Source of the DNA: Daejeonella sp. JGW-45
Lineage (GTDB): Bacteria > Bacteroidota > Bacteroidia > Sphingobacteriales > Sphingobacteriaceae
Assembly (NCBI RefSeq): GCF_029360805.1
Contig: NZ_JARKNC010000010.1
Coordinates: forward strand, 485,287 to 549,286
Reading direction: 5' to 3'
DNA length: 64,000 bases
Within the stretch, counting starts at the first letter, position 1. Each line of letters begins with the position of its first letter. Both the position numbers and the translations under genes were made by a program. The notes beneath the pieces were generated by a model. It worked only from the letters and a program-made list of their open reading frames with translations, was not told where the DNA came from and did not search any database. Below, piece by piece: positions 1-64,000 of the stretch.

Positions 1-841
1 TAAATTGTTTAGCAGTTTGGCCGAATATCCCTTTAAACATTTTGTTTAAATGGCTTTCATCAGTAAAATTCATCTCATCAGCTATTTGGGATATAGTTAG
101 ATCACTGAACTTCAGACGGGTTTTTATTAAGTCCAGCTTATACTGTGTAATAAAATCTTTAATTGTACTGCCTGTTTGAAGCTTAAAGTAGCGGCTCAAA
201 TGATCTGCTGATTTGTTAAAGTGCGTTGCAATGTTTTCAAGCTTAATTAATTCCTTATCATAAATATTTTGCTGAATGTAAGCGGTAATATCATGAACTT
301 TATTCTTTGGATTTTCTTCTTTGGAGTAAATGATAATATTCCTTTGGATGTTCCTTGCAATAAGGTGAAGGAGTAAAAAAACGATATTTTGTGTAATGAT
401 ATTTCCAAATGACTGTTCATGCTCTTTCTCCGTCATTAACTGATCTATAAGAACTTCAAATATATTTCTATCCTCGATTGCAATCAGGTTGCCTTTAACA
501 TTATGATGATTGTGAAATATGTATTCTAATCTTTTAAAGAACTCACTTACGTCCATTTTTTCCTCCAGCCTATTCGCACTTTTAGAGAAAAAGCTTTCCG
601 TAAAATCAATAATACAAAACTTCGTAGGAGTAGAAATTTCAAAGGTATGTGCATCTTCAGGCGTCAACAGAAATACATCCCCAGTAGAAAATTCGTAGTG
701 ATTATCATTTATATTATGAACACCAGATCCGTGAAGTACATATATCAATTCAAAGAAATGGTGCTTGTGTAGCCCGGAAGTATTTGAATTAATTTCCTTA
801 ACAGTTACTTCCACATCCTTATAAAGCTGTATTGATTTCAT
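1..841 (-). CDS. AraC-family transcriptional regulator (partial, 3' end outside window)
   Basis: The reverse strand is open from an ATG at 841 to the left edge, about 280 codons without a stop. The N-terminal half reads as a cupin sensor domain (LHKHHFFELIYVLHGSG near residues 23-39). The C-terminal half is a double helix-turn-helix of AraC type (IATHFNKSADHLSRYFK, then ISQIADEMNFTDESHLNKMFK), and the last visible residues (GQTAKQF) match the usual end of the second HTH, so only a few residues are missing. It is divergent from the [2Fe-2S]/P-type ATPase pair with about 90 bp between, so it may control that pair; this is inference. The ligand is unknown. Confidence 0.85.
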   Translation of the reverse strand, partial: MKSIQLYKDVEVTVKEINSNTSGLHKHHFFELIYVLHGSGVHNINDNHYEFSTGDVFLLTPEDAHTFEISTPTKFCIIDFTESFFSKSANRLEEKMDVSEFFKRLEYIFHNHHNVKGNLIAIEDRNIFEVLIDQLMTEKEHEQSFGNIITQNIVFLLLHLIARNIQRNIIIYSKEENPKNKVHDITAYIQQNIYDKELIKLENIATHFNKSADHLSRYFKLQTGSTIKDFITQYKLDLIKTRLKFSDLTISQIADEMNFTDESHLNKMFKGIFGQTAKQF

Positions 842-931
842 CCAATAAACTTACCGAAAAATGCCGAGTTTTTACCTGTAAGATTTGCTTATATAACTTG
901 ATCTTTGAAATTCAATTGATTGTGAAGAAGC

Positions 932-1195
932 ATGGGCAGTATCGAAAACAACAAACATATTTTTTATCAGTGTGACGGGGCTAATTGTAAGAAGAAGAAA
1001 GGTAAAATTTTACAGAATTACTTAAAAAAATATAGGCTTATAGACCGTGTTGATATTGAAAAAATGGATTGTAGTGATAGGTGTAAAAATGCGCCTGTTT
1101 TACACCTGCATCCCGATGACCTGTGGTTTTCGGAAAAGGATTTAGGAAATGTTATTAAAAAATATATTCTATCAAATAATAATAAGGAGTTATGA
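932..1195 (+). CDS. Small thioredoxin-fold [2Fe-2S] ferredoxin-like protein
   Basis: An 87-residue protein with four cysteines in the spacing of the thioredoxin-like 2Fe-2S ferredoxin (NuoE-type) fold: C14-x4-C19 and C47-x3-C51, followed by NAPVLHLHPDDLWFS, a typical loop and strand of this family. No signal peptide, so cytoplasmic. Its stop overlaps the start of the P-type ATPase by 4 bp (ATGA), implying translational coupling. The family usually carries electrons; a role beside a metal pump (redox or metal sensing, or delivery) is inference. It is a domain-sized stand-alone version, not a NuoE subunit. Confidence 0.7.
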   Translation: MGSIENNKHIFYQCDGANCKKKKGKILQNYLKKYRLIDRVDIEKMDCSDRCKNAPVLHLHPDDLWFSEKDLGNVIKKYILSNNNKEL

Positions 1196-3098
1196 ATACT
1201 GTGATTTTATCAAAGCCTGACAACGGATTGTCTTTCGGAGCATGGGAAAGACATGGAGCGGCTATCGTTACCGGCTTATGCCTTTTGTTTATTGGCCTTG
1301 CCTGGTGGGCGGGAAAAAATGAAATGAGAGTGTTAGAAATTACACTATATATTTTCGCCTACCTTGTTGGGGGATATCAAAAAGCCAGGGAAGGATTGGA
1401 AACCCTCTTTAAAGAAAAAGATCTAGATGTGGATTTATTAATGGTCGTAGCTGCAATAGGTGCCGCTTCTATTGGCTATTGGATGGATGGCGCTATTCTA
1501 ATTTTCATATTCTCATTAAGTGGGGCTTTGGAAGGATACACAATGGAGAGGACAAATAAAGCTATTCAATCTATTATGAAACTGCTCCCTGAAGAAGCCG
1601 TATTGCTGTTGGGTGGCACAGAGAAAAAGGTAAAAGTAGAAGATCTAAAAAAGGGAGATATTATTGTAGTTCGACCTGGTGATAGGATTGCCGCCGATGG
1701 CGTTATTGTGGATGGCTACTCTGCTATCAATCAGGCTTCCATCACGGGCGAAGCCATACCAGTGGACAAAAAAAAAGATGATGAAGTTTTTTCGGGAACT
1801 ATTAATGGGCAGGGAGCTTTACAAATCGAAGTATCCAAACCAGCTGAAGAGACCATGTTGGCAAAGATTATTCACCTTGTTCAAGAGGCACAGAATGAAA
1901 AACCACCCACACAGCTTTTTGTAGAACGGTTTGAGGGTGTTTATGCCAAAATCGTAGTGGCGGTTGCAATATTACTAATGGTCTTGCCTCCATTCTTAAT
2001 AAACTGGACTTGGAGCGAAACGATTTACAGGGCCATGATTTTTCTGGTAGTTGCTTCCCCATGTGCACTGGTATCTTCAATTATGCCTGCTTTTTTATCA
2101 GCCATATCCAATGCAGCAAGAAAAGGAGTTTTATTCAAAGGAGGTGTTCATCTTGAAAATGTGAGCGGTGTGAAAGTGGTCGCCTTTGATAAAACCGGAA
2201 CACTTACCAGTGGTAAACCGAAGGTAGTGGACATTATTGCCTTAAAAAATCTTACGGAAATGGAACTGCTGCGTGTGGCAGCATCCATTGAAACGCTTTC
2301 CCAACATCCCATTGCAAAAGCAATTGTACAGGCTGCTAATGAAAAAGGTGTTTTATTAGAAAGGCCAAAGGAATTACAGGCCATACATGGTTTGGGAGTT
2401 CATGGGTCTTTAAATGGTGTAGCGTATAAAATAGGCAAGCTTGAGATGCTGAAAGATGTAACAATTGGAAAAGAGCATTTACAAAAGATTGAAGAGCTGG
2501 AAAAGCAAGGAAAGACTGTGATTTTCGTTGCAGCAGACGAACAACTAATCGGCTTACTTTCTATTCAGGATACCATTCGTCCACAGGCAAAAAAAGTGGT
2601 GGATGAATTAAAAGCGATGGGTATAAAAGTAGCTTTATTAACGGGAGACAGCGAAATCACAGGCAAGGCAGTAGGTAAACAAGCCGGAATTGACGAAGTA
2701 TATGCCGAGCTTTTACCCGAACAAAAAGTAGAAGCCGTTAAGAAGTTAGAAAGTAAATATGGCAAGGTAGCAATGGTGGGTGATGGTGTTAATGATGCAC
2801 CAGCTTTAGCAACCGCTTCGGTTGGCATAGCAATGGGTAGCGGGGGAACGGATGTGGCAATGGAAACCGCAGATATAATTTTGATGGCAGACAATATAGA
2901 AAATATCCCATTTGCAATTTCATTAGGAAAGCGTACCAACAAGGTTGTAAAACAAATATAGTTTTTGCAATCGCTGTGGTGCTTACGCTGGTGACCTTGA
3001 ATTTTATTGGAGGAGTGGTTAATTTACCAGAAGGAGTAGTTGGGCATGAAGGAAGTACGGTATTAGTAATACTAAGCGGATTGAGATTATTGAGGTAA
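1192..3098 (+). pseudogene. Heavy-metal P1B-type ATPase (Zn/Cd/Co type), frameshifted near the C-terminus
   Basis: P-type metal exporter with two N-terminal membrane segments, TGEA(I)PV actuator motif, SPC motif in the ion-binding helix (S289-P290-C291), phosphorylation site DKTGT at D333, HP locus (SQHPIAKAI) and GDGVND near residue 530. There is no N-terminal HMA domain. The frame stops at 2961 after RTNKVVKQI. Shifting back one base at about 2955 restores NIVFAIAVVLTLVTLNF and runs to a stop at 3098, the normal end of this family. One A appears to be missing in an A-rich run. Either the pump has lost its last helix or this is a sequencing error. SPC suggests divalent cations rather than copper. 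Confidence 0.85.
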
Positions 3099-3177
3099 TT
3101 CTAATGCTACTAAACTGCATAATGGTAAACACATAATAAGTTTTTCTTTGAAATATTCTGATTAATTTAACAGGCTC

Positions 3178-4461
3178 ATGCAAGTATATCGTAATATAAC
3201 ACCTGATGAAATAAAGCGGCTCATATTAAGGCCAGGGAAAAACACTATTGAAGTGGAGCAGATAGTTCAGCCTATATTAAATGCAGTAAAACACGAAAAG
3301 GATTCAGCTATTCACAATTATACTCATGAGCATGACGGTGTATTGCTCAATACGCTGGAAGTAACACCAGACGAAAAACTTCAGTGCTCGCAACTGTTAA
3401 GTGATGATTTAAAAGCAGCTATAAAGCAAGCGAAAGAAAACATTCAAAAATTCCATGAAGCACAACGCAATCCAACGCTGGAGATGGAAACGATGCCCGG
3501 AGTTTATTGCTGGAGAAAATCGTTACCTATTCAAAAAGTAGGACTTTATGTTCCAGGTGGCACGGCTCCCCTGTTTTCAACAGTTTTAATGTTGGCTGTT
3601 CCAGCAAAGGTTGCGGGGTGTTCTGAAATAGTAATATGCACACCGCCGCAAAAAGACCAAACCATACATCCTGCCATAATTTACGCAGCAGAACTTTCAG
3701 GTGTTCATCGAATTTTTAAAATAGGCGGAGCCCAGGCGATTGCAGCAATGACATACGGTACTGAGACAGTCCCACAGGTTTTTAAAATTTTTGGGCCAGG
3801 TAATCAATATGTAGCAGTTGCAAAACAATTAGTGAATAAGGATGGGGTAGCCATTGATTTGTTTGCAGGCCCTTCCGAGGTTTTAATACTTGCAGACCAT
3901 ACCGCCAACCCTGTATATGTTGCAAGTGATCTGCTCGCCCAGGCAGAACATGGTAAGGATAGCCATTGTCTGTTAGTAACCACATCGAAAGATTTACTTG
4001 ATAAAGTCCAAATTCACTTAAAAAAGCAAATTGAGACTAATTCAAGATCTGAAATAGTTCAAGCTTCAATTAAGAATTTTAGATTGATCTTGGTTAAAGA
4101 CATGAATAAAGGAATTGCTTTCAGTAATCTATATGCACCTGAACATTTGATCATCGCTACCCAAAACGCAAGAGATATTTCAGAAAAGATTGAAAACGCT
4201 GGCTCAGTATTTATAGGACATCATACTCCGGTTTCCGTGGGCGATTATGCCTCTGGCACAAACCATACACTGCCAACAAATGGATCAGCGATTGCATATA
4301 GCGGAGTATCATTAGATAGTTTTATCAAGAAAGTAACCTTTCAGGAATTAACTATTGAAGGCTTAAAAAATATAGGCCCAATTGTAAAAGAAATGGCAAA
4401 GGCCGAAGAATTACCTGCACATAGTAATGCAATATCTGTAAGGCTTAATGATAATGGCTGA
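3178..4461 (+). CDS. hisD: Histidinol dehydrogenase
   Basis: Catalyses the last two oxidations of histidine synthesis, L-histidinol to L-histidine with NAD+, in the cytoplasm with Zn2+. At 427 residues it is full length for the family. Visible signatures are QKVGLYVPGGTAPLFSTVLM, FAGPSEVLILAD, the zinc residues Q and H in AQAEHGKD, D in VGDYASGTNH and H near the C-terminus (PAHSNAISVR), and the catalytic Glu-His in YAPEHLI. All catalytic and zinc residues are present, so it should be active. It is alone, with no other his gene nearby, lying between a metal pump and a nitroreductase, which is unusual for hisD. It may be a relocated or additional copy. Confidence 0.93.
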   Translation: MQVYRNITPDEIKRLILRPGKNTIEVEQIVQPILNAVKHEKDSAIHNYTHEHDGVLLNTLEVTPDEKLQCSQLLSDDLKAAIKQAKENIQKFHEAQRNPTLEMETMPGVYCWRKSLPIQKVGLYVPGGTAPLFSTVLMLAVPAKVAGCSEIVICTPPQKDQTIHPAIIYAAELSGVHRIFKIGGAQAIAAMTYGTETVPQVFKIFGPGNQYVAVAKQLVNKDGVAIDLFAGPSEVLILADHTANPVYVASDLLAQAEHGKDSHCLLVTTSKDLLDKVQIHLKKQIETNSRSEIVQASIKNFRLILVKDMNKGIAFSNLYAPEHLIIATQNARDISEKIENAGSVFIGHHTPVSVGDYASGTNHTLPTNGSAIAYSGVSLDSFIKKVTFQELTIEGLKNIGPIVKEMAKAEELPAHSNAISVRLNDNG

Positions 4462-4508
4462 TATTTCTTCTCTATGATTAAGTTGAAAAAAAAAATACGG
4501 AATACATA

Positions 4509-5117
4509 ATGAAAGAAAAATATAATGTTGAAGAATTAAATAAAATCATGCTGCACAGGCGTAGTATTTATCCTTATCAATATGAAAAAGGAAAACAGAT
4601 ACCTGATGAGGTCATCTGGCAAATTCTGGAGAATGCTAATCGTGCCCCAAATCATAAACAGACCGAACCCTGGAGATTTACTGTATTTACAGGTGAGGGA
4701 TTACTGTACTTTGGAGAACTGCAAGCTGCAATTTATAAGCAATATTCGGGAGATCTTTTCAATGAAGATAGGCATAAAAAACTAATTGATTATCCACTAA
4801 TGTCGTCTCATATTATAGCTATTGGTATGAAAAGGAATGAGACGAATAAACTTCCTGAAATAGAGGAAATAGAAGCCGTGGCTTGTGCTGTCCAGAATAT
4901 GTTCTTAACGGTTACGGCTTACGGGCTAGGCTCTTACTGGACTACCGCAGGCATTACTTATTTCAAAGAGGCTAAACCACATTTTCATCTGGACGAAAAA
5001 GATAAGCTATTAGGGTTCTTTTATATTGGTTATGTAGCTAAACCATTGATTTCACCCTCCAAAAGAAAACCTGTTCAGGAAAAGGTTAATTGGGTTAATA
5101 GACACAATACCTTTTAA
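4509..5117 (+). CDS. Nitroreductase-family FMN protein
   Basis: A 202-residue protein with the nitroreductase fold: the N-terminal FMN-binding motif (LHRRSIYPYQ), the NRAPNHKQTEPWRFTVF region that contacts the flavin phosphate, and a C-terminal LGFFYIGYVAKP segment with a basic tail. Such enzymes use NAD(P)H and FMN to reduce nitro groups, quinones or other electrophiles in the cytoplasm. It lies 47 bp after hisD in the same direction and could be co-transcribed. The substrate cannot be told from the sequence. Confidence 0.88.
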   Translation: MKEKYNVEELNKIMLHRRSIYPYQYEKGKQIPDEVIWQILENANRAPNHKQTEPWRFTVFTGEGLLYFGELQAAIYKQYSGDLFNEDRHKKLIDYPLMSSHIIAIGMKRNETNKLPEIEEIEAVACAVQNMFLTVTAYGLGSYWTTAGITYFKEAKPHFHLDEKDKLLGFFYIGYVAKPLISPSKRKPVQEKVNWVNRHNTF

Positions 5118-5251
5118 GGGATGTATTAACTTGGTTTAAACAAAAAATAAATTTAAGATTTAATAACTATTAGCAATTTTAAATGGCATGCTATCCTGTC
5201 TGCATTAAAAAAACTCGGAAGAAACAGAATAAAGTTAATGGTTACTACGAA

Positions 5252-5621
5252 ATGAAGATAAGGAAAATTATAGATGAATTGACAGTACCGTTTAAGGCAC
5301 TGAATAATCGAGTGTTTTCAAAATTATGTTTTGCACAAGCGGTCAGTCTTTTAGGGATGCCCTTACCTGGGTTGGCTCTAATTTCCTACCAGGTTTGGTA
5401 AAGATTGTTCTTTGCGCTAATTATTATATCTTCTGCACTATCACTTTGGGTAATCGATTATTATTTTTTCTCCTTTTGCAGGTGTTCTTGCTGACCGTAT
5501 AGACCGAAAGAAGATACTTTATATTACTCACTTCATACGAACGGGCATTGTGGCGTGTATGCCTTTCATTCATCACTACCGAGTGGCAGATTTATATTCC
5601 TGTATACAAACAGGTTTGTTG
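5252..5621 (+). pseudogene. Decayed MFS transporter remnant (5' part)
   Basis: Translation in shifting frames gives PFKALNNRVFSKLCFAQAVSLLG, then GLALISYQVW, then FSPFAGVLADRIDRKKILYITHFIR and GIVACMPFI. These match in order the first 110 or so residues of the intact MFS protein at 52844-54100 (VFARLYLAQTVSLLGD, FSPFAGVLADKIDRKKILYI). Small indels break the frame at about 5355 and 5400. The similarity stops abruptly near 5621 where recombinase sequence begins. It is a truncated second copy of that transporter. Confidence 0.8.
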
Positions 5622-5813
5622 AATCTTACTTTTCACCTTTCCAGACATACTTTTGCAACAACGGTAACCTTGAGCAACCGAGTTCCTATTGAAAGTGTAA
5701 GCAAAATGCTTGGGCATTTAGATCTACAAACAACGCAGCATTATGCAAAGGTTGTTAATACTAAGGTCAGCAACGATATGAAAGCCTTGAAGAAGAAGCT
5801 TGCAGTCGCTTGA
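5622..5813 (+). pseudogene. C-terminal fragment of a tyrosine recombinase (integrase)
   Basis: About 63 codons in one open frame carry the end of a Bacteroides-type site-specific integrase: LTFHLSRHTFATT (the HxxR box), VPIESVSKMLGHLDLQTTQHYAK (the second His box and the Tyr nucleophile) and a basic tail. The N-terminal domain and first catalytic Arg are missing. The fragment is fused directly to MFS remnant sequence, so the junction is a recombination scar. It cannot be active alone, but it marks the boundary of a former mobile element. Confidence 0.85.
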
Positions 5814-5832
5814 TCGTTAATTGTTATAATTT

Positions 5833-5867
5833 AAAAGCTTATTGCCGGTTTGGCGATAAGCTTTTTT
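5833..5867 (+). terminator. Rho-independent terminator after the integrase fragment
   Basis: AAAAGCTTATTGCC pairs with GGCGATAAGCTTTT around a GGTTT loop, with one G-T pair, and is followed by a run of T. It lies 20 bp after the integrase stop. Confidence 0.8.
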
Positions 5868-5960
5868 GTTTCACAGGCTGAAAAAAACATTACCAACTTT
5901 TCCAGATTGGGAATGCCTTATACAACAGACCAGGAATTTTGAGTCATAAAACATGCACCC

Positions 5961-6221
5961 ATGATTCAAATAGAAATTATATCTAAGGAAGATCTGCAAC
6001 AGTTCAAAAATGAATTGATAGAGGAAATCAGATCAATTATAAAAACCGAACAGTCTGAAACTAAACAGTGGCTGAGAAGTAAGGATGTAAGAAAAATGCT
6101 CAAAATTTCTCCCGGCACTTTGCAAACTCTTAGGATTAACGGAACGCTCCCCTTTACCAAAGTGGGAAGCATTATGTTTTATAAACACGAGGATATCGTT
6201 CGACTCCTTGATAATAAATAG
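5961..6221 (+). CDS. Helix-turn-helix (excisionase-like) DNA-binding protein
   Basis: An 86-residue protein. The N-terminal 40 residues are a charged helical segment (DLQQFKNELIEEIRSIIK). The C-terminal half is a MerR/excisionase-type winged HTH (WLRSKDVRKMLKISPGTL, then NGTLPFTKVGSIMFYKHEDI). Small proteins of this type are common next to integrases on Bacteroidota conjugative and mobilizable elements, where they act in excision or control. It sits just behind the integrase remnant, consistent with that origin. Its target is unknown. Confidence 0.75.
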   Translation: MIQIEIISKEDLQQFKNELIEEIRSIIKTEQSETKQWLRSKDVRKMLKISPGTLQTLRINGTLPFTKVGSIMFYKHEDIVRLLDNK

Positions 6222-6227
6222 CCTGTA

Positions 6228-6515
6228 ATGAACAACGTTCATTTATTCCAATTGACAGGGTACATACAGAGAATTACCTCAGATAACAGGGTAAATACAT
6301 CGCACCTTAGTATTTATATGGCATTGCTTACCTGTTGGCAAAATCAAAAATATCCTGGCCGATTTAAAATATCGAGGAAGGAAGTAATGAGATTGAGTAA
6401 GATCGCAGCAATCAGTACCTACCATAGATGTATGAAGGAAATGATTCAATTTGGTTATTTTGTGTATGAGCCGGAATATGATAGTTACAAGGGCAGTAAG
6501 GTCTGCTTTACTTAA
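6228..6515 (+). CDS. Small mobile-element-associated protein, probable winged-helix type
   Basis: A 95-residue protein starting 6 bp after the HTH gene, so the two form a pair. The segment NTSHLSIYMALLTCWQ, then FKISRKEVMRLSKIAAISTYHRCMKEMIQFGYFVYEPEYD, has the look of a replication-initiator or transcription-factor winged helix. It resembles proteins that accompany excisionase-like genes on Bacteroidota elements. No enzymatic motif is visible. Function unassigned. Confidence 0.55.
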   Translation: MNNVHLFQLTGYIQRITSDNRVNTSHLSIYMALLTCWQNQKYPGRFKISRKEVMRLSKIAAISTYHRCMKEMIQFGYFVYEPEYDSYKGSKVCFT

Positions 6516-6690
6516 AAAGCAAAATTTAGAGGACATATAAAGAGAATTAATCTTAAGACCAATCTAAAATTTGTCCTTTAACCCTAAGGTAACTACCTGA
6601 GTTTCGTAATAATTATCTGATTGCAGCGAAATTCCATCTCCGTTAAAACATCTTTTGATCGCAGAAGAGTTTAAAGATAATAAATAAAAA

Positions 6691-6728
6691 TTTGCACTAT
6701 TAATTATTCATCGTAATATTGCAATGAA
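6691..6728 (+). promoter_or_regulatory. arsR promoter with overlapping ArsR-type operator
   Basis: TTTG at 6691-6694 is followed after 19 nt by TAATATTG at 6714-6721, a good Bacteroidota -33/-7 pair. The -7 element is the centre of an interrupted palindrome at 6707-6728, with perfect outer arms TTCAT and ATGAA and core CGTAATATTGC. The same core recurs at 7081 before the second gene. A repressor bound here would block the promoter. The arsR ATG at 6729 follows the palindrome at once, leaving almost no leader. Confidence 0.65.
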
Positions 6729-7058
6729 ATGGGACTAACGAAGACTGAAATATTTACAGAAGAGCAAAATAAGCTCGCTCTGCTTTTTAAAGCTCTGGGA
6801 CATCCCGCCAGGGTTGCCATACTTCAGCGCATCATTCTTGCTAATACCTGTATATGCGGCGACCTAGTCGGCGAACTTGGATTAGCCCAGGCGACAATAT
6901 CTCAGCACCTTAAGGAATTAAAAAGTGTTGGATTGATCCAGGGTAAAATTGAAGGTGTAAGCGTGTGCTATTGCATTAATCCTGACACATGGAAATTACT
7001 GGAGAACAACTTCGGGGATTTTATAAACTCGTATAAAGCAATTCCTGACTGCTGCTAA
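6729..7058 (+). CDS. arsR: ArsR-family arsenic/metal-responsive repressor
   Basis: A 109-residue winged-helix repressor that leaves its operator when it binds As(III) or a similar ion. FKALGHPARVAILQRI is the family signature. Cysteines 41 and 43 (TCICGDL) lie at the start of the helix that carries the arsenic site in ArsR. The recognition helix is LAQATISQHLKELKSVGLI. Additional cysteines occur in VCYC and in the final CC. It heads an operon of arsenic genes with short gaps. The -7 promoter element overlaps its probable operator, so it should repress itself. Confidence 0.92.
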   Translation: MGLTKTEIFTEEQNKLALLFKALGHPARVAILQRIILANTCICGDLVGELGLAQATISQHLKELKSVGLIQGKIEGVSVCYCINPDTWKLLENNFGDFINSYKAIPDCC

Positions 7059-7080
7059 AAAAAAATTTAATCAAATTAAA

Positions 7081-7097
7081 CGTAATATTGCGATAAA
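7081..7097 (+). promoter_or_regulatory. Second ArsR-like box before the DUF6428 gene
   Basis: CGTAATATTGC is repeated exactly from the box before arsR, followed by GATAAA, and lies 3-19 bp before the ATG at 7100. No TTTG -33 element is visible at the right distance, so it may be an operator only or a weak internal promoter. Confidence 0.5.
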
Positions 7098-7099
7098 CT

Positions 7100-7660
7100 A
7101 TGGATACTACACAAACATTAAACTGGCAACATTTCAAGGATGCGTTGCTTCAAAATCCAAGCCTGGATTTACAGTTTCAATATGCAGAGAATAAATGGGT
7201 AGATGCCTCCTATCACATTACGGAGATAAAACAAGCGCCCATCGTTTCAGTTGACTGCGGTGGTGTAATGAATAACTGGACTGAGATTATCGTGCAGCTA
7301 TGGGAGCCTTCTGAGAAACAGCAGGAACGTGCTATGAAGGTTAGAAAAGCTCTATCCATCATTGAGATAGTAGAAAAGAAGCTGCCACTTGATGGCTCAG
7401 GTATTGTAAAGATCGAGTTTGGAAACTCCCAGTTTGATACTCGGCAAATGTATCCGGGTAACATACAGGTTGTTGGCGAAAATCTTATCGTCGACCTACA
7501 ACCTGACTTTACACAGTGTAAGGCTATTGAGCGTGGCGGAAGTTGCGGGACAGATGAAAAAGGTGACGAATGTTGCTCCACCACAGAAAAACCTAAAGTT
7601 GAATTGAAGACTCTGGCTGTGGTGGCCGATTGTTGTACACCGGGTTCAGGATGTTGCTAA
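7100..7660 (+). CDS. DUF6428-type protein of the arsenic operon
   Basis: A 186-residue cytoplasmic protein without signal peptide or membrane segments. The first 145 residues form a compact domain (VDCGGVMNNWTEIIVQLWEP, LPLDGSGIVKIEFGNSQFDTRQM). The rest is a Cys-rich tail with CGTDEKGDECC, VADCC and a final PGSGCC. The family is known from arsenic gene clusters of Bacteroidota but has no established biochemical role. The paired cysteines suggest As(III) binding or a thiol chaperone for ArsC or ArsR; this is inference. It lies 41 bp after arsR and 9 bp before the acetyltransferase gene. Confidence 0.72.
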   Translation: MDTTQTLNWQHFKDALLQNPSLDLQFQYAENKWVDASYHITEIKQAPIVSVDCGGVMNNWTEIIVQLWEPSEKQQERAMKVRKALSIIEIVEKKLPLDGSGIVKIEFGNSQFDTRQMYPGNIQVVGENLIVDLQPDFTQCKAIERGGSCGTDEKGDECCSTTEKPKVELKTLAVVADCCTPGSGCC

Positions 7661-7669
7661 CTAGTCATT

Positions 7670-8161
7670 ATGGAAATTGCTGAGCTGTTACACACACACT
7701 GGGAAGGAGTAAAAGATATCTATCTCCAGGGAATTGCCACAAAGCAAGCTACGTTCCAAACGGAAGCATCTACCTGGGAGGAGTGGGATAAGAGCCATCT
7801 AGCGAAGCTTCGATATGTAACCTTGATTGAAGGAGTAATTGCCGGATGGGCTGCATTAACTCCTGTTTCAGGACGATGTGTATATGCGGGAGTGAGCGAA
7901 GTGAGTGTGTATATCCATGAAGATTTTCGGGGCAAAGGTATTGGTGCGGCTTTATTGCAAAAACTAATAATTGAAAGTGAGGAGCAAAACATCTGGACGC
8001 TTCAATCAGGTATATTTCCAGAGAACTTAGCCAGCATCGCACTTCATGAAAAGCATGGATTCAGAAAAATAGGTTATCGGGAAAAGATCGGAAAGATGGA
8101 TGGGGTTTGGAGAGATACAGTTCTAATGGAACGCAGAAGCAAAATTGTTGGACAATATTGA
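7670..8161 (+). CDS. GNAT N-acetyltransferase, phosphinothricin/ArsN1-like
   Basis: A 163-residue GNAT enzyme close in layout to phosphinothricin acetyltransferase: VSVYIHEDFRGKGIGAALLQKLI holds the acetyl-CoA loop (R/Q-x-x-G-x-G/A) and IALHEKHGFRKIGYREKIGKMDGVWRD is the typical C-terminal part. Members located in ars operons (ArsN1) acetylate the arsenic antibiotic arsinothricin. The position between the DUF6428 gene and arsC favours that substrate, but the sequence alone does not separate it from other PAT-like enzymes. Confidence 0.75.
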   Translation: MEIAELLHTHWEGVKDIYLQGIATKQATFQTEASTWEEWDKSHLAKLRYVTLIEGVIAGWAALTPVSGRCVYAGVSEVSVYIHEDFRGKGIGAALLQKLIIESEEQNIWTLQSGIFPENLASIALHEKHGFRKIGYREKIGKMDGVWRDTVLMERRSKIVGQY

Positions 8162-8169
8162 ATATAAAA

Positions 8170-8586
8170 ATGAAAAAAGTATTAGTGCTCTGCACAGGAA
8201 ACAGTTGCAGAAGTCAGATGGCCGAAGGATACCTAAGATATTTTGCGGAAAATACCGCTGAAATTTATAGTGCCGGAATTGAAACTCATGGCGTAAACCC
8301 GAGAGCTATCCAGATCATGGCTGAAGATCACATTGATATCTCTCACCATACCTCAAATAATGTTGACGAATATGTCAGCATTGCTTTCGATTACGTAATC
8401 ACGGTGTGTGATAATGCTAATGAAGCATGCCCATACTTTCCGGGAAAAGTGGAACGGTTTCATCAGAATTTTCCTGATCCGGCAAAAGCCAAAGGCTCTG
8501 AGGATGAGATTATGGATGAATTCAGGAGGGTTAGGGATCTGATTAAGACCTATTCACATGACTTTGTAAGAACTCATTTATCCTAA
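8170..8586 (+). CDS. arsC: Arsenate reductase, thioredoxin-coupled (LMW phosphatase fold)
   Basis: Reduces As(V) to As(III) in the cytoplasm using a three-cysteine relay regenerated by thioredoxin. The P-loop CTGNSCRS gives C8 and R14, and C80 and C87 in VCDNANEACPYFPG are the relay pair. The start at 8170 is chosen because MKKVLVLCTGN is the usual family N-terminus; an upstream in-frame ATG at 8107 lies inside the acetyltransferase gene. At 138 residues it is normal length. It begins 8 bp after the previous stop and abuts the aquaporin gene. Confidence 0.92.
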   Translation: MKKVLVLCTGNSCRSQMAEGYLRYFAENTAEIYSAGIETHGVNPRAIQIMAEDHIDISHHTSNNVDEYVSIAFDYVITVCDNANEACPYFPGKVERFHQNFPDPAKAKGSEDEIMDEFRRVRDLIKTYSHDFVRTHLS

Positions 8587-9255
8587 ATGAACCTGGGAAT
8601 GAAAAAATACGTGGCAGAACTAATAGGCACATTTGCTATAGTTTTCTGTGGCACAGGTGCCATCATTATTAACCAGGAAATGAATGGCTCGGTTAGTCAT
8701 GTTGGAATATCCATTACTTTTGGTTTGATCGTAATGGCCATGATTTATACGCTAGGAAATATTTCCGGTGCACATCTTAATCCGGCAGTCAGTATAGCGT
8801 TCAGCATTGCAAGACGTTTTCCTGTTAAGCAATTACTACCTTACCTTATTAGTCAATTTATAGGCGGCCTTCTTGCAAGCCTTGTATTAAGGTTCCTATT
8901 TCCTGCGAATGAGTTGTTAGGCGCCACCCTGCCTCAAGGATCTGCCATGCAGTCATTTGTGCTTGAATTCATATTAACATTCTTTTTAATGCTAGTAATA
9001 ATTAATGTTGCCACTGGAAGTAAGGAGCAGGGAATGTTTGCGGGACTCGCTATAGGTTCAACAGTACTGCTTGAAGCAATGTTTGCGGGTCCTGTCTCCG
9101 GCGCCTCGATGAATCCTGCCCGTTCCTTTGCCCCGGCAATCGTGTCAGGTCATATGGAGTATTTATGGGTGTATTTCGCCGCTACCACTCTGGGTGCTGC
9201 TACAGCTATACCTTTATGGAAATATTTAACAAGCGACTCAATTAGTATTAAATGA
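8587..9255 (+). CDS. aqpS: MIP-family aquaglyceroporin of the arsenic operon (AqpS-like)
   Basis: A 222-residue channel with six predicted helices and two NPA boxes (GAHLNPAVS and GASMNPARSFAP). Located directly after arsC (stop TAA then ATG), like aqpS in rhizobial ars operons, where it lets arsenite leave down its gradient. No ArsB or Acr3 gene is in this operon, so the channel is the likely As(III) exit. Its last 4 bp overlap the metallophosphoesterase gene. A decayed copy of its 5' third lies at 25710-25974. Confidence 0.88.
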   Translation: MNLGMKKYVAELIGTFAIVFCGTGAIIINQEMNGSVSHVGISITFGLIVMAMIYTLGNISGAHLNPAVSIAFSIARRFPVKQLLPYLISQFIGGLLASLVLRFLFPANELLGATLPQGSAMQSFVLEFILTFFLMLVIINVATGSKEQGMFAGLAIGSTVLLEAMFAGPVSGASMNPARSFAPAIVSGHMEYLWVYFAATTLGAATAIPLWKYLTSDSISIK

Positions 9256-9989
9256 GAATAGCACTCTTTTCAGATATTCATGCTAATTTGCCTGCTTTTG
9301 AAGCTTTTTTGGCTGATCTTGATAGGCGTAAACCCGACGTAGTTTATTGCTTAGGAGATTTGGTTGGATATAACGTTTGGCCTAATGAAGTAATTGCCGA
9401 AGTACAAAGAAGAGGAATCGCAACCCTTGCCGGAAATCATGATTTAAAGGTTAAAAATCTGGCACCCATAGATATTGATCAACTAAATTTATCCGGAAAA
9501 AATTACGCTTATCATCTCATTACCGAGAAAAACAGGGAATACCTAACTGCTCTTCCAACTCACATAAAACTGGAATATCAGTTGGGTGATGAAAAGCTTG
9601 GAATCCTTTTTACTCACGGCAGTCCTCGAAGTGTTGACGAATATGTGTTGGAAGATACTAATGAAGATTATGTATTGGAACTAATGGCGGAAGCTGGTGC
9701 GGATATATTATGTGTTGGCCATTCTCATAAGCCTTATCACAGAATCATAGAAAGGCAAGGGGCCATTAAACAGGTTGTTAATATTGGTTCTGTCGGCAAA
9801 CCCAAAGATGGAAATCCTTTGGGATGCTATGTGTTAATTACCATTAACAAAAATAGTTTTACTAAAATCACGTCGGGTATCCAAGTCGCGTTTATACGTT
9901 TTGAATATGATATAGAGAAGGCGGCAAATGCAATAGAAAATAGCCCTTTACCTGTGGAATTGGCGGACAGGTTAAGAAAGGCCTATTAA
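9252..9989 (+). CDS. Calcineurin-like metallophosphoesterase
   Basis: A 245-residue YfcE/MJ0936-like phosphoesterase with all metal motifs in order: FSDIHAN, GDLVGY, GNHD, THGSP and GHSHKPY. It has no signal peptide and acts in the cytoplasm on an unknown phosphoester. Coupling to the aquaporin gene by a 4 bp overlap places it in the ars operon, where such genes recur; the link to arsenic (for example removal of arsenylated or toxic phosphoesters) is inference. Confidence 0.85.
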   Translation: MRIALFSDIHANLPAFEAFLADLDRRKPDVVYCLGDLVGYNVWPNEVIAEVQRRGIATLAGNHDLKVKNLAPIDIDQLNLSGKNYAYHLITEKNREYLTALPTHIKLEYQLGDEKLGILFTHGSPRSVDEYVLEDTNEDYVLELMAEAGADILCVGHSHKPYHRIIERQGAIKQVVNIGSVGKPKDGNPLGCYVLITINKNSFTKITSGIQVAFIRFEYDIEKAANAIENSPLPVELADRLRKAY

Positions 9990-10146
9990 GCAAGATCATG
10001 AATTTATTAGTAGTTACCCTTTATGCAAAAGTTTCGGGTTCCATAGTGTTGTCATATTACTTCAGCGAGATCGTGTCGCTTTTCTCCTTTCTATAATTTA
10101 GTCCTAAGTTGCAGAACACAAGAAACTATGGGTACTTTATTAGCAG

Positions 10147-10740
10147 CTACCCATTGCATTTTAAATCCTGTATATTCCGATCTTTATTTGGCTGTAAAAC
10201 CATTTGACCATAATTTGTAAAATATTGATGTTCTGTCATTAATTTACAGTTTGCATCAAGCCATTCATTATCGGTAAATGTCTTGCCCAAAACGTATTGA
10301 AACTCCAGTCTCAGTCGCTGTTCGTACAATCGGTAGTCTCGCACTGAAAAGTGATAAAAATCGGCATCGAATATTACCTGATCGATCAAATTGAGTGGAA
10401 CTTGTATCCTCTTTGTTGATGCAATACAAGAGAGTATCTTCTGTAATTTACCTTCGGGATAATTAAATTGCCTAAGTGATCTCTCAGCAATTTCAATACT
10501 TAGGTCTTCGTGCCCATAATATTTGTAGCAATAGCCCACATCGTGGAACCACGAAGCGATCTGAGCCATTTCTGACTCTTCTTCCGATAGATTAATTGCG
10601 CTTCCAATTTCAATTGCGGCGTTAACAACATCTTCAGTGTGATTAATATTGTGGAAGAAGAGATTGTCAGGCAATTCGGATTGAAAAATCCTTCGAACGG
10701 TCCCGCTTACCTTCGTTACTATAGATCCCAGTACAGTCAT
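10147..10740 (-). CDS. HD-domain phosphohydrolase-like protein
   Basis: A 197-residue protein with HD-superfamily metal residues: His in FFHNINHTEDV, the HD pair in WFHDVGYCYKY and Asp in FDADFYHF. Helical throughout, no signal peptide. Members hydrolyse nucleotides or nucleotide second messengers; the substrate here is unknown. It is the last of a minus-strand group with two PAP2 phosphatases and a DUF1232 protein, separated from the convergent ars operon by about 160 bp. Confidence 0.8.
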   Translation of the reverse strand: MTVLGSIVTKVSGTVRRIFQSELPDNLFFHNINHTEDVVNAAIEIGSAINLSEEESEMAQIASWFHDVGYCYKYYGHEDLSIEIAERSLRQFNYPEGKLQKILSCIASTKRIQVPLNLIDQVIFDADFYHFSVRDYRLYEQRLRLEFQYVLGKTFTDNEWLDANCKLMTEHQYFTNYGQMVLQPNKDRNIQDLKCNG

Positions 10741-10787
10741 TGTTGTAAAAATTAATAGTTAATCTGATGGCTCTACTTTAGTGGTTT

Positions 10788-11567
10788 TTATAGGGGAAGT
10801 ACAGCGTATATTCCGGGCTTACCTTGATACATCGTTGGCGTAATCATTAAATTTAGATTTGTATTTTTTTGAATGCCTTTTTTTAACAAGGGGTATGCGA
10901 GATAGGTTAATCTGGTTGTTAGTATACCAATTCCAGCTCCTGTTACAACATCACTGAACCAATGAGCATTTTTTAACATTCTCAAAGTACCTGTTGCAGA
11001 AGCAACGGTATAGCCCGCAAAGCCATACCAGGGCGAAACATCTTTAAACTCTTGCCGAATAAATTCTGCAGCTACAAATGCCGTAGCGGTATGCCCTGAA
11101 GGAAATGCACGGCCCGACCCATTCGGTCTTATCTTATGCGTTTTTGTTTTAAGAAAATCTACTGACATACCCATAAGGGTATTAGAAATAAGGTAGATGG
11201 CTGTTTTGTCTATAAAATTATTTTTGCTTTTTACTCCTAATAAGTTTAATCCATATACCGCTAACATTGGAGCATATTGAAGTTTATCGTCAATATTAGT
11301 TTTAAAATTAGGATGATCTTCTCTCATATCCGTATTAATTGCTCGGTCTGTTATTTCAAGAAAGTCATTATCAAGTGAGAAAAAACCATACCCTATACAG
11401 ACCGCCGGTATTGCATAATTAAGCAGCTTGCTATTTGTAAAATTAGTGGGTGCGGTTTTTACTATTTTTACCAGGGTGGTATCTGGGTTTATAAATAGAG
11501 AATCCTTATCAGCTGAATAACACTGTAGAGAAGTTCCTATTAATACGGATATTAAAATGATTTTCAT
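10788..11567 (-). CDS. PAP2-superfamily phosphatase (exported)
   Basis: A 259-residue protein with an N-terminal signal (MKIILISVLIGTSLQCYSA) and the three PAP2 motifs: KTHKIRPNG, FPSGHT and the R...HWFSDV segment (RMLKNAHWFSDVVTG). PAP2 enzymes dephosphorylate lipid phosphates or undecaprenyl pyrophosphate at the membrane face. The N-terminal 60 residues before the domain are unassigned. It is followed 47 bp later by the HD gene and preceded by another PAP2 gene, a tandem arrangement. Confidence 0.87.
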   Translation of the reverse strand: MKIILISVLIGTSLQCYSADKDSLFINPDTTLVKIVKTAPTNFTNSKLLNYAIPAVCIGYGFFSLDNDFLEITDRAINTDMREDHPNFKTNIDDKLQYAPMLAVYGLNLLGVKSKNNFIDKTAIYLISNTLMGMSVDFLKTKTHKIRPNGSGRAFPSGHTATAFVAAEFIRQEFKDVSPWYGFAGYTVASATGTLRMLKNAHWFSDVVTGAGIGILTTRLTYLAYPLLKKGIQKNTNLNLMITPTMYQGKPGIYAVLPL

Positions 11568-11603
11568 GTTTAAAAGTTTTAATCAATTAGTATTTGTAAT
11601 CAT

Positions 11604-12266
11604 TCACCTATTTTGTTTTTGGATCTTTCTATCCGATTGAATTTTACCTAAATATGAAGCAACTAAAATGCTTAGATAGATAGAGCCAGTCATAAACCCT
11701 CCTAAAACATCAGTGAACCAATGTGCTCCTAAGTAGATTCTAGAAAAAGGTATTGAAAATATTAAGCTCAAGCATATGCCAATAGCCATTATCCGAAAGG
11801 TTCTTGTAAACCATTTTCCATAGTAAACAAAGAAGGCCATTAATCCAAAGAAAGCGATGTAAAAACCGACATGCCCACTTGGAAAGCTCTGGTATTTGGC
11901 TTTTTCAATCACCCTGACAAGATTTTCTGTTGGCCGAATTCTGTTGACAGAAATTTTAATACCATAAGTAATAAGTCCCATTAAAAGAGTTAATAAACAG
12001 TAAAACGCTTCTCGCTTGAATCTCAGCAGGAGAAGTGTTGCGGATGTAGAAACGACCATAGCTATCGATATCCATGTTTGGCCGAACCAGCTAATGGCTT
12101 TCATAATAATATCAAGTATGGGATTGTGTTCCTCCTGTACTTCCTCAGAAAGTTCGAGGTCAATCCATGAGGATGGGAAAAAGGTAATAAACGCTGTTAA
12201 TAACAAGAAGCCTGCAACAATCAGAATAATGATATGAAGGGCGCGTTTTTTTCCAATAGTTATCAT
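11604..12266 (-). CDS. PAP2-superfamily membrane phosphatase
   Basis: A 220-residue polytopic membrane protein with about six helices and PAP2 motifs SVNRIRPTE, FPSGHVGFY and SRIYLGAHWFTDVLGG. Its layout is that of lipid phosphatases of the PgpB/undecaprenyl-pyrophosphatase type. The neighbouring PAP2 gene differs in having an exported N-terminal region. Likely co-transcribed with it (gap 36 bp). Substrate not determined. Confidence 0.88.
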   Translation of the reverse strand: MITIGKKRALHIIILIVAGFLLLTAFITFFPSSWIDLELSEEVQEEHNPILDIIMKAISWFGQTWISIAMVVSTSATLLLLRFKREAFYCLLTLLMGLITYGIKISVNRIRPTENLVRVIEKAKYQSFPSGHVGFYIAFFGLMAFFVYYGKWFTRTFRIMAIGICLSLIFSIPFSRIYLGAHWFTDVLGGFMTGSIYLSILVASYLGKIQSDRKIQKQNR

Positions 12267-12283
12267 GTTAAACAGAAATTATA

Positions 12284-12382
12284 TTAGTCAAAAATTCCAA
12301 GGGTAATTAATGCCAGGAAAGCAACTAGAATGATTAATCGAAAAAAATTAGCCACTAAATTCAGCCGTTTATTTTTTTCCAT
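12284..12382 (-). CDS. Possible 32-residue single-span membrane peptide
   Basis: An ATG at 12382 opens a 32-codon frame (MEKNKRLNLVANFFRLIILV, continuing AFLALITLGIFD). It has a basic N-terminus followed by a 20-residue hydrophobic span. It overlaps the end of the DUF1232 gene by 14 bp and ends 18 bp before the PAP2 start, filling the gap in the operon. No clear ribosome binding site is seen, so it is tentative. Confidence 0.35.
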   Translation of the reverse strand: MEKNKRLNLVANFFRLIILVAFLALITLGIFD

Positions 12383-12776
12383 AAATCTTAAGATTAGAAA
12401 TCACTGTATAAAAAAAATAAATTATCAATAACCAGATGACCACAATAAAAGCAGCAAAACGCCAATTCTTTTTATCTAAAATAATTGGAAACTGTTCTGC
12501 CGTGAGTTTGCTTGCTGACCAAACATGAGCTGGTATTAACCGGATAGATGCTACAATAAGCAACGGGACTATAACCAGATCATCCAGCAAACCTAAAACG
12601 GGGATAAAATCAGGGATTAGGTCTATCGGGCTAAGTAAATAGCCGATAGTTATTCCAATAAGCACTTTAGCCGTCCAGGGAGTATCCGGGTTACGATAAG
12701 CATAGTAAAGGGCAAGCACATCCTGTTTCATTTGCTTGACCTTCTCTTTCATTTTTTGTATCAGGGATATTTTCAT
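12369..12776 (-). CDS. DUF1232 (YkvA-type) membrane protein
   Basis: A 135-residue protein with the DUF1232 core: YYAYRNPDTPWTAKVLIGITIGYLLSPIDLIPDFIPVLGLLDDL. That core is one to two membrane segments around a Pro/Asp-rich turn. A second hydrophobic stretch lies at the C-terminus (FAAFIVVIWLLIIYFFY). The family is widespread and its role unknown. It appears to be the first gene of the minus-strand PAP2/HD group. Confidence 0.85.
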   Translation of the reverse strand: MKISLIQKMKEKVKQMKQDVLALYYAYRNPDTPWTAKVLIGITIGYLLSPIDLIPDFIPVLGLLDDLVIVPLLIVASIRLIPAHVWSASKLTAEQFPIILDKKNWRFAAFIVVIWLLIIYFFYTVISNLKIYGKK

Positions 12777-12823
12777 TTTTATCTCATTAGTATAGTGTTT
12801 TAACCGGTATATGCTGGTTATCT

Positions 12824-13660
12824 TTACTCGTCATCTTCAGACTGCCCTGCCTGACTTTGGGCCAATACATATCGGGCCCCTTTAACTACAATTTTTGCAT
12901 CATCAGGCAAGGGTTTTAAAAGCTTTATTTCCACATATCCCATATCCGATAAGCCGATAATAACTTCCACGCGCCTGAATTTCATTTCCAATGCCTTCGA
13001 ATCAGGATCCGTTTGATAATTAGAAAGTATCTGGTAGATAAAATCTTTTCCTTCAGTATTCACAATGGCATCTGCCGGGACTGCACTTACCGATTTGTTT
13101 CCCACCTGGATAGAGGCTGTAACATAGGTTCCTGCAATTAAGCGGCTACCCACCTCATTATTTATGCTGGCATGTGCAATTACCACCCGGTTTTCTGTTT
13201 CGTAAGTGGAATTAACAGATCGTATTGTACCTGTATATACATACCTCTCCTGACCGGATAAGCCATAGGATACGTTCTGCCCTGACCTGATAAGGGGAGC
13301 ATCCTTTTCAAATATTTTCAGATCGCAGTAGATAGCTGTATTATCAATGATTTCCATCAATGATTTATTGAGGTCAGCAGATGACCCAAGAGTGATCAGT
13401 ATGTGGGCTACCTGCCCGTAGATAGGCGATAACACTGGAATCTGTGTTTTAATCGAACCTTTGTCTAACCTGGCTGCGTTGATATGGATCTGCTGCAATT
13501 GTTTAGCTAAGGAACTTAACCTGGCCTGTTCGGATAGATAAGTAGCCTGGGCCTGCTGAAAGACCTTACCTGTACCCGCATTTTGGTCGTTCAACCTTTT
13601 TTGCCGTTCATATTCCTGGGTGACATAGACCAAGTTGCTTTTGGTAGTGAGATATCCCTG
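12824..13660 (-). pseudogene. C-terminal part of a CzcB/CusB-type RND adaptor, 5' end deleted
   Basis: About 270 residues match the second half of a periplasmic adaptor: coiled-coil (YERQKRLNDQNAGTGKVFQQ), lipoyl/barrel (PVLSPIYGQVAHILITLGSS) and membrane-proximal domain ending in RYVLAQSQAGQ. The signal peptide, lipobox and first half of the hairpin are missing. The frame continues upstream of any start into pump sequence at about 13655-13662. The pump gene and this gene are therefore joined by one deletion that removed the pump's end, any outer-membrane gene and the adaptor's start. Compare the intact adaptor at 54110-55273. Confidence 0.85.
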
Positions 13661-16652
13661 CTCCAGTAGAAATGGCCATCGGCAAAAATCCCAGTGAAGC
13701 GACTGAGGCCGTCATAATAACCGGCCTTAAACGTATCCGTGCACCTGTTTGGATCCGTTCGTCCACATCAGTTACGCCTTCTTCTTCCAGTTGATTAAAG
13801 TAACTGATCAGTACGATCCCGTTCAATACGGCCACACCGAACAAGGCTATAAAGCCGATCCCGGCTGAAATGCTAAAAGGCATTCCCCTGATCCAAAGGG
13901 CGAGCACGCCGCCGATAGCCGATAGTGGAATTGCAGTAAATATAAGTAAGGCCTGTTTTACAGAACTGAACGTGAAATATAACAGGGTGAGGATAAGTAA
14001 GAGGGCGACCGGAACTGCTACCGATAAACGTTTCTTTGCTGCATTGAGATTTTCGAACTGCCCCCCGTACATAATATAGTATCCCGCAGGCAACTTCAAC
14101 CGGGTATTCAAAACTTCCTGTATCTCACCCACCACACTTTCAATATCTCTTCCCTGTACATTGAATCCGATATAGATTCGCCGTTTGCCGTTCTCCCTGG
14201 ATATCTGTTCGGGCGCTTCTGTCACCTGCACAGTGGCTACCTCACCAAGTGGTAATTTGGCGCCGTTAGGTAATGGGATATATAAGTTCTCTATCGCTGA
14301 AACATCCTGCCGGTCATTCTTTTGAAGCCGTACCACCAGGTCAAAGCGCTTTTCGCCTTCATAGACGGTTCCGGCTACATTACCCGCATAGGCAGTACGA
14401 AGGAGGGTATTTACATCCGAGATGTTCAGGCCATATTGGGCAATTTTAGGCCGGTTATATTCCACAAATATCTGGGGCAGCCCCGTTACTTTCTCTACTT
14501 TGGGATGATCAACTCCGTTTACGTTGGAGATCAGTGCCGCTACCTGGTTTGCTTGTGCGCTTAACACATCCAGATCATCCCCGAATATCTTAATGGCCAC
14601 ATCCTGCTTTATGCCGGAAATCAATTCATTGAAACGCATTTGCATAGGCTGGGAAACTTCAACTTCAAGGCCAGGGAACACGGCGAGTACAGTTTGGATC
14701 TTTTCGATCATTTCTTCCTTCGTTTTTGCACTCACCCACTGATCTTTTGGCTTCATGGCGAGCATGACGTCTCCGCCCTCAATGGGCATGGGATCAGAGG
14801 GGATTTCAGCCGATCCGATTTTGGAGACGATCTCCTTAATCTCCGGGATTTCTTTTTTCAATACTTTTTCCATCTGAGTAAACGTTTCGACACTCTTGGT
14901 TAAGGATGTCCCTCTGATCAGGCGCACCTCCAGTGCAAAATCACCTTCTTCCAATGTTGGAATAAATTCTCCACCAAGGGTGCTAAAAATCCATAGGCTA
15001 ATAACAAATAAGCCGATAGCAGATGCGATTACAATACCTTTAATCTTCAATGCTCCATTCAGGGCAGGCAAGTAGATGCGCTCCAATGCACTCATGATAC
15101 GGTCTGAAAAATTTCGCTTGTGTTCTGTCTTTCTGCTCAGTAACAGCGAACTGATCATGGGTACATAGGTTAATGATAGAATAAACGCACCCACGATGGC
15201 AAAAACCACTGTTTGTGCCATAGGCTTGAACATTTTGCCTTCAATACCTATCAGTGTTAATAATGGGAGGTAAACGATCAGTATGATCATCTGTCCGAAA
15301 GCAGCTGATTTCATTAACATGCTGGCACTTTTCTGTACTTCGTTGTCCATTTGCTGCTGCGATAGCTTTGAAGTTTCAGAATGATCCCGTCCCTTCATGG
15401 TGATCCTGTGGACAACGCTTTCTACAATGATTACCGCTCCATCTACGATCAGCCCAAAATCAATCGCTCCCAGGCTCATTAGGTTCCCTGAGACGCCAAA
15501 CAAGCGCATCATTGAAAACGCAAACAACATAGCCAAGGGGATAACCGAAGCTACTACTAAGCCTGCCCGCCAGTTGCCCAGCAAAAGCACCAGGACAAAA
15601 ATGACGATAAGGGCACCTTCTATCAGGTTTTTCTTAACGGTATGGATAGCCCTACCTACCAGATCGGTACGGTCAATAAAAGGTTCGATCACTACCCCTT
15701 CAGGTAATGACTTTTGAATAAGGGCTACTCTGGATTTCACTTCCCTGATCACCTCATTAAAATTCTCTCCTTTTAACATCAGAGTAAGACCTGCCACCAC
15801 TTCGCCGGAAGCGTTACGGGTGATAGCCCCATATCGGGGTGCATTTCCAAATCGGACGATGGCTACATTTTTAACCAGCACAGGGATGCCCCCTATATTC
15901 TTAATCACTATATTTTCAATATCTGACAATGATTTTACCTGTCCCAAGCCACGAATAAACAGCGCATTGTCCTTGCTTTCGATATAAGAGCCACCAGAAC
16001 TTTCATTATTAGATTGAAGAGCAGCAAAAATCTCAGGCATACTTACTCCAGCGGCGTTCAGACGTTCATTGTCCACAGCAACTTCATATTGCTTAACAAA
16101 ACCTCCCCAGGCATTGATTTCTGCAATACCCGGAGTTCCTGCTAACTGTGCACGGACAATCCAGTCCTGAATAGTACGCAGATCGGTCAAGCTATATTTC
16201 TTTTCATAACCGGGTTTGGTATGAAGGGTGTACTGATAAATTTCTCCCATACCGGTAGATACCGGGGCCATTTCCGGCTTGCCCAGCTCCTGGGGTATAT
16301 CCACTTCGGAGATTCGTTCAGCGATCTGCTGACGCGCCCAATAGATATCTACATCATCATCAAAAACCAGCGTAATAGCTGATAAGCCCGAACGGGAAAG
16401 GGATCGCCTTTCTACGACCCTGGGAATGTTTCCCATCGATAATTCTATAGGTGAAGTGATGAATTGCTCCACTTCAATAGCACCCAGGTTTGGCGATAGC
16501 GTGAAGATCTGAACCTGGTTATTGGTAATGTCAGGCTGGGCATCTATGGGTAGATTACTCAGAGAATAAGCCCCCCATACAATAATTCCAAGCGTAAAAA
16601 AACCAATAACAAGTTTATTATTGATGGAGAAATGAATGATCTTATCAAACAT
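13608..16652 (-). CDS. CzcA/CusA-type heavy-metal RND pump, truncated at the C-terminus
   Basis: Inner-membrane proton-driven exporter of the HME family, 1014 codons. The first 999 or so residues match the fusion pump at 55291-59682: N-terminal helix, GAIDFGLIVDGAVIIVESV in helix 4, periplasmic porter domains and RLRPVIMTASVASLGFLPMAIS. After STGAG the frame runs into foreign residues (ISHYQKQLGLCHPGI) that are the adaptor gene read in another frame. The last membrane helices are lost, so the pump is probably inactive. Two large features, this and the adaptor remnant, form the deletion scar. A palindrome at 16722 precedes it. Confidence 0.88.
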   Translation of the reverse strand: MFDKIIHFSINNKLVIGFFTLGIIVWGAYSLSNLPIDAQPDITNNQVQIFTLSPNLGAIEVEQFITSPIELSMGNIPRVVERRSLSRSGLSAITLVFDDDVDIYWARQQIAERISEVDIPQELGKPEMAPVSTGMGEIYQYTLHTKPGYEKKYSLTDLRTIQDWIVRAQLAGTPGIAEINAWGGFVKQYEVAVDNERLNAAGVSMPEIFAALQSNNESSGGSYIESKDNALFIRGLGQVKSLSDIENIVIKNIGGIPVLVKNVAIVRFGNAPRYGAITRNASGEVVAGLTLMLKGENFNEVIREVKSRVALIQKSLPEGVVIEPFIDRTDLVGRAIHTVKKNLIEGALIVIFVLVLLLGNWRAGLVVASVIPLAMLFAFSMMRLFGVSGNLMSLGAIDFGLIVDGAVIIVESVVHRITMKGRDHSETSKLSQQQMDNEVQKSASMLMKSAAFGQMIILIVYLPLLTLIGIEGKMFKPMAQTVVFAIVGAFILSLTYVPMISSLLLSRKTEHKRNFSDRIMSALERIYLPALNGALKIKGIVIASAIGLFVISLWIFSTLGGEFIPTLEEGDFALEVRLIRGTSLTKSVETFTQMEKVLKKEIPEIKEIVSKIGSAEIPSDPMPIEGGDVMLAMKPKDQWVSAKTKEEMIEKIQTVLAVFPGLEVEVSQPMQMRFNELISGIKQDVAIKIFGDDLDVLSAQANQVAALISNVNGVDHPKVEKVTGLPQIFVEYNRPKIAQYGLNISDVNTLLRTAYAGNVAGTVYEGEKRFDLVVRLQKNDRQDVSAIENLYIPLPNGAKLPLGEVATVQVTEAPEQISRENGKRRIYIGFNVQGRDIESVVGEIQEVLNTRLKLPAGYYIMYGGQFENLNAAKKRLSVAVPVALLLILTLLYFTFSSVKQALLIFTAIPLSAIGGVLALWIRGMPFSISAGIGFIALFGVAVLNGIVLISYFNQLEEEGVTDVDERIQTGARIRLRPVIMTASVASLGFLPMAISTGAGISHYQKQLGLCHPGI

Positions 16653-16721
16653 ATTGATATGTAACTGAATGTCAGAAATGAAGAAAGCAGACTGATTCCA
16701 GGGATGAGAATAGCCTTATGT

Positions 16722-16740
16722 GTTCAACTAACAGTTGAAC
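16722..16740. promoter_or_regulatory. 19-bp palindrome upstream of the truncated CzcA gene
   Basis: GTTCAACT-AAC-AGTTGAAC has perfect 8-bp arms and lies 70 bp before the pump start at 16652. The symmetry and position fit a repressor operator. No regulator gene is next to it, so the binding protein is unknown. Confidence 0.5.
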
Positions 16741-16773
16741 TAAGTAGCTGCATGTAGCTGCCGGAAGAAAATC

Positions 16774-17133
16774 TTAAATTAGAAATACGCAATTCAAAAT
16801 AAACCTTTTACAGGGTATTTGATCAGGCGGTGCTGTTATTTGAAAGGCCAGCAGGTGTCCTGTTAATGTGAGCTGTGGAGAAAATATTGAAGCAGGTAGT
16901 GTAAAATCAGCAGGAATAATGTCCTGAACTATTTTTATAGCCGGATGATGTGTAGAATTATCCGATTGTACATACGTATCATATTCATCGCCAAAAGTAT
17001 TACTGATATGTTCTGTATTGACCTCCAGGAAGGACATGACGAAACATATTAAAGTGAAAATAATAAGTAATGTTGAATACTTGGGTTTCATTAAAAACAG
17101 TAAATACAATTCAAACTTACTTAATAATAGCAT
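16774..17133 (-). CDS. Small secreted header protein of an RND operon
   Basis: Up to 119 residues; an internal Met at 17091 (MKPKYSTLLIIFTLICFVMS) gives a normal signal-peptide start and may be the true one. The mature part is about 80 residues, acidic then hydrophobic, with a His pair (NSTHHPAIK) and a Cys-containing end (PCKRFILNC). No known domain. It occupies the same place, just before a metal RND pump, as the small proteins at 32500, 59870 and 60761. A role as a periplasmic metal-binding accessory is inference. Confidence 0.5.
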   Translation of the reverse strand: MLLLSKFELYLLFLMKPKYSTLLIIFTLICFVMSFLEVNTEHISNTFGDEYDTYVQSDNSTHHPAIKIVQDIIPADFTLPASIFSPQLTLTGHLLAFQITAPPDQIPCKRFILNCVFLI

Positions 17134-17424
17134 TATATGAAAATTGTTTGCTTAGCTTATTTGAGCAGGTTTGTCCATGAGCAGGTTTTACATCTTGAAA
17201 CTGGAAAACCGGCATTGTTTTCATATTTCTTAAATCATCAATTGAGTTTATTTTTTCATCCATCGAATCGTAACATTGGGGCTAACAGCCCATTCCAAAT
17301 GATTTTCCGCTAACTGTAAGTAAAAGGCTTTTTACTTGTTTATAACACAAATCAGGATAAAAATGAGTCAGACGCCTCTTCTATTGTTTTTATTTGGACT
17401 TATTATAAATAAGCATTAGGTTTG
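17134..17424 (+). promoter_or_regulatory. Intergenic region with the TonB-receptor promoter at 17393-17424
   Basis: TTTG (17393-17396), a 20-nt spacer and TAGGTTTG (17417-17424) are a full match to the Bacteroidota promoter pattern TTTG-N19-21-TAnnTTTG. The start codon follows 17 nt later, so the leader is very short. The remaining 260 bp to the left contain no convincing gene. An imperfect inverted repeat (GTAAAAGGCTTTTTAC, near 17320) is a possible regulator site. Confidence 0.7.
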
Positions 17425-17441
17425 CCTCAAACTTAGAGAAA

Positions 17442-19796
17442 ATGAAGAAATATATACTGGCACTCGCATTTTTCTGCACCCTTGAATTTGTACATGGGCA
17501 GACCTCATCTATCATCGGTGTTGTAAAAGACCCGAGCGGCTCTCCCGTTAATGCGGCCACGGTCAAATTGAATACTAATCAAACGTTCTTAACGAACTTC
17601 AGGGGCGAGTTTAGTATCAGTGGCTTAAAAGCAGGCACTTATAAATTAAGCGTTTCCAGTGTAGGTTTTCAGGCAAAAGAAGAGACGATCATACTTACAG
17701 ATGGAGAAATAAAGTCCCTGGATCTGACATTGGCGTCAAGCCGGGAATCATTTTTAAATGAGATCATCATAACCTCACGAAAAAGGGAACAACTTAAGGA
17801 AGATTTTACCTCCGCCGTTACCGTAGTGAATACCCAGGCTATTCGGGAACTTCAAACTATAAGCAATAATGCCAGCGATATTCTTGCTGCCGCCGTTCCT
17901 GGTTTGGGAATGTCGTCCGGATCCAGCAGTAACTGGGGGCAAAACTTAAGGGGAAGACAGGTTCTGATCCTGGTTGATGGTGTATCCCAATCTACCCCTT
18001 TAAGAAACGGTTCTGTTGATATGCGAACCATCGACCCCAGTGTTATCGAACGCATCGAAGTAATCAAAGGCGCGAATTCAATCTACGGCAACGGAGCTGC
18101 GGGTGGGATCATTAACTATATCACCAATAGCAATAAAAATCTTACTCAAAAAGTAGGATTTAAAACTGAAATTGCTTCCACGGGATCTCTGGTTAATCCC
18201 AATGGCACTATTGGGGGGCGCCTGAACCAATCAGTATTTGGTAGAACAGGGCAGTTTGATTACACAGTTAGCGGAAGTTATGAGCAGACCGGGAAAGTTA
18301 AAGATTCTGATGGAGACATTGTCGGTCCCACTTATGGCTTGAGTAATAACAAGATATATAATGCATTTAGCAAACTGGGTTATCAAATCAACGCCAATCA
18401 ACGCTTACAATTGAGCTATAATTTTTTTAGCAGCCTGGAAGAAACTAACCTTAAAGAAATTATGGGGAGTCAAAGGAACGGAAGAAAAACGTTGGCAATT
18501 GAAGGTACCACACCGGGCGATCCCCCGGGTACCCGCTGGAACCACAATGCTTTGTTAAATTACAGCAATAATAATTTGCCCGGCCGGACCAGCCTCTCTG
18601 TAAATACCTATGTTCAGGATTTCAATACCTTATTTTTTTACAGCACTAATTTCGAAAACGGCGGACAATCGACTATCCAGTCTTCTAAAAAGGGTATCCG
18701 GGCAGATTTTAATACTCCATTGGTCTCCAAACGCAACCTGGCTGCGGATGTAACCTATGGATTAGATGTATTAAACGATGTGACTTCTCAGCCCCTCCTG
18801 GATGGAAGAACCTGGGTTCCGAAAATGGACATGTTAAGTAAAGCTCCTTTTATGCAATTGCAGGCAACCCTGTTCAACGATTTTGTGATCAATGGGGGTT
18901 TACGCTACGAGAGCATGAATATAGGGGTTGAAGATTATTCGACCTTAAAACCGTACAATGCACAGACCAAAACATTTGGAACCAGCGTAAATGTAAAAGG
19001 AGGAGATATTAATTACAATAACCTGGTATTCAACAGCGGATTGAGATTTAATAAATTTGAATTTTTTAAGCCTTATGTGAATTTTTCGCAGGGTTTTTCT
19101 GTTGCAGATCTTGGGCTTCTGTTAAGAGGCGCAAGAGTAAACGATATTGCCAAGATCCAAACTGAACCGGTTATTATCAATAATTATGAAGCTGGCTTCG
19201 CAAGCGAATTCAAGGCTTTTCGCTTTGAGGCCTCGGCTTATATCAGCAAATCGGAACTGGGTTCCAGCTTTATCGAACAAAATGGTTTTTACGTTATTAC
19301 CCGGCAGCCGGAACGGGTCCATGGATTTGAGCTGGCCGCGGATGTCATTGCCTCTAAAAACATTACTTTCGGCGCAAGCTACAGCTTTGTTGAAGGCAAA
19401 CGTGATGGCGATAATAATGATCAGTATAATGATGCAGCGGATACCTACCTGGGCGGTGAGCGGATCACTCCTCCTAAATACACCACCTATCTGAGGTATT
19501 CCCCGGGATCCCGATGGAACATCCGAACAGACTTTATCGCTTCAGGTTCACGGGAACGATTTGCACCAAATGCTACCGGAGTTTATAAAACTTACGAAGG
19601 CAAGGTTGATGCTTATGAAATTATAAACCTTTCTTCCTCATATCAAACGACTAAATCAACTACTCTTAAATTAGGGATTGAGAATCTTTTGAATGCAGAC
19701 TATTTCCCTGCCCGGTCACTTTGGCCCAGCCTCGACCAATACTACGTAAAAGGCCGTGGTTTGAGCTTTACCCTGGGATTGGCTGCTCAATTTTAA
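17442..19796 (+). CDS. TonB-dependent outer-membrane receptor
   Basis: A 784-residue receptor: signal peptide (MKKYILALAFFCTLEFVHGQ), carboxypeptidase-like regulatory domain at about 23-110 (GVVKDPSGSPVNAATVKL), TonB box and plug (RKREQLKEDFTSAVTVV, LRGRQVLILVDGV, IERIEVIKGANSIYGNGAAGG), then a 22-strand barrel ending in a Phe (LGLAAQF). The plug resembles siderophore and metal-chelate receptors. The following PepSY protein, usual in ferric-siderophore systems, supports iron or metal-chelate import. A strong promoter lies just upstream. Confidence 0.92.
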   Translation: MKKYILALAFFCTLEFVHGQTSSIIGVVKDPSGSPVNAATVKLNTNQTFLTNFRGEFSISGLKAGTYKLSVSSVGFQAKEETIILTDGEIKSLDLTLASSRESFLNEIIITSRKREQLKEDFTSAVTVVNTQAIRELQTISNNASDILAAAVPGLGMSSGSSSNWGQNLRGRQVLILVDGVSQSTPLRNGSVDMRTIDPSVIERIEVIKGANSIYGNGAAGGIINYITNSNKNLTQKVGFKTEIASTGSLVNPNGTIGGRLNQSVFGRTGQFDYTVSGSYEQTGKVKDSDGDIVGPTYGLSNNKIYNAFSKLGYQINANQRLQLSYNFFSSLEETNLKEIMGSQRNGRKTLAIEGTTPGDPPGTRWNHNALLNYSNNNLPGRTSLSVNTYVQDFNTLFFYSTNFENGGQSTIQSSKKGIRADFNTPLVSKRNLAADVTYGLDVLNDVTSQPLLDGRTWVPKMDMLSKAPFMQLQATLFNDFVINGGLRYESMNIGVEDYSTLKPYNAQTKTFGTSVNVKGGDINYNNLVFNSGLRFNKFEFFKPYVNFSQGFSVADLGLLLRGARVNDIAKIQTEPVIINNYEAGFASEFKAFRFEASAYISKSELGSSFIEQNGFYVITRQPERVHGFELAADVIASKNITFGASYSFVEGKRDGDNNDQYNDAADTYLGGERITPPKYTTYLRYSPGSRWNIRTDFIASGSRERFAPNATGVYKTYEGKVDAYEIINLSSSYQTTKSTTLKLGIENLLNADYFPARSLWPSLDQYYVKGRGLSFTLGLAAQF

Positions 19797-19812
19797 ACAC
19801 GAACAATTATTT

Positions 19813-19838
19813 AAGCGCCCCCGCAAGGGCGCTTTTCT
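19813..19838 (+). terminator. Hairpin between the TonB receptor and PepSY genes
   Basis: AAGCGCCC and GGGCGCTT form an 8-bp perfect stem around CCGCAA, then TTCT. It lies 16 bp after the receptor stop and ends 2 bp before the ATG of the PepSY gene. It looks like a terminator or an mRNA-stability hairpin that also covers the ribosome-binding region. Confidence 0.65.
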
Positions 19839-19840
19839 CT

Positions 19841-20866
19841 ATGAGCGCTAAAAAGGTTTATCAGTTTCATAAATGGAGCGGGCTTGTCGCCGGACTTTTT
19901 ATCCTGCTAATGGGTGTAACCGGATCCATTCTTGTTTTTCATGAAGAACTTGAAGCGCTAGAGTACCGCAAGGAATGGACAGTTCCAAACAACCAGGCGG
20001 TAAGTATTGATAATGCCCTAAAAACCGTAATCGAAAAATTCCCCGGCTGGGATATCCGGCTTCAGCACTTTTCATCCAACCCAACTCATACGCTGATTTT
20101 CCAACTACGAAGGCCTGACGCCCGATTGATCATTTTTGTCCATCCCTCACAAGGAAATATAACAAAAGTGTTGGATCAGAAAGACAGTAAGGTGTATTGG
20201 ATCTTAAAATTACATTACTCATTACATTCCGGCATAATTGGCGAATCCATTATCCTTTTGGTTGGGTTAACTTTTATCCTTTCCCTGATAACCGGGCTTA
20301 TAGTTTATCGAAAGGCTTTGCTTAATATTTTAACGTTTAAAACGAGGTTTCTCAAAAAGAGAAAAAGATCACTTGCTTCATCTCTTCACCGATATGTCGG
20401 AGTTTGGGCTTTAGTTTTTAATTTGCTAATTGTTTTAACTGGAACTGTTATCAGTTTTGAAATTGTAAAGAGCGGACTAAACAAAAAATCTGCAATTACA
20501 TCATTTCCAGATACTCCGAAAATAGACATTTCGGTTGATCAGATTTTAAAAGAGCTGCAGGTGAAGCAACCCGATTTCAATCCTTCATATATTAGATTTC
20601 CAACTCTAACAGGAAGTCCCATCATCATTGCTGGGAGAGTGACTGATGAAGCTATCCTATACAGTAAGTTTTACAATACGGTAAGTGTGAATCCGGTCTC
20701 CGGGGAAGTCAGTGCATTGGAGATAACCAGATCATTATCAAGCCTGGTGAGAGGTATTCATTTTATTGAATTTGGAAACTTATGGATAAAAATCTTCTTC
20801 TGCGTGGTTGGAATTTCCGGACCTGTACTTTCCATCTCTGGTTTTTTGTTGTGGAAATGGAAGTAA
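19841..20866 (+). CDS. PepSY-associated membrane protein (PiuB-like)
   Basis: A 341-residue protein with four membrane segments: FHKWSGLVAGLFILLMGVTGSILVFHEEL at the N-terminus, IIGESIILLVGLTFILSLITGLIVY, LHRYVGVWALVFNLLIVLTG and a C-terminal span ending LLWKWK. PepSY domains lie between the spans on the periplasmic side. Such proteins follow siderophore receptors and are thought to take part in ferric-chelate reduction. The start at 19841 gives the family N-terminus; an in-frame upstream ATG at 19721 lies inside the receptor gene. A hairpin sits where the ribosome would bind. Confidence 0.85.
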   Translation: MSAKKVYQFHKWSGLVAGLFILLMGVTGSILVFHEELEALEYRKEWTVPNNQAVSIDNALKTVIEKFPGWDIRLQHFSSNPTHTLIFQLRRPDARLIIFVHPSQGNITKVLDQKDSKVYWILKLHYSLHSGIIGESIILLVGLTFILSLITGLIVYRKALLNILTFKTRFLKKRKRSLASSLHRYVGVWALVFNLLIVLTGTVISFEIVKSGLNKKSAITSFPDTPKIDISVDQILKELQVKQPDFNPSYIRFPTLTGSPIIIAGRVTDEAILYSKFYNTVSVNPVSGEVSALEITRSLSSLVRGIHFIEFGNLWIKIFFCVVGISGPVLSISGFLLWKWK

Positions 20867-20981
20867 AAAGCATAATATGAAATGCTAATCTCATCATATC
20901 GCGCCCAGTTTTTTCAGAAGCAACTTACATCTTACTCATATCATGCCCAGCCATGGGGTTAATTCCCTTTTTCAGGATACA

Positions 20982-21130
20982 CTAACTGGATAATAAATAA
21001 GCGCCGCTAACAACAGATACTTTAATCAGCGTACCTATGCGGGCTTGAGCCGACTCTTTAGGGTATATATCCGCTTCAACCCAAAACTGGCTGAATTCTA
21101 ATCGTAACCTTTGAACTTATGTTTCAAACG
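20982..21130 (-). pseudogene. Remnant of a CusB-type adaptor
   Basis: Reverse translation gives SQFWVEADIYPKESAQARIG then TLIKVSVVSGAYLLSS and a stop, matching the adaptor barrel segment (xLWVEADxYPxE). Further down (about 20930-20980) GINPMAGHDMSKM, a Met/His-rich end typical of copper adaptors, appears in another frame. No start codon or full domain is left. It fills most of the 365 bp between the PepSY gene and the His-rich lipoprotein gene. Confidence 0.6.
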
Positions 21131-21231
21131 TTTTTCCCGAAGGCAATTATTATATTTAGAGGAATAGGCTGGAATCTGAGATCAATTAATTAAATTGCTA
21201 TTGATTCGATGATAATCTAAATCAGAATGCT

Positions 21232-21606
21232 ATGAAATACGAAAGATTATTACACCTTTTAATGATAGTGTCAGTAATATTAATCTTAAGCTGCAGCAAA
21301 AAGTCCGAAGATTTTTCCGAGCCCTCCACACCCACTAACAAAATAGAAAGTCTAAAAGCGGCCACTGAGATGAGTATTGCTATAACTCAAATGAACGTTT
21401 ACCACGATTCTTTGGTTCATCACGCCAAGCACAAGGCAAAACATTACGAGAAGCTGTATCATCATCATGATTCTTTGTATGTACATCACGACAAAAACTA
21501 TCATCATGCTATCCCAATAAATCATCCTTCAAATGGAGATCATAATAAAACTCATCATAATCCACACCGTTCCATTACGACTGCTCATCAAAAAATTACG
21601 CATTGA
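21232..21606 (+). CDS. His-rich lipoprotein
   Basis: A 124-residue protein with a lipoprotein signal (LMIVSVILILSC, lipobox Cys at residue 22). The C-terminal 70 residues hold about 19 histidines, many paired or tripled (YHHHDSLYVHHDKNYHH, KTHHNPHRS). It should be anchored in an outer or inner membrane facing the periplasm and bind Zn, Cu, Ni or Co. No known domain. It lies alone between the metal adaptor remnant and a copper storage group on the other strand. Confidence 0.7.
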   Translation: MKYERLLHLLMIVSVILILSCSKKSEDFSEPSTPTNKIESLKAATEMSIAITQMNVYHDSLVHHAKHKAKHYEKLYHHHDSLYVHHDKNYHHAIPINHPSNGDHNKTHHNPHRSITTAHQKITH

Positions 21607-21721
21607 ACTCTTATAACAATCCTTTATTACAATCTCGCTTCCGCAGAACAATACGTTTCTGGAAAGGAGTTCAAGAACTGAAAACCGTTGTAAGTGTAAT
21701 ATTATGTTCGATAATTCAATG

Positions 21722-21738
21722 ATTGAGTGTTACTCAAT
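21722..21738. terminator. Inverted repeat between convergent genes
   Basis: ATTGAGT-GTT-ACTCAAT, flanked on both sides by ATTCAATGAT-like repeats, lies between the convergent ends of the His-rich lipoprotein and the membrane protein gene. It may stop transcription in both directions, but the stem is short. Confidence 0.4.
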
Positions 21739-21745
21739 TCAATGA

Positions 21746-22303
21746 TCAGAATTTCATAGCGCGCTTACCATTACTATCCCTAACTTTTAAAAGATACCCA
21801 CTTAAAAAGTAAATCAAACCCGGTAAAATTATAAACTGCAGAATTGGAGAGAGACCAACGTTAGTATATGGTATGATGGGCATAGAGTCGTTATAAATCC
21901 AGCTTCCTGCCTGTACGTGTCTAGCCTCAGCAAGTACCGCGCCTATCCCACCAATCAGCATAATCAAAAGAATCCGTTTAACTGTTAATTCGCGAATCCA
22001 AAAGACATTTTTATAGATCAGCGTTAAAGCAAAATATAGGAGAACAACCATAATAGCATCCGCTATTGATGCCAGTGCACAAAAAGACATGTGCTCTGCA
22101 TTATAAGTAAAACCCGAGTATAAAGGGCCCTGCAATAACTCCCAGGCAAGATTAAGAATAAAGGCCAGGATAAATATGATAACAATCAGAAATTTATAAT
22201 TCCGCTTATTTGAAGCTTTCTTCAAGAAAAACCAATAGCATACTCCTGCCAGGATCAATGCTGTAACTGGTAAAATGAAAATGGCAGGGTTTAAATCCTT
22301 CAT
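21746..22303 (-). CDS. Polytopic membrane protein of unknown function
   Basis: A 185-residue protein with five or six predicted helices. Conserved-looking polar motifs within membrane regions include NLAWELLQGPLYSGF and AEARHVQAGSWIYNDSMPIIPYTNVGLSPILQ. I do not recognise a named family with confidence. It follows the Cys-rich copper storage gene on the same strand after a strong terminator, so it probably has its own promoter. A role in metal or lipid handling cannot be inferred from sequence alone. Confidence 0.65.
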   Translation of the reverse strand: MKDLNPAIFILPVTALILAGVCYWFFLKKASNKRNYKFLIVIIFILAFILNLAWELLQGPLYSGFTYNAEHMSFCALASIADAIMVVLLYFALTLIYKNVFWIRELTVKRILLIMLIGGIGAVLAEARHVQAGSWIYNDSMPIIPYTNVGLSPILQFIILPGLIYFLSGYLLKVRDSNGKRAMKF

Positions 22304-22390
22304 TACTTTAATTTAAGCGATTTCTTTCAACTTAAATATACTAAAGCGAAATACTTTAAAATCAATCTGTTATAACCCATCTTAGAGTAC

Positions 22391-22435
22391 AACAATATGA
22401 CCAGCAGACATAAATTGCCTGCTGGTCATATTGTT
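22391..22435 (-). terminator. Strong hairpin terminator after the Csp gene
   Basis: A perfect 17-bp stem (AACAATATGACCAGCAG with its complement) and an 11-nt loop lie 9 bp after the Csp stop. The T-rich side (TTGTTGT) on the minus strand fits termination of that gene. Confidence 0.8.
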
Positions 22436-22443
22436 CGAACAGT

Positions 22444-22788
22444 CTATACAGCTGTTGCCATTTGTTCACACGTAGCCGCACATGCACGACACACTTCAGC
22501 GCATTCCCTGCAGTGGTCCATACCCATTTCAGCATGTTTTTCGCATTCTTCAGCACAGGCATTACAAGCGTCTGCGCATATCCTGCACAGATGGGCACTG
22601 TATTCACTTCCCAAACTCATGACTTCCGCTGCCGCGCGGCATAGTGCAGCACATTCCAGATCCAGCTGAATGCACCGGGTCATCATTTTAACATCTTCTT
22701 CTTTTAAACATTCAGTAGCGCAGTGGCTACAAGATACTGCACATGCTACACATGCGTCAATACAGTCCTGAAATTTCTGGTGTGACAT
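22444..22788 (-). CDS. Cys-rich four-helix-bundle copper storage protein (Csp-like)
   Basis: A 114-residue protein with about 19 cysteines spaced on amphipathic helices (CIDACVACAVSCSHCATEC, CRICADACNACAEECEKH, CRECAEVCRACAATCEQ). This is the DUF326/Csp pattern, in which cysteines line the core of a four-helix bundle and hold many Cu(I) ions. No signal peptide, so a cytosolic Csp3-like form. Located next to a DUF305 protein and within a copper-handling region. Assignment by pattern is strong. Confidence 0.9.
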   Translation of the reverse strand: MSHQKFQDCIDACVACAVSCSHCATECLKEEDVKMMTRCIQLDLECAALCRAAAEVMSLGSEYSAHLCRICADACNACAEECEKHAEMGMDHCRECAEVCRACAATCEQMATAV

Positions 22789-22816
22789 AATTTTACTGAT
22801 TTAAGATTGTTAATTG

Positions 22817-23470
22817 TTATTCGCTCCATTTTTTAAACTGCTCAATATCCATTTTCTGATCTGCTATTATTTTTTTAGCCATTGCAATAAGTCCCGGATC
22901 TTTTCCAAATTGTATAAATCCTTCCGCCATCATGATAGCACCCTGATGGTGAGGAATCATCATCTGCACAAAGTGCTTGTCGGTTGTAACATTCTCCTCC
23001 ATTTCAGGCATATCCATCATCATGGTCATGTTCTGGTCCATGACTTTGGCAAATCCCTTTTCTTTCATGGCAGGATCATAGTTCTTTTCAGGATTTTTAT
23101 AATTCTCAAGGAAAGATTGGAGCTCATTAATTTCTGATTTCTGAGCACTAATAATATTTTGAGCCATTTTCTTTAAACCCTCATCTTTCCCGGACTCAAG
23201 CTCTGCCTGAGCCATATCAACTGCGGCCTGATGATGGCTTTTCATCATCATCGCAAAATCATTGTCGATATTCCCTGTCATTTCCATTTGATGCATATCA
23301 GTCATCATTTTGTCCATTCCAGATTTCATCCCGGAACTCATCGACATTGATCCCATGTCACTGCTATCCATCGAAGAATGATCTGTTTCAGTCTTAGAAG
23401 CATTATTTTGACATGCTGAAAAACTAAGTGTTAGTGTGAGGATACCAATAATTAAAGTGTTCGTTTTCAT
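22817..23470 (-). CDS. DUF305 lipoprotein with two repeats, Met/His-rich
   Basis: A 217-residue lipoprotein (LTLSFSAC lipobox). A Met/Ser-rich linker (SSDMGSMSMSSGMKSGMDKM) leads to two DUF305 units at about 68-125 and 160-215, each with a HH motif (MKSHHQAAVDMA and MIPHHQGAIMMA). DUF305 proteins are ferritin-like-shaped and cluster with copper and silver resistance genes. It starts 29 bp before the Csp gene and is likely co-transcribed with it. Confidence 0.88.
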   Translation of the reverse strand: MKTNTLIIGILTLTLSFSACQNNASKTETDHSSMDSSDMGSMSMSSGMKSGMDKMMTDMHQMEMTGNIDNDFAMMMKSHHQAAVDMAQAELESGKDEGLKKMAQNIISAQKSEINELQSFLENYKNPEKNYDPAMKEKGFAKVMDQNMTMMMDMPEMEENVTTDKHFVQMMIPHHQGAIMMAEGFIQFGKDPGLIAMAKKIIADQKMDIEQFKKWSE

Positions 23471-23754
23471 AATTAATAATTAGAATTGATTAACAGCTTA
23501 AAGGAAGGCTTAAAGACATATATGATTTTATGATTATTCACATCGTCTTAAGAACAGACAAATCATAATGGTATTTGTTCTGATTTAAAAATTATTGACA
23601 ACTATGTTAGACGGATTTAACTTAAGAAAGATAATAACCAAGAGAAAAGAAACTAATAAGATTTTAGAAATTCAGATTGAGAATTGATTAAATTAATGTG
23701 TTATGTTAGGGAATCACGCGGTAATTTCATCTTCTACTCGTATAAAGAAGCGAA
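23471..23754. other. AT-rich intergenic region, no gene seen
   Basis: About 280 bp upstream of the DUF305 gene and of the PepSY remnant. Short imperfect inverted sequences (GAACAGACAAAT with ATTTGTTCTG at about 23553-23584) could be a regulatory site for the DUF305/Csp pair. No strong promoter match. Confidence 0.4.
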
Positions 23755-23974
23755 ATGAAACGAAAATTTACGTAATTCACAAATGGTGTGGCTAATAGCT
23801 GGACTATTTATCTCATTACAGGAAATTTCCGGGGCTATACTTGTCTTTCATGATGAGATTCAGCAAAATGAACATGAAGCACTGTGGCACATTAATATTG
23901 ACAGAGCAGGAAATATTGATAATGCCTATAACTTAATTCACTGTCAATTTCCAAACGCCGAATTCTTCCCATAA
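23755..23974 (+). pseudogene. N-terminal remnant of a PepSY membrane protein
   Basis: From an ATG at 23755 (MKRKFT, then a stop) the frame must shift to read VIHKWCG and then LIAGLFISLQEISGAILVFH up to NAYNLIHCQFPNAEFFP and a stop at 23974. It aligns with residues 6-75 of the PepSY protein at 19841 (FHKWSGLVAGLFILLMGVTG). Only the first membrane segment and the start of the first PepSY domain remain. It is a frameshifted, truncated duplicate. Confidence 0.75.
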
Positions 23975-23998
23975 TAAAAAAAAGTTTTAATAATTAGG

Positions 23999-24029
23999 GC
24001 ATCGGGCATGGTTAAATGCCCGCCGATGC
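23999..24029. repeat. Stem-loop with a 3-nt bulge
   Basis: GCATCG-GGCAT pairs with ATGCC-(CGC)-CGATGC around GGTTAA. It follows the PepSY remnant and precedes the CsoR-like promoter. It may be a transcription terminator without a T-run or an old element end. Confidence 0.45.
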
Positions 24030-24122
24030 GAGGTTATTATTCACGTTGATGCCTAAAATGCAGTTGCTTATGAACCACAATGCATATCCCGTTTCCCAAA
24101 AAAATCGTAACTAATATATTTT

Positions 24123-24155
24123 TTTGGATACCACCCAAACGCTCGTTTACCTTTG
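24123..24155 (+). promoter_or_regulatory. Promoter of the CsoR/RcnR-like gene
   Basis: TTTG (24123-24126), 21 nt and TACCTTTG (24148-24155) match the Bacteroidota promoter pattern. The spacer holds ATACCACCC, a C-tract of the kind bound by CsoR/RcnR repressors. The ATG is at 24173. Confidence 0.65.
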
Positions 24156-24172
24156 AAAAAAAATCTATTATA

Positions 24173-24544
24173 ATGTTATCAAAAGACTTAACAGGCGATC
24201 TTATTTCCAGGTTAAATTCGATAAAAGGCCAGATTGAAGGAATAGTAAGAATGGTAAATGACGACCGGGATCCTGATGATATCCTTATTCAATTTAAAGC
24301 AGCGGATCAAGGTTTACAAAAAGCACATTATCTTGTTCTCGATGAGGTCTTTAGAAAAAGCCTTGCTTTAAAGCTGGTAGATGTGATGAATAGTTGTCCC
24401 GGAAATTGTCCGGATGCACAAAAAATAGAATTTCTAAAGGAACAGTTCCCTACGCTTAAGTTAGATGATATAACTTCTAAAATGAAAGAAATATCTGATA
24501 TCAGTAACCGGCTGATAAAACTAAAGGAAAATAATCAGAAATAA
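24173..24544 (+). CDS. CsoR/RcnR-family repressor lacking canonical metal ligands
   Basis: A 123-residue all-helical repressor: RLNSIKGQIEGIVRMVNDDR is the family signature in helix 1, followed by the helix 2 segment DDILIQFKAADQGLQKAHYLV. The usual Cys-His-Cys/His ligands of CsoR and RcnR appear to be replaced (DRDPDDIL, LDEVFRKS), while a CPGNCP motif is present in the C-terminal part. The start at 24173 is chosen because it lies just behind the promoter and gives the family length; an upstream in-frame ATG at 24080 lies before the promoter. The effector is likely different from copper or nickel. Confidence 0.8.
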   Translation: MLSKDLTGDLISRLNSIKGQIEGIVRMVNDDRDPDDILIQFKAADQGLQKAHYLVLDEVFRKSLALKLVDVMNSCPGNCPDAQKIEFLKEQFPTLKLDDITSKMKEISDISNRLIKLKENNQK

Positions 24545-24601
24545 ATTTAGGAGACCACCCATTGTGCCATAGATCTTTATTTCATTAATGATAATCAACA
24601 T

Positions 24602-24877
24602 ATGGAAAATCAGAAAAGATCAATTGAAGTATTCACAGCCGGATGCCCGGTTTGTGACCCTGTGGTGCAGTTAGTAAATGATATGGCTTGCTCAGAATGT
24701 GAGGTAACGGTTTATAACCTGTCTGATCCTTGTGAAAGCAAGATTTGTCTTAGTAAAGTTGGAGATTATGAAATTAAAACTCTTCCAGCAGTCGTTGTAA
24801 ATGGAGTCCTATTGTCATCTGGAGCAGGGGTGTCAAGAGCGCACTTTGCGGATGCAGGGATCGGACAGAGGGAATAG
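24602..24877 (+). CDS. Small thioredoxin-fold protein
   Basis: A 91-residue protein: VFTAGCPVCDPVVQLVN holds a CPVC redox motif in the thioredoxin position, then ACSECEVTVYNL, and the cis-Pro loop YEIKTLPAVVVNGVLLS. The extra Cys residues (CSEC, CESKIC) are unusual. It follows the CsoR-like gene by 57 bp and may be co-regulated. A thiol-disulfide or metal-transfer role in the cytoplasm is likely; no signal peptide is seen. Confidence 0.75.
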   Translation: MENQKRSIEVFTAGCPVCDPVVQLVNDMACSECEVTVYNLSDPCESKICLSKVGDYEIKTLPAVVVNGVLLSSGAGVSRAHFADAGIGQRE

Positions 24878-25073
24878 GAGTCAAAAATTATCTTGTAGAT
24901 AATAGCAAGCGAATAAAAGTCAATCTCCCTCTGACAAGAAGCTGATTTAATCTTGAAACAAAAAGGGCTTTTAATATGGAAAAACATTGAGCAGAAACCT
25001 GGTACTAAAAACTAAAGTACTTCTTAAGTATATGGAGATTAGAACTTCTGCATAAATTCGTTATTTTTACTTA

Positions 25074-25406
25074 GTGAGAACAACTAAAGCAAAATTTTTA
25101 TTATTCATTTCGCTTTTAGCTTTGGCTACTGCTATGGCACATCCATTTTATGCGTTAGCGAAAGAAAAGTGTTGCTCTAAAGAGGTACGCTTTAAAAAAT
25201 GTTCAAAGACAGATTCTAAGGAAAAGCAGAATTGCAATACGGATTATTGTAATCCTTTTCAAATCTGTAGTACCACACCCATATTAATAGTACAGGTTAT
25301 ACTGTTCCAGGGATTCAAATTACCTTTAATTAAGAGATATCCCTATATGCACATTGCGTATATTTCTGCCTTTTCAACTAAACACTGGCAACCTCCAAAA
25401 GTATAG
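25074..25406 (+). CDS. Small Cys-rich exported protein
   Basis: A 110-residue protein starting with GTG at 25074; no ATG fits. It has a signal peptide (KFLLFISLLALATAMAHPFYALA) and a Cys-rich mature region (KCCSKEVRFKKCSKTD, CNTDYCNPFQICS) with seven to eight cysteines, then a second hydrophobic patch. No known domain. In this context (CsoR-like regulator, thioredoxin) it may bind a thiophilic metal in the periplasm; this is inference. Confidence 0.5.
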   Translation: MRTTKAKFLLFISLLALATAMAHPFYALAKEKCCSKEVRFKKCSKTDSKEKQNCNTDYCNPFQICSTTPILIVQVILFQGFKLPLIKRYPYMHIAYISAFSTKHWQPPKV

Positions 25407-25456
25407 CCGCCACCTACTTATGAATTTTAACTATGTTATGCTTTAAAAATAAAAAA

Positions 25457-25606
25457 ATGACGAATAAAATTAAAATGCTGGCTATTGCTGGCTTATTATC
25501 TATGGGTACTGCATTTTATGCGTTTACCCCAAAAAATAACGTATGCCCCTTGAAAGGCACCCCGGAGTGTCCTTTAAAGGAAGTTCCAGATTGCTGTAAG
25601 AAGTAG
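25457..25606 (+). CDS. 49-residue exported Cys-rich peptide
   Basis: ATG at 25457 opens a 49-codon frame: signal peptide KIKMLAIAGLLSMGTAFYAF and a short tail with five cysteines (NNVCPLKGTPECPLKEVPDC, then CKK). A hairpin terminator follows 13 bp later, which supports a real gene. It lies 50 bp after the Cys-rich 110-residue gene. Small peptides of this kind occur near metal-transport genes in Bacteroidota; no function is known. Confidence 0.65.
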   Translation: MTNKIKMLAIAGLLSMGTAFYAFTPKNNVCPLKGTPECPLKEVPDCCKK

Positions 25607-25618
25607 CGTAAATTTCAG

Positions 25619-25645
25619 GAGGGGGCTTTAGTCCCCTCTTGTTTT
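25619..25645 (+). terminator. Terminator after the small Cys-rich gene
   Basis: GAGGGG and CCCCTC form a stem around GCTTTAGT, followed by TTGTTTT, 13 bp after the stop at 25606. Confidence 0.75.
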
Positions 25646-25709
25646 ATAAGGCGATTTACGGAGGAAAATAAAAAAGGGAATTGAAGCGCATGAACAAGTA
25701 ATCCGCCAT

Positions 25710-25974
25710 TATGCAAAAAATACCATGCAGAAGAATTAGGACATTTGGCATTGCATTTTGCGGTACAGGTGCTATTATAATCAATCAGGAGACTGGTGGT
25801 GTAATTACCCATGTTGGTGTGGCTATCACGTTCGGCTTAATAGTTACGACGATGATCTATACCCTCGGAAATATTTCAGGTGCTCATCTGTACCCGGCGG
25901 TGAGTATTGCATTTGCCGTGGCCAGACATTTTCCCGTTAAAGAACTGCTCCCGGACACTAAATTAGTTATTTAA
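25710..25974 (+). pseudogene. Truncated, frameshifted aquaglyceroporin copy
   Basis: FGIAFCGTGAIIINQETGGVI, then HVGVAITFGLIVTTMIYTLG and NISGAHLYPAVSIAFAVARHFPVKELLP, match residues 16-90 of the channel at 8587-9255 closely. The first 15 residues (KKYHAEEL) are in another frame. The first pore box reads YPA instead of NPA. Sequence diverges and stops at 25974 before the third helix is complete. It is a decayed duplicate of the ars-operon channel. Confidence 0.82.
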
Positions 25975-26029
25975 AGATTAAAATATTCCTTAGATGGAAT
26001 ACTTTAATGCATAAGCTGCAAGAATGTAA

Positions 26030-26063
26030 AAAGACCTGCTTTACACCAGAAAAACAGGTCTTT
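26030..26063 (-). terminator. Terminator of the efflux/TlpA operon
   Basis: AAAGACCTG and CAGGTCTTT form a 9-bp stem with a 16-nt loop. It is 9 bp after the TlpA-like stop on the minus strand and has T-rich flanks. Confidence 0.75.
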
Positions 26064-26071
26064 CCTATTTA

Positions 26072-26731
26072 TTATTCTTTTTTCAAGCTGGTGGCTTCTA
26101 AAAACTTTTTAAATTCCGCATTACCGTAATCCGCCCCACCCTCATGTTTAAAAACAAGCTTACCTGATTTATCAAATAGTAATGTAGTGGGTAATGCCCC
26201 TGCAAAATAAGCCGGAGAGATTTGGCTTGCTGGTGCATAAACATTGAGATCATATCCGTTTTTCTGCATGAATTTTTGCGACTTTTTCATATCTGCATCC
26301 ATATCTACCATTAGAAAAACCACATTAGACTTATCTTTAAACTTCTGACTTAATTTATTGATAGAAGGCATTTCGGCAATACATGGAGGACACCAGGTTG
26401 CCCAGAAATTCACGAATACCGCTTTTCCTTTCAGATCGGAAAGAGTGATGGTCTTCCCGTTTTCATCCTTGAAGACCATCTCCTCAATGGCTTCGGTTGA
26501 AGATCCTATCGGGGAAGCTGACTGAGCATCTTGCTCAGGTACGGACGGCTGAAACAATCCTATTTTCATTAAGCCCTGAATGATGGCTCCTTTAAATTGA
26601 GGGCTTATCAACAAAGCACCTATAAACACCACCATAATAGCTGTTGTTATATTTGACCTGGTTAGCCACTTTTTATTGTTTTCCATAATACTATTTGCTT
26701 GAGAATGATTGATTTGATTTAATTTTTCCAT
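26072..26731 (-). CDS. Membrane-anchored TlpA/ResA-like thioredoxin
   Basis: A 219-residue protein with a TM anchor at about 30-45 (ITTAIMVVFIGALLIS) and a periplasmic thioredoxin domain: LKGKAVFVNFWATWCPPCIAEMPS (C114/C117), VVFLMVDMDAD and cis-Pro loop AGALPTTLLFD. Extracytoplasmic thiol-disulfide exchange is the expected role. It starts 3 bp after the adaptor stop, so it is the last gene of the RND operon; an alternative Met 15 codons on is possible. Confidence 0.88.
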   Translation of the reverse strand: MEKLNQINHSQANSIMENNKKWLTRSNITTAIMVVFIGALLISPQFKGAIIQGLMKIGLFQPSVPEQDAQSASPIGSSTEAIEEMVFKDENGKTITLSDLKGKAVFVNFWATWCPPCIAEMPSINKLSQKFKDKSNVVFLMVDMDADMKKSQKFMQKNGYDLNVYAPASQISPAYFAGALPTTLLFDKSGKLVFKHEGGADYGNAEFKKFLEATSLKKE

Positions 26732-26734
26732 GGT

Positions 26735-27838
26735 TTATTTTCTAATAGTTACTCTACTGCCTTCTGTCAACTCCTCTGATCCTATTTTTATGATATTGTC
26801 AGTGGTATGTAAGTCTCCAAAGATTTCTATTTTATCCTTGTTTCTTCCACCAATTATTACCGGAACTCTTTCTATAATTCCATCATTTGATCGTACTGCA
26901 AAAACACCTGCCTGGGTATTTACCACACTGGAAGCAGGAACCCAATAGGTACTATCCGGACGCTGCAATTTTAATTTCACCTGCGCATATTCCCCACCAT
27001 TTAAATCCGGGTGATTACTGACATCAAATTCCACTATCATCGATCGGGAAGACTGTCGCAGCACGCTTGAAGTTCTGGCTATCGTGGTTTGAAAAACCTT
27101 TCCAGGTAGACCAGCTACACTAAAAGACGCCTTTGTAATATCATTTACAGAAGGGGCGTGTTTTTCCGGAATAGCTACCAACAACCTTAATTTGCTATTC
27201 TGCGCTATTGAGAAAAGCGGCACCCCCATATTCTCACCGACCAATGCCCCCTTTGAAATATTCCTTTCTATTACAATACCATCAAATGGGGCTGTAATTC
27301 TAAGGTATTTATTCAGTTGTCCGGACACGCTGGTATTAGCCACAGCTGCCCGGTAAGCCGCACTATCGCTTTTAACCTTACTCGACGCTCTTTCTAACTC
27401 GATTGAGGCTACTGCACCGCTTCTTTTTGATGCCTGCCTTAACCTGTCAAATGACTGGCGGCTGTAGTTATATTCTTCTTTAAATTTTTGTTCGGCAGAT
27501 TTTTCTGAATAATACTTTTGCGAAACCTCCGGCGCTTCCAGAATTGCCAGTAACTGGCCCTTTTTAACATAGGTTCCCCGGTCAGCATAGACTTCCTTTA
27601 CAAACCCTTTTATTTTAGGATAGATAGTAACCTCTTCGTAGGGCTTCAGTTCTCCAGGTAAACTGAGTGTGTATACTGGCCTGTCCTTCTGCGGATGTAT
27701 GATTTCCAAACTTTTAACGACGGAAACATCTTTTTCAATGGTCGTTTTCCCACTGTTTTCAGAACAGCCGGAGAATAATGCAAGTACTGTTAAACTCAGC
27801 AAAGCAAACGATATCGTGCTCTTTTTTTGAAATTTCAT
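26735..27838 (-). CDS. RND periplasmic adaptor lipoprotein
   Basis: A 367-residue adaptor: lipobox (LALFSGC, Cys at 25), first lipoyl half (TIYPKIKGFVKEVYADRGTY), coiled-coil hairpin, second half (LRITAPFDGIVIERNISKGA), beta-barrel and membrane-proximal domain. It links the inner-membrane pump to TolC. Third gene of the operon TolC, pump, adaptor, TlpA. The lack of Met/His-rich ends and its HAE-type partner suggest organic or mixed substrates rather than only metals. Confidence 0.9.
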   Translation of the reverse strand: MKFQKKSTISFALLSLTVLALFSGCSENSGKTTIEKDVSVVKSLEIIHPQKDRPVYTLSLPGELKPYEEVTIYPKIKGFVKEVYADRGTYVKKGQLLAILEAPEVSQKYYSEKSAEQKFKEEYNYSRQSFDRLRQASKRSGAVASIELERASSKVKSDSAAYRAAVANTSVSGQLNKYLRITAPFDGIVIERNISKGALVGENMGVPLFSIAQNSKLRLLVAIPEKHAPSVNDITKASFSVAGLPGKVFQTTIARTSSVLRQSSRSMIVEFDVSNHPDLNGGEYAQVKLKLQRPDSTYWVPASSVVNTQAGVFAVRSNDGIIERVPVIIGGRNKDKIEIFGDLHTTDNIIKIGSEELTEGSRVTIRK

Positions 27839-27846
27839 ATGATTAA

Positions 27847-30800
27847 TTATTGATGTATAAGCTTGAGTTGTTGTTGAATGCTGTTTTCAGGATCATCCGG
27901 GTCCAATGACGGACTGTTACGACTTGCCTTACTTCTTATGATCGTAAATAAATGGGGGAGAATTAACAGCACCGTAATTGTTGAGAATAGCAATCCTCCT
28001 ATAACTGCTTGTCCAAGCGGAGCAACCTGCTCACCTCCCTCGCCCATACCTGATGCCATAGGAACCATCCCGGCAATCATAGCCAGCGTAGTCATAATGA
28101 TAGGCCTTAACCGGGATGAAGCGGCTATAAACGCTGCTAAAGGGGATTCCATCCCGTGCTTGACCCTGTTCATTTCTGCCTGGTTAACCATTAATACTGC
28201 GTTCGATACAGATACGCCCACAGACATGATAATACCCATGTATGATTGCAGATTTAAGGTGCTCCCAAATGCGAGTAACATCAAAAGACTGCCTCCAACC
28301 ACGGCAGGCACAACAGTTAATATCAGTCCTGATACTGCAAAAGACTGGTAATATGCTGCAAGCATCAGAAAAATAACTACTATAGCCACCAGTAAACCTG
28401 TTTGCAATCCGGATAGGGTATCGTCCATTAATTTCATCAGACCTTCTGTCTGTATGATTAGGCCTCTTGGCGGCTCTCCTAAACTCTGGATAGCTTTTTT
28501 AGCCGCTTTTGATGCGGTTCCCAGATCCGATTGATGAACATTTGCCAGAATCGTTACATACCTGTTTGGGCCCTGCCGGTTCACCTGTGCTGGCTGCTTT
28601 ACTATACTTAAAGTAGCAACGTCTTCCAGCACGGGTGTTGGTTCCCCTGCCTTTAGCGGTAAAGACCTTAACTTCTCGAGTGACTGCATATCCGATTCGG
28701 GGATCTGAACCTGGACCTGGAATACCAATCCTGATTTTGGGTCAGCCCACAAATTCTTATTAGTAAACCTGGTTGACGAAGTCGCCATAGTCAGCGCTTT
28801 CGTAACATCCTCCATATCCAAACCGAACTGCCCTGCAAGTTCACGGTTAATATTGATCTGAACGCTGGGGTAATTCACAGGTTCAGCGATCCTTATATCC
28901 CGCAGGACCGCGATCTTCTCCATTTCAACTTTGATTTTACCTGCAAAGCCGTTAGCCCCTTTCAACTGTCCGGCTGCTACTTTGACTTGCAGGGGAGTCA
29001 TCGCCCCCTGGCTCATCACTTTTTCCACCAGTTCCATGGGTTCAAAGTTTATCTGCAGTTCAGGGAGGTTCTTTTTAATCTCCCGGCGTATATTTTCTTT
29101 GAGAATTTCAATCGGCTGATCATAAATTTCCTGATCTATAGATAATTGAAGCACGGCTTCATGTGAAGCGCTGGTAAATAGAAAGATGGGATTTATAGCA
29201 GTTGCTGAGGGCTGAAGACCCACAAATGCAGAACTGATCTTTATGGCCTCGTCCGGTAGCTGATTTTCAATTAAAGCGGTTACCTTTTTCAGGTAGCTTT
29301 CTGTTTTTTCTATCCTGCTACCCTCCGGAGCAGCAATGCGTAACTGTATATCACCGCTGTTACTGGCAGGCATAATATCTGTGCCGATAAAAAATATGCC
29401 TGACCCTACTAAAAGGATCACTGCTGCCGAGTACCCAAGTATGACCATTCCTTTTTTCTTCCCGGTATGCCTGATTAACAGGAGGTATCTCCTTTTAAAT
29501 CGTTCAAATAAAGTGAGTTTCTTTCTATGAAGGCTGATCTTGTGGTGCTGAAACAATTCAGGTTTCATCAGCCAGTTAGCCATAATAGGTACGAACGTCT
29601 GGGAAATAATAAAAGAGGCGATCATGGCAAAGGCTACTGCCATAGAAAGGGGCATAAACATATCTCTTGGGATTCCGTCCATCATAAATGAGGGAATTAA
29701 AACGGCCAGGATACATAGCAGGATCAATAACTTCGGAACCGAAATTTCCAGGAGGGCATCCATTATAACCCTTTGCTTGGGTTTCTCCATTTCAAAGTGC
29801 TGATGGATGTTTTCAATGGTTACTGTCGCTTCATCTACCAAAATTCCAATCGCCAGTGCTAAGCCACTCAAGGTCATTACATTAATGGTTTGCCCGAACA
29901 TGTAAAGCATGATAACTGCTGAAAGAATAGCAATCGGGATGGTCAATACCACAATGACAGATCCCCTGAAATCACCGAGAAACAAAAAAATCATCAGGCC
30001 TGTAAGCAAGGCTCCCAGTATGCCTTCATGAATTAAGTTTTCCAGCGAACGGGAAATATAACCGGATTGATCAAAAACATACTTGACATCCACGTCTTCT
30101 GGCAATGCTGCTTTCAACATGGGAATAGCTGTTTTCAGGTTATCCACGACTTTCAGGGTGGATGCATCAGCCTTCTTAATAACCGGAAGATAAACGGACC
30201 TTTTTCCGTTAATGATCGCATAGCCTGTTGTACCGTCTGCAGCATCTTCAACGATTCCTATATCCCGTACAAACACTGTTGTTCCACTTCCTTTTCTGAT
30301 GGGTATATTCAGGAACTCTTCCGGACCACTTGCCATCGAGTTAACCGGGCTCATCAGGTTCTGATCTCCGATACGGATGTTACCTGCCGGGGACGGAAAG
30401 TTATTCTTTGCAATAGCGGTTGTTACTTCTTCGGCAGAAAGGCCGTATGATTGCATCAGTTCCGGGTTTACTTTCACCACGATGGTCCTGATGTTTCCGC
30501 CAAAAGGCGCCGGAGCAGTTACACCCTCAATGTTGACAAACATGGGGCGGATCTTGGTCAGGGCCAGTGTCTGCAATTCCGTTATGGAACGCTGAGGACT
30601 TTCAAATACCAGTTGCCCGATAGGAAGTGAGCTGCCGTCAAACCTCACTACCTGAGGGGGAACTGCTCCCGGAGGCAGAAAGCCCATGGCTCTGGATACC
30701 TGGGTGGATACTTCTGCCGAGGCCTGGGCCATATCGGTGCCCGGGTAAAAAGTGAGCTTCATCAGGGTAAACCCCTGAATGCTTTTAAAATCGATCCCTT

Positions 30801-31032
30801 TAACCCCGCTCACAAAGATTAGTACCTTCTGAAACTCGTTGGCCATAAATCCATCCATAGAAGCGGGTGATAATCCGCCGTAAGGCATAGCTATGTAAAT
30901 TACCGGAAGTTCCACTTTGGGAAAAATATCAACATTGATCTTGGTGATAGCCGAAAAAGAAAAATATGCTATAGCGATAATGCCTACCATGATCATGATA
31001 GGTTTTCTTAAAGCAAGCCTGATTAAATTCAT
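27847..31032 (-). CDS. HAE/AcrB-type RND efflux permease
   Basis: A 1061-residue proton-driven pump starting MNLIRLALRKPIMIMVG. It has twelve membrane segments, a helix-4 motif with acidic residues (GLALAIGILVDEATVTIENI) and porter domains. The frame is open 32 codons further upstream, but that part overlaps the TolC gene, and the start at 31032 fits the family. Compared with the CzcA genes here it lacks the heavy-metal motif GAIDFGLIVDG, so substrates are probably drugs or other compounds. Start overlaps the TolC stop region by 10 bp or so. Confidence 0.9.
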   Translation of the reverse strand: MNLIRLALRKPIMIMVGIIAIAYFSFSAITKINVDIFPKVELPVIYIAMPYGGLSPASMDGFMANEFQKVLIFVSGVKGIDFKSIQGFTLMKLTFYPGTDMAQASAEVSTQVSRAMGFLPPGAVPPQVVRFDGSSLPIGQLVFESPQRSITELQTLALTKIRPMFVNIEGVTAPAPFGGNIRTIVVKVNPELMQSYGLSAEEVTTAIAKNNFPSPAGNIRIGDQNLMSPVNSMASGPEEFLNIPIRKGSGTTVFVRDIGIVEDAADGTTGYAIINGKRSVYLPVIKKADASTLKVVDNLKTAIPMLKAALPEDVDVKYVFDQSGYISRSLENLIHEGILGALLTGLMIFLFLGDFRGSVIVVLTIPIAILSAVIMLYMFGQTINVMTLSGLALAIGILVDEATVTIENIHQHFEMEKPKQRVIMDALLEISVPKLLILLCILAVLIPSFMMDGIPRDMFMPLSMAVAFAMIASFIISQTFVPIMANWLMKPELFQHHKISLHRKKLTLFERFKRRYLLLIRHTGKKKGMVILGYSAAVILLVGSGIFFIGTDIMPASNSGDIQLRIAAPEGSRIEKTESYLKKVTALIENQLPDEAIKISSAFVGLQPSATAINPIFLFTSASHEAVLQLSIDQEIYDQPIEILKENIRREIKKNLPELQINFEPMELVEKVMSQGAMTPLQVKVAAGQLKGANGFAGKIKVEMEKIAVLRDIRIAEPVNYPSVQININRELAGQFGLDMEDVTKALTMATSSTRFTNKNLWADPKSGLVFQVQVQIPESDMQSLEKLRSLPLKAGEPTPVLEDVATLSIVKQPAQVNRQGPNRYVTILANVHQSDLGTASKAAKKAIQSLGEPPRGLIIQTEGLMKLMDDTLSGLQTGLLVAIVVIFLMLAAYYQSFAVSGLILTVVPAVVGGSLLMLLAFGSTLNLQSYMGIIMSVGVSVSNAVLMVNQAEMNRVKHGMESPLAAFIAASSRLRPIIMTTLAMIAGMVPMASGMGEGGEQVAPLGQAVIGGLLFSTITVLLILPHLFTIIRSKASRNSPSLDPDDPENSIQQQLKLIHQ

Positions 31033-31042
31033 ATTTATTTCT

Positions 31043-32407
31043 TTAAAATTGATTAGAGAGGTATGTGAAATTGCTGGTCGCCGCAGCTCTGGATATAATC
31101 TGGTCCCAAAGGGACTGGTGAGCGTCAATATTGCTCTTCTCGGCTTCCTGGAGCAATAACTGAATTTGAAGTAACTCAGTAAGATTTATCAGTCCGCTTT
31201 CATACCTGGCGAAGTAAAGTTCGTAGGCTTCTTTAGATTTCTGAACAGCCGAATCTGACTTACTTACCTGTTTGATCTGTTCGGTGATCTTGGCGTTGAT
31301 GGATTGAATACCGGTGTTCAATTGGATTTTTTGAAGATCGTATCTTGACTGAGCTGCAATGATTTGCTGCGCTACCCTCTTCTTTTCAAGAGAGCCGGAA
31401 TAAATATCAGATATGTTCCAGGTTAAGCCTATTCCTGCCAGGTAGTTATTGCTGACATTCTGGAATCCTGAGGTTAACCTGTTATTTATACCGGAAGTAC
31501 CTATCCCACTCCCCCGGAAGGAAGCGCCTCCTAATAAGGAAACAGCTGGCAATAACTTACGGCCTTCCACTTTTTGCCGAATCTTTCCATATGTAACCTG
31601 CTGTTCTAAGACATTTAAAACGGGATGGTTATTTACACTATCAGGACGATAAAGCCCCATTGGTGTTTTTAAATAAAAATCAGTCTTTATAGATACATTG
31701 GTTCCCAGATCAGGAATAAATTCCGAAAGCTGCAATTTTGCACCTGCCAGTTTCCCGTTCCATTCGTCTGTTCTTGAAAGGGCTTGCAAGTACGATGAAG
31801 AAGCCAGCGAGGTATCAGCGCCTGGTTTTATTCCGGCATCAGCTAAACTGATAGCAATTTCAAGGATTTTTTTTACCCGTTCACTATTATTTTTTGCCCA
31901 GATTAGATAAGCGTCAGAGTAAAGAATATTGAAATAAAGCTGGGTAACACTGGTCTGAATATTTAGCTTGCTGAGGGTGAATTCTCCCCTTGCTTGTTCG
32001 GTTAAGCTATTAGCTGCCCTGATACTATGCCTTAATCTTCCAAACTGGTAAATATTCCAGTCAATCAATACAGAGCCAAAAGAATTAGCTGTTGTCTTAA
32101 CCTGACTGTCCGGGTTATTTGCGTTGACATTAAAAATGCCTGGTAAAGGAAAGAAGGCCCCTCCGCTTCCTTCAAAAGTCCCGTAGGTATTTTGCAATTG
32201 CATCTGGGAATTGGGTAACATACCACTCTTCACGGTTAACGTGTTGAACTGAGCAGCGTTAATAAGGGCATTCTTTTCTTTGAGTTCAGGATAATCCTGA
32301 TACGCTTTTTCCCAGGCTTGATTTAATGTTAGCTCAGTTTGTGAATAGGTATTGATACTTACAAGCACAAAAAAAATGCTCATAAGGTAAACCTTATGCA
32401 TGACCAT
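31043..32407 (-). CDS. TolC-family outer-membrane channel
   Basis: A 454-residue protein with a signal peptide (VYLMSIFFVLVSINTYSQ) and two TolC repeats: ELTLNQAWEKAYQDYPELKEKNALI and FGRLRHSIRAANSLTEQARGEF, then a second repeat from GKIRQKVEGRKLLPAVSLLGG to the end. Outer-membrane exit duct of the pump encoded downstream. It is the first efflux gene of the operon. Confidence 0.9.
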   Translation of the reverse strand: MVMHKVYLMSIFFVLVSINTYSQTELTLNQAWEKAYQDYPELKEKNALINAAQFNTLTVKSGMLPNSQMQLQNTYGTFEGSGGAFFPLPGIFNVNANNPDSQVKTTANSFGSVLIDWNIYQFGRLRHSIRAANSLTEQARGEFTLSKLNIQTSVTQLYFNILYSDAYLIWAKNNSERVKKILEIAISLADAGIKPGADTSLASSSYLQALSRTDEWNGKLAGAKLQLSEFIPDLGTNVSIKTDFYLKTPMGLYRPDSVNNHPVLNVLEQQVTYGKIRQKVEGRKLLPAVSLLGGASFRGSGIGTSGINNRLTSGFQNVSNNYLAGIGLTWNISDIYSGSLEKKRVAQQIIAAQSRYDLQKIQLNTGIQSINAKITEQIKQVSKSDSAVQKSKEAYELYFARYESGLINLTELLQIQLLLQEAEKSNIDAHQSLWDQIISRAAATSNFTYLSNQF

Positions 32408-32499
32408 AAAATAGGTTTAATAAGAATTAAAAAATTTGAGTTAGCTTTTAGAATAAAAGCATAAGTGTAGAAACAGGAAATTCCTATCAGGCGCTGATT

Positions 32500-32946
32500 C
32501 TATATCCGAAACAGGCAGTTTTTGACATGAATAGGATAAGCAGGGACAAGCGCGTTCTTTCCGAATGCATTTGTTAGAGATGTTCTAGCATAAAATATGC
32601 GCAGGAAATGAAATGCTATAGCAAAAGCGGCTAATACAAAAACAGGTGTCTTTAAATCCGGACCAGCAACCTGAGAATAAACAACATCCGCATCAGATTT
32701 AAAGCTTGACAAGCATAATTGAGCAGGGCTCATTTGAGCAGAAGACCTGACCTGCCGGGTTTTGTTATGATCTTTTTGAACTGCAGTCTCTGAATTCCCT
32801 ATCAAGGAGTAAATAGTTTGTTTCAGAGGGCAGGAGGACAGAATAAGAAGCGCAATAAAAAAAGCCAATAACGGAGTTTTCCCCTTATTAGCAATTAAAT
32901 TATTTACGCCACATCTAATACCCATATCCTTTTCCAGCTTCAGCAA
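32500..32946 (-). CDS. Small header protein of the TolC/RND operon
   Basis: Up to 148 residues, with a possible internal start at 32925 (MGIRCGVNN). One N-terminal hydrophobic segment ending LILSSC resembles a lipobox; a second span (TPVFVLAAFAIAFHFLRIFY) is near the C-terminus, with the end VKNCLFRI. No known domain. It lies before an RND operon like the small proteins at 16774, 59870 and 60761. A TATTTTTG element just upstream of the coding region may be its promoter. Confidence 0.5.
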   Translation of the reverse strand: MLKLEKDMGIRCGVNNLIANKGKTPLLAFFIALLILSSCPLKQTIYSLIGNSETAVQKDHNKTRQVRSSAQMSPAQLCLSSFKSDADVVYSQVAGPDLKTPVFVLAAFAIAFHFLRIFYARTSLTNAFGKNALVPAYPIHVKNCLFRI

Positions 32947-33023
32947 AAATACAATTTGATAATTAAAAGAGTGTTAAAATATGTTAAAGGTTAACAGATT
33001 GTCTGGTTTAAAGCACTGTAAGA

Positions 33024-34373
33024 TTAGTGCTTCCCGAACTGCTCTATAGCTTCGCCCAAGTCAAATACTTGTGTTTTATCACCAATAGCTTCATTCACGA
33101 TACTACTTCCCGCCGCACTACGATAGCCCCCTGCGCAGTGTACAATTACAGGTTTGTCTGTTGGGATCTCATTAATTCTTTCTCTCAATTCGCCCAGAGG
33201 AATGTTTTTCGCTGAGGGAAATATAGGTTCGGATTTGAATTCTGAACTATTTCTAATATCAATGATACTGTATTGATCAGGATTGTTTCTGAATTTCTCT
33301 ACATCAGCAACTTCCATTTCTTCTTTACCTTCATCGGAAACAATAGCGGCTTCAATAAACGACTCATAGCCAATACTGGCAGAACGTTCTATCAATTGAT
33401 TTAACTGCTCCTGATCTGATGCAGCCAAATAGAACTTTTCTCCCGGAGAAACAATGCTTCCGAGCCATGTTTCAAACTTAGCCCCCAATTGTATATTGAA
33501 AGAATTAGAAAAATGCCCTTTCTTGAATTTGTCCTGAGGACTGGCGTCGATAATGAGCATGTCAGGATTTAAAGAATCTGCTGTGGGTTTTGTTAAAATT
33601 TTCACTGCATTTACCGATGGCTCAAACGCCGGGACGCCTTTGCGGTTCAGATCCACATCATATCCGAAATATTTCGGAATAAAAGGCTGGTCTGCAGTAA
33701 GTTCTTTGATGAATTTTTCTTCAGTCATCTCCTGTAAAGACCAGTTGCTGATTTTTTCGGCGCCTATAGTACTGCGATTAGCTTCACTTAATCCTTTACC
33801 ACATAAGGTGCCAGCACCGTGTGCCGGATAAACCAGAACTTCATCATTTAAAGTCATTAATTTGTTTCTTAACGAAGAATACATCTGCCTGGCCAGGTCA
33901 TCTCTTTTCTGTTGAATGTTTCCTGCGCCTTCACGCAGATCCGGTCTTCCGCAATCTCCGATAAATAAGGTATCACCGGTAAAAACCGCTTTATCTTTTC
34001 CATCATGATTTAACACAATGGAGATACTGTCAGGAGAATGGCCCGGAGTGTACAAGCTTCTCAACTTAATTTTTCCAAAACTGATTTCAGAGCCTTCATC
34101 AAAAGGCTCAAAAGGGTAACTCACTCCCGTTAAACTATGAGCATAAATCTTAGCGCCAGTTGTTTCATGGATTTCCAGGTGGCTGCTCACAAAATCAGCA
34201 TGAGGATGAGTCTCTACTACAGCAATAATATCTGCGCTCATTTCTTTCGCATAATCATAATACTGTTTTGGGTTTCTTGAGGGATCTATTAAAACTATCT
34301 TACGTTCACATTCGCTAAGAATGGCATAGCTGTAATGAGCCAGGTATTTATCTTCAAATTGCTGAATCTTCAT
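33024..34373 (-). CDS. Persulfide dioxygenase-like MBL protein with two rhodanese domains
   Basis: A 449-residue protein. The N-terminal metallo-beta-lactamase domain has THPHADFVSSH, TPGHSPDSI, GDTLFIGDCGRPDL and YPAHGAGTLCGK, as in ETHE1-type enzymes that oxidise glutathione persulfide. A first rhodanese domain (about 255-345) lacks the active Cys; the second (about 365-445) has VHCAGGYRSA with it. Cytoplasmic. It is preceded by a Crp/Fnr box and a TTTG promoter element and belongs to the sulfur regulon. It probably passes sulfane sulfur between the rhodanese and dioxygenase sites. Confidence 0.9.
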   Translation of the reverse strand: MKIQQFEDKYLAHYSYAILSECERKIVLIDPSRNPKQYYDYAKEMSADIIAVVETHPHADFVSSHLEIHETTGAKIYAHSLTGVSYPFEPFDEGSEISFGKIKLRSLYTPGHSPDSISIVLNHDGKDKAVFTGDTLFIGDCGRPDLREGAGNIQQKRDDLARQMYSSLRNKLMTLNDEVLVYPAHGAGTLCGKGLSEANRSTIGAEKISNWSLQEMTEEKFIKELTADQPFIPKYFGYDVDLNRKGVPAFEPSVNAVKILTKPTADSLNPDMLIIDASPQDKFKKGHFSNSFNIQLGAKFETWLGSIVSPGEKFYLAASDQEQLNQLIERSASIGYESFIEAAIVSDEGKEEMEVADVEKFRNNPDQYSIIDIRNSSEFKSEPIFPSAKNIPLGELRERINEIPTDKPVIVHCAGGYRSAAGSSIVNEAIGDKTQVFDLGEAIEQFGKH

Positions 34374-34395
34374 GGTTTACTTTTTTTGAACAGTA

Positions 34396-34440
34396 CAAAT
34401 CTCTATAAAAAAAATCCCGTGCTGTGTGATTTTGGTCACA
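34396..34440 (-). promoter_or_regulatory. Crp/Fnr box 1 and promoter of the persulfide dioxygenase gene
   Basis: TGTGATTTTGGTCACA at 34425-34440 is a TGTGA-N6-TCACA palindrome. Read on the minus strand, GAGATTTG (34396-34403) lies at the same distance from it as the -7 element in the other four boxes: centre 36.5 nt from the final G. The gene starts 23 bp further on. Confidence 0.7.
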
Positions 34441-34501
34441 GAGAGATTTTATAACACAGAGTATGTAATGAATTACTTCGCAGGACTTATGAGTAAGCGA
34501 T

Positions 34502-35929
34502 TTATATTAAAGAAAAAGATTTTGGCAGATGGGGTCGATAAGGGCTATTTTTTTGAAGAAAGCTGGTCAAGGCATCTACTACATGTATACTCAGATCGAT
34601 CCGGTTCTTACCTAAATTCTTCGGCACACCCTGTTGGGTAACGAAGGCAACCTTGTAAATACTACCGGGTCTTAAATGCTCCTTTCCAATGAATACGTCC
34701 TGTAGCCTGAAGCCTTTCGGGTTTTCAATTCTGATATAAGCGGTTAATCCCAGACACCGTTTAACATAACCACCCATCTGTTTCATCGGATCTGCCGAAA
34801 AGGTACGTTCGAGATTTTCTTCCAGCATGTCGAGGATTTCTTTACCTGTAAGCTCAACGACTGAAACGGGAGGATTCATTGGAATGATATTAAACAGATC
34901 CCATCGATTCACTGGTCCGGCAGGGATAGGCACCCCATACCTCCAACCGTTTGAAAATGCGATATCAGCCGATGAGGTTTCTTTGATGGATTGTAGTAAA
35001 AGATCGTCCATAGACGATTCCAGCGTATTATAGCGATCCAGTAAAATACTGGTTTCACCCACATGCTCCTTCTGCAACTTTTGATAAGGCTTCATGATAG
35101 CTTCAATAAGCTGATCCATCTCTTTATCCGGCTCAATGCTATCGTTAACCGGAATAAGCTGGTATTTATAGCTGTTGATTTGCTTGTCCAAAATTTCAAG
35201 CTCCAGATGGCCTAAAAAAGATCCATGGCAGCCACATTGGATAAGAATGGTATCATTGATCAGACTTGGTTCAGATAAGCGGTTATGTGTATGAGCGCTC
35301 AGGCATACGTCAATGCCCTTAATCTCTGAAAGCATTTTTATGTCCTGAGGATAACCATTATGGGAAAGAAGAAAAACCAGGTCTGCTCCTTCCATTTTTA
35401 CCTGCTCGATGTAGCGGGGTAATTCCTCTGTGCCGTCTGTTATTTTTAATCCATCGCTAAAATTTTCAGGCATTGTTTTATCAATGATATTTGAGCAGAT
35501 ACCAATTATGGCAATCTTTACACTTTCTACTGCCTGGATAATAAAAGGCTTAAGAAAAAGGGTTTCATCGTTCTTGTAAACATTGATGCCCAAAACCGGA
35601 TAATTGAGCTGATCATTCAGCTTAAGCAGTTGATCAGGTCCATAGGCAAAATCCCAATGCCCAACCATGGCATTAAATCCAATTTTATTTAATACCGGAA
35701 CTATTGCTTCGCCTTTAGATTTAACGACCGGCAATGTGCCATGAAATGTATCACCACCATCAAGGACTAAAGTATTTAGGTTTTGCCTGCGGATATCCTT
35801 GATCAGGCTGTAGATACGGGAATATCCTCCCATTACTTTTGTTTCCCGGCTTTCGGCATCAAACATTAGTTCCGGATGAGGCTCCAGGTAGCCATGTACA
35901 TCATTTAAATAGGCGATGGATAATTTCAT
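34502..35929 (-). CDS. SoxB-like metallophosphoesterase/5'-nucleotidase-type hydrolase (cytoplasmic)
   Basis: A 475-residue two-domain enzyme without signal peptide (MKLSIAYLNDVHGYLEPH). Metal motifs: YLNDVHG, LDGGDTFHG, VGHWDFAYG, LSHNGYP and SAHTHNRL. A His in GHWD where nucleotidases have Asn (GNHE) is the form seen in SoxB, the thiosulfohydrolase. The C-terminal nucleotidase domain is present (SNGWRYGVPI). Its paralogue at 37805 has a signal and different ligands. It is the last gene of the putative sulfur operon. Substrate inferred only. Confidence 0.8.
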   Translation of the reverse strand: MKLSIAYLNDVHGYLEPHPELMFDAESRETKVMGGYSRIYSLIKDIRRQNLNTLVLDGGDTFHGTLPVVKSKGEAIVPVLNKIGFNAMVGHWDFAYGPDQLLKLNDQLNYPVLGINVYKNDETLFLKPFIIQAVESVKIAIIGICSNIIDKTMPENFSDGLKITDGTEELPRYIEQVKMEGADLVFLLSHNGYPQDIKMLSEIKGIDVCLSAHTHNRLSEPSLINDTILIQCGCHGSFLGHLELEILDKQINSYKYQLIPVNDSIEPDKEMDQLIEAIMKPYQKLQKEHVGETSILLDRYNTLESSMDDLLLQSIKETSSADIAFSNGWRYGVPIPAGPVNRWDLFNIIPMNPPVSVVELTGKEILDMLEENLERTFSADPMKQMGGYVKRCLGLTAYIRIENPKGFRLQDVFIGKEHLRPGSIYKVAFVTQQGVPKNLGKNRIDLSIHVVDALTSFLQKNSPYRPHLPKSFSLI

Positions 35930-36074
35930 CAGAATATGATTTAATCAATGGATATGAAGGTCGCCCGGATTTCCTTATCAGACAAGCTTGCCTGAGCTTA
36001 CCGGTTTTCGGTTCATAGGGTTTGGTTTTGTAGGATTTGATCGCTTTGAATGCCCATCAACCGAACATACAACC

Positions 36075-36461
36075 CTATAAGGCTTCAATTACTTTTTGCA
36101 ACCTAGCTCTGATTTCATGTGCAATATCATTCAAAGCACTATTTTCTATAGCCTTCATAGATGCTGCCGGATCTACAGCCGAAACCTCTACCTCCCCGGC
36201 TACTTTTTCCTGAACAATTACATTACACGGCAGCATGGTTCCAATTTTATCTTCTGCCAGTAAGGCTTTGTAGGCAAATGGCGGATTGCAAGCTCCCAGG
36301 ATTTTATAGTTATAAAAGTCAACATCTAATTTTTTCTTTAGGGTGACTTTTATATCAATTTCAGTTAGTATGCCAAAACCCTCCTCTTTAAGAGCATCAG
36401 TTACTTTTTGAATGGCATTGTCGAAGCTTCCTTTAATTGTTTTGCTAAAATAATATTCCAT
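36075..36461 (-). CDS. DUF302 protein
   Basis: A 128-residue soluble protein with the DUF302 core: FDNAIQKVTDALKEEGFGILTEIDI, then YKILGACNPPFAYKALLAEDKIGTMLPCNVIV. The family has no known enzymatic role but often occurs near sulfur and thiol genes. Two cysteines (GACNP and MLPCN) are placed as in other members. It lies between the AcfC-like gene and the second SoxB-like gene. Confidence 0.88.
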   Translation of the reverse strand: MEYYFSKTIKGSFDNAIQKVTDALKEEGFGILTEIDIKVTLKKKLDVDFYNYKILGACNPPFAYKALLAEDKIGTMLPCNVIVQEKVAGEVEVSAVDPAASMKAIENSALNDIAHEIRARLQKVIEAL

Positions 36462-36510
36462 GATTTTTTATTTTTAAGGTATTCCTTTCAAATTATTCTT
36501 TTTTTATTTT

Positions 36511-37254
36511 TTATTCCCATCCCCATTTTTTGAAAATAGCATGACCTTCTGCAGACAACAAAAACTGTATAAATTGCCGGGCTTCTGACTTTTGATTGGA
36601 AATGGTTGTAACAGAAATAGGCGTTCCCCTGTATACGGTTTGCTTTTTGGGGATTTCTACCAGCTCAGATACATCCTTTAGCCTGTTATGCCACGATGCA
36701 AAAATTATTATTGCATCATATTTAGTATCAGCCTTCCATGCATCAATTGCTATTGCAGTATTACCAAAAGCTCCTTTGATGTTTTTTTGGATCCCTCCAA
36801 TCAAATTTTGCCTTCCGGCCAGGTCTTCCCACATTCCTAATTGCCCGGCGCCGGTAATTTCTAATATATTGATACCTGGTTTGGCCAGATCTTTCAGTGA
36901 AGTAATATTTTTAGGGTTTCCAGGACGAACTAAAATTCCTGCCCGCCTTTTATATAATTCAGTTCTTGTAGTACTGTCCATTAATCCCGGGTGCTGCATT
37001 TTAAACTGAGTAAGCATGTATTCGGCACCTCCGAACACCAGGTCTGCGTTCTGTTTTGCTTTCTCTATCCATTTTGGCTCTGGCCCTGCAGTTACTTTAA
37101 CAGATATGGAATGTTTCATAGAAAACACTTTCGCGCATTCCTCCATGGCGGCCCCCGGTCCGCCGGGTCCATAAACATATAAGGTATCCTGCTTGGATTG
37201 TGCCTGGGACAATGCAGGGAGAATATAAAAGGCTAAAACGATTAAAGTTTTCAT
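36511..37254 (-). CDS. AcfC-like periplasmic substrate-binding protein
   Basis: A 247-residue protein with signal peptide (MKTLIVLAFYILPALSQAQ) and a ModA/AcfC-type type 2 periplasmic fold: LYVYGPGGPGAAMEECAKVF, DLVFGGAEYMLTQF, RRAGILVRPGNPKNI and a C-terminal QFIQFLLSAEGHAIFKKWGW. It should bind an oxyanion or small acid. No ABC transporter subunits are adjacent. In this sulfur cluster a sulfur oxyanion ligand is plausible, but not shown. Confidence 0.8.
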   Translation of the reverse strand: MKTLIVLAFYILPALSQAQSKQDTLYVYGPGGPGAAMEECAKVFSMKHSISVKVTAGPEPKWIEKAKQNADLVFGGAEYMLTQFKMQHPGLMDSTTRTELYKRRAGILVRPGNPKNITSLKDLAKPGINILEITGAGQLGMWEDLAGRQNLIGGIQKNIKGAFGNTAIAIDAWKADTKYDAIIIFASWHNRLKDVSELVEIPKKQTVYRGTPISVTTISNQKSEARQFIQFLLSAEGHAIFKKWGWE

Positions 37255-37287
37255 AAATACTTGCTTAAAAATTTTTACAAAAATTTC

Positions 37288-37743
37288 CTATGGATGAACT
37301 ATCGCCCAGCCCTGATAATGTCGAATGATGATCTCACCATTTCCGCTGGGTACAAATGAGATGAAAGAGAATAATGAGCTTTTATCAATTTTACGTTCCC
37401 TTAGCGTATTTTCACACTGGGCAAGAATTACACCTTTTGCCTGTAACTCCAGCAAGGTTTTTTCGAATGGCCCGGTTTTGTCGAATACCTTAACCCCATC
37501 TCCGAACACTACTAATTCAACATTCAGTTTACCTTCAAGCCGGGGGTCAGCAAGGGCATTTTTAATATTTTTTAGCGTAGCGTTTATTTTTTTATCATCG
37601 CCGTTATTTAAAACATAGAGCGCTTTATAATTTTTGCGTTTGGCTTCCGCGCCAGTAAAAATGGTAGGAGGTTGTTGAGAAAATGCTGGATTAACTGTGA
37701 TGATTAAAACTAATGCTGCAAAAGGGATCAAAAGATTTTTCAT
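37288..37743 (-). CDS. Exported DsrE/F-like protein
   Basis: A 151-residue protein starting MKNLLIPFAALVLIITVNPAFSQ, a signal peptide. The start at 37743 is chosen over an upstream one inside the SoxB gene. The rest is DsrE-like (KALYVLNNGDDKKINATLKN, LNVELVVFGDGVKVF, ELQAKGVILAQCENTLRERK), with the Cys in the position of the sulfur-carrying Cys of DsrE. A periplasmic sulfur carrier is a reasonable guess. Gap to the SoxB-like gene 61 bp. Confidence 0.8.
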   Translation of the reverse strand: MKNLLIPFAALVLIITVNPAFSQQPPTIFTGAEAKRKNYKALYVLNNGDDKKINATLKNIKNALADPRLEGKLNVELVVFGDGVKVFDKTGPFEKTLLELQAKGVILAQCENTLRERKIDKSSLFSFISFVPSGNGEIIIRHYQGWAIVHP

Positions 37744-37804
37744 TTTAATATAGTTTGTTTTTAATGGCAATGAAGCTATCATGAGATAAATATGTAAAAT
37801 GAGA

Positions 37805-39556
37805 TTAAACAAACTTATAATCGTAGCCTTCCAGCTGTGAAAGTAATGCTGCCGGCTGATCTGTCGCAATTACCCGGCCATCTATTTTTGGAGATACGGG
37901 TGAATGGACAGCCAAGTATTCGGTCATAATCTGGTGTAAGGTAACACCAAGTTTTTTTGGATTTTGAACGTGCTCTACCCTGCATAGGGTATCATCCGGG
38001 TCGCCTTCTCTCTCACAGGCAATGATGCTATACATTTTTTTCGTATCAATCATTTTTCCTTTTACCTTTACACTGTTAAGCCGCTTCCCCCTGCTGTTGT
38101 TTGCAGAAAAATCTATTTCCATGCCCGAAAACCGGATCACCCAACCTCCGAAACGCTCAGCCGGGTTTTCCGCAAAAACATTATGTAGTTCCCGTTCCAG
38201 CCAGTCCCACAATTGTTGACCGGTGACTTCACCGGCTTTGGCATCGCTGTCTACAGGCAGCATGCTCCATAAAAATTCATGGGTAATTTCCGCTGTACCC
38301 GTTTTAGCATCTGGCAATAACGGAGGACAGAATCTAAACCCGTTACTGAGCGCAATCTCAGGTTGAAATTTCCACATAATGGCATCGGTAATCATATTAT
38401 CCATGGGATTTTCCAGTACATAATACCTTACCAAAGGCACGGTAGATATGCCAATAACTTTATCTAGTTTCTCCTTGTAAGGTTCTCTTGCTTTATTTAC
38501 TAAATCTATCATCTCCTGATCCGCTTTGTATAGATCCGGATCGACATCTAACAATTGATAATTATGATCCTTTATTTTACCGTTCTCCACAACAATATCC
38601 AAGCGTGATATAAATGATCCGAATGCGCCTGGTTCTGTTACTTTCGCATACTTTGCTTCAATTGGCTTTCTTACTCTTTCGTGGGTATCAGCGCCCAATA
38701 TATAATCTACTCCTTCGATTTCCTTATTATTTCCCAAATCAACCTGTTGAGCAAGACCCATATGTGTAACAAGGAAAACCATGCTGCATTTCTCGTAATC
38801 TCTTAGCATTCGAACATATTTTGCCACATTCAGATCAGGCTTGGTAAATTTTATACCTGCGCTGTAGGCTGGCGACTGCCTTTTTGGTGTTAGGGGATCA
38901 TTATAGCCGATAAAGCCGATTTTAATCCCTCCCAGATTATTGGTCCAATACGGCGGAAACATTAGGTCACCGTTTTCACTATCCTTTGTATCATGGAACA
39001 TGTTGGCACAGATCTTCTGGGCGTGGTAGTTGCCCATATCTTTTCGCATCATTTCTTTGCCGTAAACAACTTCCCAGTTTCCGGGTAATACCAGGTCATA
39101 ACCTATATTATTGATCAGCGGAACGATAGCCTGACCTTCGCTCAACGCTGCAACGGCTCCCCCCTGAAAACAATCTCCTCCATCTATAACAAGTGTATTC
39201 CCAGGATTTTGGGCTTTGAGGGTATTTATCATTGTTTTCAGGACTGCAAAGCCGCCTCTTCTTTTATAAACCGGAAGATTATTTTCCCAGAAAAATTCAT
39301 CATGCGTATACAGTTGCGCATGTATATCCGCAGTATGTAAGAGGGTAATATGGTTGGCTTTACCTGCTTTGACCGCATGGCTCTTTATAATCTCTGAGGT
39401 ATGATACTCATTGCCTGAAATAGCAGAAGCTACCTGCGGCAGGCCAGAAAATGCTAAACCAGCCATACCTGCGGTTTTCAGGAATGTACGGCGGGCATTA
39501 CCGCAGTTACAGAGATTAGATTCTTTTTTTGAAAACATATTTGCTGGACTAGTCAT
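37805..39556 (-). CDS. soxB: SoxB-like exported metallohydrolase
   Basis: A 583-residue enzyme with a Tat-type signal (RRTFLKTAGMAGLAFSG). Metal motifs: LLHTADIHAQLY, IDGGDCFQGG, LPGNWEVVYG, VTHMGLAQQ and GADTHERV. The last is usually G-H-x-H; here the first His is Asp. The C-terminal substrate domain contains SNGFRFCPPLLP. SoxB hydrolyses sulfate from a thiosulfate-carrier adduct; 5'-nucleotidases share the fold. The nearby TsdA, rhodanese and DsrE genes favour a SoxB-like role. The gene follows tsdA by 13 bp. Confidence 0.82.
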   Translation of the reverse strand: MTSPANMFSKKESNLCNCGNARRTFLKTAGMAGLAFSGLPQVASAISGNEYHTSEIIKSHAVKAGKANHITLLHTADIHAQLYTHDEFFWENNLPVYKRRGGFAVLKTMINTLKAQNPGNTLVIDGGDCFQGGAVAALSEGQAIVPLINNIGYDLVLPGNWEVVYGKEMMRKDMGNYHAQKICANMFHDTKDSENGDLMFPPYWTNNLGGIKIGFIGYNDPLTPKRQSPAYSAGIKFTKPDLNVAKYVRMLRDYEKCSMVFLVTHMGLAQQVDLGNNKEIEGVDYILGADTHERVRKPIEAKYAKVTEPGAFGSFISRLDIVVENGKIKDHNYQLLDVDPDLYKADQEMIDLVNKAREPYKEKLDKVIGISTVPLVRYYVLENPMDNMITDAIMWKFQPEIALSNGFRFCPPLLPDAKTGTAEITHEFLWSMLPVDSDAKAGEVTGQQLWDWLERELHNVFAENPAERFGGWVIRFSGMEIDFSANNSRGKRLNSVKVKGKMIDTKKMYSIIACEREGDPDDTLCRVEHVQNPKKLGVTLHQIMTEYLAVHSPVSPKIDGRVIATDQPAALLSQLEGYDYKFV

Positions 39557-39569
39557 TTAGGTTTTACAG

Positions 39570-40628
39570 TTAGCTCCCTTTCTGTACTATCGGTTTAAAG
39601 GGGCCATATTTGTGCTGTTCTTCAGAAAATTTATCCCCGTATGGCCCGAATGGAAAGTCTATGGGTTTCTTACTTAAATCTTTCCAGTCTTTCCTTTGAT
39701 CTTTATGAGGCCTGGGTCTGGAATTCACAAAAGCAGCTATATCCCATGCTTCTTCATCTGTAAGCTGAGGATTTTCATGTGAGACTCCTAAAGGCATATT
39801 ATTCTTGACAAAACCGGCAAAACTGCTTATTCTGTATAGACCGGCGCCATCATTATAACTATGATCTCCCCATAAAGGCGGATAGGTATAGCTGGTATTA
39901 TCGGGATTAAGCAACCCTTTACCGTTCTTACCATGACAAGAAATACACTTAGCTTTATAAACCGCAGAGCCCATTTTAGGATCTGCAGCCCGGTCAAGAA
40001 AAGCTAATTTCTGCAGCCCGGCTCCTTCGGGTGTTTTGCCCTTTTCCACTCCGGTTCCCAGCCATTTTATATAGGCGATCATGGCTCTCATTTCCTTACT
40101 GGAACTCTCGAGCGGCTTCCCGTTTAAACTCCTTTCAAAGCAGTCATTAATCCTTTTCTCTATACTTTCTTTAGTTCCCGATCGGGCACGAAATTTTGGA
40201 TAGGTGGCATATACTGCTGAATAATTGTTGCCAAATGGTTTGGTACCCGCATCTAAATGGCAATTCTGGCAGTTCATCCCGTTACTTATATTAGCTACCG
40301 TACCTCTAGGGCCCAGATAAGTTGAAGTATGGGCTATCAATTCCTTCCCATACCTTATAGTTTCACCATAATTATCCGAAGGAATGGATGTTTCTGAGGG
40401 AGGACTCCAATAGTTAACCACCTCTTTAGATGTTTCGGCAGCAGTTTGATCCGGAACAGGTTGAAATTCTGAGGAAGCAACTTGGTCTTCATTTTCATTT
40501 TTCCGCTGACTAAATATAACACTTACTAAAATCCCAGCCACCACGATAAATAATATCGAAATAATACCTGCCGCTCTTGAAGTTATAAGTAATGCCTTTT
40601 CCGTTTCATTTAACTTATTCTTGCCCAT
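39570..40628 (-). CDS. tsdA: TsdA-like dihaem cytochrome (thiosulfate dehydrogenase)
   Basis: A 352-residue membrane-anchored periplasmic dihaem cytochrome c. Haem 1 is at CQNCH (C120-H124) and haem 2 at CISCH (C228-H232); NNMPLG offers the Met ligand. INDCFERSLNGKPL (C163) matches the TsdA region whose Cys is the unusual axial ligand of haem 1. One TM anchor at about 15-38. TsdA couples two thiosulfates to tetrathionate. ATG at 40628 preferred over an upstream TTG. Second gene of the operon behind box 2. Confidence 0.83.
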   Translation of the reverse strand: MGKNKLNETEKALLITSRAAGIISILFIVVAGILVSVIFSQRKNENEDQVASSEFQPVPDQTAAETSKEVVNYWSPPSETSIPSDNYGETIRYGKELIAHTSTYLGPRGTVANISNGMNCQNCHLDAGTKPFGNNYSAVYATYPKFRARSGTKESIEKRINDCFERSLNGKPLESSSKEMRAMIAYIKWLGTGVEKGKTPEGAGLQKLAFLDRAADPKMGSAVYKAKCISCHGKNGKGLLNPDNTSYTYPPLWGDHSYNDGAGLYRISSFAGFVKNNMPLGVSHENPQLTDEEAWDIAAFVNSRPRPHKDQRKDWKDLSKKPIDFPFGPYGDKFSEEQHKYGPFKPIVQKGS

Positions 40629-40684
40629 TGAATTATAACTTTCTTCCTCCAATTATTAAGGTGGAGTATAATTGAATTAAGAAA

Positions 40685-40891
40685 TTATTGATTTGTCCTT
40701 TTCGTTCGTATACCAAATGGAGAGTACAGGGGACAAAAACCAATGAAGCTGGTTATGATGAATGCAACAGAAACAACCAGTAAAATGATGGCGTTGGTAC
40801 CTGAAATAACATTGGTGTAATAAAGCACCGCGATCACGATAGCGATCACAAATCGAAGTATGCGATCAAGATTCCCCATGTTTTTTATCAT
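40685..40891 (-). CDS. DUF2892 (YgaP-like) membrane protein
   Basis: A 68-residue protein with two membrane helices: NLDRILRFVIAIVIAVLYY and AIILLVVSVAFIITSFIGFCPLYSPFGI. The family is the membrane part of YgaP-type rhodaneses and is frequent in sulfur clusters. First gene after Crp/Fnr box 2, 57 bp before tsdA. Confidence 0.85.
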   Translation of the reverse strand: MIKNMGNLDRILRFVIAIVIAVLYYTNVISGTNAIILLVVSVAFIITSFIGFCPLYSPFGIRTKRTNQ

Positions 40892-40925
40892 CGTATTGGA
40901 TTTAGGTTAACGCTATCAACCATTT

Positions 40926-40970
40926 CAAATTTACTGTTGTCAATTAGAAGGTAAGGTGACAATTGTCACA
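40926..40970 (-). promoter_or_regulatory. Crp/Fnr box 2 and promoter of the DUF2892-tsdA-soxB operon
   Basis: GGTGACAATTGTCACA at 40955-40970 contains a perfect 14-bp palindrome. On the minus strand TAAATTTG (40926-40933) is a full TAnnTTTG element; its last G is 36.5 nt from the box centre. The first start codon follows 35 bp on. Confidence 0.82.
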
Positions 40971-41031
40971 TAATTCAAGTTTTATATTCATGCTGAAAAA
41001 GCATAAATGATCTGAAGCATTGTATAAAAAC

Positions 41032-42231
41032 TCAGGACATCCTGAATTTTATCAGTAATGCAGATAAAGCCGTGAGGACACCAATGTTTATCACAGCAAC
41101 CTCAAGACCAAAAGCATCAGCCAGGGCGCCTGATAAAAGCGCCCCAAAAACATATCCGGAATCCCGCCATAAACGGAAAACACCTATGCTCTCTGCTCTT
41201 TGCCCAGGATTGGTATAGTCTGCAATGGCTGCTAAAAATGCAGGGTAAACAATTGCCGTTCCCAGACCAAGTATTACGGAGATCAATATATAGTAATACA
41301 TTTCAGTAGCATATCCCATAAATATAATGGCGATACCCTGCATCAACATCCCCCAAAATAACAAGGCCTTTTTGGGAAATTTATCAGCTAGTTTCCCTGT
41401 AAATAGTTGACCAAGGCCCCAAATTGCCGGGTAGACAGAAACAACTATTCCAATTTCTTTAAGTCCATAGCCTTTGGCAGCCAACAAAACAGGTAATAAG
41501 CCCCAAACCATTCCGTCGTTTAAATTATTAACTAAACCTGCCTGGGTAATTGAAGAAAGATTTTTATGTCTGAATGTAGTATCAAGAAAAATATGCCTAA
41601 GGGGTTCTATTAATGAAAATTTCTTTTCATGAAGAGCAAATTTCCTGGTATCTTTTATCAGAAAAATACTTGCTAATAAGCCCAGTAGCGATAAGCTGAT
41701 TCCAATGTAAAAAGGGTAAGGTCTTAATCCATAGGTGCTGGCAATGTACCCGGTAAGCAGAGCCACTAATGCAACGGCCAGGTATCCGGCGAATTCATTC
41801 AGTCCCATAGCAAAGCCGCGATCCTTCTCTCCTACAAGGTCAATTTTCATTACAACGGTAGATGACCAGGTTAAGCCCTGACTGATCCCTAGAAATATAT
41901 TAGCGACGATGATCCAGTTCCAATGAGTGGCATAAATCAAGAAGAAAGGAACGGGCAGAGCAATGATCCATCCGTAGACCAGTAAATTTTTTCTGCCGAT
42001 TTTGTTTGATAATGCACCGGCAAAATAGTTGCTGGCTGCCTTGGTAAGACCAAATACTACAATAAAGGAAAGAACCGCTGACTGTGTTGCAAGAGAGAAT
42101 TCCTGCATGGCCAGTTCAGGAATAATAGTACGTTCCATGCCAACCATTCCCCCAACAAAGGCATTCACGAGAACCAAAAGAGAAAACTGTTTCCAATTTT
42201 CCCGGAGGCCTAGTCTGGCTTGATCAGACAC
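41032..42231 (-). CDS. Major facilitator transporter
   Basis: A 399-residue protein with twelve predicted helices. The segment SNKIGRKNLLVYGW after helix 2 is the MFS loop signature and GKLADKFPKKALLFWG its second copy. Starts with GTG at 42231 that overlaps the stop of the rhodanese gene by 1 bp (TAGTG), so they are coupled. Substrate unknown; within this cluster a sulfur compound is possible. Confidence 0.85.
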   Translation of the reverse strand: MSDQARLGLRENWKQFSLLVLVNAFVGGMVGMERTIIPELAMQEFSLATQSAVLSFIVVFGLTKAASNYFAGALSNKIGRKNLLVYGWIIALPVPFFLIYATHWNWIIVANIFLGISQGLTWSSTVVMKIDLVGEKDRGFAMGLNEFAGYLAVALVALLTGYIASTYGLRPYPFYIGISLSLLGLLASIFLIKDTRKFALHEKKFSLIEPLRHIFLDTTFRHKNLSSITQAGLVNNLNDGMVWGLLPVLLAAKGYGLKEIGIVVSVYPAIWGLGQLFTGKLADKFPKKALLFWGMLMQGIAIIFMGYATEMYYYILISVILGLGTAIVYPAFLAAIADYTNPGQRAESIGVFRLWRDSGYVFGALLSGALADAFGLEVAVINIGVLTALSALLIKFRMS

Positions 42232-42683
42232 TATTTGGCAAGAGGATAACCCTTATTGATCCAGTCAGTTTTAATGTTTGTAGGGAGGTTTAATAAGCGG
42301 GCTTTTGTAAACCCACTGCTCTGTAAAGCTTTAAAAGCGGGGCGAATATTTGGACACTTTTCGAACGGACAACACCCGCAATACACGACAATTGATGTAG
42401 TTTTAGGCAGTTTGGTAAGCGCTTTTTTGAATCGTTCAAGGTTTTCTTTTTCGCTGGCAGCGCCCATGTTTTTGGCCCCCTTAATATCTTCTACAACACC
42501 GATATTGAAAATTAAAGGCTTTGCAGCTTTAGAATTATTTATTAGAGCAGCCAATTGACCAGGCTGAATTAACTGATTTTTTGACCAGGGATCATTTGTT
42601 CCAGCCAGTCCCTTGTTAGGGAACTGCTGTGCAAATGTGCCGAAAGTTGTAATTACGGCGAGTATACTTAAGATTATTTTCAT
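42231..42683 (-). CDS. Exported rhodanese-like protein with extra cysteines
   Basis: A 150-residue protein with a signal peptide (MKIILSILAVITTFGTFAQ). The active loop is YCGCCPFEKCPN (C102, C104, C105, C110) in place of the simple CxxGxR of rhodaneses. Preceding LIFNIGVVEDIKGAKNMG fits the fold. The extra cysteines may bind a metal or take part in sulfur relay. It lies 36 bp after a YeeE/YedE gene. Confidence 0.78.
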   Translation of the reverse strand: MKIILSILAVITTFGTFAQQFPNKGLAGTNDPWSKNQLIQPGQLAALINNSKAAKPLIFNIGVVEDIKGAKNMGAASEKENLERFKKALTKLPKTTSIVVYCGCCPFEKCPNIRPAFKALQSSGFTKARLLNLPTNIKTDWINKGYPLAK

Positions 42684-42719
42684 GGTGCTTAATTTGTATA
42701 TCCTTCTAATTCCTTCAAT

Positions 42720-43133
42720 TCAATGCGGTAGTCTGTCTTTAATTAAACCGTAGATGTATGTTCCTACCAAAGAGCCAAGAACCACAATGATCATTGCCCA
42801 ATATCCATAACCTATATTTACAAACATAGGTCCCGGACAGGCTCCTGTTAAAGCCCACCCTAAGCCAAAAATCAAACCCCCGATCAGATACCGTGGAAAG
42901 CTCTTATCCTTGTCCTGAAAAACTATAGGATTCCCGTGATAATCCCGTATTTTGAACTTCTTCAATAAATACACTGCCAAGGCTCCAAGAAGCACAGCAG
43001 TTCCAATGATCCCAAACATATGAAATGACTGAAAACGGAACATTTCCTGTATGCGATACCATGATATAGCTTCTGATTTAGCCATTATTATACCGAATAA
43101 TACCCCTGTAACAATAAACTTCAGGCTTTTCAT
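42720..43133 (-). CDS. YeeE/YedE-family half protein (sulfur transport)
   Basis: A 137-residue membrane protein with about four helices and the signature GGLIFGLGWALTGACPGPMFVNIGYG (Cys in TGACPGP). YeeE imports thiosulfate through a relay of cysteines; this and the next gene look like two halves that together make one. Its ATG overlaps the stop of the partner (ATGA). Confidence 0.85.
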   Translation of the reverse strand: MKSLKFIVTGVLFGIIMAKSEAISWYRIQEMFRFQSFHMFGIIGTAVLLGALAVYLLKKFKIRDYHGNPIVFQDKDKSFPRYLIGGLIFGLGWALTGACPGPMFVNIGYGYWAMIIVVLGSLVGTYIYGLIKDRLPH

Positions 43134-43693
43134 ATTTTAAAGATCAATGGTAATAATAAATAAGTCATCAGTAAGCCCCCGGCGAAAAATCCAATTACTG
43201 CCAGGAGCGAAGGTAACTGCAGATTTGACAATCCGCTGATAGCATGTCCTGAGGTGCATCCTCCGGCATACCTGGCTCCAAAACCCACGAGCAAGCCTCC
43301 TGTAAGCAGGATTATAAACCCTTTAACGCTTAGTGCAAAGTCAGGCCCGAAAATATCTGAAGGATTCAGCTCACCATCAAAGGTTATACCTAATGATCTC
43401 AGATCTTGCACGGTAGCTTCAGATAGTTTTAAAGGCTGATCACTTTTAAGTATAGTTGAAGCCAATAGTCCGCCAAAAACAGAGCCCACCAGGAACAGTA
43501 GGTTCCATTTCTGCGTCTTCCAGTCAAAATCGAAAAATTTAACTTTTGCGCCAGCTCCAGCTATGGTACATAAGGTTCTCAAATTTGAAGAAACACCAAA
43601 AGATTTTCCAAAATAAATGAGCAAAACCATTGTAAATCCAATCATTGCTCCCGATGTATACCAGGGCCAGGGTTGTTTAATCAGTTCAAGCAT
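43130..43693 (-). CDS. YeeE/YedE-family half protein (sulfur transport)
   Basis: A 187-residue membrane protein. Start at 43693 (MLELIKQPWPWYTSGAMIGF) is chosen since the longer frame lies in the UspA gene. Helical, with GFGARYAGGCTSGHAISG carrying the Cys of the family and TLCTIAGAG another. Overlaps the stop of the UspA gene by 8 bp and the start of the partner half by 4 bp. Confidence 0.85.
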   Translation of the reverse strand: MLELIKQPWPWYTSGAMIGFTMVLLIYFGKSFGVSSNLRTLCTIAGAGAKVKFFDFDWKTQKWNLLFLVGSVFGGLLASTILKSDQPLKLSEATVQDLRSLGITFDGELNPSDIFGPDFALSVKGFIILLTGGLLVGFGARYAGGCTSGHAISGLSNLQLPSLLAVIGFFAGGLLMTYLLLPLIFKI

Positions 43694-44528
43694 GTAGTGA
43701 TTCTCGTAATTTAAAAGTAAATAAGGGTTTTTGACAGTGATTAACCAGCCGTTCTGCGATACTTCCAAATAGTAAATGACTCAATCCTTTACGCCCATTC
43801 GTTCTGATACACACCAGATCCATTTCTGATTCCCGGTTGAAATTTTTTACTCCATCTGTCACCTTGTGATCCCGGTACAGGTGTATTTTGAAATATTTAA
43901 GCTGATGTTCCTCAGCGAAGAACTTCATTTGGGCTTCAATCTGATCTGCATAAGCCTCATCCTCCTCTTTGAGTATCTGCAATAAATGAATTGTACTTCC
44001 AAAAGCCTCAGCAATTTGCCTGATCAGGTCAATTTGTATACCCTTTCCGAAGTACTCAAAATCGGCGACTAAAAGGATATTTTCTAAATTATTTATACTT
44101 GTTGCCGGTCTTAAAGTGATCACCGGTACATCCAGATGTCTAACCACATGCTGGGCTTCCGATCCGGATACCTTTTCCATAAAACCACTGGCCCCACTAG
44201 TCCCCATAATGACCAGGTCTACGCCTATATCCAATGATGTAAAATGGATTTGATCTGTAAGTAAGCCAGTTTTAAGTAAAGGATCAAAGATTCTCCCCGC
44301 CTTGTGTAAAGCATCAAACTGTTTTAACACTTCCTGTTCCTTTTTTTCAATAGTTAATTTGTTACTAACGTCGTTCAGATTCTCTGATATGACAGAGCTA
44401 TTCGCTTCAATAACATGCAACAGATTGACTTTTACAGGAATCTTCCTGGAAAGGAGTTCTGTCATGAGAAAGGCCTGTTCACTTACCTTCGAAAAATCGG
44501 TTGGGATTAAAATATTAATGGGCTTCAT
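43686..44528 (-). CDS. Tandem universal stress protein (UspA)
   Basis: A 280-residue protein with two UspA-like halves. The first (MKPINILIPTDFSKVSEQAF and VIMGTSGASGFMEKVSGSEA) has the nucleotide-loop pattern G-x2-G-x9-G(S); the second (NILLVADFEYFGKG, VCIRTNGRKGLSHLLFGS) is a diverged copy. Stress-related ATP-binding regulator in the cytoplasm. Lies between the rhodanese and YeeE genes. Confidence 0.85.
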   Translation of the reverse strand: MKPINILIPTDFSKVSEQAFLMTELLSRKIPVKVNLLHVIEANSSVISENLNDVSNKLTIEKKEQEVLKQFDALHKAGRIFDPLLKTGLLTDQIHFTSLDIGVDLVIMGTSGASGFMEKVSGSEAQHVVRHLDVPVITLRPATSINNLENILLVADFEYFGKGIQIDLIRQIAEAFGSTIHLLQILKEEDEAYADQIEAQMKFFAEEHQLKYFKIHLYRDHKVTDGVKNFNRESEMDLVCIRTNGRKGLSHLLFGSIAERLVNHCQKPLFTFKLRESLHA

Positions 44529-44557
44529 TCTTATTTTTTCTTTGCTGTATGAGGTGA

Positions 44558-44881
44558 TTACATTTCAGGCCAGGCTCCGATACCCCCAACCAGATTATAT
44601 GAGTTTAAGCCCAGACCCTCCATAACTTTGGCCGCACTTCCGCTTCTATTACCGCTTCTACAGAATAAAAAGTAAGATTTATCAGGGTCAAGTTGCTTGA
44701 TTTTAGCCTGAAAATCAGCACCCAAAAAATCTATGTTGACGGAACCGAGAATGGTTCCGCTATTATATTCATCAGGGGTCCTTACGTCTACCAATATGGC
44801 ATTGTCAGTATTTTGAAAATTCTTTCTAAAATGGTATCCATCCAGATCGTTTTCGTTCTTTTTAAAAAAGCTATTAAACAT
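44558..44881 (-). CDS. Single-domain rhodanese
   Basis: A 107-residue cytoplasmic rhodanese: ILVDVRTPDEYNSGTILGSV and active loop FCRSGNRSGSAAKVM with the catalytic Cys and CxxGxRS pattern. It transfers sulfane sulfur. First gene of the operon behind Crp/Fnr box 3 (rhodanese, UspA, two YeeE halves, exported rhodanese, MFS). Confidence 0.9.
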   Translation of the reverse strand: MFNSFFKKNENDLDGYHFRKNFQNTDNAILVDVRTPDEYNSGTILGSVNIDFLGADFQAKIKQLDPDKSYFLFCRSGNRSGSAAKVMEGLGLNSYNLVGGIGAWPEM

Positions 44882-44943
44882 CGTTTCTTATCCTATTTAA
44901 GGTTACAATACAAGTAATTCTATTTTATTATAGATGTAGCGTA

Positions 44944-44988
44944 CAAAATTGAGTATTTAGAGTTAATCGTTTGGTGACTTTTGTCACA
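44944..44988 (-). promoter_or_regulatory. Crp/Fnr box 3 and promoter of the rhodanese operon
   Basis: GGTGACTTTTGTCACA at 44973-44988. CAATTTTG (44944-44951, minus strand) lies at the same 36.5-nt distance from its centre as in the other sites. The start codon at 44881 is 63 bp on. Confidence 0.78.
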
Positions 44989-44995
44989 AGGGATG

Positions 44996-45790
44996 CTATC
45001 TGATAACTTCTTTTAAGATGATATATATACCCATTACGAGTACAAACCAGCCAAAACCCTTCTTTAATTTGTCACTGGATACTTTGTTATTAATAGATCC
45101 TCCTATAATTATCCCCGTAATAGCAATCATTGTAATTTTTAAAAGAAAGGTCCAATCAATTAGAATATGACCAAGATCTCCCGTAAATCCGATCAGTGAA
45201 TTAAGAGCTATAATCATTAACGAAGTGCCAATGGCTTTTTTAACTGGTAATTTAATAAGGTATATCAAAACCGGAATCAGCAAAAAGCCACCTCCTGCTC
45301 CTAACAGCCCGGTAACAACCCCAATTGTTATACCATAGCCCAGTAACTTGAAAAACTTAATACACTCCGGACATTCCTTCTCAGGAGCGGAAGACTTAGA
45401 ATCTCTAATCATACTTACTGAGGCCAGCAGCATGAGGATTCCAAAAAGCGCCATGGTTAAAAAAGACCAGGTAATGGTAAAACCATTAATAACAGCGATA
45501 TTTTCCGGAATGACAGGCACTATAAATTTGCGGGTTATAAACACAGTAACAATAGAGGCTGATCCAAAGAAAAAGACTGCCTTAGTATTTACAAGTCCAT
45601 TTCTATAATTGTTCACCGCTCCAATCAGGCTGGTAGAACCCACAATGAATAAGGAATAGGATGTAGCTAGCAATGGATTTAAGCCAAAAAGATAGACCAT
45701 AACAGGAACTGTCAGGATAGAACCGCCACCGCCAATTAATCCCAGTGAGATCCCAATTAATGCAGCAGCCAGATAACCTAATATTTCCAT
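44996..45790 (-). CDS. TauE/SafE-family sulfite/sulfonate exporter
   Basis: A 264-residue membrane protein with eight predicted helices and the two TauE repeats: GISLGLIGGGGSILTVPVMVYLFG and GVVTGLLGAGGGFLLIPVLIYL. The family exports sulfite, thiosulfate-derived or sulfonate anions. It would remove sulfite formed by the persulfide dioxygenase. It has its own box 4. Confidence 0.9.
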   Translation of the reverse strand: MEILGYLAAALIGISLGLIGGGGSILTVPVMVYLFGLNPLLATSYSLFIVGSTSLIGAVNNYRNGLVNTKAVFFFGSASIVTVFITRKFIVPVIPENIAVINGFTITWSFLTMALFGILMLLASVSMIRDSKSSAPEKECPECIKFFKLLGYGITIGVVTGLLGAGGGFLLIPVLIYLIKLPVKKAIGTSLMIIALNSLIGFTGDLGHILIDWTFLLKITMIAITGIIIGGSINNKVSSDKLKKGFGWFVLVMGIYIILKEVIR

Positions 45791-45807
45791 GATTTTAAAT
45801 AGAAAAA

Positions 45808-45852
45808 CAAAGGTGGTGGAAAAGCTGAAGCTAGACGGTGACTTTAGTCACA
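45808..45852 (-). promoter_or_regulatory. Crp/Fnr box 4 and promoter of the TauE/SafE gene
   Basis: GGTGACTTTAGTCACA at 45837-45852. CACCTTTG (45808-45815, minus strand) is the TTTG-type -7 element with the same 36.5-nt spacing. The start codon at 45790 is 18 bp on. Confidence 0.8.
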
Positions 45853-46013
45853 CCTGCAATTTGAATAGATTTTTCAAGACAGGACTTTACATATTTACGG
45901 ACACAGGAAGGATTGGCCGGTATTCTTTAACTGTTAATTTAAAGATTTAATTGTTCGCCTTGGGTTAAGAGCAATTTTATATCAGCATTAAACCCTTTTC
46001 ATCTAACGGATCA

Positions 46014-46226
46014 TCATAAATTCTTATCCCGGCTATCAACAGAACAACCAGCAGTGCCACAACAACCGGTATTCGTTATTGCCTGAAAGATGAAAAGTGC
46101 TGAAAGTAACCCAAATAATATATCCTTTGACTGAAAGGCTTGGAAAGCGATCAACAAGCCCATGATAAGTCTGACCCATCTGATTAAATGCCAGTTTGTA
46201 AGTATTTTTTCTCTTATTGTTTCCAT
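46014..46226 (-). CDS. Small membrane protein, DUF2892-like
   Basis: A 70-residue protein starting METIREKILTNWHLIRWVRL at 46226, preferred to an upstream start because it fits the promoter. Two helices with the end FQAITNTGCCGTAGCSVDSR, rich in Cys. Similar in layout to the DUF2892 protein at 40685 but with a CC...C tail. It is a single-gene unit behind box 5. Confidence 0.7.
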   Translation of the reverse strand: METIREKILTNWHLIRWVRLIMGLLIAFQAFQSKDILFGLLSALFIFQAITNTGCCGTAGCSVDSRDKNL

Positions 46227-46244
46227 GGCTACGCTTAGTAAACA

Positions 46245-46289
46245 CAAAAATACCTAAGCAGAAAACCAATCAGGGTGACAAATGTCACC
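46245..46289 (-). promoter_or_regulatory. Crp/Fnr box 5 and promoter
   Basis: GGTGACAAATGTCACC at 46274-46289 and TATTTTTG (46245-46252, minus strand), a perfect TAnnTTTG element at the same 36.5-nt distance. The ATG at 46226 follows 19 bp on. Confidence 0.82.
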
Positions 46290-46323
46290 GCCAGGTTAAA
46301 GGATTAGAATTGACTAGTTAGAG

Positions 46324-46953
46324 TTATCTCAACCATTCAATATAATTTCTATGCAATAGCAGATCACCTTTCTGTTCCATTTTCTTCAATAGGCGGGAAA
46401 TGACCTCCCTGGATGAACTTAGATCCGAGGCAATCTCACTATGAGTAATTTTGAGTTCTTTTGTCTGCAATTTCATCACCTGATTGCGGAGATAAAAATC
46501 AAGACGCTCGTCCATACCTTTAAATGCGATGTGATCGATAACTACTAAGAGTTCTTCATATCGTGACCTATAGGTTTCCAATACAAAATAATACCATGTT
46601 TTATAATTGCGCATCAGGTCATCCATGAGTTCGATAGGCAGGGTAATTACCTTCGTCTTTTCAACAGCCTTAGCCATAATTTCACTCGCCTCTTTTTTGG
46701 CTGCGCAAATCATAGAAAGGGCACATGCATTGCCTGGCTCCAGGTAATACATGAAGAACTCACCACCCTCCGGACCTTCACGATAAAGTTTAATTCTTCC
46801 TTCTACTACAAGCATCGTGGACCGAAAATATTGACCAGTGGTCATTAGTATCTCGTCCGGCTCAAACTCTTTTATTGAGGCGTTTTGCTCAATTTTTTCC
46901 ATAAGAGCAGGTTCGAAGTTCTTAAACTTATGTTTTAAATATTCTTTAATCAT
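46324..46953 (-). CDS. Crp/Fnr-family transcription regulator of the sulfur cluster
   Basis: A 209-residue regulator. The N-terminal cyclic-nucleotide-like domain (PDEILMTTGQYFRSTMLVVE, GRIKLYREGPEGGEFFMYYL) is followed by a C-terminal HTH (ITHSEIASDLSSSREVISRL). It lacks an FNR-type Cys cluster, so oxygen sensing by 4Fe-4S is unlikely. A few Cys (ACALSMICAAKK) could sense sulfur. It lies directly upstream of the box-5 gene. The five boxes nearby fit a Crp/Fnr-type target, so this protein is the probable regulator. Its own promoter region has a TAATTTTG element but no box. Confidence 0.88.
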   Translation of the reverse strand: MIKEYLKHKFKNFEPALMEKIEQNASIKEFEPDEILMTTGQYFRSTMLVVEGRIKLYREGPEGGEFFMYYLEPGNACALSMICAAKKEASEIMAKAVEKTKVITLPIELMDDLMRNYKTWYYFVLETYRSRYEELLVVIDHIAFKGMDERLDFYLRNQVMKLQTKELKITHSEIASDLSSSREVISRLLKKMEQKGDLLLHRNYIEWLR

Positions 46954-47026
46954 TTAGAAAATATTGAATTATATATGCAAAATTAAATCAATTGCGCTAC
47001 TAGCTACTCAATAGCAAAATACTTCA

Positions 47027-47241
47027 TATAAAGCAATCCACATAATCGAGTGCCATGTGTATAACTAAATCAATAGCAATTAATCGCATTCGGGAAAAAT
47101 AATAATCCTATACAAATCCCCACAGCCAGATAAGAATGTAAAGGGTGAAATTCTATACTGCATCGGTTAGGATCATAAATGGTTAACCAGTAAATGATCC
47201 AAATCAACGGACATGGTTGCCATCATAATCAGCCGTGCTTT
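47027..47241 (-). pseudogene. Decayed copy of the DUF6122 gene
   Basis: This 215-bp stretch is clearly similar, base by base, to 62421-62640 (for example CATGTGTATAACTAAA and ATAATAATCCTATA). On the minus strand it gives SVDLDHLLVN and other pieces of the DUF6122 protein broken by stops and indels. It fills most of the 340 bp between the Crp/Fnr and GAF genes. A dead duplicate. Confidence 0.75.
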
Positions 47242-47293
47242 AAGAGGTATTTGATTGGCTCTCATTGTGAGAACTAATTACAAACGGTTTCAT

Positions 47294-47812
47294 CTAGTCT
47301 CCCAGAATCTTTGCGGCAGCATTTGCGAGAAGCTTAACGCCTGCAATCTCTTGAATTGTGGGAGTTCGGTGTTGGTAAAAGTAGGTTCCAAAGGTACCTA
47401 TTACCTTTTGCCGATCATTTAGTATTGGCATGCTCCATGCGCTCTTAAAGCCTAATGCAAGTGGTAAATGACGTAGCTCTTCCCACTTATCGTCAGCGCA
47501 AAAATCTTCGGTAATGATAATCGAAGAAGTTGCAGCAGCGGCTGCACAGGTGCCTACACGGGCGTTAGGTTTCAACCCATCAATTTTATTGATATAATCA
47601 CTAGGCAACCCAGGAGATGCGGCATTCCTTAATAATCCGTCTTTGTCAAGCACGAGTATACTAGAAACCGTATCAGACCCAGCCGCCTTTTCGGCGGTGT
47701 ATACTAAAAAATTAAGAATATCTTGTTTTTTATGCCCTGATTCAAGCATTTCCATAGCCTGTTCGAACGATTTCTCGTATTCCTCATGAATATCTGTTGT
47801 GCTTGCTGCCAT
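47294..47812 (-). CDS. GAF-domain protein
   Basis: A 172-residue soluble protein with a single GAF domain: VSSILVLDKDGLLRNAASPG, ARVGTCAAAAATSSIIITED and AWSMPILNDRQKVIGTFGTYF. A charged helix is at the N-terminus. No output domain is attached, so it may sense a small ligand or be part of a separate signal complex. No partner gene is evident; flanked by pseudogenes. Confidence 0.85.
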   Translation of the reverse strand: MAASTTDIHEEYEKSFEQAMEMLESGHKKQDILNFLVYTAEKAAGSDTVSSILVLDKDGLLRNAASPGLPSDYINKIDGLKPNARVGTCAAAAATSSIIITEDFCADDKWEELRHLPLALGFKSAWSMPILNDRQKVIGTFGTYFYQHRTPTIQEIAGVKLLANAAAKILGD

Positions 47813-47946
47813 TCAAAAAAATATATTTACTGAGGCTAACCCTATTCTTCGTCTAATTAAGTTTAGCAAAATGGTGCGGCGAAGTGAACATTGAGAAGGG
47901 AAAAGGTGTAAGGTAATCAATATTATAAAGAACAGGGAAATTACAA

Positions 47947-48235
47947 CTAACTTGTTCTAATAATATTTTTGAAGATTCGGACAAAATGGCTCTGGTCTGA
48001 GAAACCGGTATGGTATGCTATTTCAGATAATGAATACCTGGTTGAATCCATTACACCAATTGCTTTTCAATGCGCATCTTCCTGATGTAATCACCAAACG
48101 ACAGGTCGTTAAAATGCCTTAAAAATTCCCTGGAAAGATATGTCGGGTGTACGTCTAACTCCTCGGACATTTCTTTAAGACTAAGATTCAGGTTAATATC
48201 AATCTGATCCGGTATTATTTCCCTGAGTTCCTATA
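47947..48235 (-). pseudogene. C-terminal remnant of an AraC-type regulator
   Basis: The minus strand reads LSLKEMSEELDVHPTYLSRE, FNDLSFGDYIRKMRIEK, then after a 1-base loss AIGVMDSTRYSLSEIAYHTG and FSDQSHFVRIFKNIIRTS. These are the two HTH units of an AraC-family activator. Upstream of it a stop ends the frame and no N-terminal domain is found. Confidence 0.8.
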
Positions 48236-48273
48236 CCCAATCGGGAGTTTTTTCTTCTCACCTTTTTTCTGTT

Positions 48274-48750
48274 TCAAATACCGCTGTATACTTCCCGAAG
48301 CAAGTGCTCCGGAGGATTTTGCGTGTGCTTTACATCCTGAAGTTGTTTTGCCCAGCTATACAGCGCGTCGTATATCCGTATTCCTTTTTCAAGCAACTCA
48401 TTATCATCCTTGTAGTTGAATGCCAAACCAGCTGATATTGCCCACAGGCCTGAGGCCTAACTAGCCAGATGATGAACATCTGTATCAGCACCTCTTACGA
48501 TGACGGCCATAGTTTGTGATGCAGGAACGACTAATTTATATTTTTCCAGGAAATAGTCGATCGTACACCGGTCCTCATAATGCGTAAATTCTACGTCAGG
48601 CATATCGAAGGTGCCGCCTGCAAAACAGAAGCCTGGCGCATGACTTCTAGGGCACGTAAATAATTTCCGCGTCGGCATCCACAAAGCGTTTGATCAACCA
48701 GGGCAGGCTATGCGATCGATTTTTGGCTGTTCTCTTGTGATCCATTTCAT
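48274..48750 (-). pseudogene. chrB: chrB-like chromate resistance gene, broken
   Basis: MKWITREQPKIDRIACP at 48750 starts like ChrB/chromate-resistance proteins. After frameshifts and a stop it continues LIKRFVDADAEIIYVP, GFCFAGGTFDMPDVEFTHYE, VIVRGADTDVHHLAS, then a stop and ASGLWAISAGLAFNYKDDNE up to REVYSGI and a final stop at 48274. One missing base near codon 17, an internal TAG and a TAG after HHLAS break it. The full set of conserved segments makes the identity clear. Confidence 0.82.
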
Positions 48751-48835
48751 TTCTTCAGTTTGATGAATATTCTAAGCCTAGTATCTGGCAACTTTTACCA
48801 AACTCTCAATAATACACATGTTATCTGTTGTTAAA

Positions 48836-49468
48836 TCACAGGGTATACTGCCCCTTTAACCTCAATGTAACAACAACATCCTTTTCACTTGTATTCCGGA
48901 AAAACCAACCATGCTTACCTTCATACGGCGCTAAAAAAGTGCCGACCATATTATTCGAATTAGCAATAGTATAGCTTTCAAAATAAACTGCCTTAGCTTC
49001 TTTTGCCTGCTTTACTTCACCATGAAAATCAAAGTAAAGTACACCGTTGTCAGTTGTCCATTCATACTTCATCTTACCGTGCTTCAGCAGATAAATTTTA
49101 TATTCAAGTCCCTTTCCAGCCGGAACTACCACCTGAACACTATCTTGCCTTTCTGGTAACTGTGTTTCGGGGGGTGGGTTATCTGCCTCAACTGGTCTGT
49201 GGACTTCTGGCCCTGAACCGGCTTTTTCCATTTTAATGAGTGGAAAGTTATTTAGCACCACGCCTCCTGATCCGGCAGGCGCATTGTCGCCATCTTCAGG
49301 TACATACAACCTGCTAAAGCCGAAAAGTTTGCCTGCACCTGTGAGGTCGATTCCATATTCCGCTGGTAATATTGCAGTTATTAGAAGCACAAAGCCGATA
49401 ATCATTGAAATGATTACAGCCTTTATGATCTGTTTTTTCCCTAATATCGGATGTTTTATTTCTGACAT
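48836..49468 (-). CDS. Single-span membrane-anchored protein of metal-efflux clusters
   Basis: A 210-residue protein with one N-terminal helix (KAVIISMIIGFVLLITAIL) and a soluble periplasmic part: Pro-rich linker, then VPAGKGLEYKIYLLKHGKMKYEW and GTFLAPYEGKHGWFFRNTSE, a beta-sandwich-like stretch. Related proteins (called transmembrane anchor proteins) occur near RND metal pumps; function unknown. It follows the HupE gene by 10 bp and is likely co-transcribed. Confidence 0.7.
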   Translation of the reverse strand: MSEIKHPILGKKQIIKAVIISMIIGFVLLITAILPAEYGIDLTGAGKLFGFSRLYVPEDGDNAPAGSGGVVLNNFPLIKMEKAGSGPEVHRPVEADNPPPETQLPERQDSVQVVVPAGKGLEYKIYLLKHGKMKYEWTTDNGVLYFDFHGEVKQAKEAKAVYFESYTIANSNNMVGTFLAPYEGKHGWFFRNTSEKDVVVTLRLKGQYTL

Positions 49469-49478
49469 GATTTAATAA

Positions 49479-50168
49479 TTATGATGTGATATAACCTGTT
49501 AACTGGTAACCTAATAATAGAAATCCTGCGGCCATAAGCATGGTGTTTGTAAGTGTGGAAAACCGGATAAAGCTCGGTGATCTTCGCCATAATGTAAAAA
49601 TCATCAGGACGACAGCCAGCGCAATAAACTGCCCTATTTCTACCCCAATATTGAAGCCCAGCAAATTGGTAAACAACCCTTCTTTGGCAAATTTGAAATC
49701 CTGTAATTTACTTGCCAGGCCGAATCCATGAAACAGGCCAAAAATTAATACCGCTGCTTTTGTATTGGGTTGGGTTCCAAAAAACCGCTTGAAGCCCCCT
49801 AAATTATCGAAGCCCTTATAAACTATCGAAAGGGCAATGATGGCATCTATGAGAAAAGCATTAATAGCTATATTACTCATTACGCCGAAAAGCAAAGTCA
49901 CGCTATGGCCTATTGTAAAAAAGCTCACATAGAGCAATACTTCTTTGGGGCGGTACAGGAAAAATATAACCCCTACTAAGAATAGCAAATGGTCATAACC
50001 TGTAAGCATGTGCTTAGCGCCGATGTACAGGAAGGGACCAAAGGCTACGCCATCATTTCCAGTTAAAAATGTTTGTGTGTCTCCATCCACACCATGAGCC
50101 AATACATTATTACCCATGCCGTATATTATGAGCAATCCAGCGAGTGATACTATTTTTTTAAAATGCAT
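49479..50168 (-). CDS. HupE/UreJ-family membrane protein
   Basis: A 229-residue protein with a signal-like N-terminus ending NVLAHGVDGD and six further helices: GAKHMLTGYDHLLFLVGVIFF, IGHSVTLLFGV, GLFHGFGLASKL are family motifs with His/Asp that may bind metal. HupE/UreJ proteins are linked to nickel or cobalt uptake. Neighbours are metal-efflux genes. A strong terminator separates it from the lipoprotein gene upstream. Confidence 0.85.
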   Translation of the reverse strand: MHFKKIVSLAGLLIIYGMGNNVLAHGVDGDTQTFLTGNDGVAFGPFLYIGAKHMLTGYDHLLFLVGVIFFLYRPKEVLLYVSFFTIGHSVTLLFGVMSNIAINAFLIDAIIALSIVYKGFDNLGGFKRFFGTQPNTKAAVLIFGLFHGFGLASKLQDFKFAKEGLFTNLLGFNIGVEIGQFIALAVVLMIFTLWRRSPSFIRFSTLTNTMLMAAGFLLLGYQLTGYITS

Positions 50169-50190
50169 AATAATTTTTTAATCATTTAAC

Positions 50191-50224
50191 ACTCTTCTCT
50201 CGATAAACGAAAAGAGAGAAGAGT
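50191..50224 (-). terminator. Hairpin terminator between the small lipoprotein and HupE genes
   Basis: ACTCTTCTCTC and GAGAGAAGAGT form a perfect 11-bp stem with a 12-nt AT-rich loop, followed on the minus strand by GTTAAATGATTAAAAAATT. Confidence 0.75.
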
Positions 50225-50237
50225 TTGCTAAATTTTA

Positions 50238-50447
50238 TTAATGTGAATGTCCATGAGCAGCATCGGCACTATCCTTTGCCATTTTCTCTGCCGCGGATTT
50301 CGTACTGTCTGCATTACTTGTGCTGATGGTGTCGGTAATCAGAGAGTCCCCGGCTGTGGCTGAAGTATCTGTTGAGTTATTAGAACTGTTTGAGCAGGCT
50401 GAAAATATAAGACAAGCCAGGGTCGCTGTAATAAATAATTTTTTCAT
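50238..50447 (-). CDS. Small lipoprotein with His-rich tail
   Basis: A 69-residue protein: lipobox LIFSAC (Cys 18), low-complexity Ser/Thr/Asp body and a terminal AAHGHSH. The tail suggests a metal-binding end. No known domain. It lies between the HAHKAPHGG protein and the HupE gene. Confidence 0.7.
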   Translation of the reverse strand: MKKLFITATLACLIFSACSNSSNNSTDTSATAGDSLITDTISTSNADSTKSAAEKMAKDSADAAHGHSH

Positions 50448-50495
50448 GTGTATTTTTTTAAATGTTTATGAATGAGGTGATATTTAAAAGAATTA

Positions 50496-50921
50496 TCAAT
50501 GTTCATGCCCATGTTCAAGGACTGCCTGCGGAACATCATTCTTGAATTTTGCACTAACATTTTTACCTTTTACATTAAATGATACTGTACAATAAGCGAA
50601 TATGCTTGCCCGGGGGTTGTTTACCAGAAAAGCACTTTCATCACCAATGTTAAGTGGGGCAGTTGCCTTTGTTTTGTTTGCAAATTCAAAAACGACAGTT
50701 CCTTTAACTCCTTTATTCAAAACGGTTTTTTCTTTGGTATCCAGCAAATAGAAACGGATGTTGTCGGCTCCTTTTACCATTTCAATGTGGTATTTACCAG
50801 CTGTCTGTATCATACCGCCATGAGGAGCTTTGTGCGCATGCCCTCCTGTTTGTGCATAAGAGATTGTGGAGCCAGCAATCAGCAGGCTAAATGCTAAGGC
50901 AATTGATTTGATTGTTTTCAT
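50496..50921 (-). CDS. Exported His-rich periplasmic protein of metal-efflux clusters
   Basis: A 141-residue protein from the Met at 50921 (MKTIKSIALAFSLLIAGSTI, signal peptide). The mature start GGHAHKAPHGGMIQTAGKYHIE and the end VLEHGHEH are His-rich; the middle is a beta-domain (DNIRFYLLDTKEKTVLN). Proteins with the HAHKAPHGG segment accompany CusB/CzcB-type efflux genes and probably carry or buffer metal in the periplasm. It is placed between the P-type ATPase and the small lipoprotein. Confidence 0.75.
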   Translation of the reverse strand: MKTIKSIALAFSLLIAGSTISYAQTGGHAHKAPHGGMIQTAGKYHIEMVKGADNIRFYLLDTKEKTVLNKGVKGTVVFEFANKTKATAPLNIGDESAFLVNNPRASIFAYCTVSFNVKGKNVSAKFKNDVPQAVLEHGHEH

Positions 50922-50987
50922 TTTTGATTTGTTCATTGTTAATTAATTTATTCGGTGTGTAATTATTAGTGAAATCTTAGTATGCTC

Positions 50988-52832
50988 TTAATCTTGAATT
51001 TTTACCCGTAAAAGTTTTATTGAATTTATAAAAACTAAAGTATCTGGAAGCAGATGAATAGCCGCTGCCTGCACCGGTCCAAGTATTCTCATTAAAACCA
51101 ATGTAATACCGATTACATGCACAATTCCAACTCCCACAATAATATTTTCTTTAATCGTCCGAAAAGCCCTTTTACTAATAGCCCTTGCTCTTCCTATCTT
51201 TTCCAGTTTATCCTGCATCAGAACAATATCAGCAGCTTCCATTGCAGCCTCTGTGCCCATTGCTCCCATAGCAATACCGATGTTTGCCTGAACCAAAGCA
51301 GGGGCATCATTTATACCATCACCTACCATAGCCACTTTTTCACCTTTGCTTTGAAGTTCTTTTACAATTTTAATTTTATCCTCAGGCAATAAGTTTGCTC
51401 TGAAGTCTGTTATGCCTACCTGCTCTGAAACGTGTTTAGCTGTTTCTGGATTATCACCGGTAAGCATTACAATATTTTTTACACCACTTTTTCTAAGACC
51501 TTCTATCATTTCTTTTGCGCCCTCCCGTATCGCATCTGATATATAGAAAATGCCTGCTAATTTATTATCCACCGAAAGATAGATAGCTGTATCGGTAAGG
51601 TTTTCTGAAGTTGCAGACATAGGCACTTTGCTTTCTTCCATGTAAGATTTATTGCCCAGTAAAACTTGCTTGCCTTCCACTTTCGCTGAAACACCTCGCC
51701 CTTTTATTACTTCAAAATTTTCCGGCTCAACATAAGTGAGTTTTAATTTATCGGCATAGCTTAAAATTGATTTTGCTAATGGATGGCTTGAACGCCTGTC
51801 AGCAGCAGCAGCTAATTGCACTAAATTATTTTCATTAAAACTCTTATCAATTATTTCAACACGGTTTACTGCGGGAGTTCCGGCTGTTAATGTTCCTGTT
51901 TTATCAAAGACAATTGTAGTAACCTTGGCAAGTTCTTCTAAAAACTTACCGCCCTTAACAAGAATTCCTTCCCGTGCTGCACGGGCAATCGCAGCAATGG
52001 TAACCAGAGGGGTTGCCAGTCCTAATTCTGCTGGAGAAGTAAAAATCAATAAGGCAATTACAAGCTTTACATCACGAGTAAAAAAATAAACAGCGCCAAC
52101 AAAAAGAAATACAACAGGAATAAGCCACGAAGCCACTTTATCGGTAAGCTTTTCGATAGGAGCCTGTTCATTTTCTGCTTCTTCCACCAAAGTTATAATA
52201 CGTGAAAAAACGGTGTCCTTTCCTGCTTTCGTCATTTCAATATCAAGTGCTCCTAATTCAACAATAGTTCCTGCGAAAGCATCACTGCCTACAACTTTTT
52301 CCTGCGGAACGCTTTCTCCCGTGATGGGAGCCTGGTTAACGGAACCTGCGCCCCCTGTAACTTTTCCATCAACCGGAATTTTCTCTCCCGCCCTAACTAA
52401 AACAATATCTCCGATCTTTAGGTCGTCTATTTGGACGGTTTCTTCTTTATCACCTTTTTTTACAACAGCGGTCTTTGGCACCGAACCAATCAACTCTTTA
52501 ATGGAAGCCCTAGCTCTTTCACCACTTGCGCTGGCAATATATTCTGCAATCAGTATGATCATTAGCACAACCGCCCCGGCAAGGTATTCCTTTCCCAAAA
52601 CAGATATGATGACCGCAATAGTGATAAATATCTCCGTACCGATCTTTCTTTCTTTGATAAGATCCTGTCCGGCGGTTTTAACCAGAGAGAAAAGCCCGAA
52701 AGCCATCGCTGCAAGCAAAACAGGCAGGGGAATAACCTCTAAATAAAACAATAGGCTGGTTATTCCGACTGTGAGAATCCGAACGATCTCCCAAAGGAAC
52801 TGACGTGAAAAAAATACTTTTGTAATGTTCAT
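50988..52832 (-). CDS. P1B-type metal ATPase with unusual SPA motif
   Basis: A 614-residue ATPase: TGESVPQ, DKTGTLTAGTP, RRSSHPLAKSI (HP locus) and MVGDGINDAP are present. The ion-binding helix reads FTSPAELGLATPL where copper pumps have CPC and Zn/Cd pumps CPC or SPC, so both cysteines are lost. There is no N-terminal HMA domain. Start at 52832 (MNITKVFFSRQF) is preferred, since the longer frame overlaps the MFS gene. The ion cannot be told; the altered motif suggests either a different specificity or a regulatory form. Confidence 0.85.
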   Translation of the reverse strand: MNITKVFFSRQFLWEIVRILTVGITSLLFYLEVIPLPVLLAAMAFGLFSLVKTAGQDLIKERKIGTEIFITIAVIISVLGKEYLAGAVVLMIILIAEYIASASGERARASIKELIGSVPKTAVVKKGDKEETVQIDDLKIGDIVLVRAGEKIPVDGKVTGGAGSVNQAPITGESVPQEKVVGSDAFAGTIVELGALDIEMTKAGKDTVFSRIITLVEEAENEQAPIEKLTDKVASWLIPVVFLFVGAVYFFTRDVKLVIALLIFTSPAELGLATPLVTIAAIARAAREGILVKGGKFLEELAKVTTIVFDKTGTLTAGTPAVNRVEIIDKSFNENNLVQLAAAADRRSSHPLAKSILSYADKLKLTYVEPENFEVIKGRGVSAKVEGKQVLLGNKSYMEESKVPMSATSENLTDTAIYLSVDNKLAGIFYISDAIREGAKEMIEGLRKSGVKNIVMLTGDNPETAKHVSEQVGITDFRANLLPEDKIKIVKELQSKGEKVAMVGDGINDAPALVQANIGIAMGAMGTEAAMEAADIVLMQDKLEKIGRARAISKRAFRTIKENIIVGVGIVHVIGITLVLMRILGPVQAAAIHLLPDTLVFINSIKLLRVKIQD

Positions 52833-52843
52833 AAGTAAATGAT

Positions 52844-54100
52844 TTAATAGCTGCTTGAAACTGTATTCCAACGTAATTTTTTGTTTTTTGCCCTAAAGAA
52901 TAAAACCGCAGCGGTCAATAATCCCAGGGTCATAAACCCACCAATTAAAAAATTTGTGTTGGGGTACTGAGTACCGAGATAGCCTGCAATGGGATAAGCA
53001 ATAGCCCACCATAGATGCGAAAACGCAAAATGTGAACCATACACTTTCCCCTGCTCATGTTCATCAATGTTCTCTCCTATAAGTGTCTCTGACGGAATTT
53101 CGGCTAAACTTTGCCCCAATCCTGCAAGCAACCATAGCAGTAGTAAAGGATAATAACTCAAATAGTTTGCTCCGATTATGGCAAATCCTAAAAACAGTGC
53201 CCCGGTAATCAGCGAAATAGTCCGTGATCTTGATTTATCAATGCTTCCCGATAGAAAGGCAGCAATTGAAGCGCCTATTCCAAAAAATGCCATGACAATC
53301 CCGTAATGCTTGTCGGTAAGCTGCAGTCCTGATTTAATATGGGCAACAGTGTTTACTAAAATTTGTGCTCCCGCGACAGCGGAGATAAATTCTATAGCCA
53401 ATGCGAATTGTAACAACTTATTGCCAAATAACAAGCGGACGCCTTTCAAAACGTCTTGCCAAGTCGAGAGTTTCTTACCAACAGCTTTGGGCCCCTGGAT
53501 CTGAGCGCCCGGCAGTGTGAAAATTAATATTCCGGCGATAACGAAGGATGCTGCATCAATAAAGAATATTTGTCTCGCTCCAAACCATATCGTCACTATA
53601 CCTGCCAGGCCAGGCCCCAGAATACCTAATAATTGGTAGGTGCCGGTAGACAATCCTATTGCCTGCCGGTAATCTGTTTTACTGACAATATGCGGAATGA
53701 TGGCTTTGTAGGTAGGTGTAAAAAAGGCATTAAAAACATTGAGTAAAAACACCAGTAAGTAGATCTGCCACTCGTCTGTGATGAACGGGAAACAAGCCAC
53801 AATAACCATCCGGATAAAGTGCGTAATGTACAGGATCTTCTTGCGGTCAATTTTATCTGCCAAAACACCGGCAAAAGGAGAAAACACGATAAAAGCAGTA
53901 ACACGTAAGGTAAGGGCAGAAGCCAGAATTACTGCCGCATTTTCCTTTCCAAATTGGTAAGATATAAGGGCCAGCCCAACCCAGGTAAATGCATCACCCA
54001 GCAGACTGACGGTCTGAGCAAGATACAATCTGGCAAAGACACCATTCTTAAGGGGTTCAAAGGGTTTGGTGAGCGTACCTAACTTGTTAAATAACTGCAT
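52844..54100 (-). CDS. Major facilitator transporter
   Basis: A 418-residue protein with twelve helices: AQTVSLLGDAFTWVGLALIS, then FSPFAGVLADKIDRKKILYI (MFS loop) and the second half starting FALAIEFISAVAGAQILV. It resembles the EntS-like group of exporters. It lies 12 bp before the P-type ATPase gene (10 bp after the adaptor). A broken 5' copy is at 5252-5621. Substrate unknown. Confidence 0.87.
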   Translation of the reverse strand: MQLFNKLGTLTKPFEPLKNGVFARLYLAQTVSLLGDAFTWVGLALISYQFGKENAAVILASALTLRVTAFIVFSPFAGVLADKIDRKKILYITHFIRMVIVACFPFITDEWQIYLLVFLLNVFNAFFTPTYKAIIPHIVSKTDYRQAIGLSTGTYQLLGILGPGLAGIVTIWFGARQIFFIDAASFVIAGILIFTLPGAQIQGPKAVGKKLSTWQDVLKGVRLLFGNKLLQFALAIEFISAVAGAQILVNTVAHIKSGLQLTDKHYGIVMAFFGIGASIAAFLSGSIDKSRSRTISLITGALFLGFAIIGANYLSYYPLLLLWLLAGLGQSLAEIPSETLIGENIDEHEQGKVYGSHFAFSHLWWAIAYPIAGYLGTQYPNTNFLIGGFMTLGLLTAAVLFFRAKNKKLRWNTVSSSY

Positions 54101-54109
54101 ATAGAGGGC

Positions 54110-55273
54110 CTATTCTTCTACATTTTTCATAGCTGATAATAGTGCGTAAGCGCCCTTTAAAACGAGCTGTGAACCCTGATTAAACTGTTGAGGAAGAATT
54201 ACTTCAGTGTAATTATCTTCTTCTATCCCCCTTTTTATCGGAATCATTTTGAACGTGTATCCTTTGGCATCATTTTTCAGCTGAATAAACAGGTAATCAT
54301 CTCCGGCATCGTTGACAATAGCATCGCTGGGTACCGCCGTTACCAGATCTTCAGTTACGGAAATTAAGGCTTTGGCATACATTCCGGGAATCAGCGAAGC
54401 GCCCACATTTTCTATATGGCAATGGACCGGGACTGTCCCTTCGGTTCCTGTTGCTTTACCTATTAAAAACACCTTCGCTACCCGGTTATACTCATTAGAA
54501 TTGGCCAAAGCAAAGCGAATAGACTGTCCTACCTTAATTCGTGAAGCATCTTTTTCATACACATTCAATGCCAGGTGAAGGTCACTTTTATCACCCAGTT
54601 CAAACAGCACATCGGTAGGCATAACATATTTTCCTTTGTTAACAGTACTGGTAATTACATATCCGCTGATGGGCGAATAAAGGTTACTCGTTCTGGATAT
54701 TCTGCCGGCCTGTAAACTGTTGACATTAATACCTATTAACGACAATTTTTGCTGCAGCCCGCTCATTCTTGCGCGCATCATTTTAAGTTCGGAGCTAACC
54801 TGTTGAAATGTTTTGGCTGAGTTCACATCTTCTTTACGTAGTTCTTCCTGACGCTTGTATTCCAATTGAAGGAATTCCATACGGCTTCTGCTTTCCAGAT
54901 ATTGTTGTTGGATGTCAATAAATTCGGGGTTTTCTATTATAGCAACCACTTGCCCCTTTCGGACTTCCTGACCAGGCAGTAATCCGTTACTTCTGACGTA
55001 GCCACCTAATGGAGCGGATATGAACACCATACTCTCTGGTGCTAAATCCAGCTCTCCGCTAGCCTTGATTACGTTACTCAAGTTACGCATTTCAATTTCC
55101 CCTAGTTGAATATCAGCTACTTTATACTGATCTTTTGTGAGAGATACCTCGTCTGTAACCTTAGTTTCTGCTTCGGTTTCTACTGCAACTTCTTTATTTG
55201 TTTGATTACATCCCATGACGGTTAACCCTATCATTGAAAGGCATATTATTTTATTGAGGAGTTTCATATTCAA
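54110..55273 (-). CDS. CzcB/CusB-type adaptor lipoprotein
   Basis: A 387-residue adaptor with lipobox (GLTVMGC, Cys 22), first lipoyl half (MVFISAPLGGYVRSNGLLPG), coiled-coil (LEYKRQEELRKEDVNSAKTF), second half (NLYSPISGYVITSTVNKGKY), barrel and C-terminal domain ending LVLKGAYALLSAM. It joins the inner-membrane pump and the outer-membrane part. Starts 17 bp after the fusion pump. Confidence 0.9.
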   Translation of the reverse strand: MNMKLLNKIICLSMIGLTVMGCNQTNKEVAVETEAETKVTDEVSLTKDQYKVADIQLGEIEMRNLSNVIKASGELDLAPESMVFISAPLGGYVRSNGLLPGQEVRKGQVVAIIENPEFIDIQQQYLESRSRMEFLQLEYKRQEELRKEDVNSAKTFQQVSSELKMMRARMSGLQQKLSLIGINVNSLQAGRISRTSNLYSPISGYVITSTVNKGKYVMPTDVLFELGDKSDLHLALNVYEKDASRIKVGQSIRFALANSNEYNRVAKVFLIGKATGTEGTVPVHCHIENVGASLIPGMYAKALISVTEDLVTAVPSDAIVNDAGDDYLFIQLKNDAKGYTFKMIPIKRGIEEDNYTEVILPQQFNQGSQLVLKGAYALLSAMKNVEE

Positions 55274-55290
55274 TTTTTATTTTAATTCGT

Positions 55291-58200
55291 TTATTTCTTG
55301 CCTATAATATTTTCTATATCCAATACAGCTTGGTTATACAAATACAGCTCTTGCATGTAATCCGATTTAATTTTAATCGATACCGACATGCTTTGCAAAT
55401 ACTGTAAATATTCGATCTCTCCACCCTTGAACGCCTTGTCAGCATTTTGAATAATGAGGTCGGCTTGTGTCAATGCGCTCTTTTCATAATAATCCAGTGC
55501 GCTTCTGTGCTTATTGTATTCCTGGATCAACTGCTGCAATTCACCCTGAAAAATCGTTTGTTGAAATTGCAGATTGGTAGCCGCTATCTGCTCATTGATC
55601 CTGGATGCATTAATCTTAGCCCTGTTACCACCCGGCAAAATCGGAATTCCAATTCCTAATTGAAATCCGATAAAGCGATCTGCTCCGGAGAAATTCTGTG
55701 GAATTCCGTTTACATTCTGAATCCCTCGGAATGACTGGTTAAAATAACCAACAGTGAAATCAGGGAGGCGTCTAGCTTGCTGGAGCGTAGTTTCACTACG
55801 CCGCACATTGATCTCCTGTTCCAAAAATTTCAGGTAGGGATTCTGATTAATTGTAGAACTGTCCTGAGGTATCACAAGCGGTTTTTTAGTTAGAACAACG
55901 TCTACGTAAATACTATCCTTCGTGTCCAGAAGTGTTTGTAGCTTATTTTGCGCGATCATCACGTCAGCCTTGTTCTGAACAATTGCATTTTTAAGTTCCA
56001 TTAGCTGGGTCTCAGAAGTCACTTTTTCTAAACGGTTGCTCTCACCGGTTCTGTAACGCAAGTCACTTGCTTTCGCAAGATTACTGTATAGGCTGTCCTG
56101 ATAACTAAAAAGCCTTTCTTTTCCATTTAAGTAAATCAGTTCGTAATAAACCGATTTTACCTGCCTTACCAGGTCATTTTCAGAAATTGCTAAAGATTGT
56201 TCACTTCTTTTAATCAGCTGATCCGCCAGTCTTGACTGATTGCTGTAGACGGAAGGAAAGTCTGTTTTTTGTGCGATAAGGAAATGATTGTCCTGATTGC
56301 TGCTGTTAATCTGCCCCTGTTGATAGGTAATATTGGTTCGATCAAGAGTAACAGAACCTTTTTTCAAACTTTTTTGCAGATCAATTTCATAGGCAGCAAC
56401 TTTCAAGCTGCCGTTGTTTTTTATGGCTTCCTCAATAGCCTGCTCCAGGGTAACTTTCCTTCCACTTATATTTTGAGCAGACGATGTGAAGGGGATTAAT
56501 AGTCCTGTGACTCCTATTACAATAGCGATTAGGAGAGTTTTTAGGCCTGATTTCATTTTTACAGATTTCTTTTTACGTTCAAATAAAATATATAAAACCG
56601 GCAATACGATGAGTGTTAACAACGTAGCTGTAATTAGCCCACCTATAACTACCGTAGCCAAAGGTCTTTGAACCTCAGCACCTGACGAGTTCGAAATTGC
56701 CATGGGTAAAAAGCCTAAGGATGCAACAGCCGCCGTCATCAATACAGGCCGGAGCCTGATCTTTGTACCGGTTAAAACCCGTTCGTTAACATCATCCATG
56801 CCATCTTTCTTTAAGCGGTTGAATTCAGATATCAAAACAATACCATTCAGCACAGCCACTCCAAAGAGAGCAATAAAACCCACCCCAGCCGAAATACTGA
56901 ATGACATCCCCCGGATCAGTAAAGCAAAAACACCCCCTATGGCAGACAAGGGGATTGCCGTAAAAATGAGGAAGCTTTGTGAGATGGAATGAAACGTAAA
57001 ATATAACAAAACCAGAATTAGCAATAAGGCCACCGGAAGGGCAATTGCTAAACGGGCGTTTGCTGCCTTTAGGTTTTCAAATTGTCCGCCATAAGTGGTA
57101 TAATACCCCGGAGGCAGCTTTAATTTACTGTCTAACGTTCCCTGGATCTCTTCCACAATACTCTCTACATCCCGGTTCCGAACATTAAAACCAATCGTTA
57201 TCCGCCTTTTGGTATCATCACGCTGGATTTGGTTAGGTCCATTTACAAAATCAACCGCGGCTACTTCTTCTAATGGTATTTGCTGGCCTGTTCGAGTAGT
57301 TACATACAATCCCCTGACATCCTGTAAGCTTTGGCGATCTTCTTTATCCAGCCGTACAACCAAATCAAATCGCCTTTCGCCTTCATACACAACTCCAGCA
57401 GCTTCCCCTGCGAAGGCAGTTTTAATGGTACTATTTATATCGTCAATATTTAAGCCATACTGGGCAATACGGTCACGGTTAAATTTGATCTGGATTTGGG
57501 GTAAACCCGTAACTTCTTCCACATATACATCATAAACACCCTCTACAGGTTTAATTAACTTTCCGATTTTCGAAGCTTCACTGGTTAAAACATCCAGGTC
57601 TTCACCATAAATTTTAATCGACACATCCTGTTTGGCTCCGGTAATTAATTCATTAAAACGCATTTGAATAGGCTGTTGAAATCCAAAAGTAACACCAGGA
57701 ATAACGGATAATGCTTCCTGCATCTTTTCAGCCAGCTCTTCCCTTGACGAGGCGCTGGTCCAGTCTTTTTTGTCTTTCAAGATGATCATCATATCACCGG
57801 CTTCAATAGGCATTGGATCCGTTGGTATTTCGCCGGATCCGATCTTATTGACCACCTGCTTCACTTCAGGAAACTGAGAAAGAATTATTTTTTGAGCTTT
57901 TGTTGAAGCATCTATTATTTGATCAATCGAACTGCCGGTTAGCACCCGCGTTTCGACAGCGAAGTCACCCTCGTCCAACTGGGGAATGAATTCACCGCCC
58001 AAACGGGTAAAGGCAAATAAGCTCACCAAAAATAATGCTACTGCAATAACTACTACACCTATTTTATGCCGGATAGCAAGATTGATAACCGGACGATATA
58101 CTCGTTGGAAGAAATCCATCATACGGTCTGAAAAATTCCTTTTGTGAGTGGTATTTTTACTCAGACCTAAAGCCGACATCATGGGAACATAGGTAAGCGA

Positions 58201-59682
58201 TAAAATAAATGCACCTATGATAGCGAACATTACTGTTTGAGCCATAGGCCGAAACATTTTCCCTTCGATTCCTATCAGCGCTAAAAGAGGCAAATAAACA
58301 ATTAAAATAATGATCTGCCCAAAGGCTGCTGAATTCATCATTTTACTGGAGCTTTCATAGACCTGTGTATCCATCTGGTCCTGGTTCAGCCTTTTCAGGC
58401 CTACATGGTGATGCTTACTCATGCTGATCCGGTGCAGTACACTCTCGACAATAATTACAGCGCCATCCACAATCAAACCAAAGTCTATTGCCCCCAGACT
58501 CATCAGGTTACCAGATACACCAAAAAGGTTCATCATAGAGATAGCAAAAAGCATTGAAAGAGGTATAACCGAAGCCACTACCAATCCTGCCCTAAGATTT
58601 CCAAGAAACAGGATCAGAATGAAAATAACGATCAATGCGCCCTCTATCAGGTTAGTGGTGACCGTGCTGATCGCATTGTCAACCAGCTTCTTACGATCGA
58701 GAAAAGGTTCTATGTCCACGCCTTCAGGCAGGGTCTTTTTAATTTGTTCGATCCGGGCCTTGACATTATTGATCACTTCAGACGAGTTGGCGCCCTTGAG
58801 CATCATCACTATTCCTGTCACAATTTCACCCTCGCCGTTGCGCGTTGCCGCGCCATATCGAACACCGTTGCCAAATTGGACTTTGGCCACATCCCTGATT
58901 AATACGGGCGTTTGGTTATCTGTTTCTATAACTATTTTTTCGATATCTTCAATATTTTCAACAAGACCTTCACTCCGGATGAAATAGGCATTTGGAGACT
59001 TGTTTATATAAGCTCCGCCTGTATTCTGATTATTGGTTTCCAGCGCATCGAAAATATCCGATATGCTGACTTGCAAACTGCGCATCCTGTCGGGATTTAC
59101 CGCTATTTCATACTGTTTGACATATCCCCCAAAACCGCTTACTTCTGCTACCCCTGGAGTACCCAAAAGTTGCCGCTTAATAATCCAATCCTGGATGGTT
59201 CGCAGCTCCATTGGAGTATATTTCTTCTCATAACCCGGCTTAGGGTGAATAACATATTGATAGATCTCCCCCAAACCGGTGGTAACCGGAGCCATTTCCG
59301 GTTTACCTACACCTTCGGGTATTTGTTTGGCGGCATCTCCAAGACGTTCATTGATCTGCTGACGGGCCCAGTAGATGTCAACATCCTCGTTGAACACTAC
59401 TGTCACCAGGGATAAACCGAATCGTGAAAAAGACCTGATCTGTTTAATTCCGGGGATGCTCGCCATGGTTTGTTCGACCGGAAAGGTTATCAATCTTTCA
59501 GCTTCCTGGGCGGCTAAAGTAGGAGTGACCGTAATGACCATTACCTGATTATCAGTTATATCAGGAACTGCGTCAATAGGGAGTTTAGTTACAGAATACA
59601 CCCCCCAGCAGATCAACGCAAGCGTGAATAATCCGACAACCAGTTTGTTTTTTATCGAAAAGAGAATAATCTTATTTAACAT
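55291..59682 (-). CDS. CzcA-type heavy-metal RND pump fused to an outer-membrane CzcC domain
   Basis: 1463 residues. The first 1040 are a heavy-metal pump with twelve helices, GAIDFGLIVDGAVIIVESVL in helix 4 and RLRPVLMTAAVASLGFLPMA. Residues 1043-1463 form a TolC/CzcC domain (KVTLEQAIEEAIKNNGSLKV, FPSVYSNQSRLADQLIKRSE). The link is MKSGLKTLLIAIVIGVTGLL, a former signal peptide with its own ATG at 56556. Two metal RND pumps are present in the window; this one is complete. A palindrome at 59803-59822 precedes it. Confidence 0.92.
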   Translation of the reverse strand: MLNKIILFSIKNKLVVGLFTLALICWGVYSVTKLPIDAVPDITDNQVMVITVTPTLAAQEAERLITFPVEQTMASIPGIKQIRSFSRFGLSLVTVVFNEDVDIYWARQQINERLGDAAKQIPEGVGKPEMAPVTTGLGEIYQYVIHPKPGYEKKYTPMELRTIQDWIIKRQLLGTPGVAEVSGFGGYVKQYEIAVNPDRMRSLQVSISDIFDALETNNQNTGGAYINKSPNAYFIRSEGLVENIEDIEKIVIETDNQTPVLIRDVAKVQFGNGVRYGAATRNGEGEIVTGIVMMLKGANSSEVINNVKARIEQIKKTLPEGVDIEPFLDRKKLVDNAISTVTTNLIEGALIVIFILILFLGNLRAGLVVASVIPLSMLFAISMMNLFGVSGNLMSLGAIDFGLIVDGAVIIVESVLHRISMSKHHHVGLKRLNQDQMDTQVYESSSKMMNSAAFGQIIILIVYLPLLALIGIEGKMFRPMAQTVMFAIIGAFILSLTYVPMMSALGLSKNTTHKRNFSDRMMDFFQRVYRPVINLAIRHKIGVVVIAVALFLVSLFAFTRLGGEFIPQLDEGDFAVETRVLTGSSIDQIIDASTKAQKIILSQFPEVKQVVNKIGSGEIPTDPMPIEAGDMMIILKDKKDWTSASSREELAEKMQEALSVIPGVTFGFQQPIQMRFNELITGAKQDVSIKIYGEDLDVLTSEASKIGKLIKPVEGVYDVYVEEVTGLPQIQIKFNRDRIAQYGLNIDDINSTIKTAFAGEAAGVVYEGERRFDLVVRLDKEDRQSLQDVRGLYVTTRTGQQIPLEEVAAVDFVNGPNQIQRDDTKRRITIGFNVRNRDVESIVEEIQGTLDSKLKLPPGYYTTYGGQFENLKAANARLAIALPVALLLILVLLYFTFHSISQSFLIFTAIPLSAIGGVFALLIRGMSFSISAGVGFIALFGVAVLNGIVLISEFNRLKKDGMDDVNERVLTGTKIRLRPVLMTAAVASLGFLPMAISNSSGAEVQRPLATVVIGGLITATLLTLIVLPVLYILFERKKKSVKMKSGLKTLLIAIVIGVTGLLIPFTSSAQNISGRKVTLEQAIEEAIKNNGSLKVAAYEIDLQKSLKKGSVTLDRTNITYQQGQINSSNQDNHFLIAQKTDFPSVYSNQSRLADQLIKRSEQSLAISENDLVRQVKSVYYELIYLNGKERLFSYQDSLYSNLAKASDLRYRTGESNRLEKVTSETQLMELKNAIVQNKADVMIAQNKLQTLLDTKDSIYVDVVLTKKPLVIPQDSSTINQNPYLKFLEQEINVRRSETTLQQARRLPDFTVGYFNQSFRGIQNVNGIPQNFSGADRFIGFQLGIGIPILPGGNRAKINASRINEQIAATNLQFQQTIFQGELQQLIQEYNKHRSALDYYEKSALTQADLIIQNADKAFKGGEIEYLQYLQSMSVSIKIKSDYMQELYLYNQAVLDIENIIGKK

Positions 59683-59802
59683 TTGTATGAACAGTTAAAT
59701 GGAATTTAAGTGTAATCAGGTCCGTGTCCAAGTTTATAAAAAAACTGGGTCAGCAGATGCCGGATACACGAAATGAATTAATACAGGGTGTGGTATTAGA
59801 AG

Positions 59803-59822
59803 AATTGACCTTAAGGTCAATT
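59803..59822. promoter_or_regulatory. 20-bp perfect palindrome upstream of the CzcA-CzcC fusion gene
   Basis: AATTGACCTTAAGGTCAATT is a perfect palindrome 121 bp before the pump start and 48 bp after the stop of the header gene. It looks like an operator for a metal-responsive repressor or activator; none is encoded nearby. Confidence 0.6.
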
Positions 59823-59869
59823 ATATAAATCGTGTAAGATTTATAGGGTTATACTAATACATAGGGAAA

Positions 59870-60262
59870 TTAACAGGAAGGGGGGCCTCGGAAGGAGAGG
59901 GAGCTTATATTGCAACTTGATGGTATCTTTACATCTTGCCAAAATCGTTGTTTCTTATAATTGCTATACCAAACAAGTCGGTATTCTATAATATCGAGAT
60001 ACGGTATATGATAAAAAGTTTTAATTTGAAAGTCAGCTTTTTTCTCAACGGAAGTCAAATAAATTAAATTGCGCTCAGTGGCACCATGTTCAAAGTGAGA
60101 AAATATATCCCCCAGATTAGTTAATCCATTGTTCGATGAGGCTGTTAGTGGAGCGGAATGTTCAGACATAGATATATCTACCTCATCTATGTGGGGTACA
60201 ATATCATGTCCCATTATCACCATAAGTGATAGCAGAAATGCTATATGTCTAATAACTTTCAT
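59870..60262 (-). CDS. Small exported protein, header of the CzcA operon (paralogue A)
   Basis: A 130-residue protein starting MKVIRHIAFLLSLMVIMGHD at 60262, a signal peptide; the longer frame to 60286 has no better start. Contents: LGDIFSHFEHGATERNLIYL and the end SSCNISSLSFRGPPSC. It is a paralogue of the protein at 60761-61174 (same MI-GH, IFS-FEH and SFRGPP segments). Lies just before the pump gene. No known domain. Confidence 0.6.
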   Translation of the reverse strand: MKVIRHIAFLLSLMVIMGHDIVPHIDEVDISMSEHSAPLTASSNNGLTNLGDIFSHFEHGATERNLIYLTSVEKKADFQIKTFYHIPYLDIIEYRLVWYSNYKKQRFWQDVKIPSSCNISSLSFRGPPSC

Positions 60263-60412
60263 CCAAGTAAAACCACAATCTACCAAATTGAGTCGCTAAA
60301 GTAATCATTTAATTTAAGTTATTGAAATTTGCCAACATTTAGCTTTCCTTTTTTTGCCTATAATTCCAGCTAAAACGGGTTTATGTACCATGTTGAAGAA
60401 ACTCCAACACCT

Positions 60413-60607
60413 CTACTCAAGAAAAAGCATCACATGTTCATAGATAATAATAACCATCCCTGCGAAAAATATTAGACATAATATTAGAACAACAATATCT
60501 GACCAGGTCATTGGCTTCTTTTTCTTTTTTACTTTTCGTTTAGCCGTTCCAAAATTGGGTGTTGGAGATCGATATTGTATTTTTCTTTTAGTATTCCGCT
60601 TTTTCAT
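60413..60607 (-). CDS. Small basic single-span membrane protein
   Basis: A 64-residue protein. The N-terminal half is Lys/Arg-rich (MKKRNTKRKIQYRSPTPNFG, KRKVKKKKKPM); the rest is one helix (WSDIVVLILCLIFFAGMVII). It sits between the two header proteins. No known domain. Confidence 0.5.
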   Translation of the reverse strand: MKKRNTKRKIQYRSPTPNFGTAKRKVKKKKKPMTWSDIVVLILCLIFFAGMVIIIYEHVMLFLE

Positions 60608-60760
60608 GTGCCATCATCATCCTGTTTAAGTCTTGAATATTAGCCAGGGGCCCTGGGTTAAAAGTGTCCGAATTTGGTACAGCTGATTGTAAAACTAAAG
60701 GAATAATTCAGGCTTAATACTCATACAATAGTATCTAAGCTGATGATCCAGGAGCAGTGG

Positions 60761-61174
60761 TCAGCTGTAGTTCTGTGAAGTCGGAGGGCCCCTGAATGAT
60801 TGAGAAGAGGAATTTGAATCGTCGGGAATCCGAAAATTTTCTGGAGGGTGAAAATTTATTGATTGGGGTATCGAAACCAACCGGCTATTTGAAAAATATT
60901 GGATAAAGTTAGCATGATTCACCTTATCTGCTTTGACGATAGTTTTTGACTCATTGGAAACGTATACTACCTGAGTGTTAATCTGATGCTCGAAATAAGA
61001 AAAAATATTGTCAAGCAAGTCATCTTCTGAATCATGATGATCATGATCATCCTCATGATTTGCAAATTCTTCATACATTAAGCCTTCCAAGTGACTATGG
61101 GGCATAAGAGTATGTCCCAAAATCATTGCAAAGCTCAGGAACAAAGACATCTTTATGAAAACTCGTTTAACCAT
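60761..61174 (-). CDS. Small exported His-rich protein (paralogue B of the header family)
   Basis: A 137-residue protein with a signal peptide (FIKMSLFLSFAMILGHTLMP). The mature part has an acidic His cluster (HEDDHDHHDSEDD), FSYFEHQINTQVVYVSNESK and the end SQSFRGPPTSQNYS. The match to the protein at 59870 shows a tandem duplication with the 64-residue gene between. A metal-binding periplasmic accessory is likely. Confidence 0.62.
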   Translation of the reverse strand: MVKRVFIKMSLFLSFAMILGHTLMPHSHLEGLMYEEFANHEDDHDHHDSEDDLLDNIFSYFEHQINTQVVYVSNESKTIVKADKVNHANFIQYFSNSRLVSIPQSINFHPPENFRIPDDSNSSSQSFRGPPTSQNYS

Positions 61175-61258
61175 TCTAACAAAGAAAGCTAAGAACTAGC
61201 ATAATTAGTGAAATTAAATAAAGTTTACCCTTAAAACCGATGATCTTTACTCATTATG

Positions 61259-62317
61259 TTAGGCCAGATCAATTTCTTTTGACAGATAAACGTCCTGGAT
61301 GGCATTCAAGAATGTCACACCATCTTTAAAAGGCCTCTGAAATGCCCTGCGCCCCAGTATCAGTCCCATACCGCCTGCCCTTTTGTTAATGATAGCGGTC
61401 TTGACCGATTCGACAAGATCCGTTTCCCCCTTCGACTCACCACCAGAATTAATCAGCCCCGCTCTTCCCATATAGCAATTGGCGACCTGATACCTGCATA
61501 GATCTATTGGATGATCAGAGGCCAGTTCACTGTACATCCTGGGATCGCTTTTTGAAAAGTTTATAGCGGTAAATCCACCATTACCCTCAGGCATTTTTTG
61601 TTTAATAATGTCAGCCTGGATGGTTACCCCGATGTGGTTTGCCTGCCCTGTGATATCAGCAGCAGTTTCATAATTCACTCCTTCTTTTTTGAAATTATTG
61701 TTGCGGGTATAACACCACAGAATACAAGCCATGCCCAGTTGATGAGCCTGCTCAAAAGCCTCCGCAACTTCAACAATTTGGCGACCGGAGTTCTCTGAGC
61801 CAAAATAAATGGTAGCTCCAACAGCAGTGGCTCCTAAATTCCATGCTTCCTGAACGCTTCCAAACATGATCTGATCATGCTTTGTTGGATAAGTTAGAAG
61901 TTCATTGTGATTAAGTTTTACTACAAAAGGAATTTTATGGGCATACTTTCTTGACATCATGGCGAGGTTGCCGAAAGTGGATGCAACGGCATTACATCCT
62001 CCCTCAATGGCTAATTTAATAATATTCTCCGGATCAAAATAAAGCGGGTTTGCAGCAAACGCAGATCCTGCTGTATGCTCAATCCCCTGGTCAATTGGAA
62101 GTATGGAAAAGTATCCCGTATTAGCGAGTCTGCCATGATTATATAATGCTGCTAAACTCCGAAGAACCTGGTTATTTCTATTGCTTAACGAAAACACTTT
62201 ATCTACAAAATCCGGTGATGGAATATGAAGCAGATCTTTCGAAAGTGTCCTGCTTTTGTAATTCAGTAGATACTCTGCGTCACTACCGATCAATTTTTGT
62301 ATATCCTGATAATTCAT
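61259..62317 (-). CDS. fbaB: Class I fructose-bisphosphate aldolase (DhnA/FbaB type)
   Basis: A 352-residue TIM-barrel aldolase of the archaeal/FbaB type, which cleaves fructose 1,6-bisphosphate through a Schiff base. Visible: [74 protein letters not shown] and [13 protein letters not shown] (phosphate-binding region). The gene is a plain metabolic gene among metal genes; whether it is an extra copy cannot be told. Confidence 0.9.
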
Positions 62318-62417
62318 AAAAAACCGTTTTAATTAAAAAGCTTAATTATCTATATCATCAATAAGAAGGCCATTGTTCATTCCATCAATCCTATTACTCC
62401 GGACATATCTAGTACAC

Positions 62418-62711
62418 TCACATAAAGCAATCCACATAATCTAGGGCCATGTGTATAACTAAACCAGCAGCAATTAATCGCAGCCGGGGAAAGGATAATA
62501 ATCCTATATAAATCCCCACAGCCAGGTAAGAGTGTAAAGGATGAAATCCAATACTGCATCGGTTTGAATCATATATAGGATTGGCCAATAAATGATCCAG
62601 ATCAACTATCATTGTTGCTATCATTATCAGCCATGCTTTCCAAAGCATCTTTCTATAAAACATGCCTGCAATTAGTGCAGGAACCAGAAAATGGAGTACA
62701 ATTTGAAACAT
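62418..62711 (-). CDS. DUF6122 membrane protein
   Basis: A 97-residue protein with about four helices and polar motifs IVDLDHLLANP, CSIGFHPLHSY and HMALDYVDC. These resemble the YdjM/metal-dependent-hydrolase membrane pattern (D-x-D-H, H-x2-H). It lies 21 bp after the P-type ATPase stop. A decayed copy is at 47027-47241. Confidence 0.75.
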   Translation of the reverse strand: MFQIVLHFLVPALIAGMFYRKMLWKAWLIMIATMIVDLDHLLANPIYDSNRCSIGFHPLHSYLAVGIYIGLLSFPRLRLIAAGLVIHMALDYVDCFM

Positions 62712-62732
62712 ATCTATAAAGTCATAAAATCA

Positions 62733-64000
62733 CTACGGTTTCACTTTTAACATACTTGCATTAATCGCTACAACAATGGTGCTAACGGTCATAAGCACTG
62801 CCCCGGCTGCCGGACTTAATAATACTCCCTGATTATACAGGACACCGGCGGCCAGAGGCAATGCGATAACATTATACCCGGTTGCCCAAACCAGATTTTG
62901 AATCATTTTACGATAAGTGGCCTTACCAAATAAAATCAGGTTGACCACATCCTTTGGATTACTATTAACCAAAATAATTCCGGCTGTTTCAGCGGCAATA
63001 TCGCTGCCGCTGCCTACGGCAATACCCACATCGGCAATGGCTAAAGCAGGCGCGTCATTTACCCCATCACCTGTCATAGCTACAAACTCCCCTTTACTTT
63101 GCAGTTCCTTTATTTTTTCGAGTTTCTGGTGAGGTAATACCTGAGCCATAAAGCTATCCATTCCCAGTATTTCGCTAACGATTTTGGCGACTTTATCGTT
63201 GTCACCCGTAAGGAGAATAGATTTGATATTGTTCTGCTTTAGTGTTTTGATAGCTTCTTCAGATTCAGGCCGTATCTCGTCTGATAACGCGATATATCCC
63301 GCCCATTCATCATTGATCAGTACAAATACAACCGTTTCTGTATCGTTCGCTGCGAAACCATCGGGTATAGTAATGTTATTTTCTTTTAAGTAACCCGGAC
63401 TTACGACCAGGATCTTTTTGCCCTCTACCGTAGCCTCAACACCTTTACCAGTGATAGCATTAAAGTTTTCTGTTGCAGGAATAGTGATAGATAAGTCTTT
63501 TACCTTTTGCAGGATGCCTGTAGCTATAGGATGTTCTGATTTTTGCTCTAGAGCAGAAGCTAAACGAATGATCTCGTTTTCAGCAAGCCCTTTTTGAAGG
63601 GGGACTATTTTTGAGACTTGGAATTTACCTACCGTAAGTGTCCCCGTTTTATCAAAAACGATGGTTGTGATTTTCCTTGAATTCTCAAAAGCTGTTCTGT
63701 TTTTAATCAGCAACCCATTTTTTGCAGATAAGGCAGTTGATTTCGCAACGACCAACGGCACTGCCAATCCCAAGGCATGCGGGCAACAAATCACGATTAC
63801 CGTTACCATCCTTTCCATAGCAAATGCCAGAGTTTGTCCGGTTAAATACCAGTATAAAAATGTAGCTATACCCGAAACCAGAGCAATTACAGTTAGCCAT
63901 CTTGCCGCCTTATCTGCCAGGAGCTGTGTGTTAGATTTAGACTTTTGCGCATCATCCACCAGCTTGATTACCTGCGAGAGATAAGAATCTTTTGCAGCAT
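62733..64000 (-). CDS. CopB-type copper P1B-ATPase (partial, 5' end outside window)
   Basis: The frame is open to the right edge (AAKDSYLSQVIKLVDDAQKS); the actuator-domain part and N-terminus are outside. Present: CCPHALGLAVPL (the CPH motif of CopB/P1B-3), DKTGTLTVGK, EHPIATGI, MTGDGVNDAP and the final helices (GVLLSPAAGAVLMTVSTIVV). CPH pumps export Cu(I)/Cu(II) or Ag. The C-terminus MLKVKP is normal. It is followed by DUF6122. Confidence 0.88.
   Translation of the reverse strand, partial: AAKDSYLSQVIKLVDDAQKSKSNTQLLADKAARWLTVIALVSGIATFLYWYLTGQTLAFAMERMVTVIVICCPHALGLAVPLVVAKSTALSAKNGLLIKNRTAFENSRKITTIVFDKTGTLTVGKFQVSKIVPLQKGLAENEIIRLASALEQKSEHPIATGILQKVKDLSITIPATENFNAITGKGVEATVEGKKILVVSPGYLKENNITIPDGFAANDTETVVFVLINDEWAGYIALSDEIRPESEEAIKTLKQNNIKSILLTGDNDKVAKIVSEILGMDSFMAQVLPHQKLEKIKELQSKGEFVAMTGDGVNDAPALAIADVGIAVGSGSDIAAETAGIILVNSNPKDVVNLILFGKATYRKMIQNLVWATGYNVIALPLAAGVLYNQGVLLSPAAGAVLMTVSTIVVAINASMLKVKP

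Follow-up and report, generated by a model that had tools for sequence, protein, structure and literature searches.

At class II promoters of Escherichia coli, CRP binds a TGTGA-N6-TCACA site centred at -41.5, and its cAMP-contacting residues are Gly71, Glu72, Arg82, Ser83, Thr127 and Ser128. FNR, of the same fold, holds a [4Fe-4S] cluster by four cysteines, whereas the window regulator considered here has two, and the half-sites of both FNR and CprK differ from those described below. CprK, also of this fold, is controlled through a disulfide, according to PMC2610375. In Proteobacteria, PMC10451225, PMC12423496 and PMC5823870 describe SoxR, sHdrR and BigR as controlling genes related to those studied here (sox, sulfur transferase/dioxygenase and TauE-/SoxT-type transport); SoxR and sHdrR have the ArsR fold, in contrast to the Crp/Fnr fold that domains and structure matches give here, but SoxR and its kin carry two conserved cysteines (PMC10451225), and a cysteine pair is also found in the window regulator. 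None of the open-licence papers that our searches listed describes control of inorganic sulfur use by a Crp/Fnr protein in Bacteroidota. The locus described here lies in a 64,000-nucleotide stretch of Daejeonella sp. JGW-45 (the window) and very probably harbours a genuine regulon, in which five sites would be bound by the CRP-like protein encoded at 46324-46953 for class II activation of sulfur genes. It resembles the E. coli CRP system in fold family, R-E-x-x-x-R triad, GTGA half-site, palindrome and, presumably, centre at -41.5, but differs in that the cAMP-binding residues are not conserved, with a cysteine pair nearby instead, and in that the partner would be a TAnnTTTG-type polymerase and the target one pathway rather than a global regulon.

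The first-pass annotation had described five near-identical boxes, each with its centre exactly 36.5 nt from the final G of a TTTG-ending -7 element. Boxes of 16 bp are indeed present at 34425, 40955, 44973, 45837 and 46274, with 2, 0, 0, 0 and 1 mismatches to GGTGAC-N4-GTCACA, the distance is 36.5 nt in all five and the octamers it quoted are correct. Read in promoter direction, four boxes conform to TGTGAC-N4-(G/A)TCAC(C/A) and the remaining one to GGTGAC-N4-GTCACC; judged by their letters, all five are CRP-type (T/G)GTGA-N6-TCAC(A/C) sites. PMC6847099 places the final G of TTTG at -5 in the promoter map of F. johnsoniae, and such -7 mapping is also published in PMC9723704. Given 36.5 nt to this G, the boxes would be centred at -41.5, in line with the earlier proposal, that is, at the position of a class II activator overlapping the -33 region, with the figure taken from the Flavobacterium mapping. 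The features are as follows (predicted starts use the numbering of PMC6847099).

46324..46953, minus strand: Crp/Fnr-family regulator, 209 aa, proposed activator (PF00027, PF13545, PF00325)
46274..46289, minus strand: box 5, GGTGACATTTGTCACC, precedes a 70-aa membrane-protein-like ORF
46245..46252, minus strand: box 5 -7 element TATTTTTG, predicted start 46240
46014..46226, minus strand: 70-aa ORF that reads as hydrophobic, with tail NTGCCGTAGC
45837..45852, minus strand: box 4, TGTGACTAAAGTCACC, precedes tauE/safE
45808..45815, minus strand: box 4 -7 element CACCTTTG, predicted start 45803
44996..45790, minus strand: TauE/SafE exporter (PF01925)
44973..44988, minus strand: box 3, TGTGACAAAAGTCACC, precedes rhodanese-Usp-YeeE-YeeE-MFS genes
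44944..44951, minus strand: box 3 -7 element CAATTTTG, predicted start 44939
41032..44881, minus strand: probable operon behind box 3 (co-transcription judged from spacing), with the next five lines
44558-44881, minus strand: rhodanese
43686-44528, minus strand: Usp
43130-43768 and 42720-43133, minus strand: YeeE/Sulf_transp, two genes
42231-42683, minus strand: 150-aa protein, only a sub-cut-off rhodanese match
41032-42231, minus strand: MFS
40955..40970, minus strand: box 2, TGTGACAATTGTCACC, precedes DUF2892-tsdA-soxB-like genes
40926..40933, minus strand: box 2 -7 element TAAATTTG, predicted start 40921
34502..40891, minus strand: probable operon behind box 2 (presumed extent), with the next seven lines
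40685-40891, minus strand: YgaP-like TM (DUF2892, PF11127)
39570-40652, minus strand: SoxA/TsdA-type cytochrome c
37805-39556, minus strand: SoxB-like
37288-37815, minus strand: DsrE-like
36511-37254, minus strand: solute-binding protein (PF13531)
36075-36461, minus strand: DUF302 (PF03625)
34502-35929, minus strand: second SoxB-like
34425..34440, minus strand: box 1, TGTGACCAAAATCACA, precedes the MBL-rhodanese gene
34396..34403, minus strand: box 1 -7 element GAGATTTG, predicted start 34391
33024..34373, minus strand: MBL-fold + rhodanese protein (PF00753 + PF00581), putative persulfide dioxygenase

Some of the original gene labels required revision. The DUF2892 gene behind box 2 is borne out by PF11127, but 'soxB' is reduced to SoxB-like, since both profile scores (274.6 for 37805-39556 and 316.2 for 34502-35929) fall below the curated cut-off of 550. 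Similarly, the 'persulfide dioxygenase' behind box 1 is an MBL-rhodanese protein by Pfam but stays below all listed NCBIfam cut-offs, and the 'DUF2892-like' label behind box 5 had to be dropped, the 70-aa ORF matching nothing in Pfam or NCBIfam at E <= 0.001. In other genomes, relatives of this small ORF again follow the same box.

Taken alone, the box at <=3 mismatches hardly exceeds chance across the window (36 matches against 24.1 +/- 5.5 in shuffles, with 4 of 100 shuffles as high), for which reason the strict palindrome and the spacing were used instead. The strict palindrome KGTGAYNNNNRTCACM occurs at 10 places in the genome, five of them the window boxes, against one for the reversed-pattern control, and the composite of box, N25 and TTTG has five perfect matches in the whole 4.1-Mb genome, all of which are the window's five (control, 0). 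At <=2 mismatches the composite site yields 35 matches against 18 in the control, so that only perfect and one-mismatch matches mean much. Upstream of the 51 ORFs of the window, TTTG has a density of 0.0043 per position, and the chance of five TTTG sharing one of 60 offsets is roughly 1e-10, an estimate that is rough because not every ORF counted need be a gene.

The first-pass annotation had also suggested checking whether related genomes place this box ahead of the same genes, and within the family this search was positive, with the spacing identical to the nucleotide. Across the loci of 50 relatives, taken around the regulator, plus the window (boxes with GTGAY or GTAAY halves, <=150 nt upstream), a box at exactly 36.5 precedes 75 of 209 genes that resemble those of the cluster versus 1 of 551 others. 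Around 81 GTGA boxes, TTTG occurs 77 times at 36.5 and 8 times at the next commonest offset, a count including loci L041-L048, of which seven of eight repeat other loci in the set; these loci were left out of the 75/209 count and of the sets of 71 and 104 unique sites. The targets of the 71 sites are TauE (33), MBL-rhodanese (24), a small CCG protein (5), YeeE (4), DUF2892 (2) and one each of TsdA, rhodanese and an unassigned gene. At the genome level, the perfect composite site is present in 40 of 49 family genomes with the regulator versus 22 of 252 without it (97 matches in all versus 6 in the reversed control); it is absent from the other 9 of the 49, and 5 of the 50 relatives' loci have no GTGA-pattern site. 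Eight sites in the window's own family lie at 37.5, as do those of 6 of 9 genes in family f8, where none lies at 36.5. In other families, the same box precedes the same genes with looser half-sites: the strict GTGAC-type box is found 16 times in 36 loci, 6 of them at 36.5, and at <=2 mismatches before cluster-like genes there are 41 TTTG at 36.5 and 6 at 37.5.

A layout kept in so many relatives looks like a real control circuit. Shared ancestry does mean that the counts across genomes are not independent, yet it is extremely improbable that chance or descent alone left these boxes as duplicated or inherited DNA without function: the window's five promoters are dissimilar to one another outside the box and the -7 element, and in the family the spacer is weakly conserved in sequence (0.01-0.38 bits at positions 19-38 of the 71 unique sites) but fixed in length. 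We know of no neutral model that gives fixed spacing with free spacer sequence.

The housekeeping -7 element of Bacteroidota was taken as TAHHTTTG, and its TTTG (-8 to -5) was a selection condition for the sites. Positions outside the selection agree with this element as given in PMC6847099, with A at -11 in 97% of the 71 unique sites and G at -10 in 4% and at -9 in 0%. The exception is -12, at which T is nearly invariant in F. johnsoniae but occurs in only 20% of the sites (G 44%, C 34%). No TTTG-like -33 element is visible in the sites. Could the bound protein be a repressor, blocking polymerase at the -33 region until released by sulfur compounds? The overlap of the box with this region fits, and SoxR, sHdrR (PMC10451225, PMC12423496) and BigR (PMC5823870) of other phyla are repressors according to these papers, unlike the activation proposed here. 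However, a repressor needs no single exact distance, whereas the offset stays constant to the nucleotide even though the spacers vary, and the missing -33 element and mostly missing T at -12 would be as in activator-dependent promoters, which makes repression unlikely. Under class II activation, which we prefer, a dimer with its centre at -41.5, covering the -33 region, would activate the Bacteroidota housekeeping polymerase, and the target promoters would drive genes for the oxidation, transport and export of inorganic sulfur. The idea that a missing T at -12 generally marks activator dependence was partly rejected: T is present in 2 of 35 TauE promoters of the window's own family but in 15 of 15 MBL-rhodanese promoters of the phylum set, and the background, xAnnTTTG upstream of other genes, has T in only 35% (280 NNnnTTTG octamers examined).

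The protein encoded at 46324-46953 belongs to the Crp/Fnr superfamily, with an N-terminal cNMP_binding fold and a C-terminal Crp-type HTH (PF00027, 36.9 bits against a cut-off of 27.5; PF13545, 28.8 against 27; PF00325, 23.6 against 21), and the 8 PDB sequence matches and 50 Foldseek matches listed for it are Crp/Fnr-type, judged partly by title. The best PDB match, by sequence (2.2e-18) and also by Foldseek, is 3DV8, a Crp/Fnr protein titled 'putative' from the Firmicute Eubacterium rectale, which shares cysteines at the C77 and C83 positions in the aligned stretch but is 26% identical in the Foldseek alignment; we know of no target for it. Against the NCBIfam CRP profile the regulator scores 39.3 bits, the cut-off being 266. 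Among the 81 Glu-type rows of an alignment of 97 of 100 regulators (three outside 195-260 aa were left out, here and in the clade analysis), CRP Gly71 is replaced by Ala in 80 and Ser128 by Leu in 81, and Thr127 mostly by Leu (58) or Val (19); in the stretch around 72-83, where the alignment is gapped and unsure, Glu72 faces a gap in 81, Arg82 is Glu in 63 and Arg in 4, and Ser83 is Thr in 44, Lys in 20 and Ser in 3. The cAMP-binding residues of CRP thus appear not to be conserved in Glu-type regulators. By contrast, the residues by which CRP reads bases, Arg180, Glu181 and Arg185 (PMC12531629), are R, E and R in 81 of 81, and the recognition helix of the window regulator aligns with that of E. 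coli CRP as S-R182-E183-V-I-S-R187. This Arg-Glu-Arg fits TGTGA-N6-TCACA: the protein would bind the five sites as a dimer, each of its recognition helices reading GTGA through Arg182, Glu183 and Arg187.

A sister clade has Val in place of the recognition-helix Glu and tends to have GTAAC-N4-GTTAC boxes at the same spacing. The GTAAC composite is found in 65 of 87 genomes with a Val-type-like regulator versus 27 of 214 without, against a high background (about 67 control matches, counted by hand; 24 of 166 genomes with neither regulator). According to PMC11253593, CRP Glu181 contacts the C of the G:C pair that differs between GTGAC and GTAAC. The Glu/GTGAC rule is loose, one GTAAY half occurring in 35 of 104 unique Glu-type sites and a GTAAC-N4-GTTAC box at 37.5 in one Glu-type locus (L177), and the Val type is a single clade, so the switch counts as one evolutionary event. 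The window's genome encodes a Val-type paralogue at C1:17008-17643, inside a second sulfur cluster, with a one-mismatch GTGAC composite just downstream of its gene. It is nevertheless very unlikely that the five boxes are served by this or some other Crp/Fnr protein of the genome: the GTGAC composite occurs in 40 of 49 genomes with the Glu type but in 11 of 87 with a paralogue-like regulator (one being the window's genome) and 12 of 166 with neither, and among the genome's nine cNMP-domain proteins that were found, the R-E-R triad is confined to the 46324-46953 regulator, the other eight lacking it. Co-occurrence, the sole triad and the Glu-to-Val box shift together support the neighbouring gene as the regulator, as originally proposed.

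As to what this regulator may sense, it has two cysteines in all, C77 and C83, and both are invariant in the aligned regulators, Glu-type (81 of 81) as well as Val-type (16 of 16). They lie within or close to the segment that contacts the cAMP phosphate in CRP, a region in which the AlphaFold model is weak (pLDDT under 50) and too uncertain for the distance between the cysteines to be taken from it, and suggest a sulfane-sulfur or redox thiol switch. In ArsR-type sulfane-sulfur sensors such as SoxR, a cysteine pair forms a sulfur bridge. We would put at about even the chance, judged separately from the regulon itself, that reactive sulfane sulfur, as persulfide or polysulfide, is the signal and acts on the C77/C83 pair. 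With the same sites and regulator, the pair could instead be a dithiol/disulfide switch for oxygen, NO or thiol stress that induces the sulfur genes indirectly; the invariance fits either chemistry, but the targets at the loci are almost only sulfur-cluster genes (71 sites), a bias partly built in because the loci were taken around the regulator, and we hold this second chemistry to be possible but rather doubtful. If the account given here is right, the regulon would be widely shared and predictable from sequence alone, the Crp fold would have acquired a new sensory role, and there would be a natural case of a recognition-helix residue and the matching site base differing together. With its fixed -41.5 geometry, the system would also allow class II activation to be tested on a polymerase that uses promoters unlike those of E. 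coli.

It may also be, at slightly less than an even chance, that sulfur oxidation and detoxification in Bacteroidota are run by CRP-like activators of two classes, their cAMP pocket turned into a sulfane-sulfur sensor built on the cysteine pair. A single recognition-helix residue (Glu reading GTGAC, Val reading GTAAC) would then insulate the classes, the class II promoter being the same in all other respects, and a genome would carry one class or the other. Among the 301 family genomes searched (E <= 1e-50), that of the window is the sole holder of both. Most genomes of the same genus have the paralogue type, which raised the possibility that the window cluster was recently transferred; GC content shows no trace of such an event (0.399 vs 0.400), and ARAGORN found no tRNA gene in the window. 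The GTAAC composite sites of the window's own genome are only suggestive, with 5 matches at <=1 mismatch versus 16 in the control; one of them lies ~45 nt before the MBL-rhodanese gene of the second cluster.

A sulfur regulon under Crp/Fnr control, as proposed in the first-pass annotation, is supported. The composite site, box-N25-TTTG, occurs in 40 of the 49 family genomes that carry a close orthologue of the candidate regulator (E <= 1e-50; 49 of 301, own genome counted in) versus 22 of the 252 others, and that regulator is the only one of the nine cNMP-domain proteins found in the 97.6% complete genome to contain the full Arg-Glu-Arg triad of the recognition helix. The features concerned are as follows.

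33024-46953, minus strand: sulfur gene cluster
34425, 40955, 44973, 45837 and 46274: boxes upstream of sulfur genes, read on the minus strand
46324-46953, minus strand: Crp/Fnr-type regulator gene

The coordinates given earlier for the five boxes, and for the TTTG element paired with each, are correct, and the claimed fixed spacing holds throughout, with 36.5 nt on the minus strand between the box centre and the last G of TTTG. Along the direction of transcription, the boxes take the CRP-type form (T/G)GTGA-N6-TCAC(A/C). Taken alone, with three mismatches allowed, the box is found in the window at a count near chance level, and the strict palindrome occurs at 10 places genome-wide, five of which are the window's boxes. 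By the composite pattern without mismatch, five matches were recovered genome-wide, all in the cluster, and by its reversed control none; with two mismatches, the signal is lost (35 matches versus 18 in the control). Directly beyond the MBL-rhodanese gene lies an RND efflux system (HlyD_D23, ACR_tran and OEP proteins; 26735-32407, minus strand), in front of which the genome-wide pattern search returned no perfect composite site. Upstream of the regulator gene, also on the minus strand, are genes for a GAF-domain protein (47294-47812) and a HupE/UreJ-like protein (49479-50168).

The regulator scores above the Pfam cut-offs for both Crp/Fnr domains, and its recognition helix, S-R-E-V-I-S-R, aligns with S-R-E-T-V-G-R of Escherichia coli CRP, in which, according to PMC11253593, Arg180 contacts G2 of TGTGA, and Arg185 and Glu181 read the G4:C4 pair.

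Across the family genomes, the composite site has 97 matches versus 6 for the reversed control. The suggested search of relatives for the same box ahead of the same genes gave a positive result in the loci around all 50 further regulator orthologues of the family list, with the window added and GTAAY halves also accepted: among 209 cluster-like genes (blastp > 40 bits to a window cluster gene, Usp and MFS included), 89 have an upstream box, 75 at 36.5 nt and 8 at 37.5 nt, versus 7 of 551 other genes, one at 36.5 nt. The 71 unique GTGA-pattern sites with TTTG at 36.5 nt lie nearest to genes for TauE (33), MBL-rhodanese (24), the small CCG protein (5), YeeE (4), DUF2892 (2), TsdA (1), rhodanese (1) and an unassigned product (1). 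In the phylum sample outside the family, the regulator is present in 34 of 395 genomes (E <= 1e-45), from which 36 loci were taken for box counts. In family f4, with the Glu-type (Arg-Glu-Arg) regulator, boxes precede 30 of 74 cluster-like genes, all 30 at 36.5 nt; of the other 214 genes, 9 have one, in 3 cases at 36.5 nt. The counts for cluster-like genes are 4 of 15 in f2 (3 at 36.5 nt), 8 of 9 in f8 (none at 36.5 nt, 6 at 37.5 nt) and 0 of 2 in each of f5 and f7. All six regulator genes of the f8 loci L174, L175, L177, L178, L180 and L183 have a box upstream, and autoregulation combined with a one-base longer spacing, with sulfur-gene boxes at 37.5 nt, is possible in this family. Composite sites of the form TGTGATTAT(A/G)ATCACA, with a near-identical 25-nt spacer, were also observed in genomes of the family that lack the Glu-type regulator, G090, G171 and G222 among them, so another Crp-like regulator may use identical spacing. 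Within the window's genus, 2 of 20 genomes, own included, carry the Glu-type regulator and 12 the paralogue type; the cluster may have been acquired from another genus, and its GC content does not differ, giving no sign of such an origin.

The 71 unique sites were selected for TTTG, the remaining −7 positions being free. These show A at −11 in 97% of cases and G at −10 in 4% and at −9 in none, in agreement with the Flavobacterium johnsoniae element TAHHTTTG, which spans −12 to −5 (PMC9723704), with T at −12 followed by A at −11 and the closing G at −5 (PMC6847099). With the last G of TTTG at −5, the box centre would therefore fall at −41.5. T at −12 is present in only 20% of the 71 sites; upstream of other genes, it is present in 35% of xAnnTTTG octamers, most of which may be chance occurrences. 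No TTTG-like −33 element is visible in the 71 aligned sites, its place being occupied by the near half of the box. The stretch separating the box from the −7 element is only weakly conserved, with 0.01-0.38 bits over positions 19-38 and 0.81 at position 18. On the other side of the box, about 7-12 nt upstream, there is an A-rich tract that could be an alpha-CTD contact.

At E <= 0.001, the window's genome contains one paralogue of the regulator (35%), with Val in place of Glu; its gene belongs to a second sulfur cluster, which also contains genes for TauE, MBL-rhodanese and YeeE. Just downstream of the paralogue, a composite site of the GTGAC type, one mismatch from the pattern (8896-8940 of L038, G000:C1:8000-24000), precedes a small ORF (8449-8898), followed by a beta-CASP metallo-hydrolase gene. 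For Glu-type regulators, the unique sites at 36.5 nt before cluster-like genes divide into 69 in which both halves are GTGAY, 35 in which one half is GTAAY and none in which both are GTAAY; the corresponding counts for Val-type regulators are 0, 4 and 8. Since Val-type regulators form a single clade (16 rows, support 99/85), the Glu/Val difference amounts to one switch, observed repeatedly through descent. Of the 87 genomes that encode a paralogue-like regulator (E <= 1e-50; recognition helix not read in all 87), 65 contain GTAAC-N4-GTTAC-N26-TTTG, versus 27 of the remaining 214. These 27 comprise 24 of the 166 genomes lacking both regulators and 3 of the 48 that have only the Glu type (49 when the own genome, which has no such site, is counted in). 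The reversed control gave about 67 matches (hand count), a high background. L177 is a counter-example, encoding a Glu-type regulator and yet carrying a GTAAC-N4-GTTAC box, at 37.5 nt. Both regulators coexist in one of 301 genomes, that of the window, versus about 14 expected from 49 and 87 (Fisher p 4.6e-7 when relatedness is ignored).

Taken from sequence, these observations support a predicted Crp/Fnr class II activator with a new regulon, which is probably also a new sensory variant; among the matches listed from the open-licence literature, mostly restricted to Bacteroidetes, no title or abstract describes a Crp/Fnr regulator of such sulfur genes. The CRP residues that bind cAMP are not kept in the aligned regulators. 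C77 and C83 are invariant in all 81 Glu-type and 16 Val-type regulators aligned, 43 of the 81 having exactly two cysteines, and they align with or beside the CRP phosphate-binding stretch, where the alignment is gapped. The AlphaFold model (pLDDT 68.9 overall) was rejected as a guide to the pair, being too poor there (below 50 at both cysteines). Cysteines also occupy the two corresponding positions in 3DV8, the closest protein of solved structure, and sulfane-sulfur repressors of Proteobacteria employ a cysteine pair with sulfur bridges (PMC10451225). The regulator may act as a thiol switch, with sulfane sulfur as the most likely signal.
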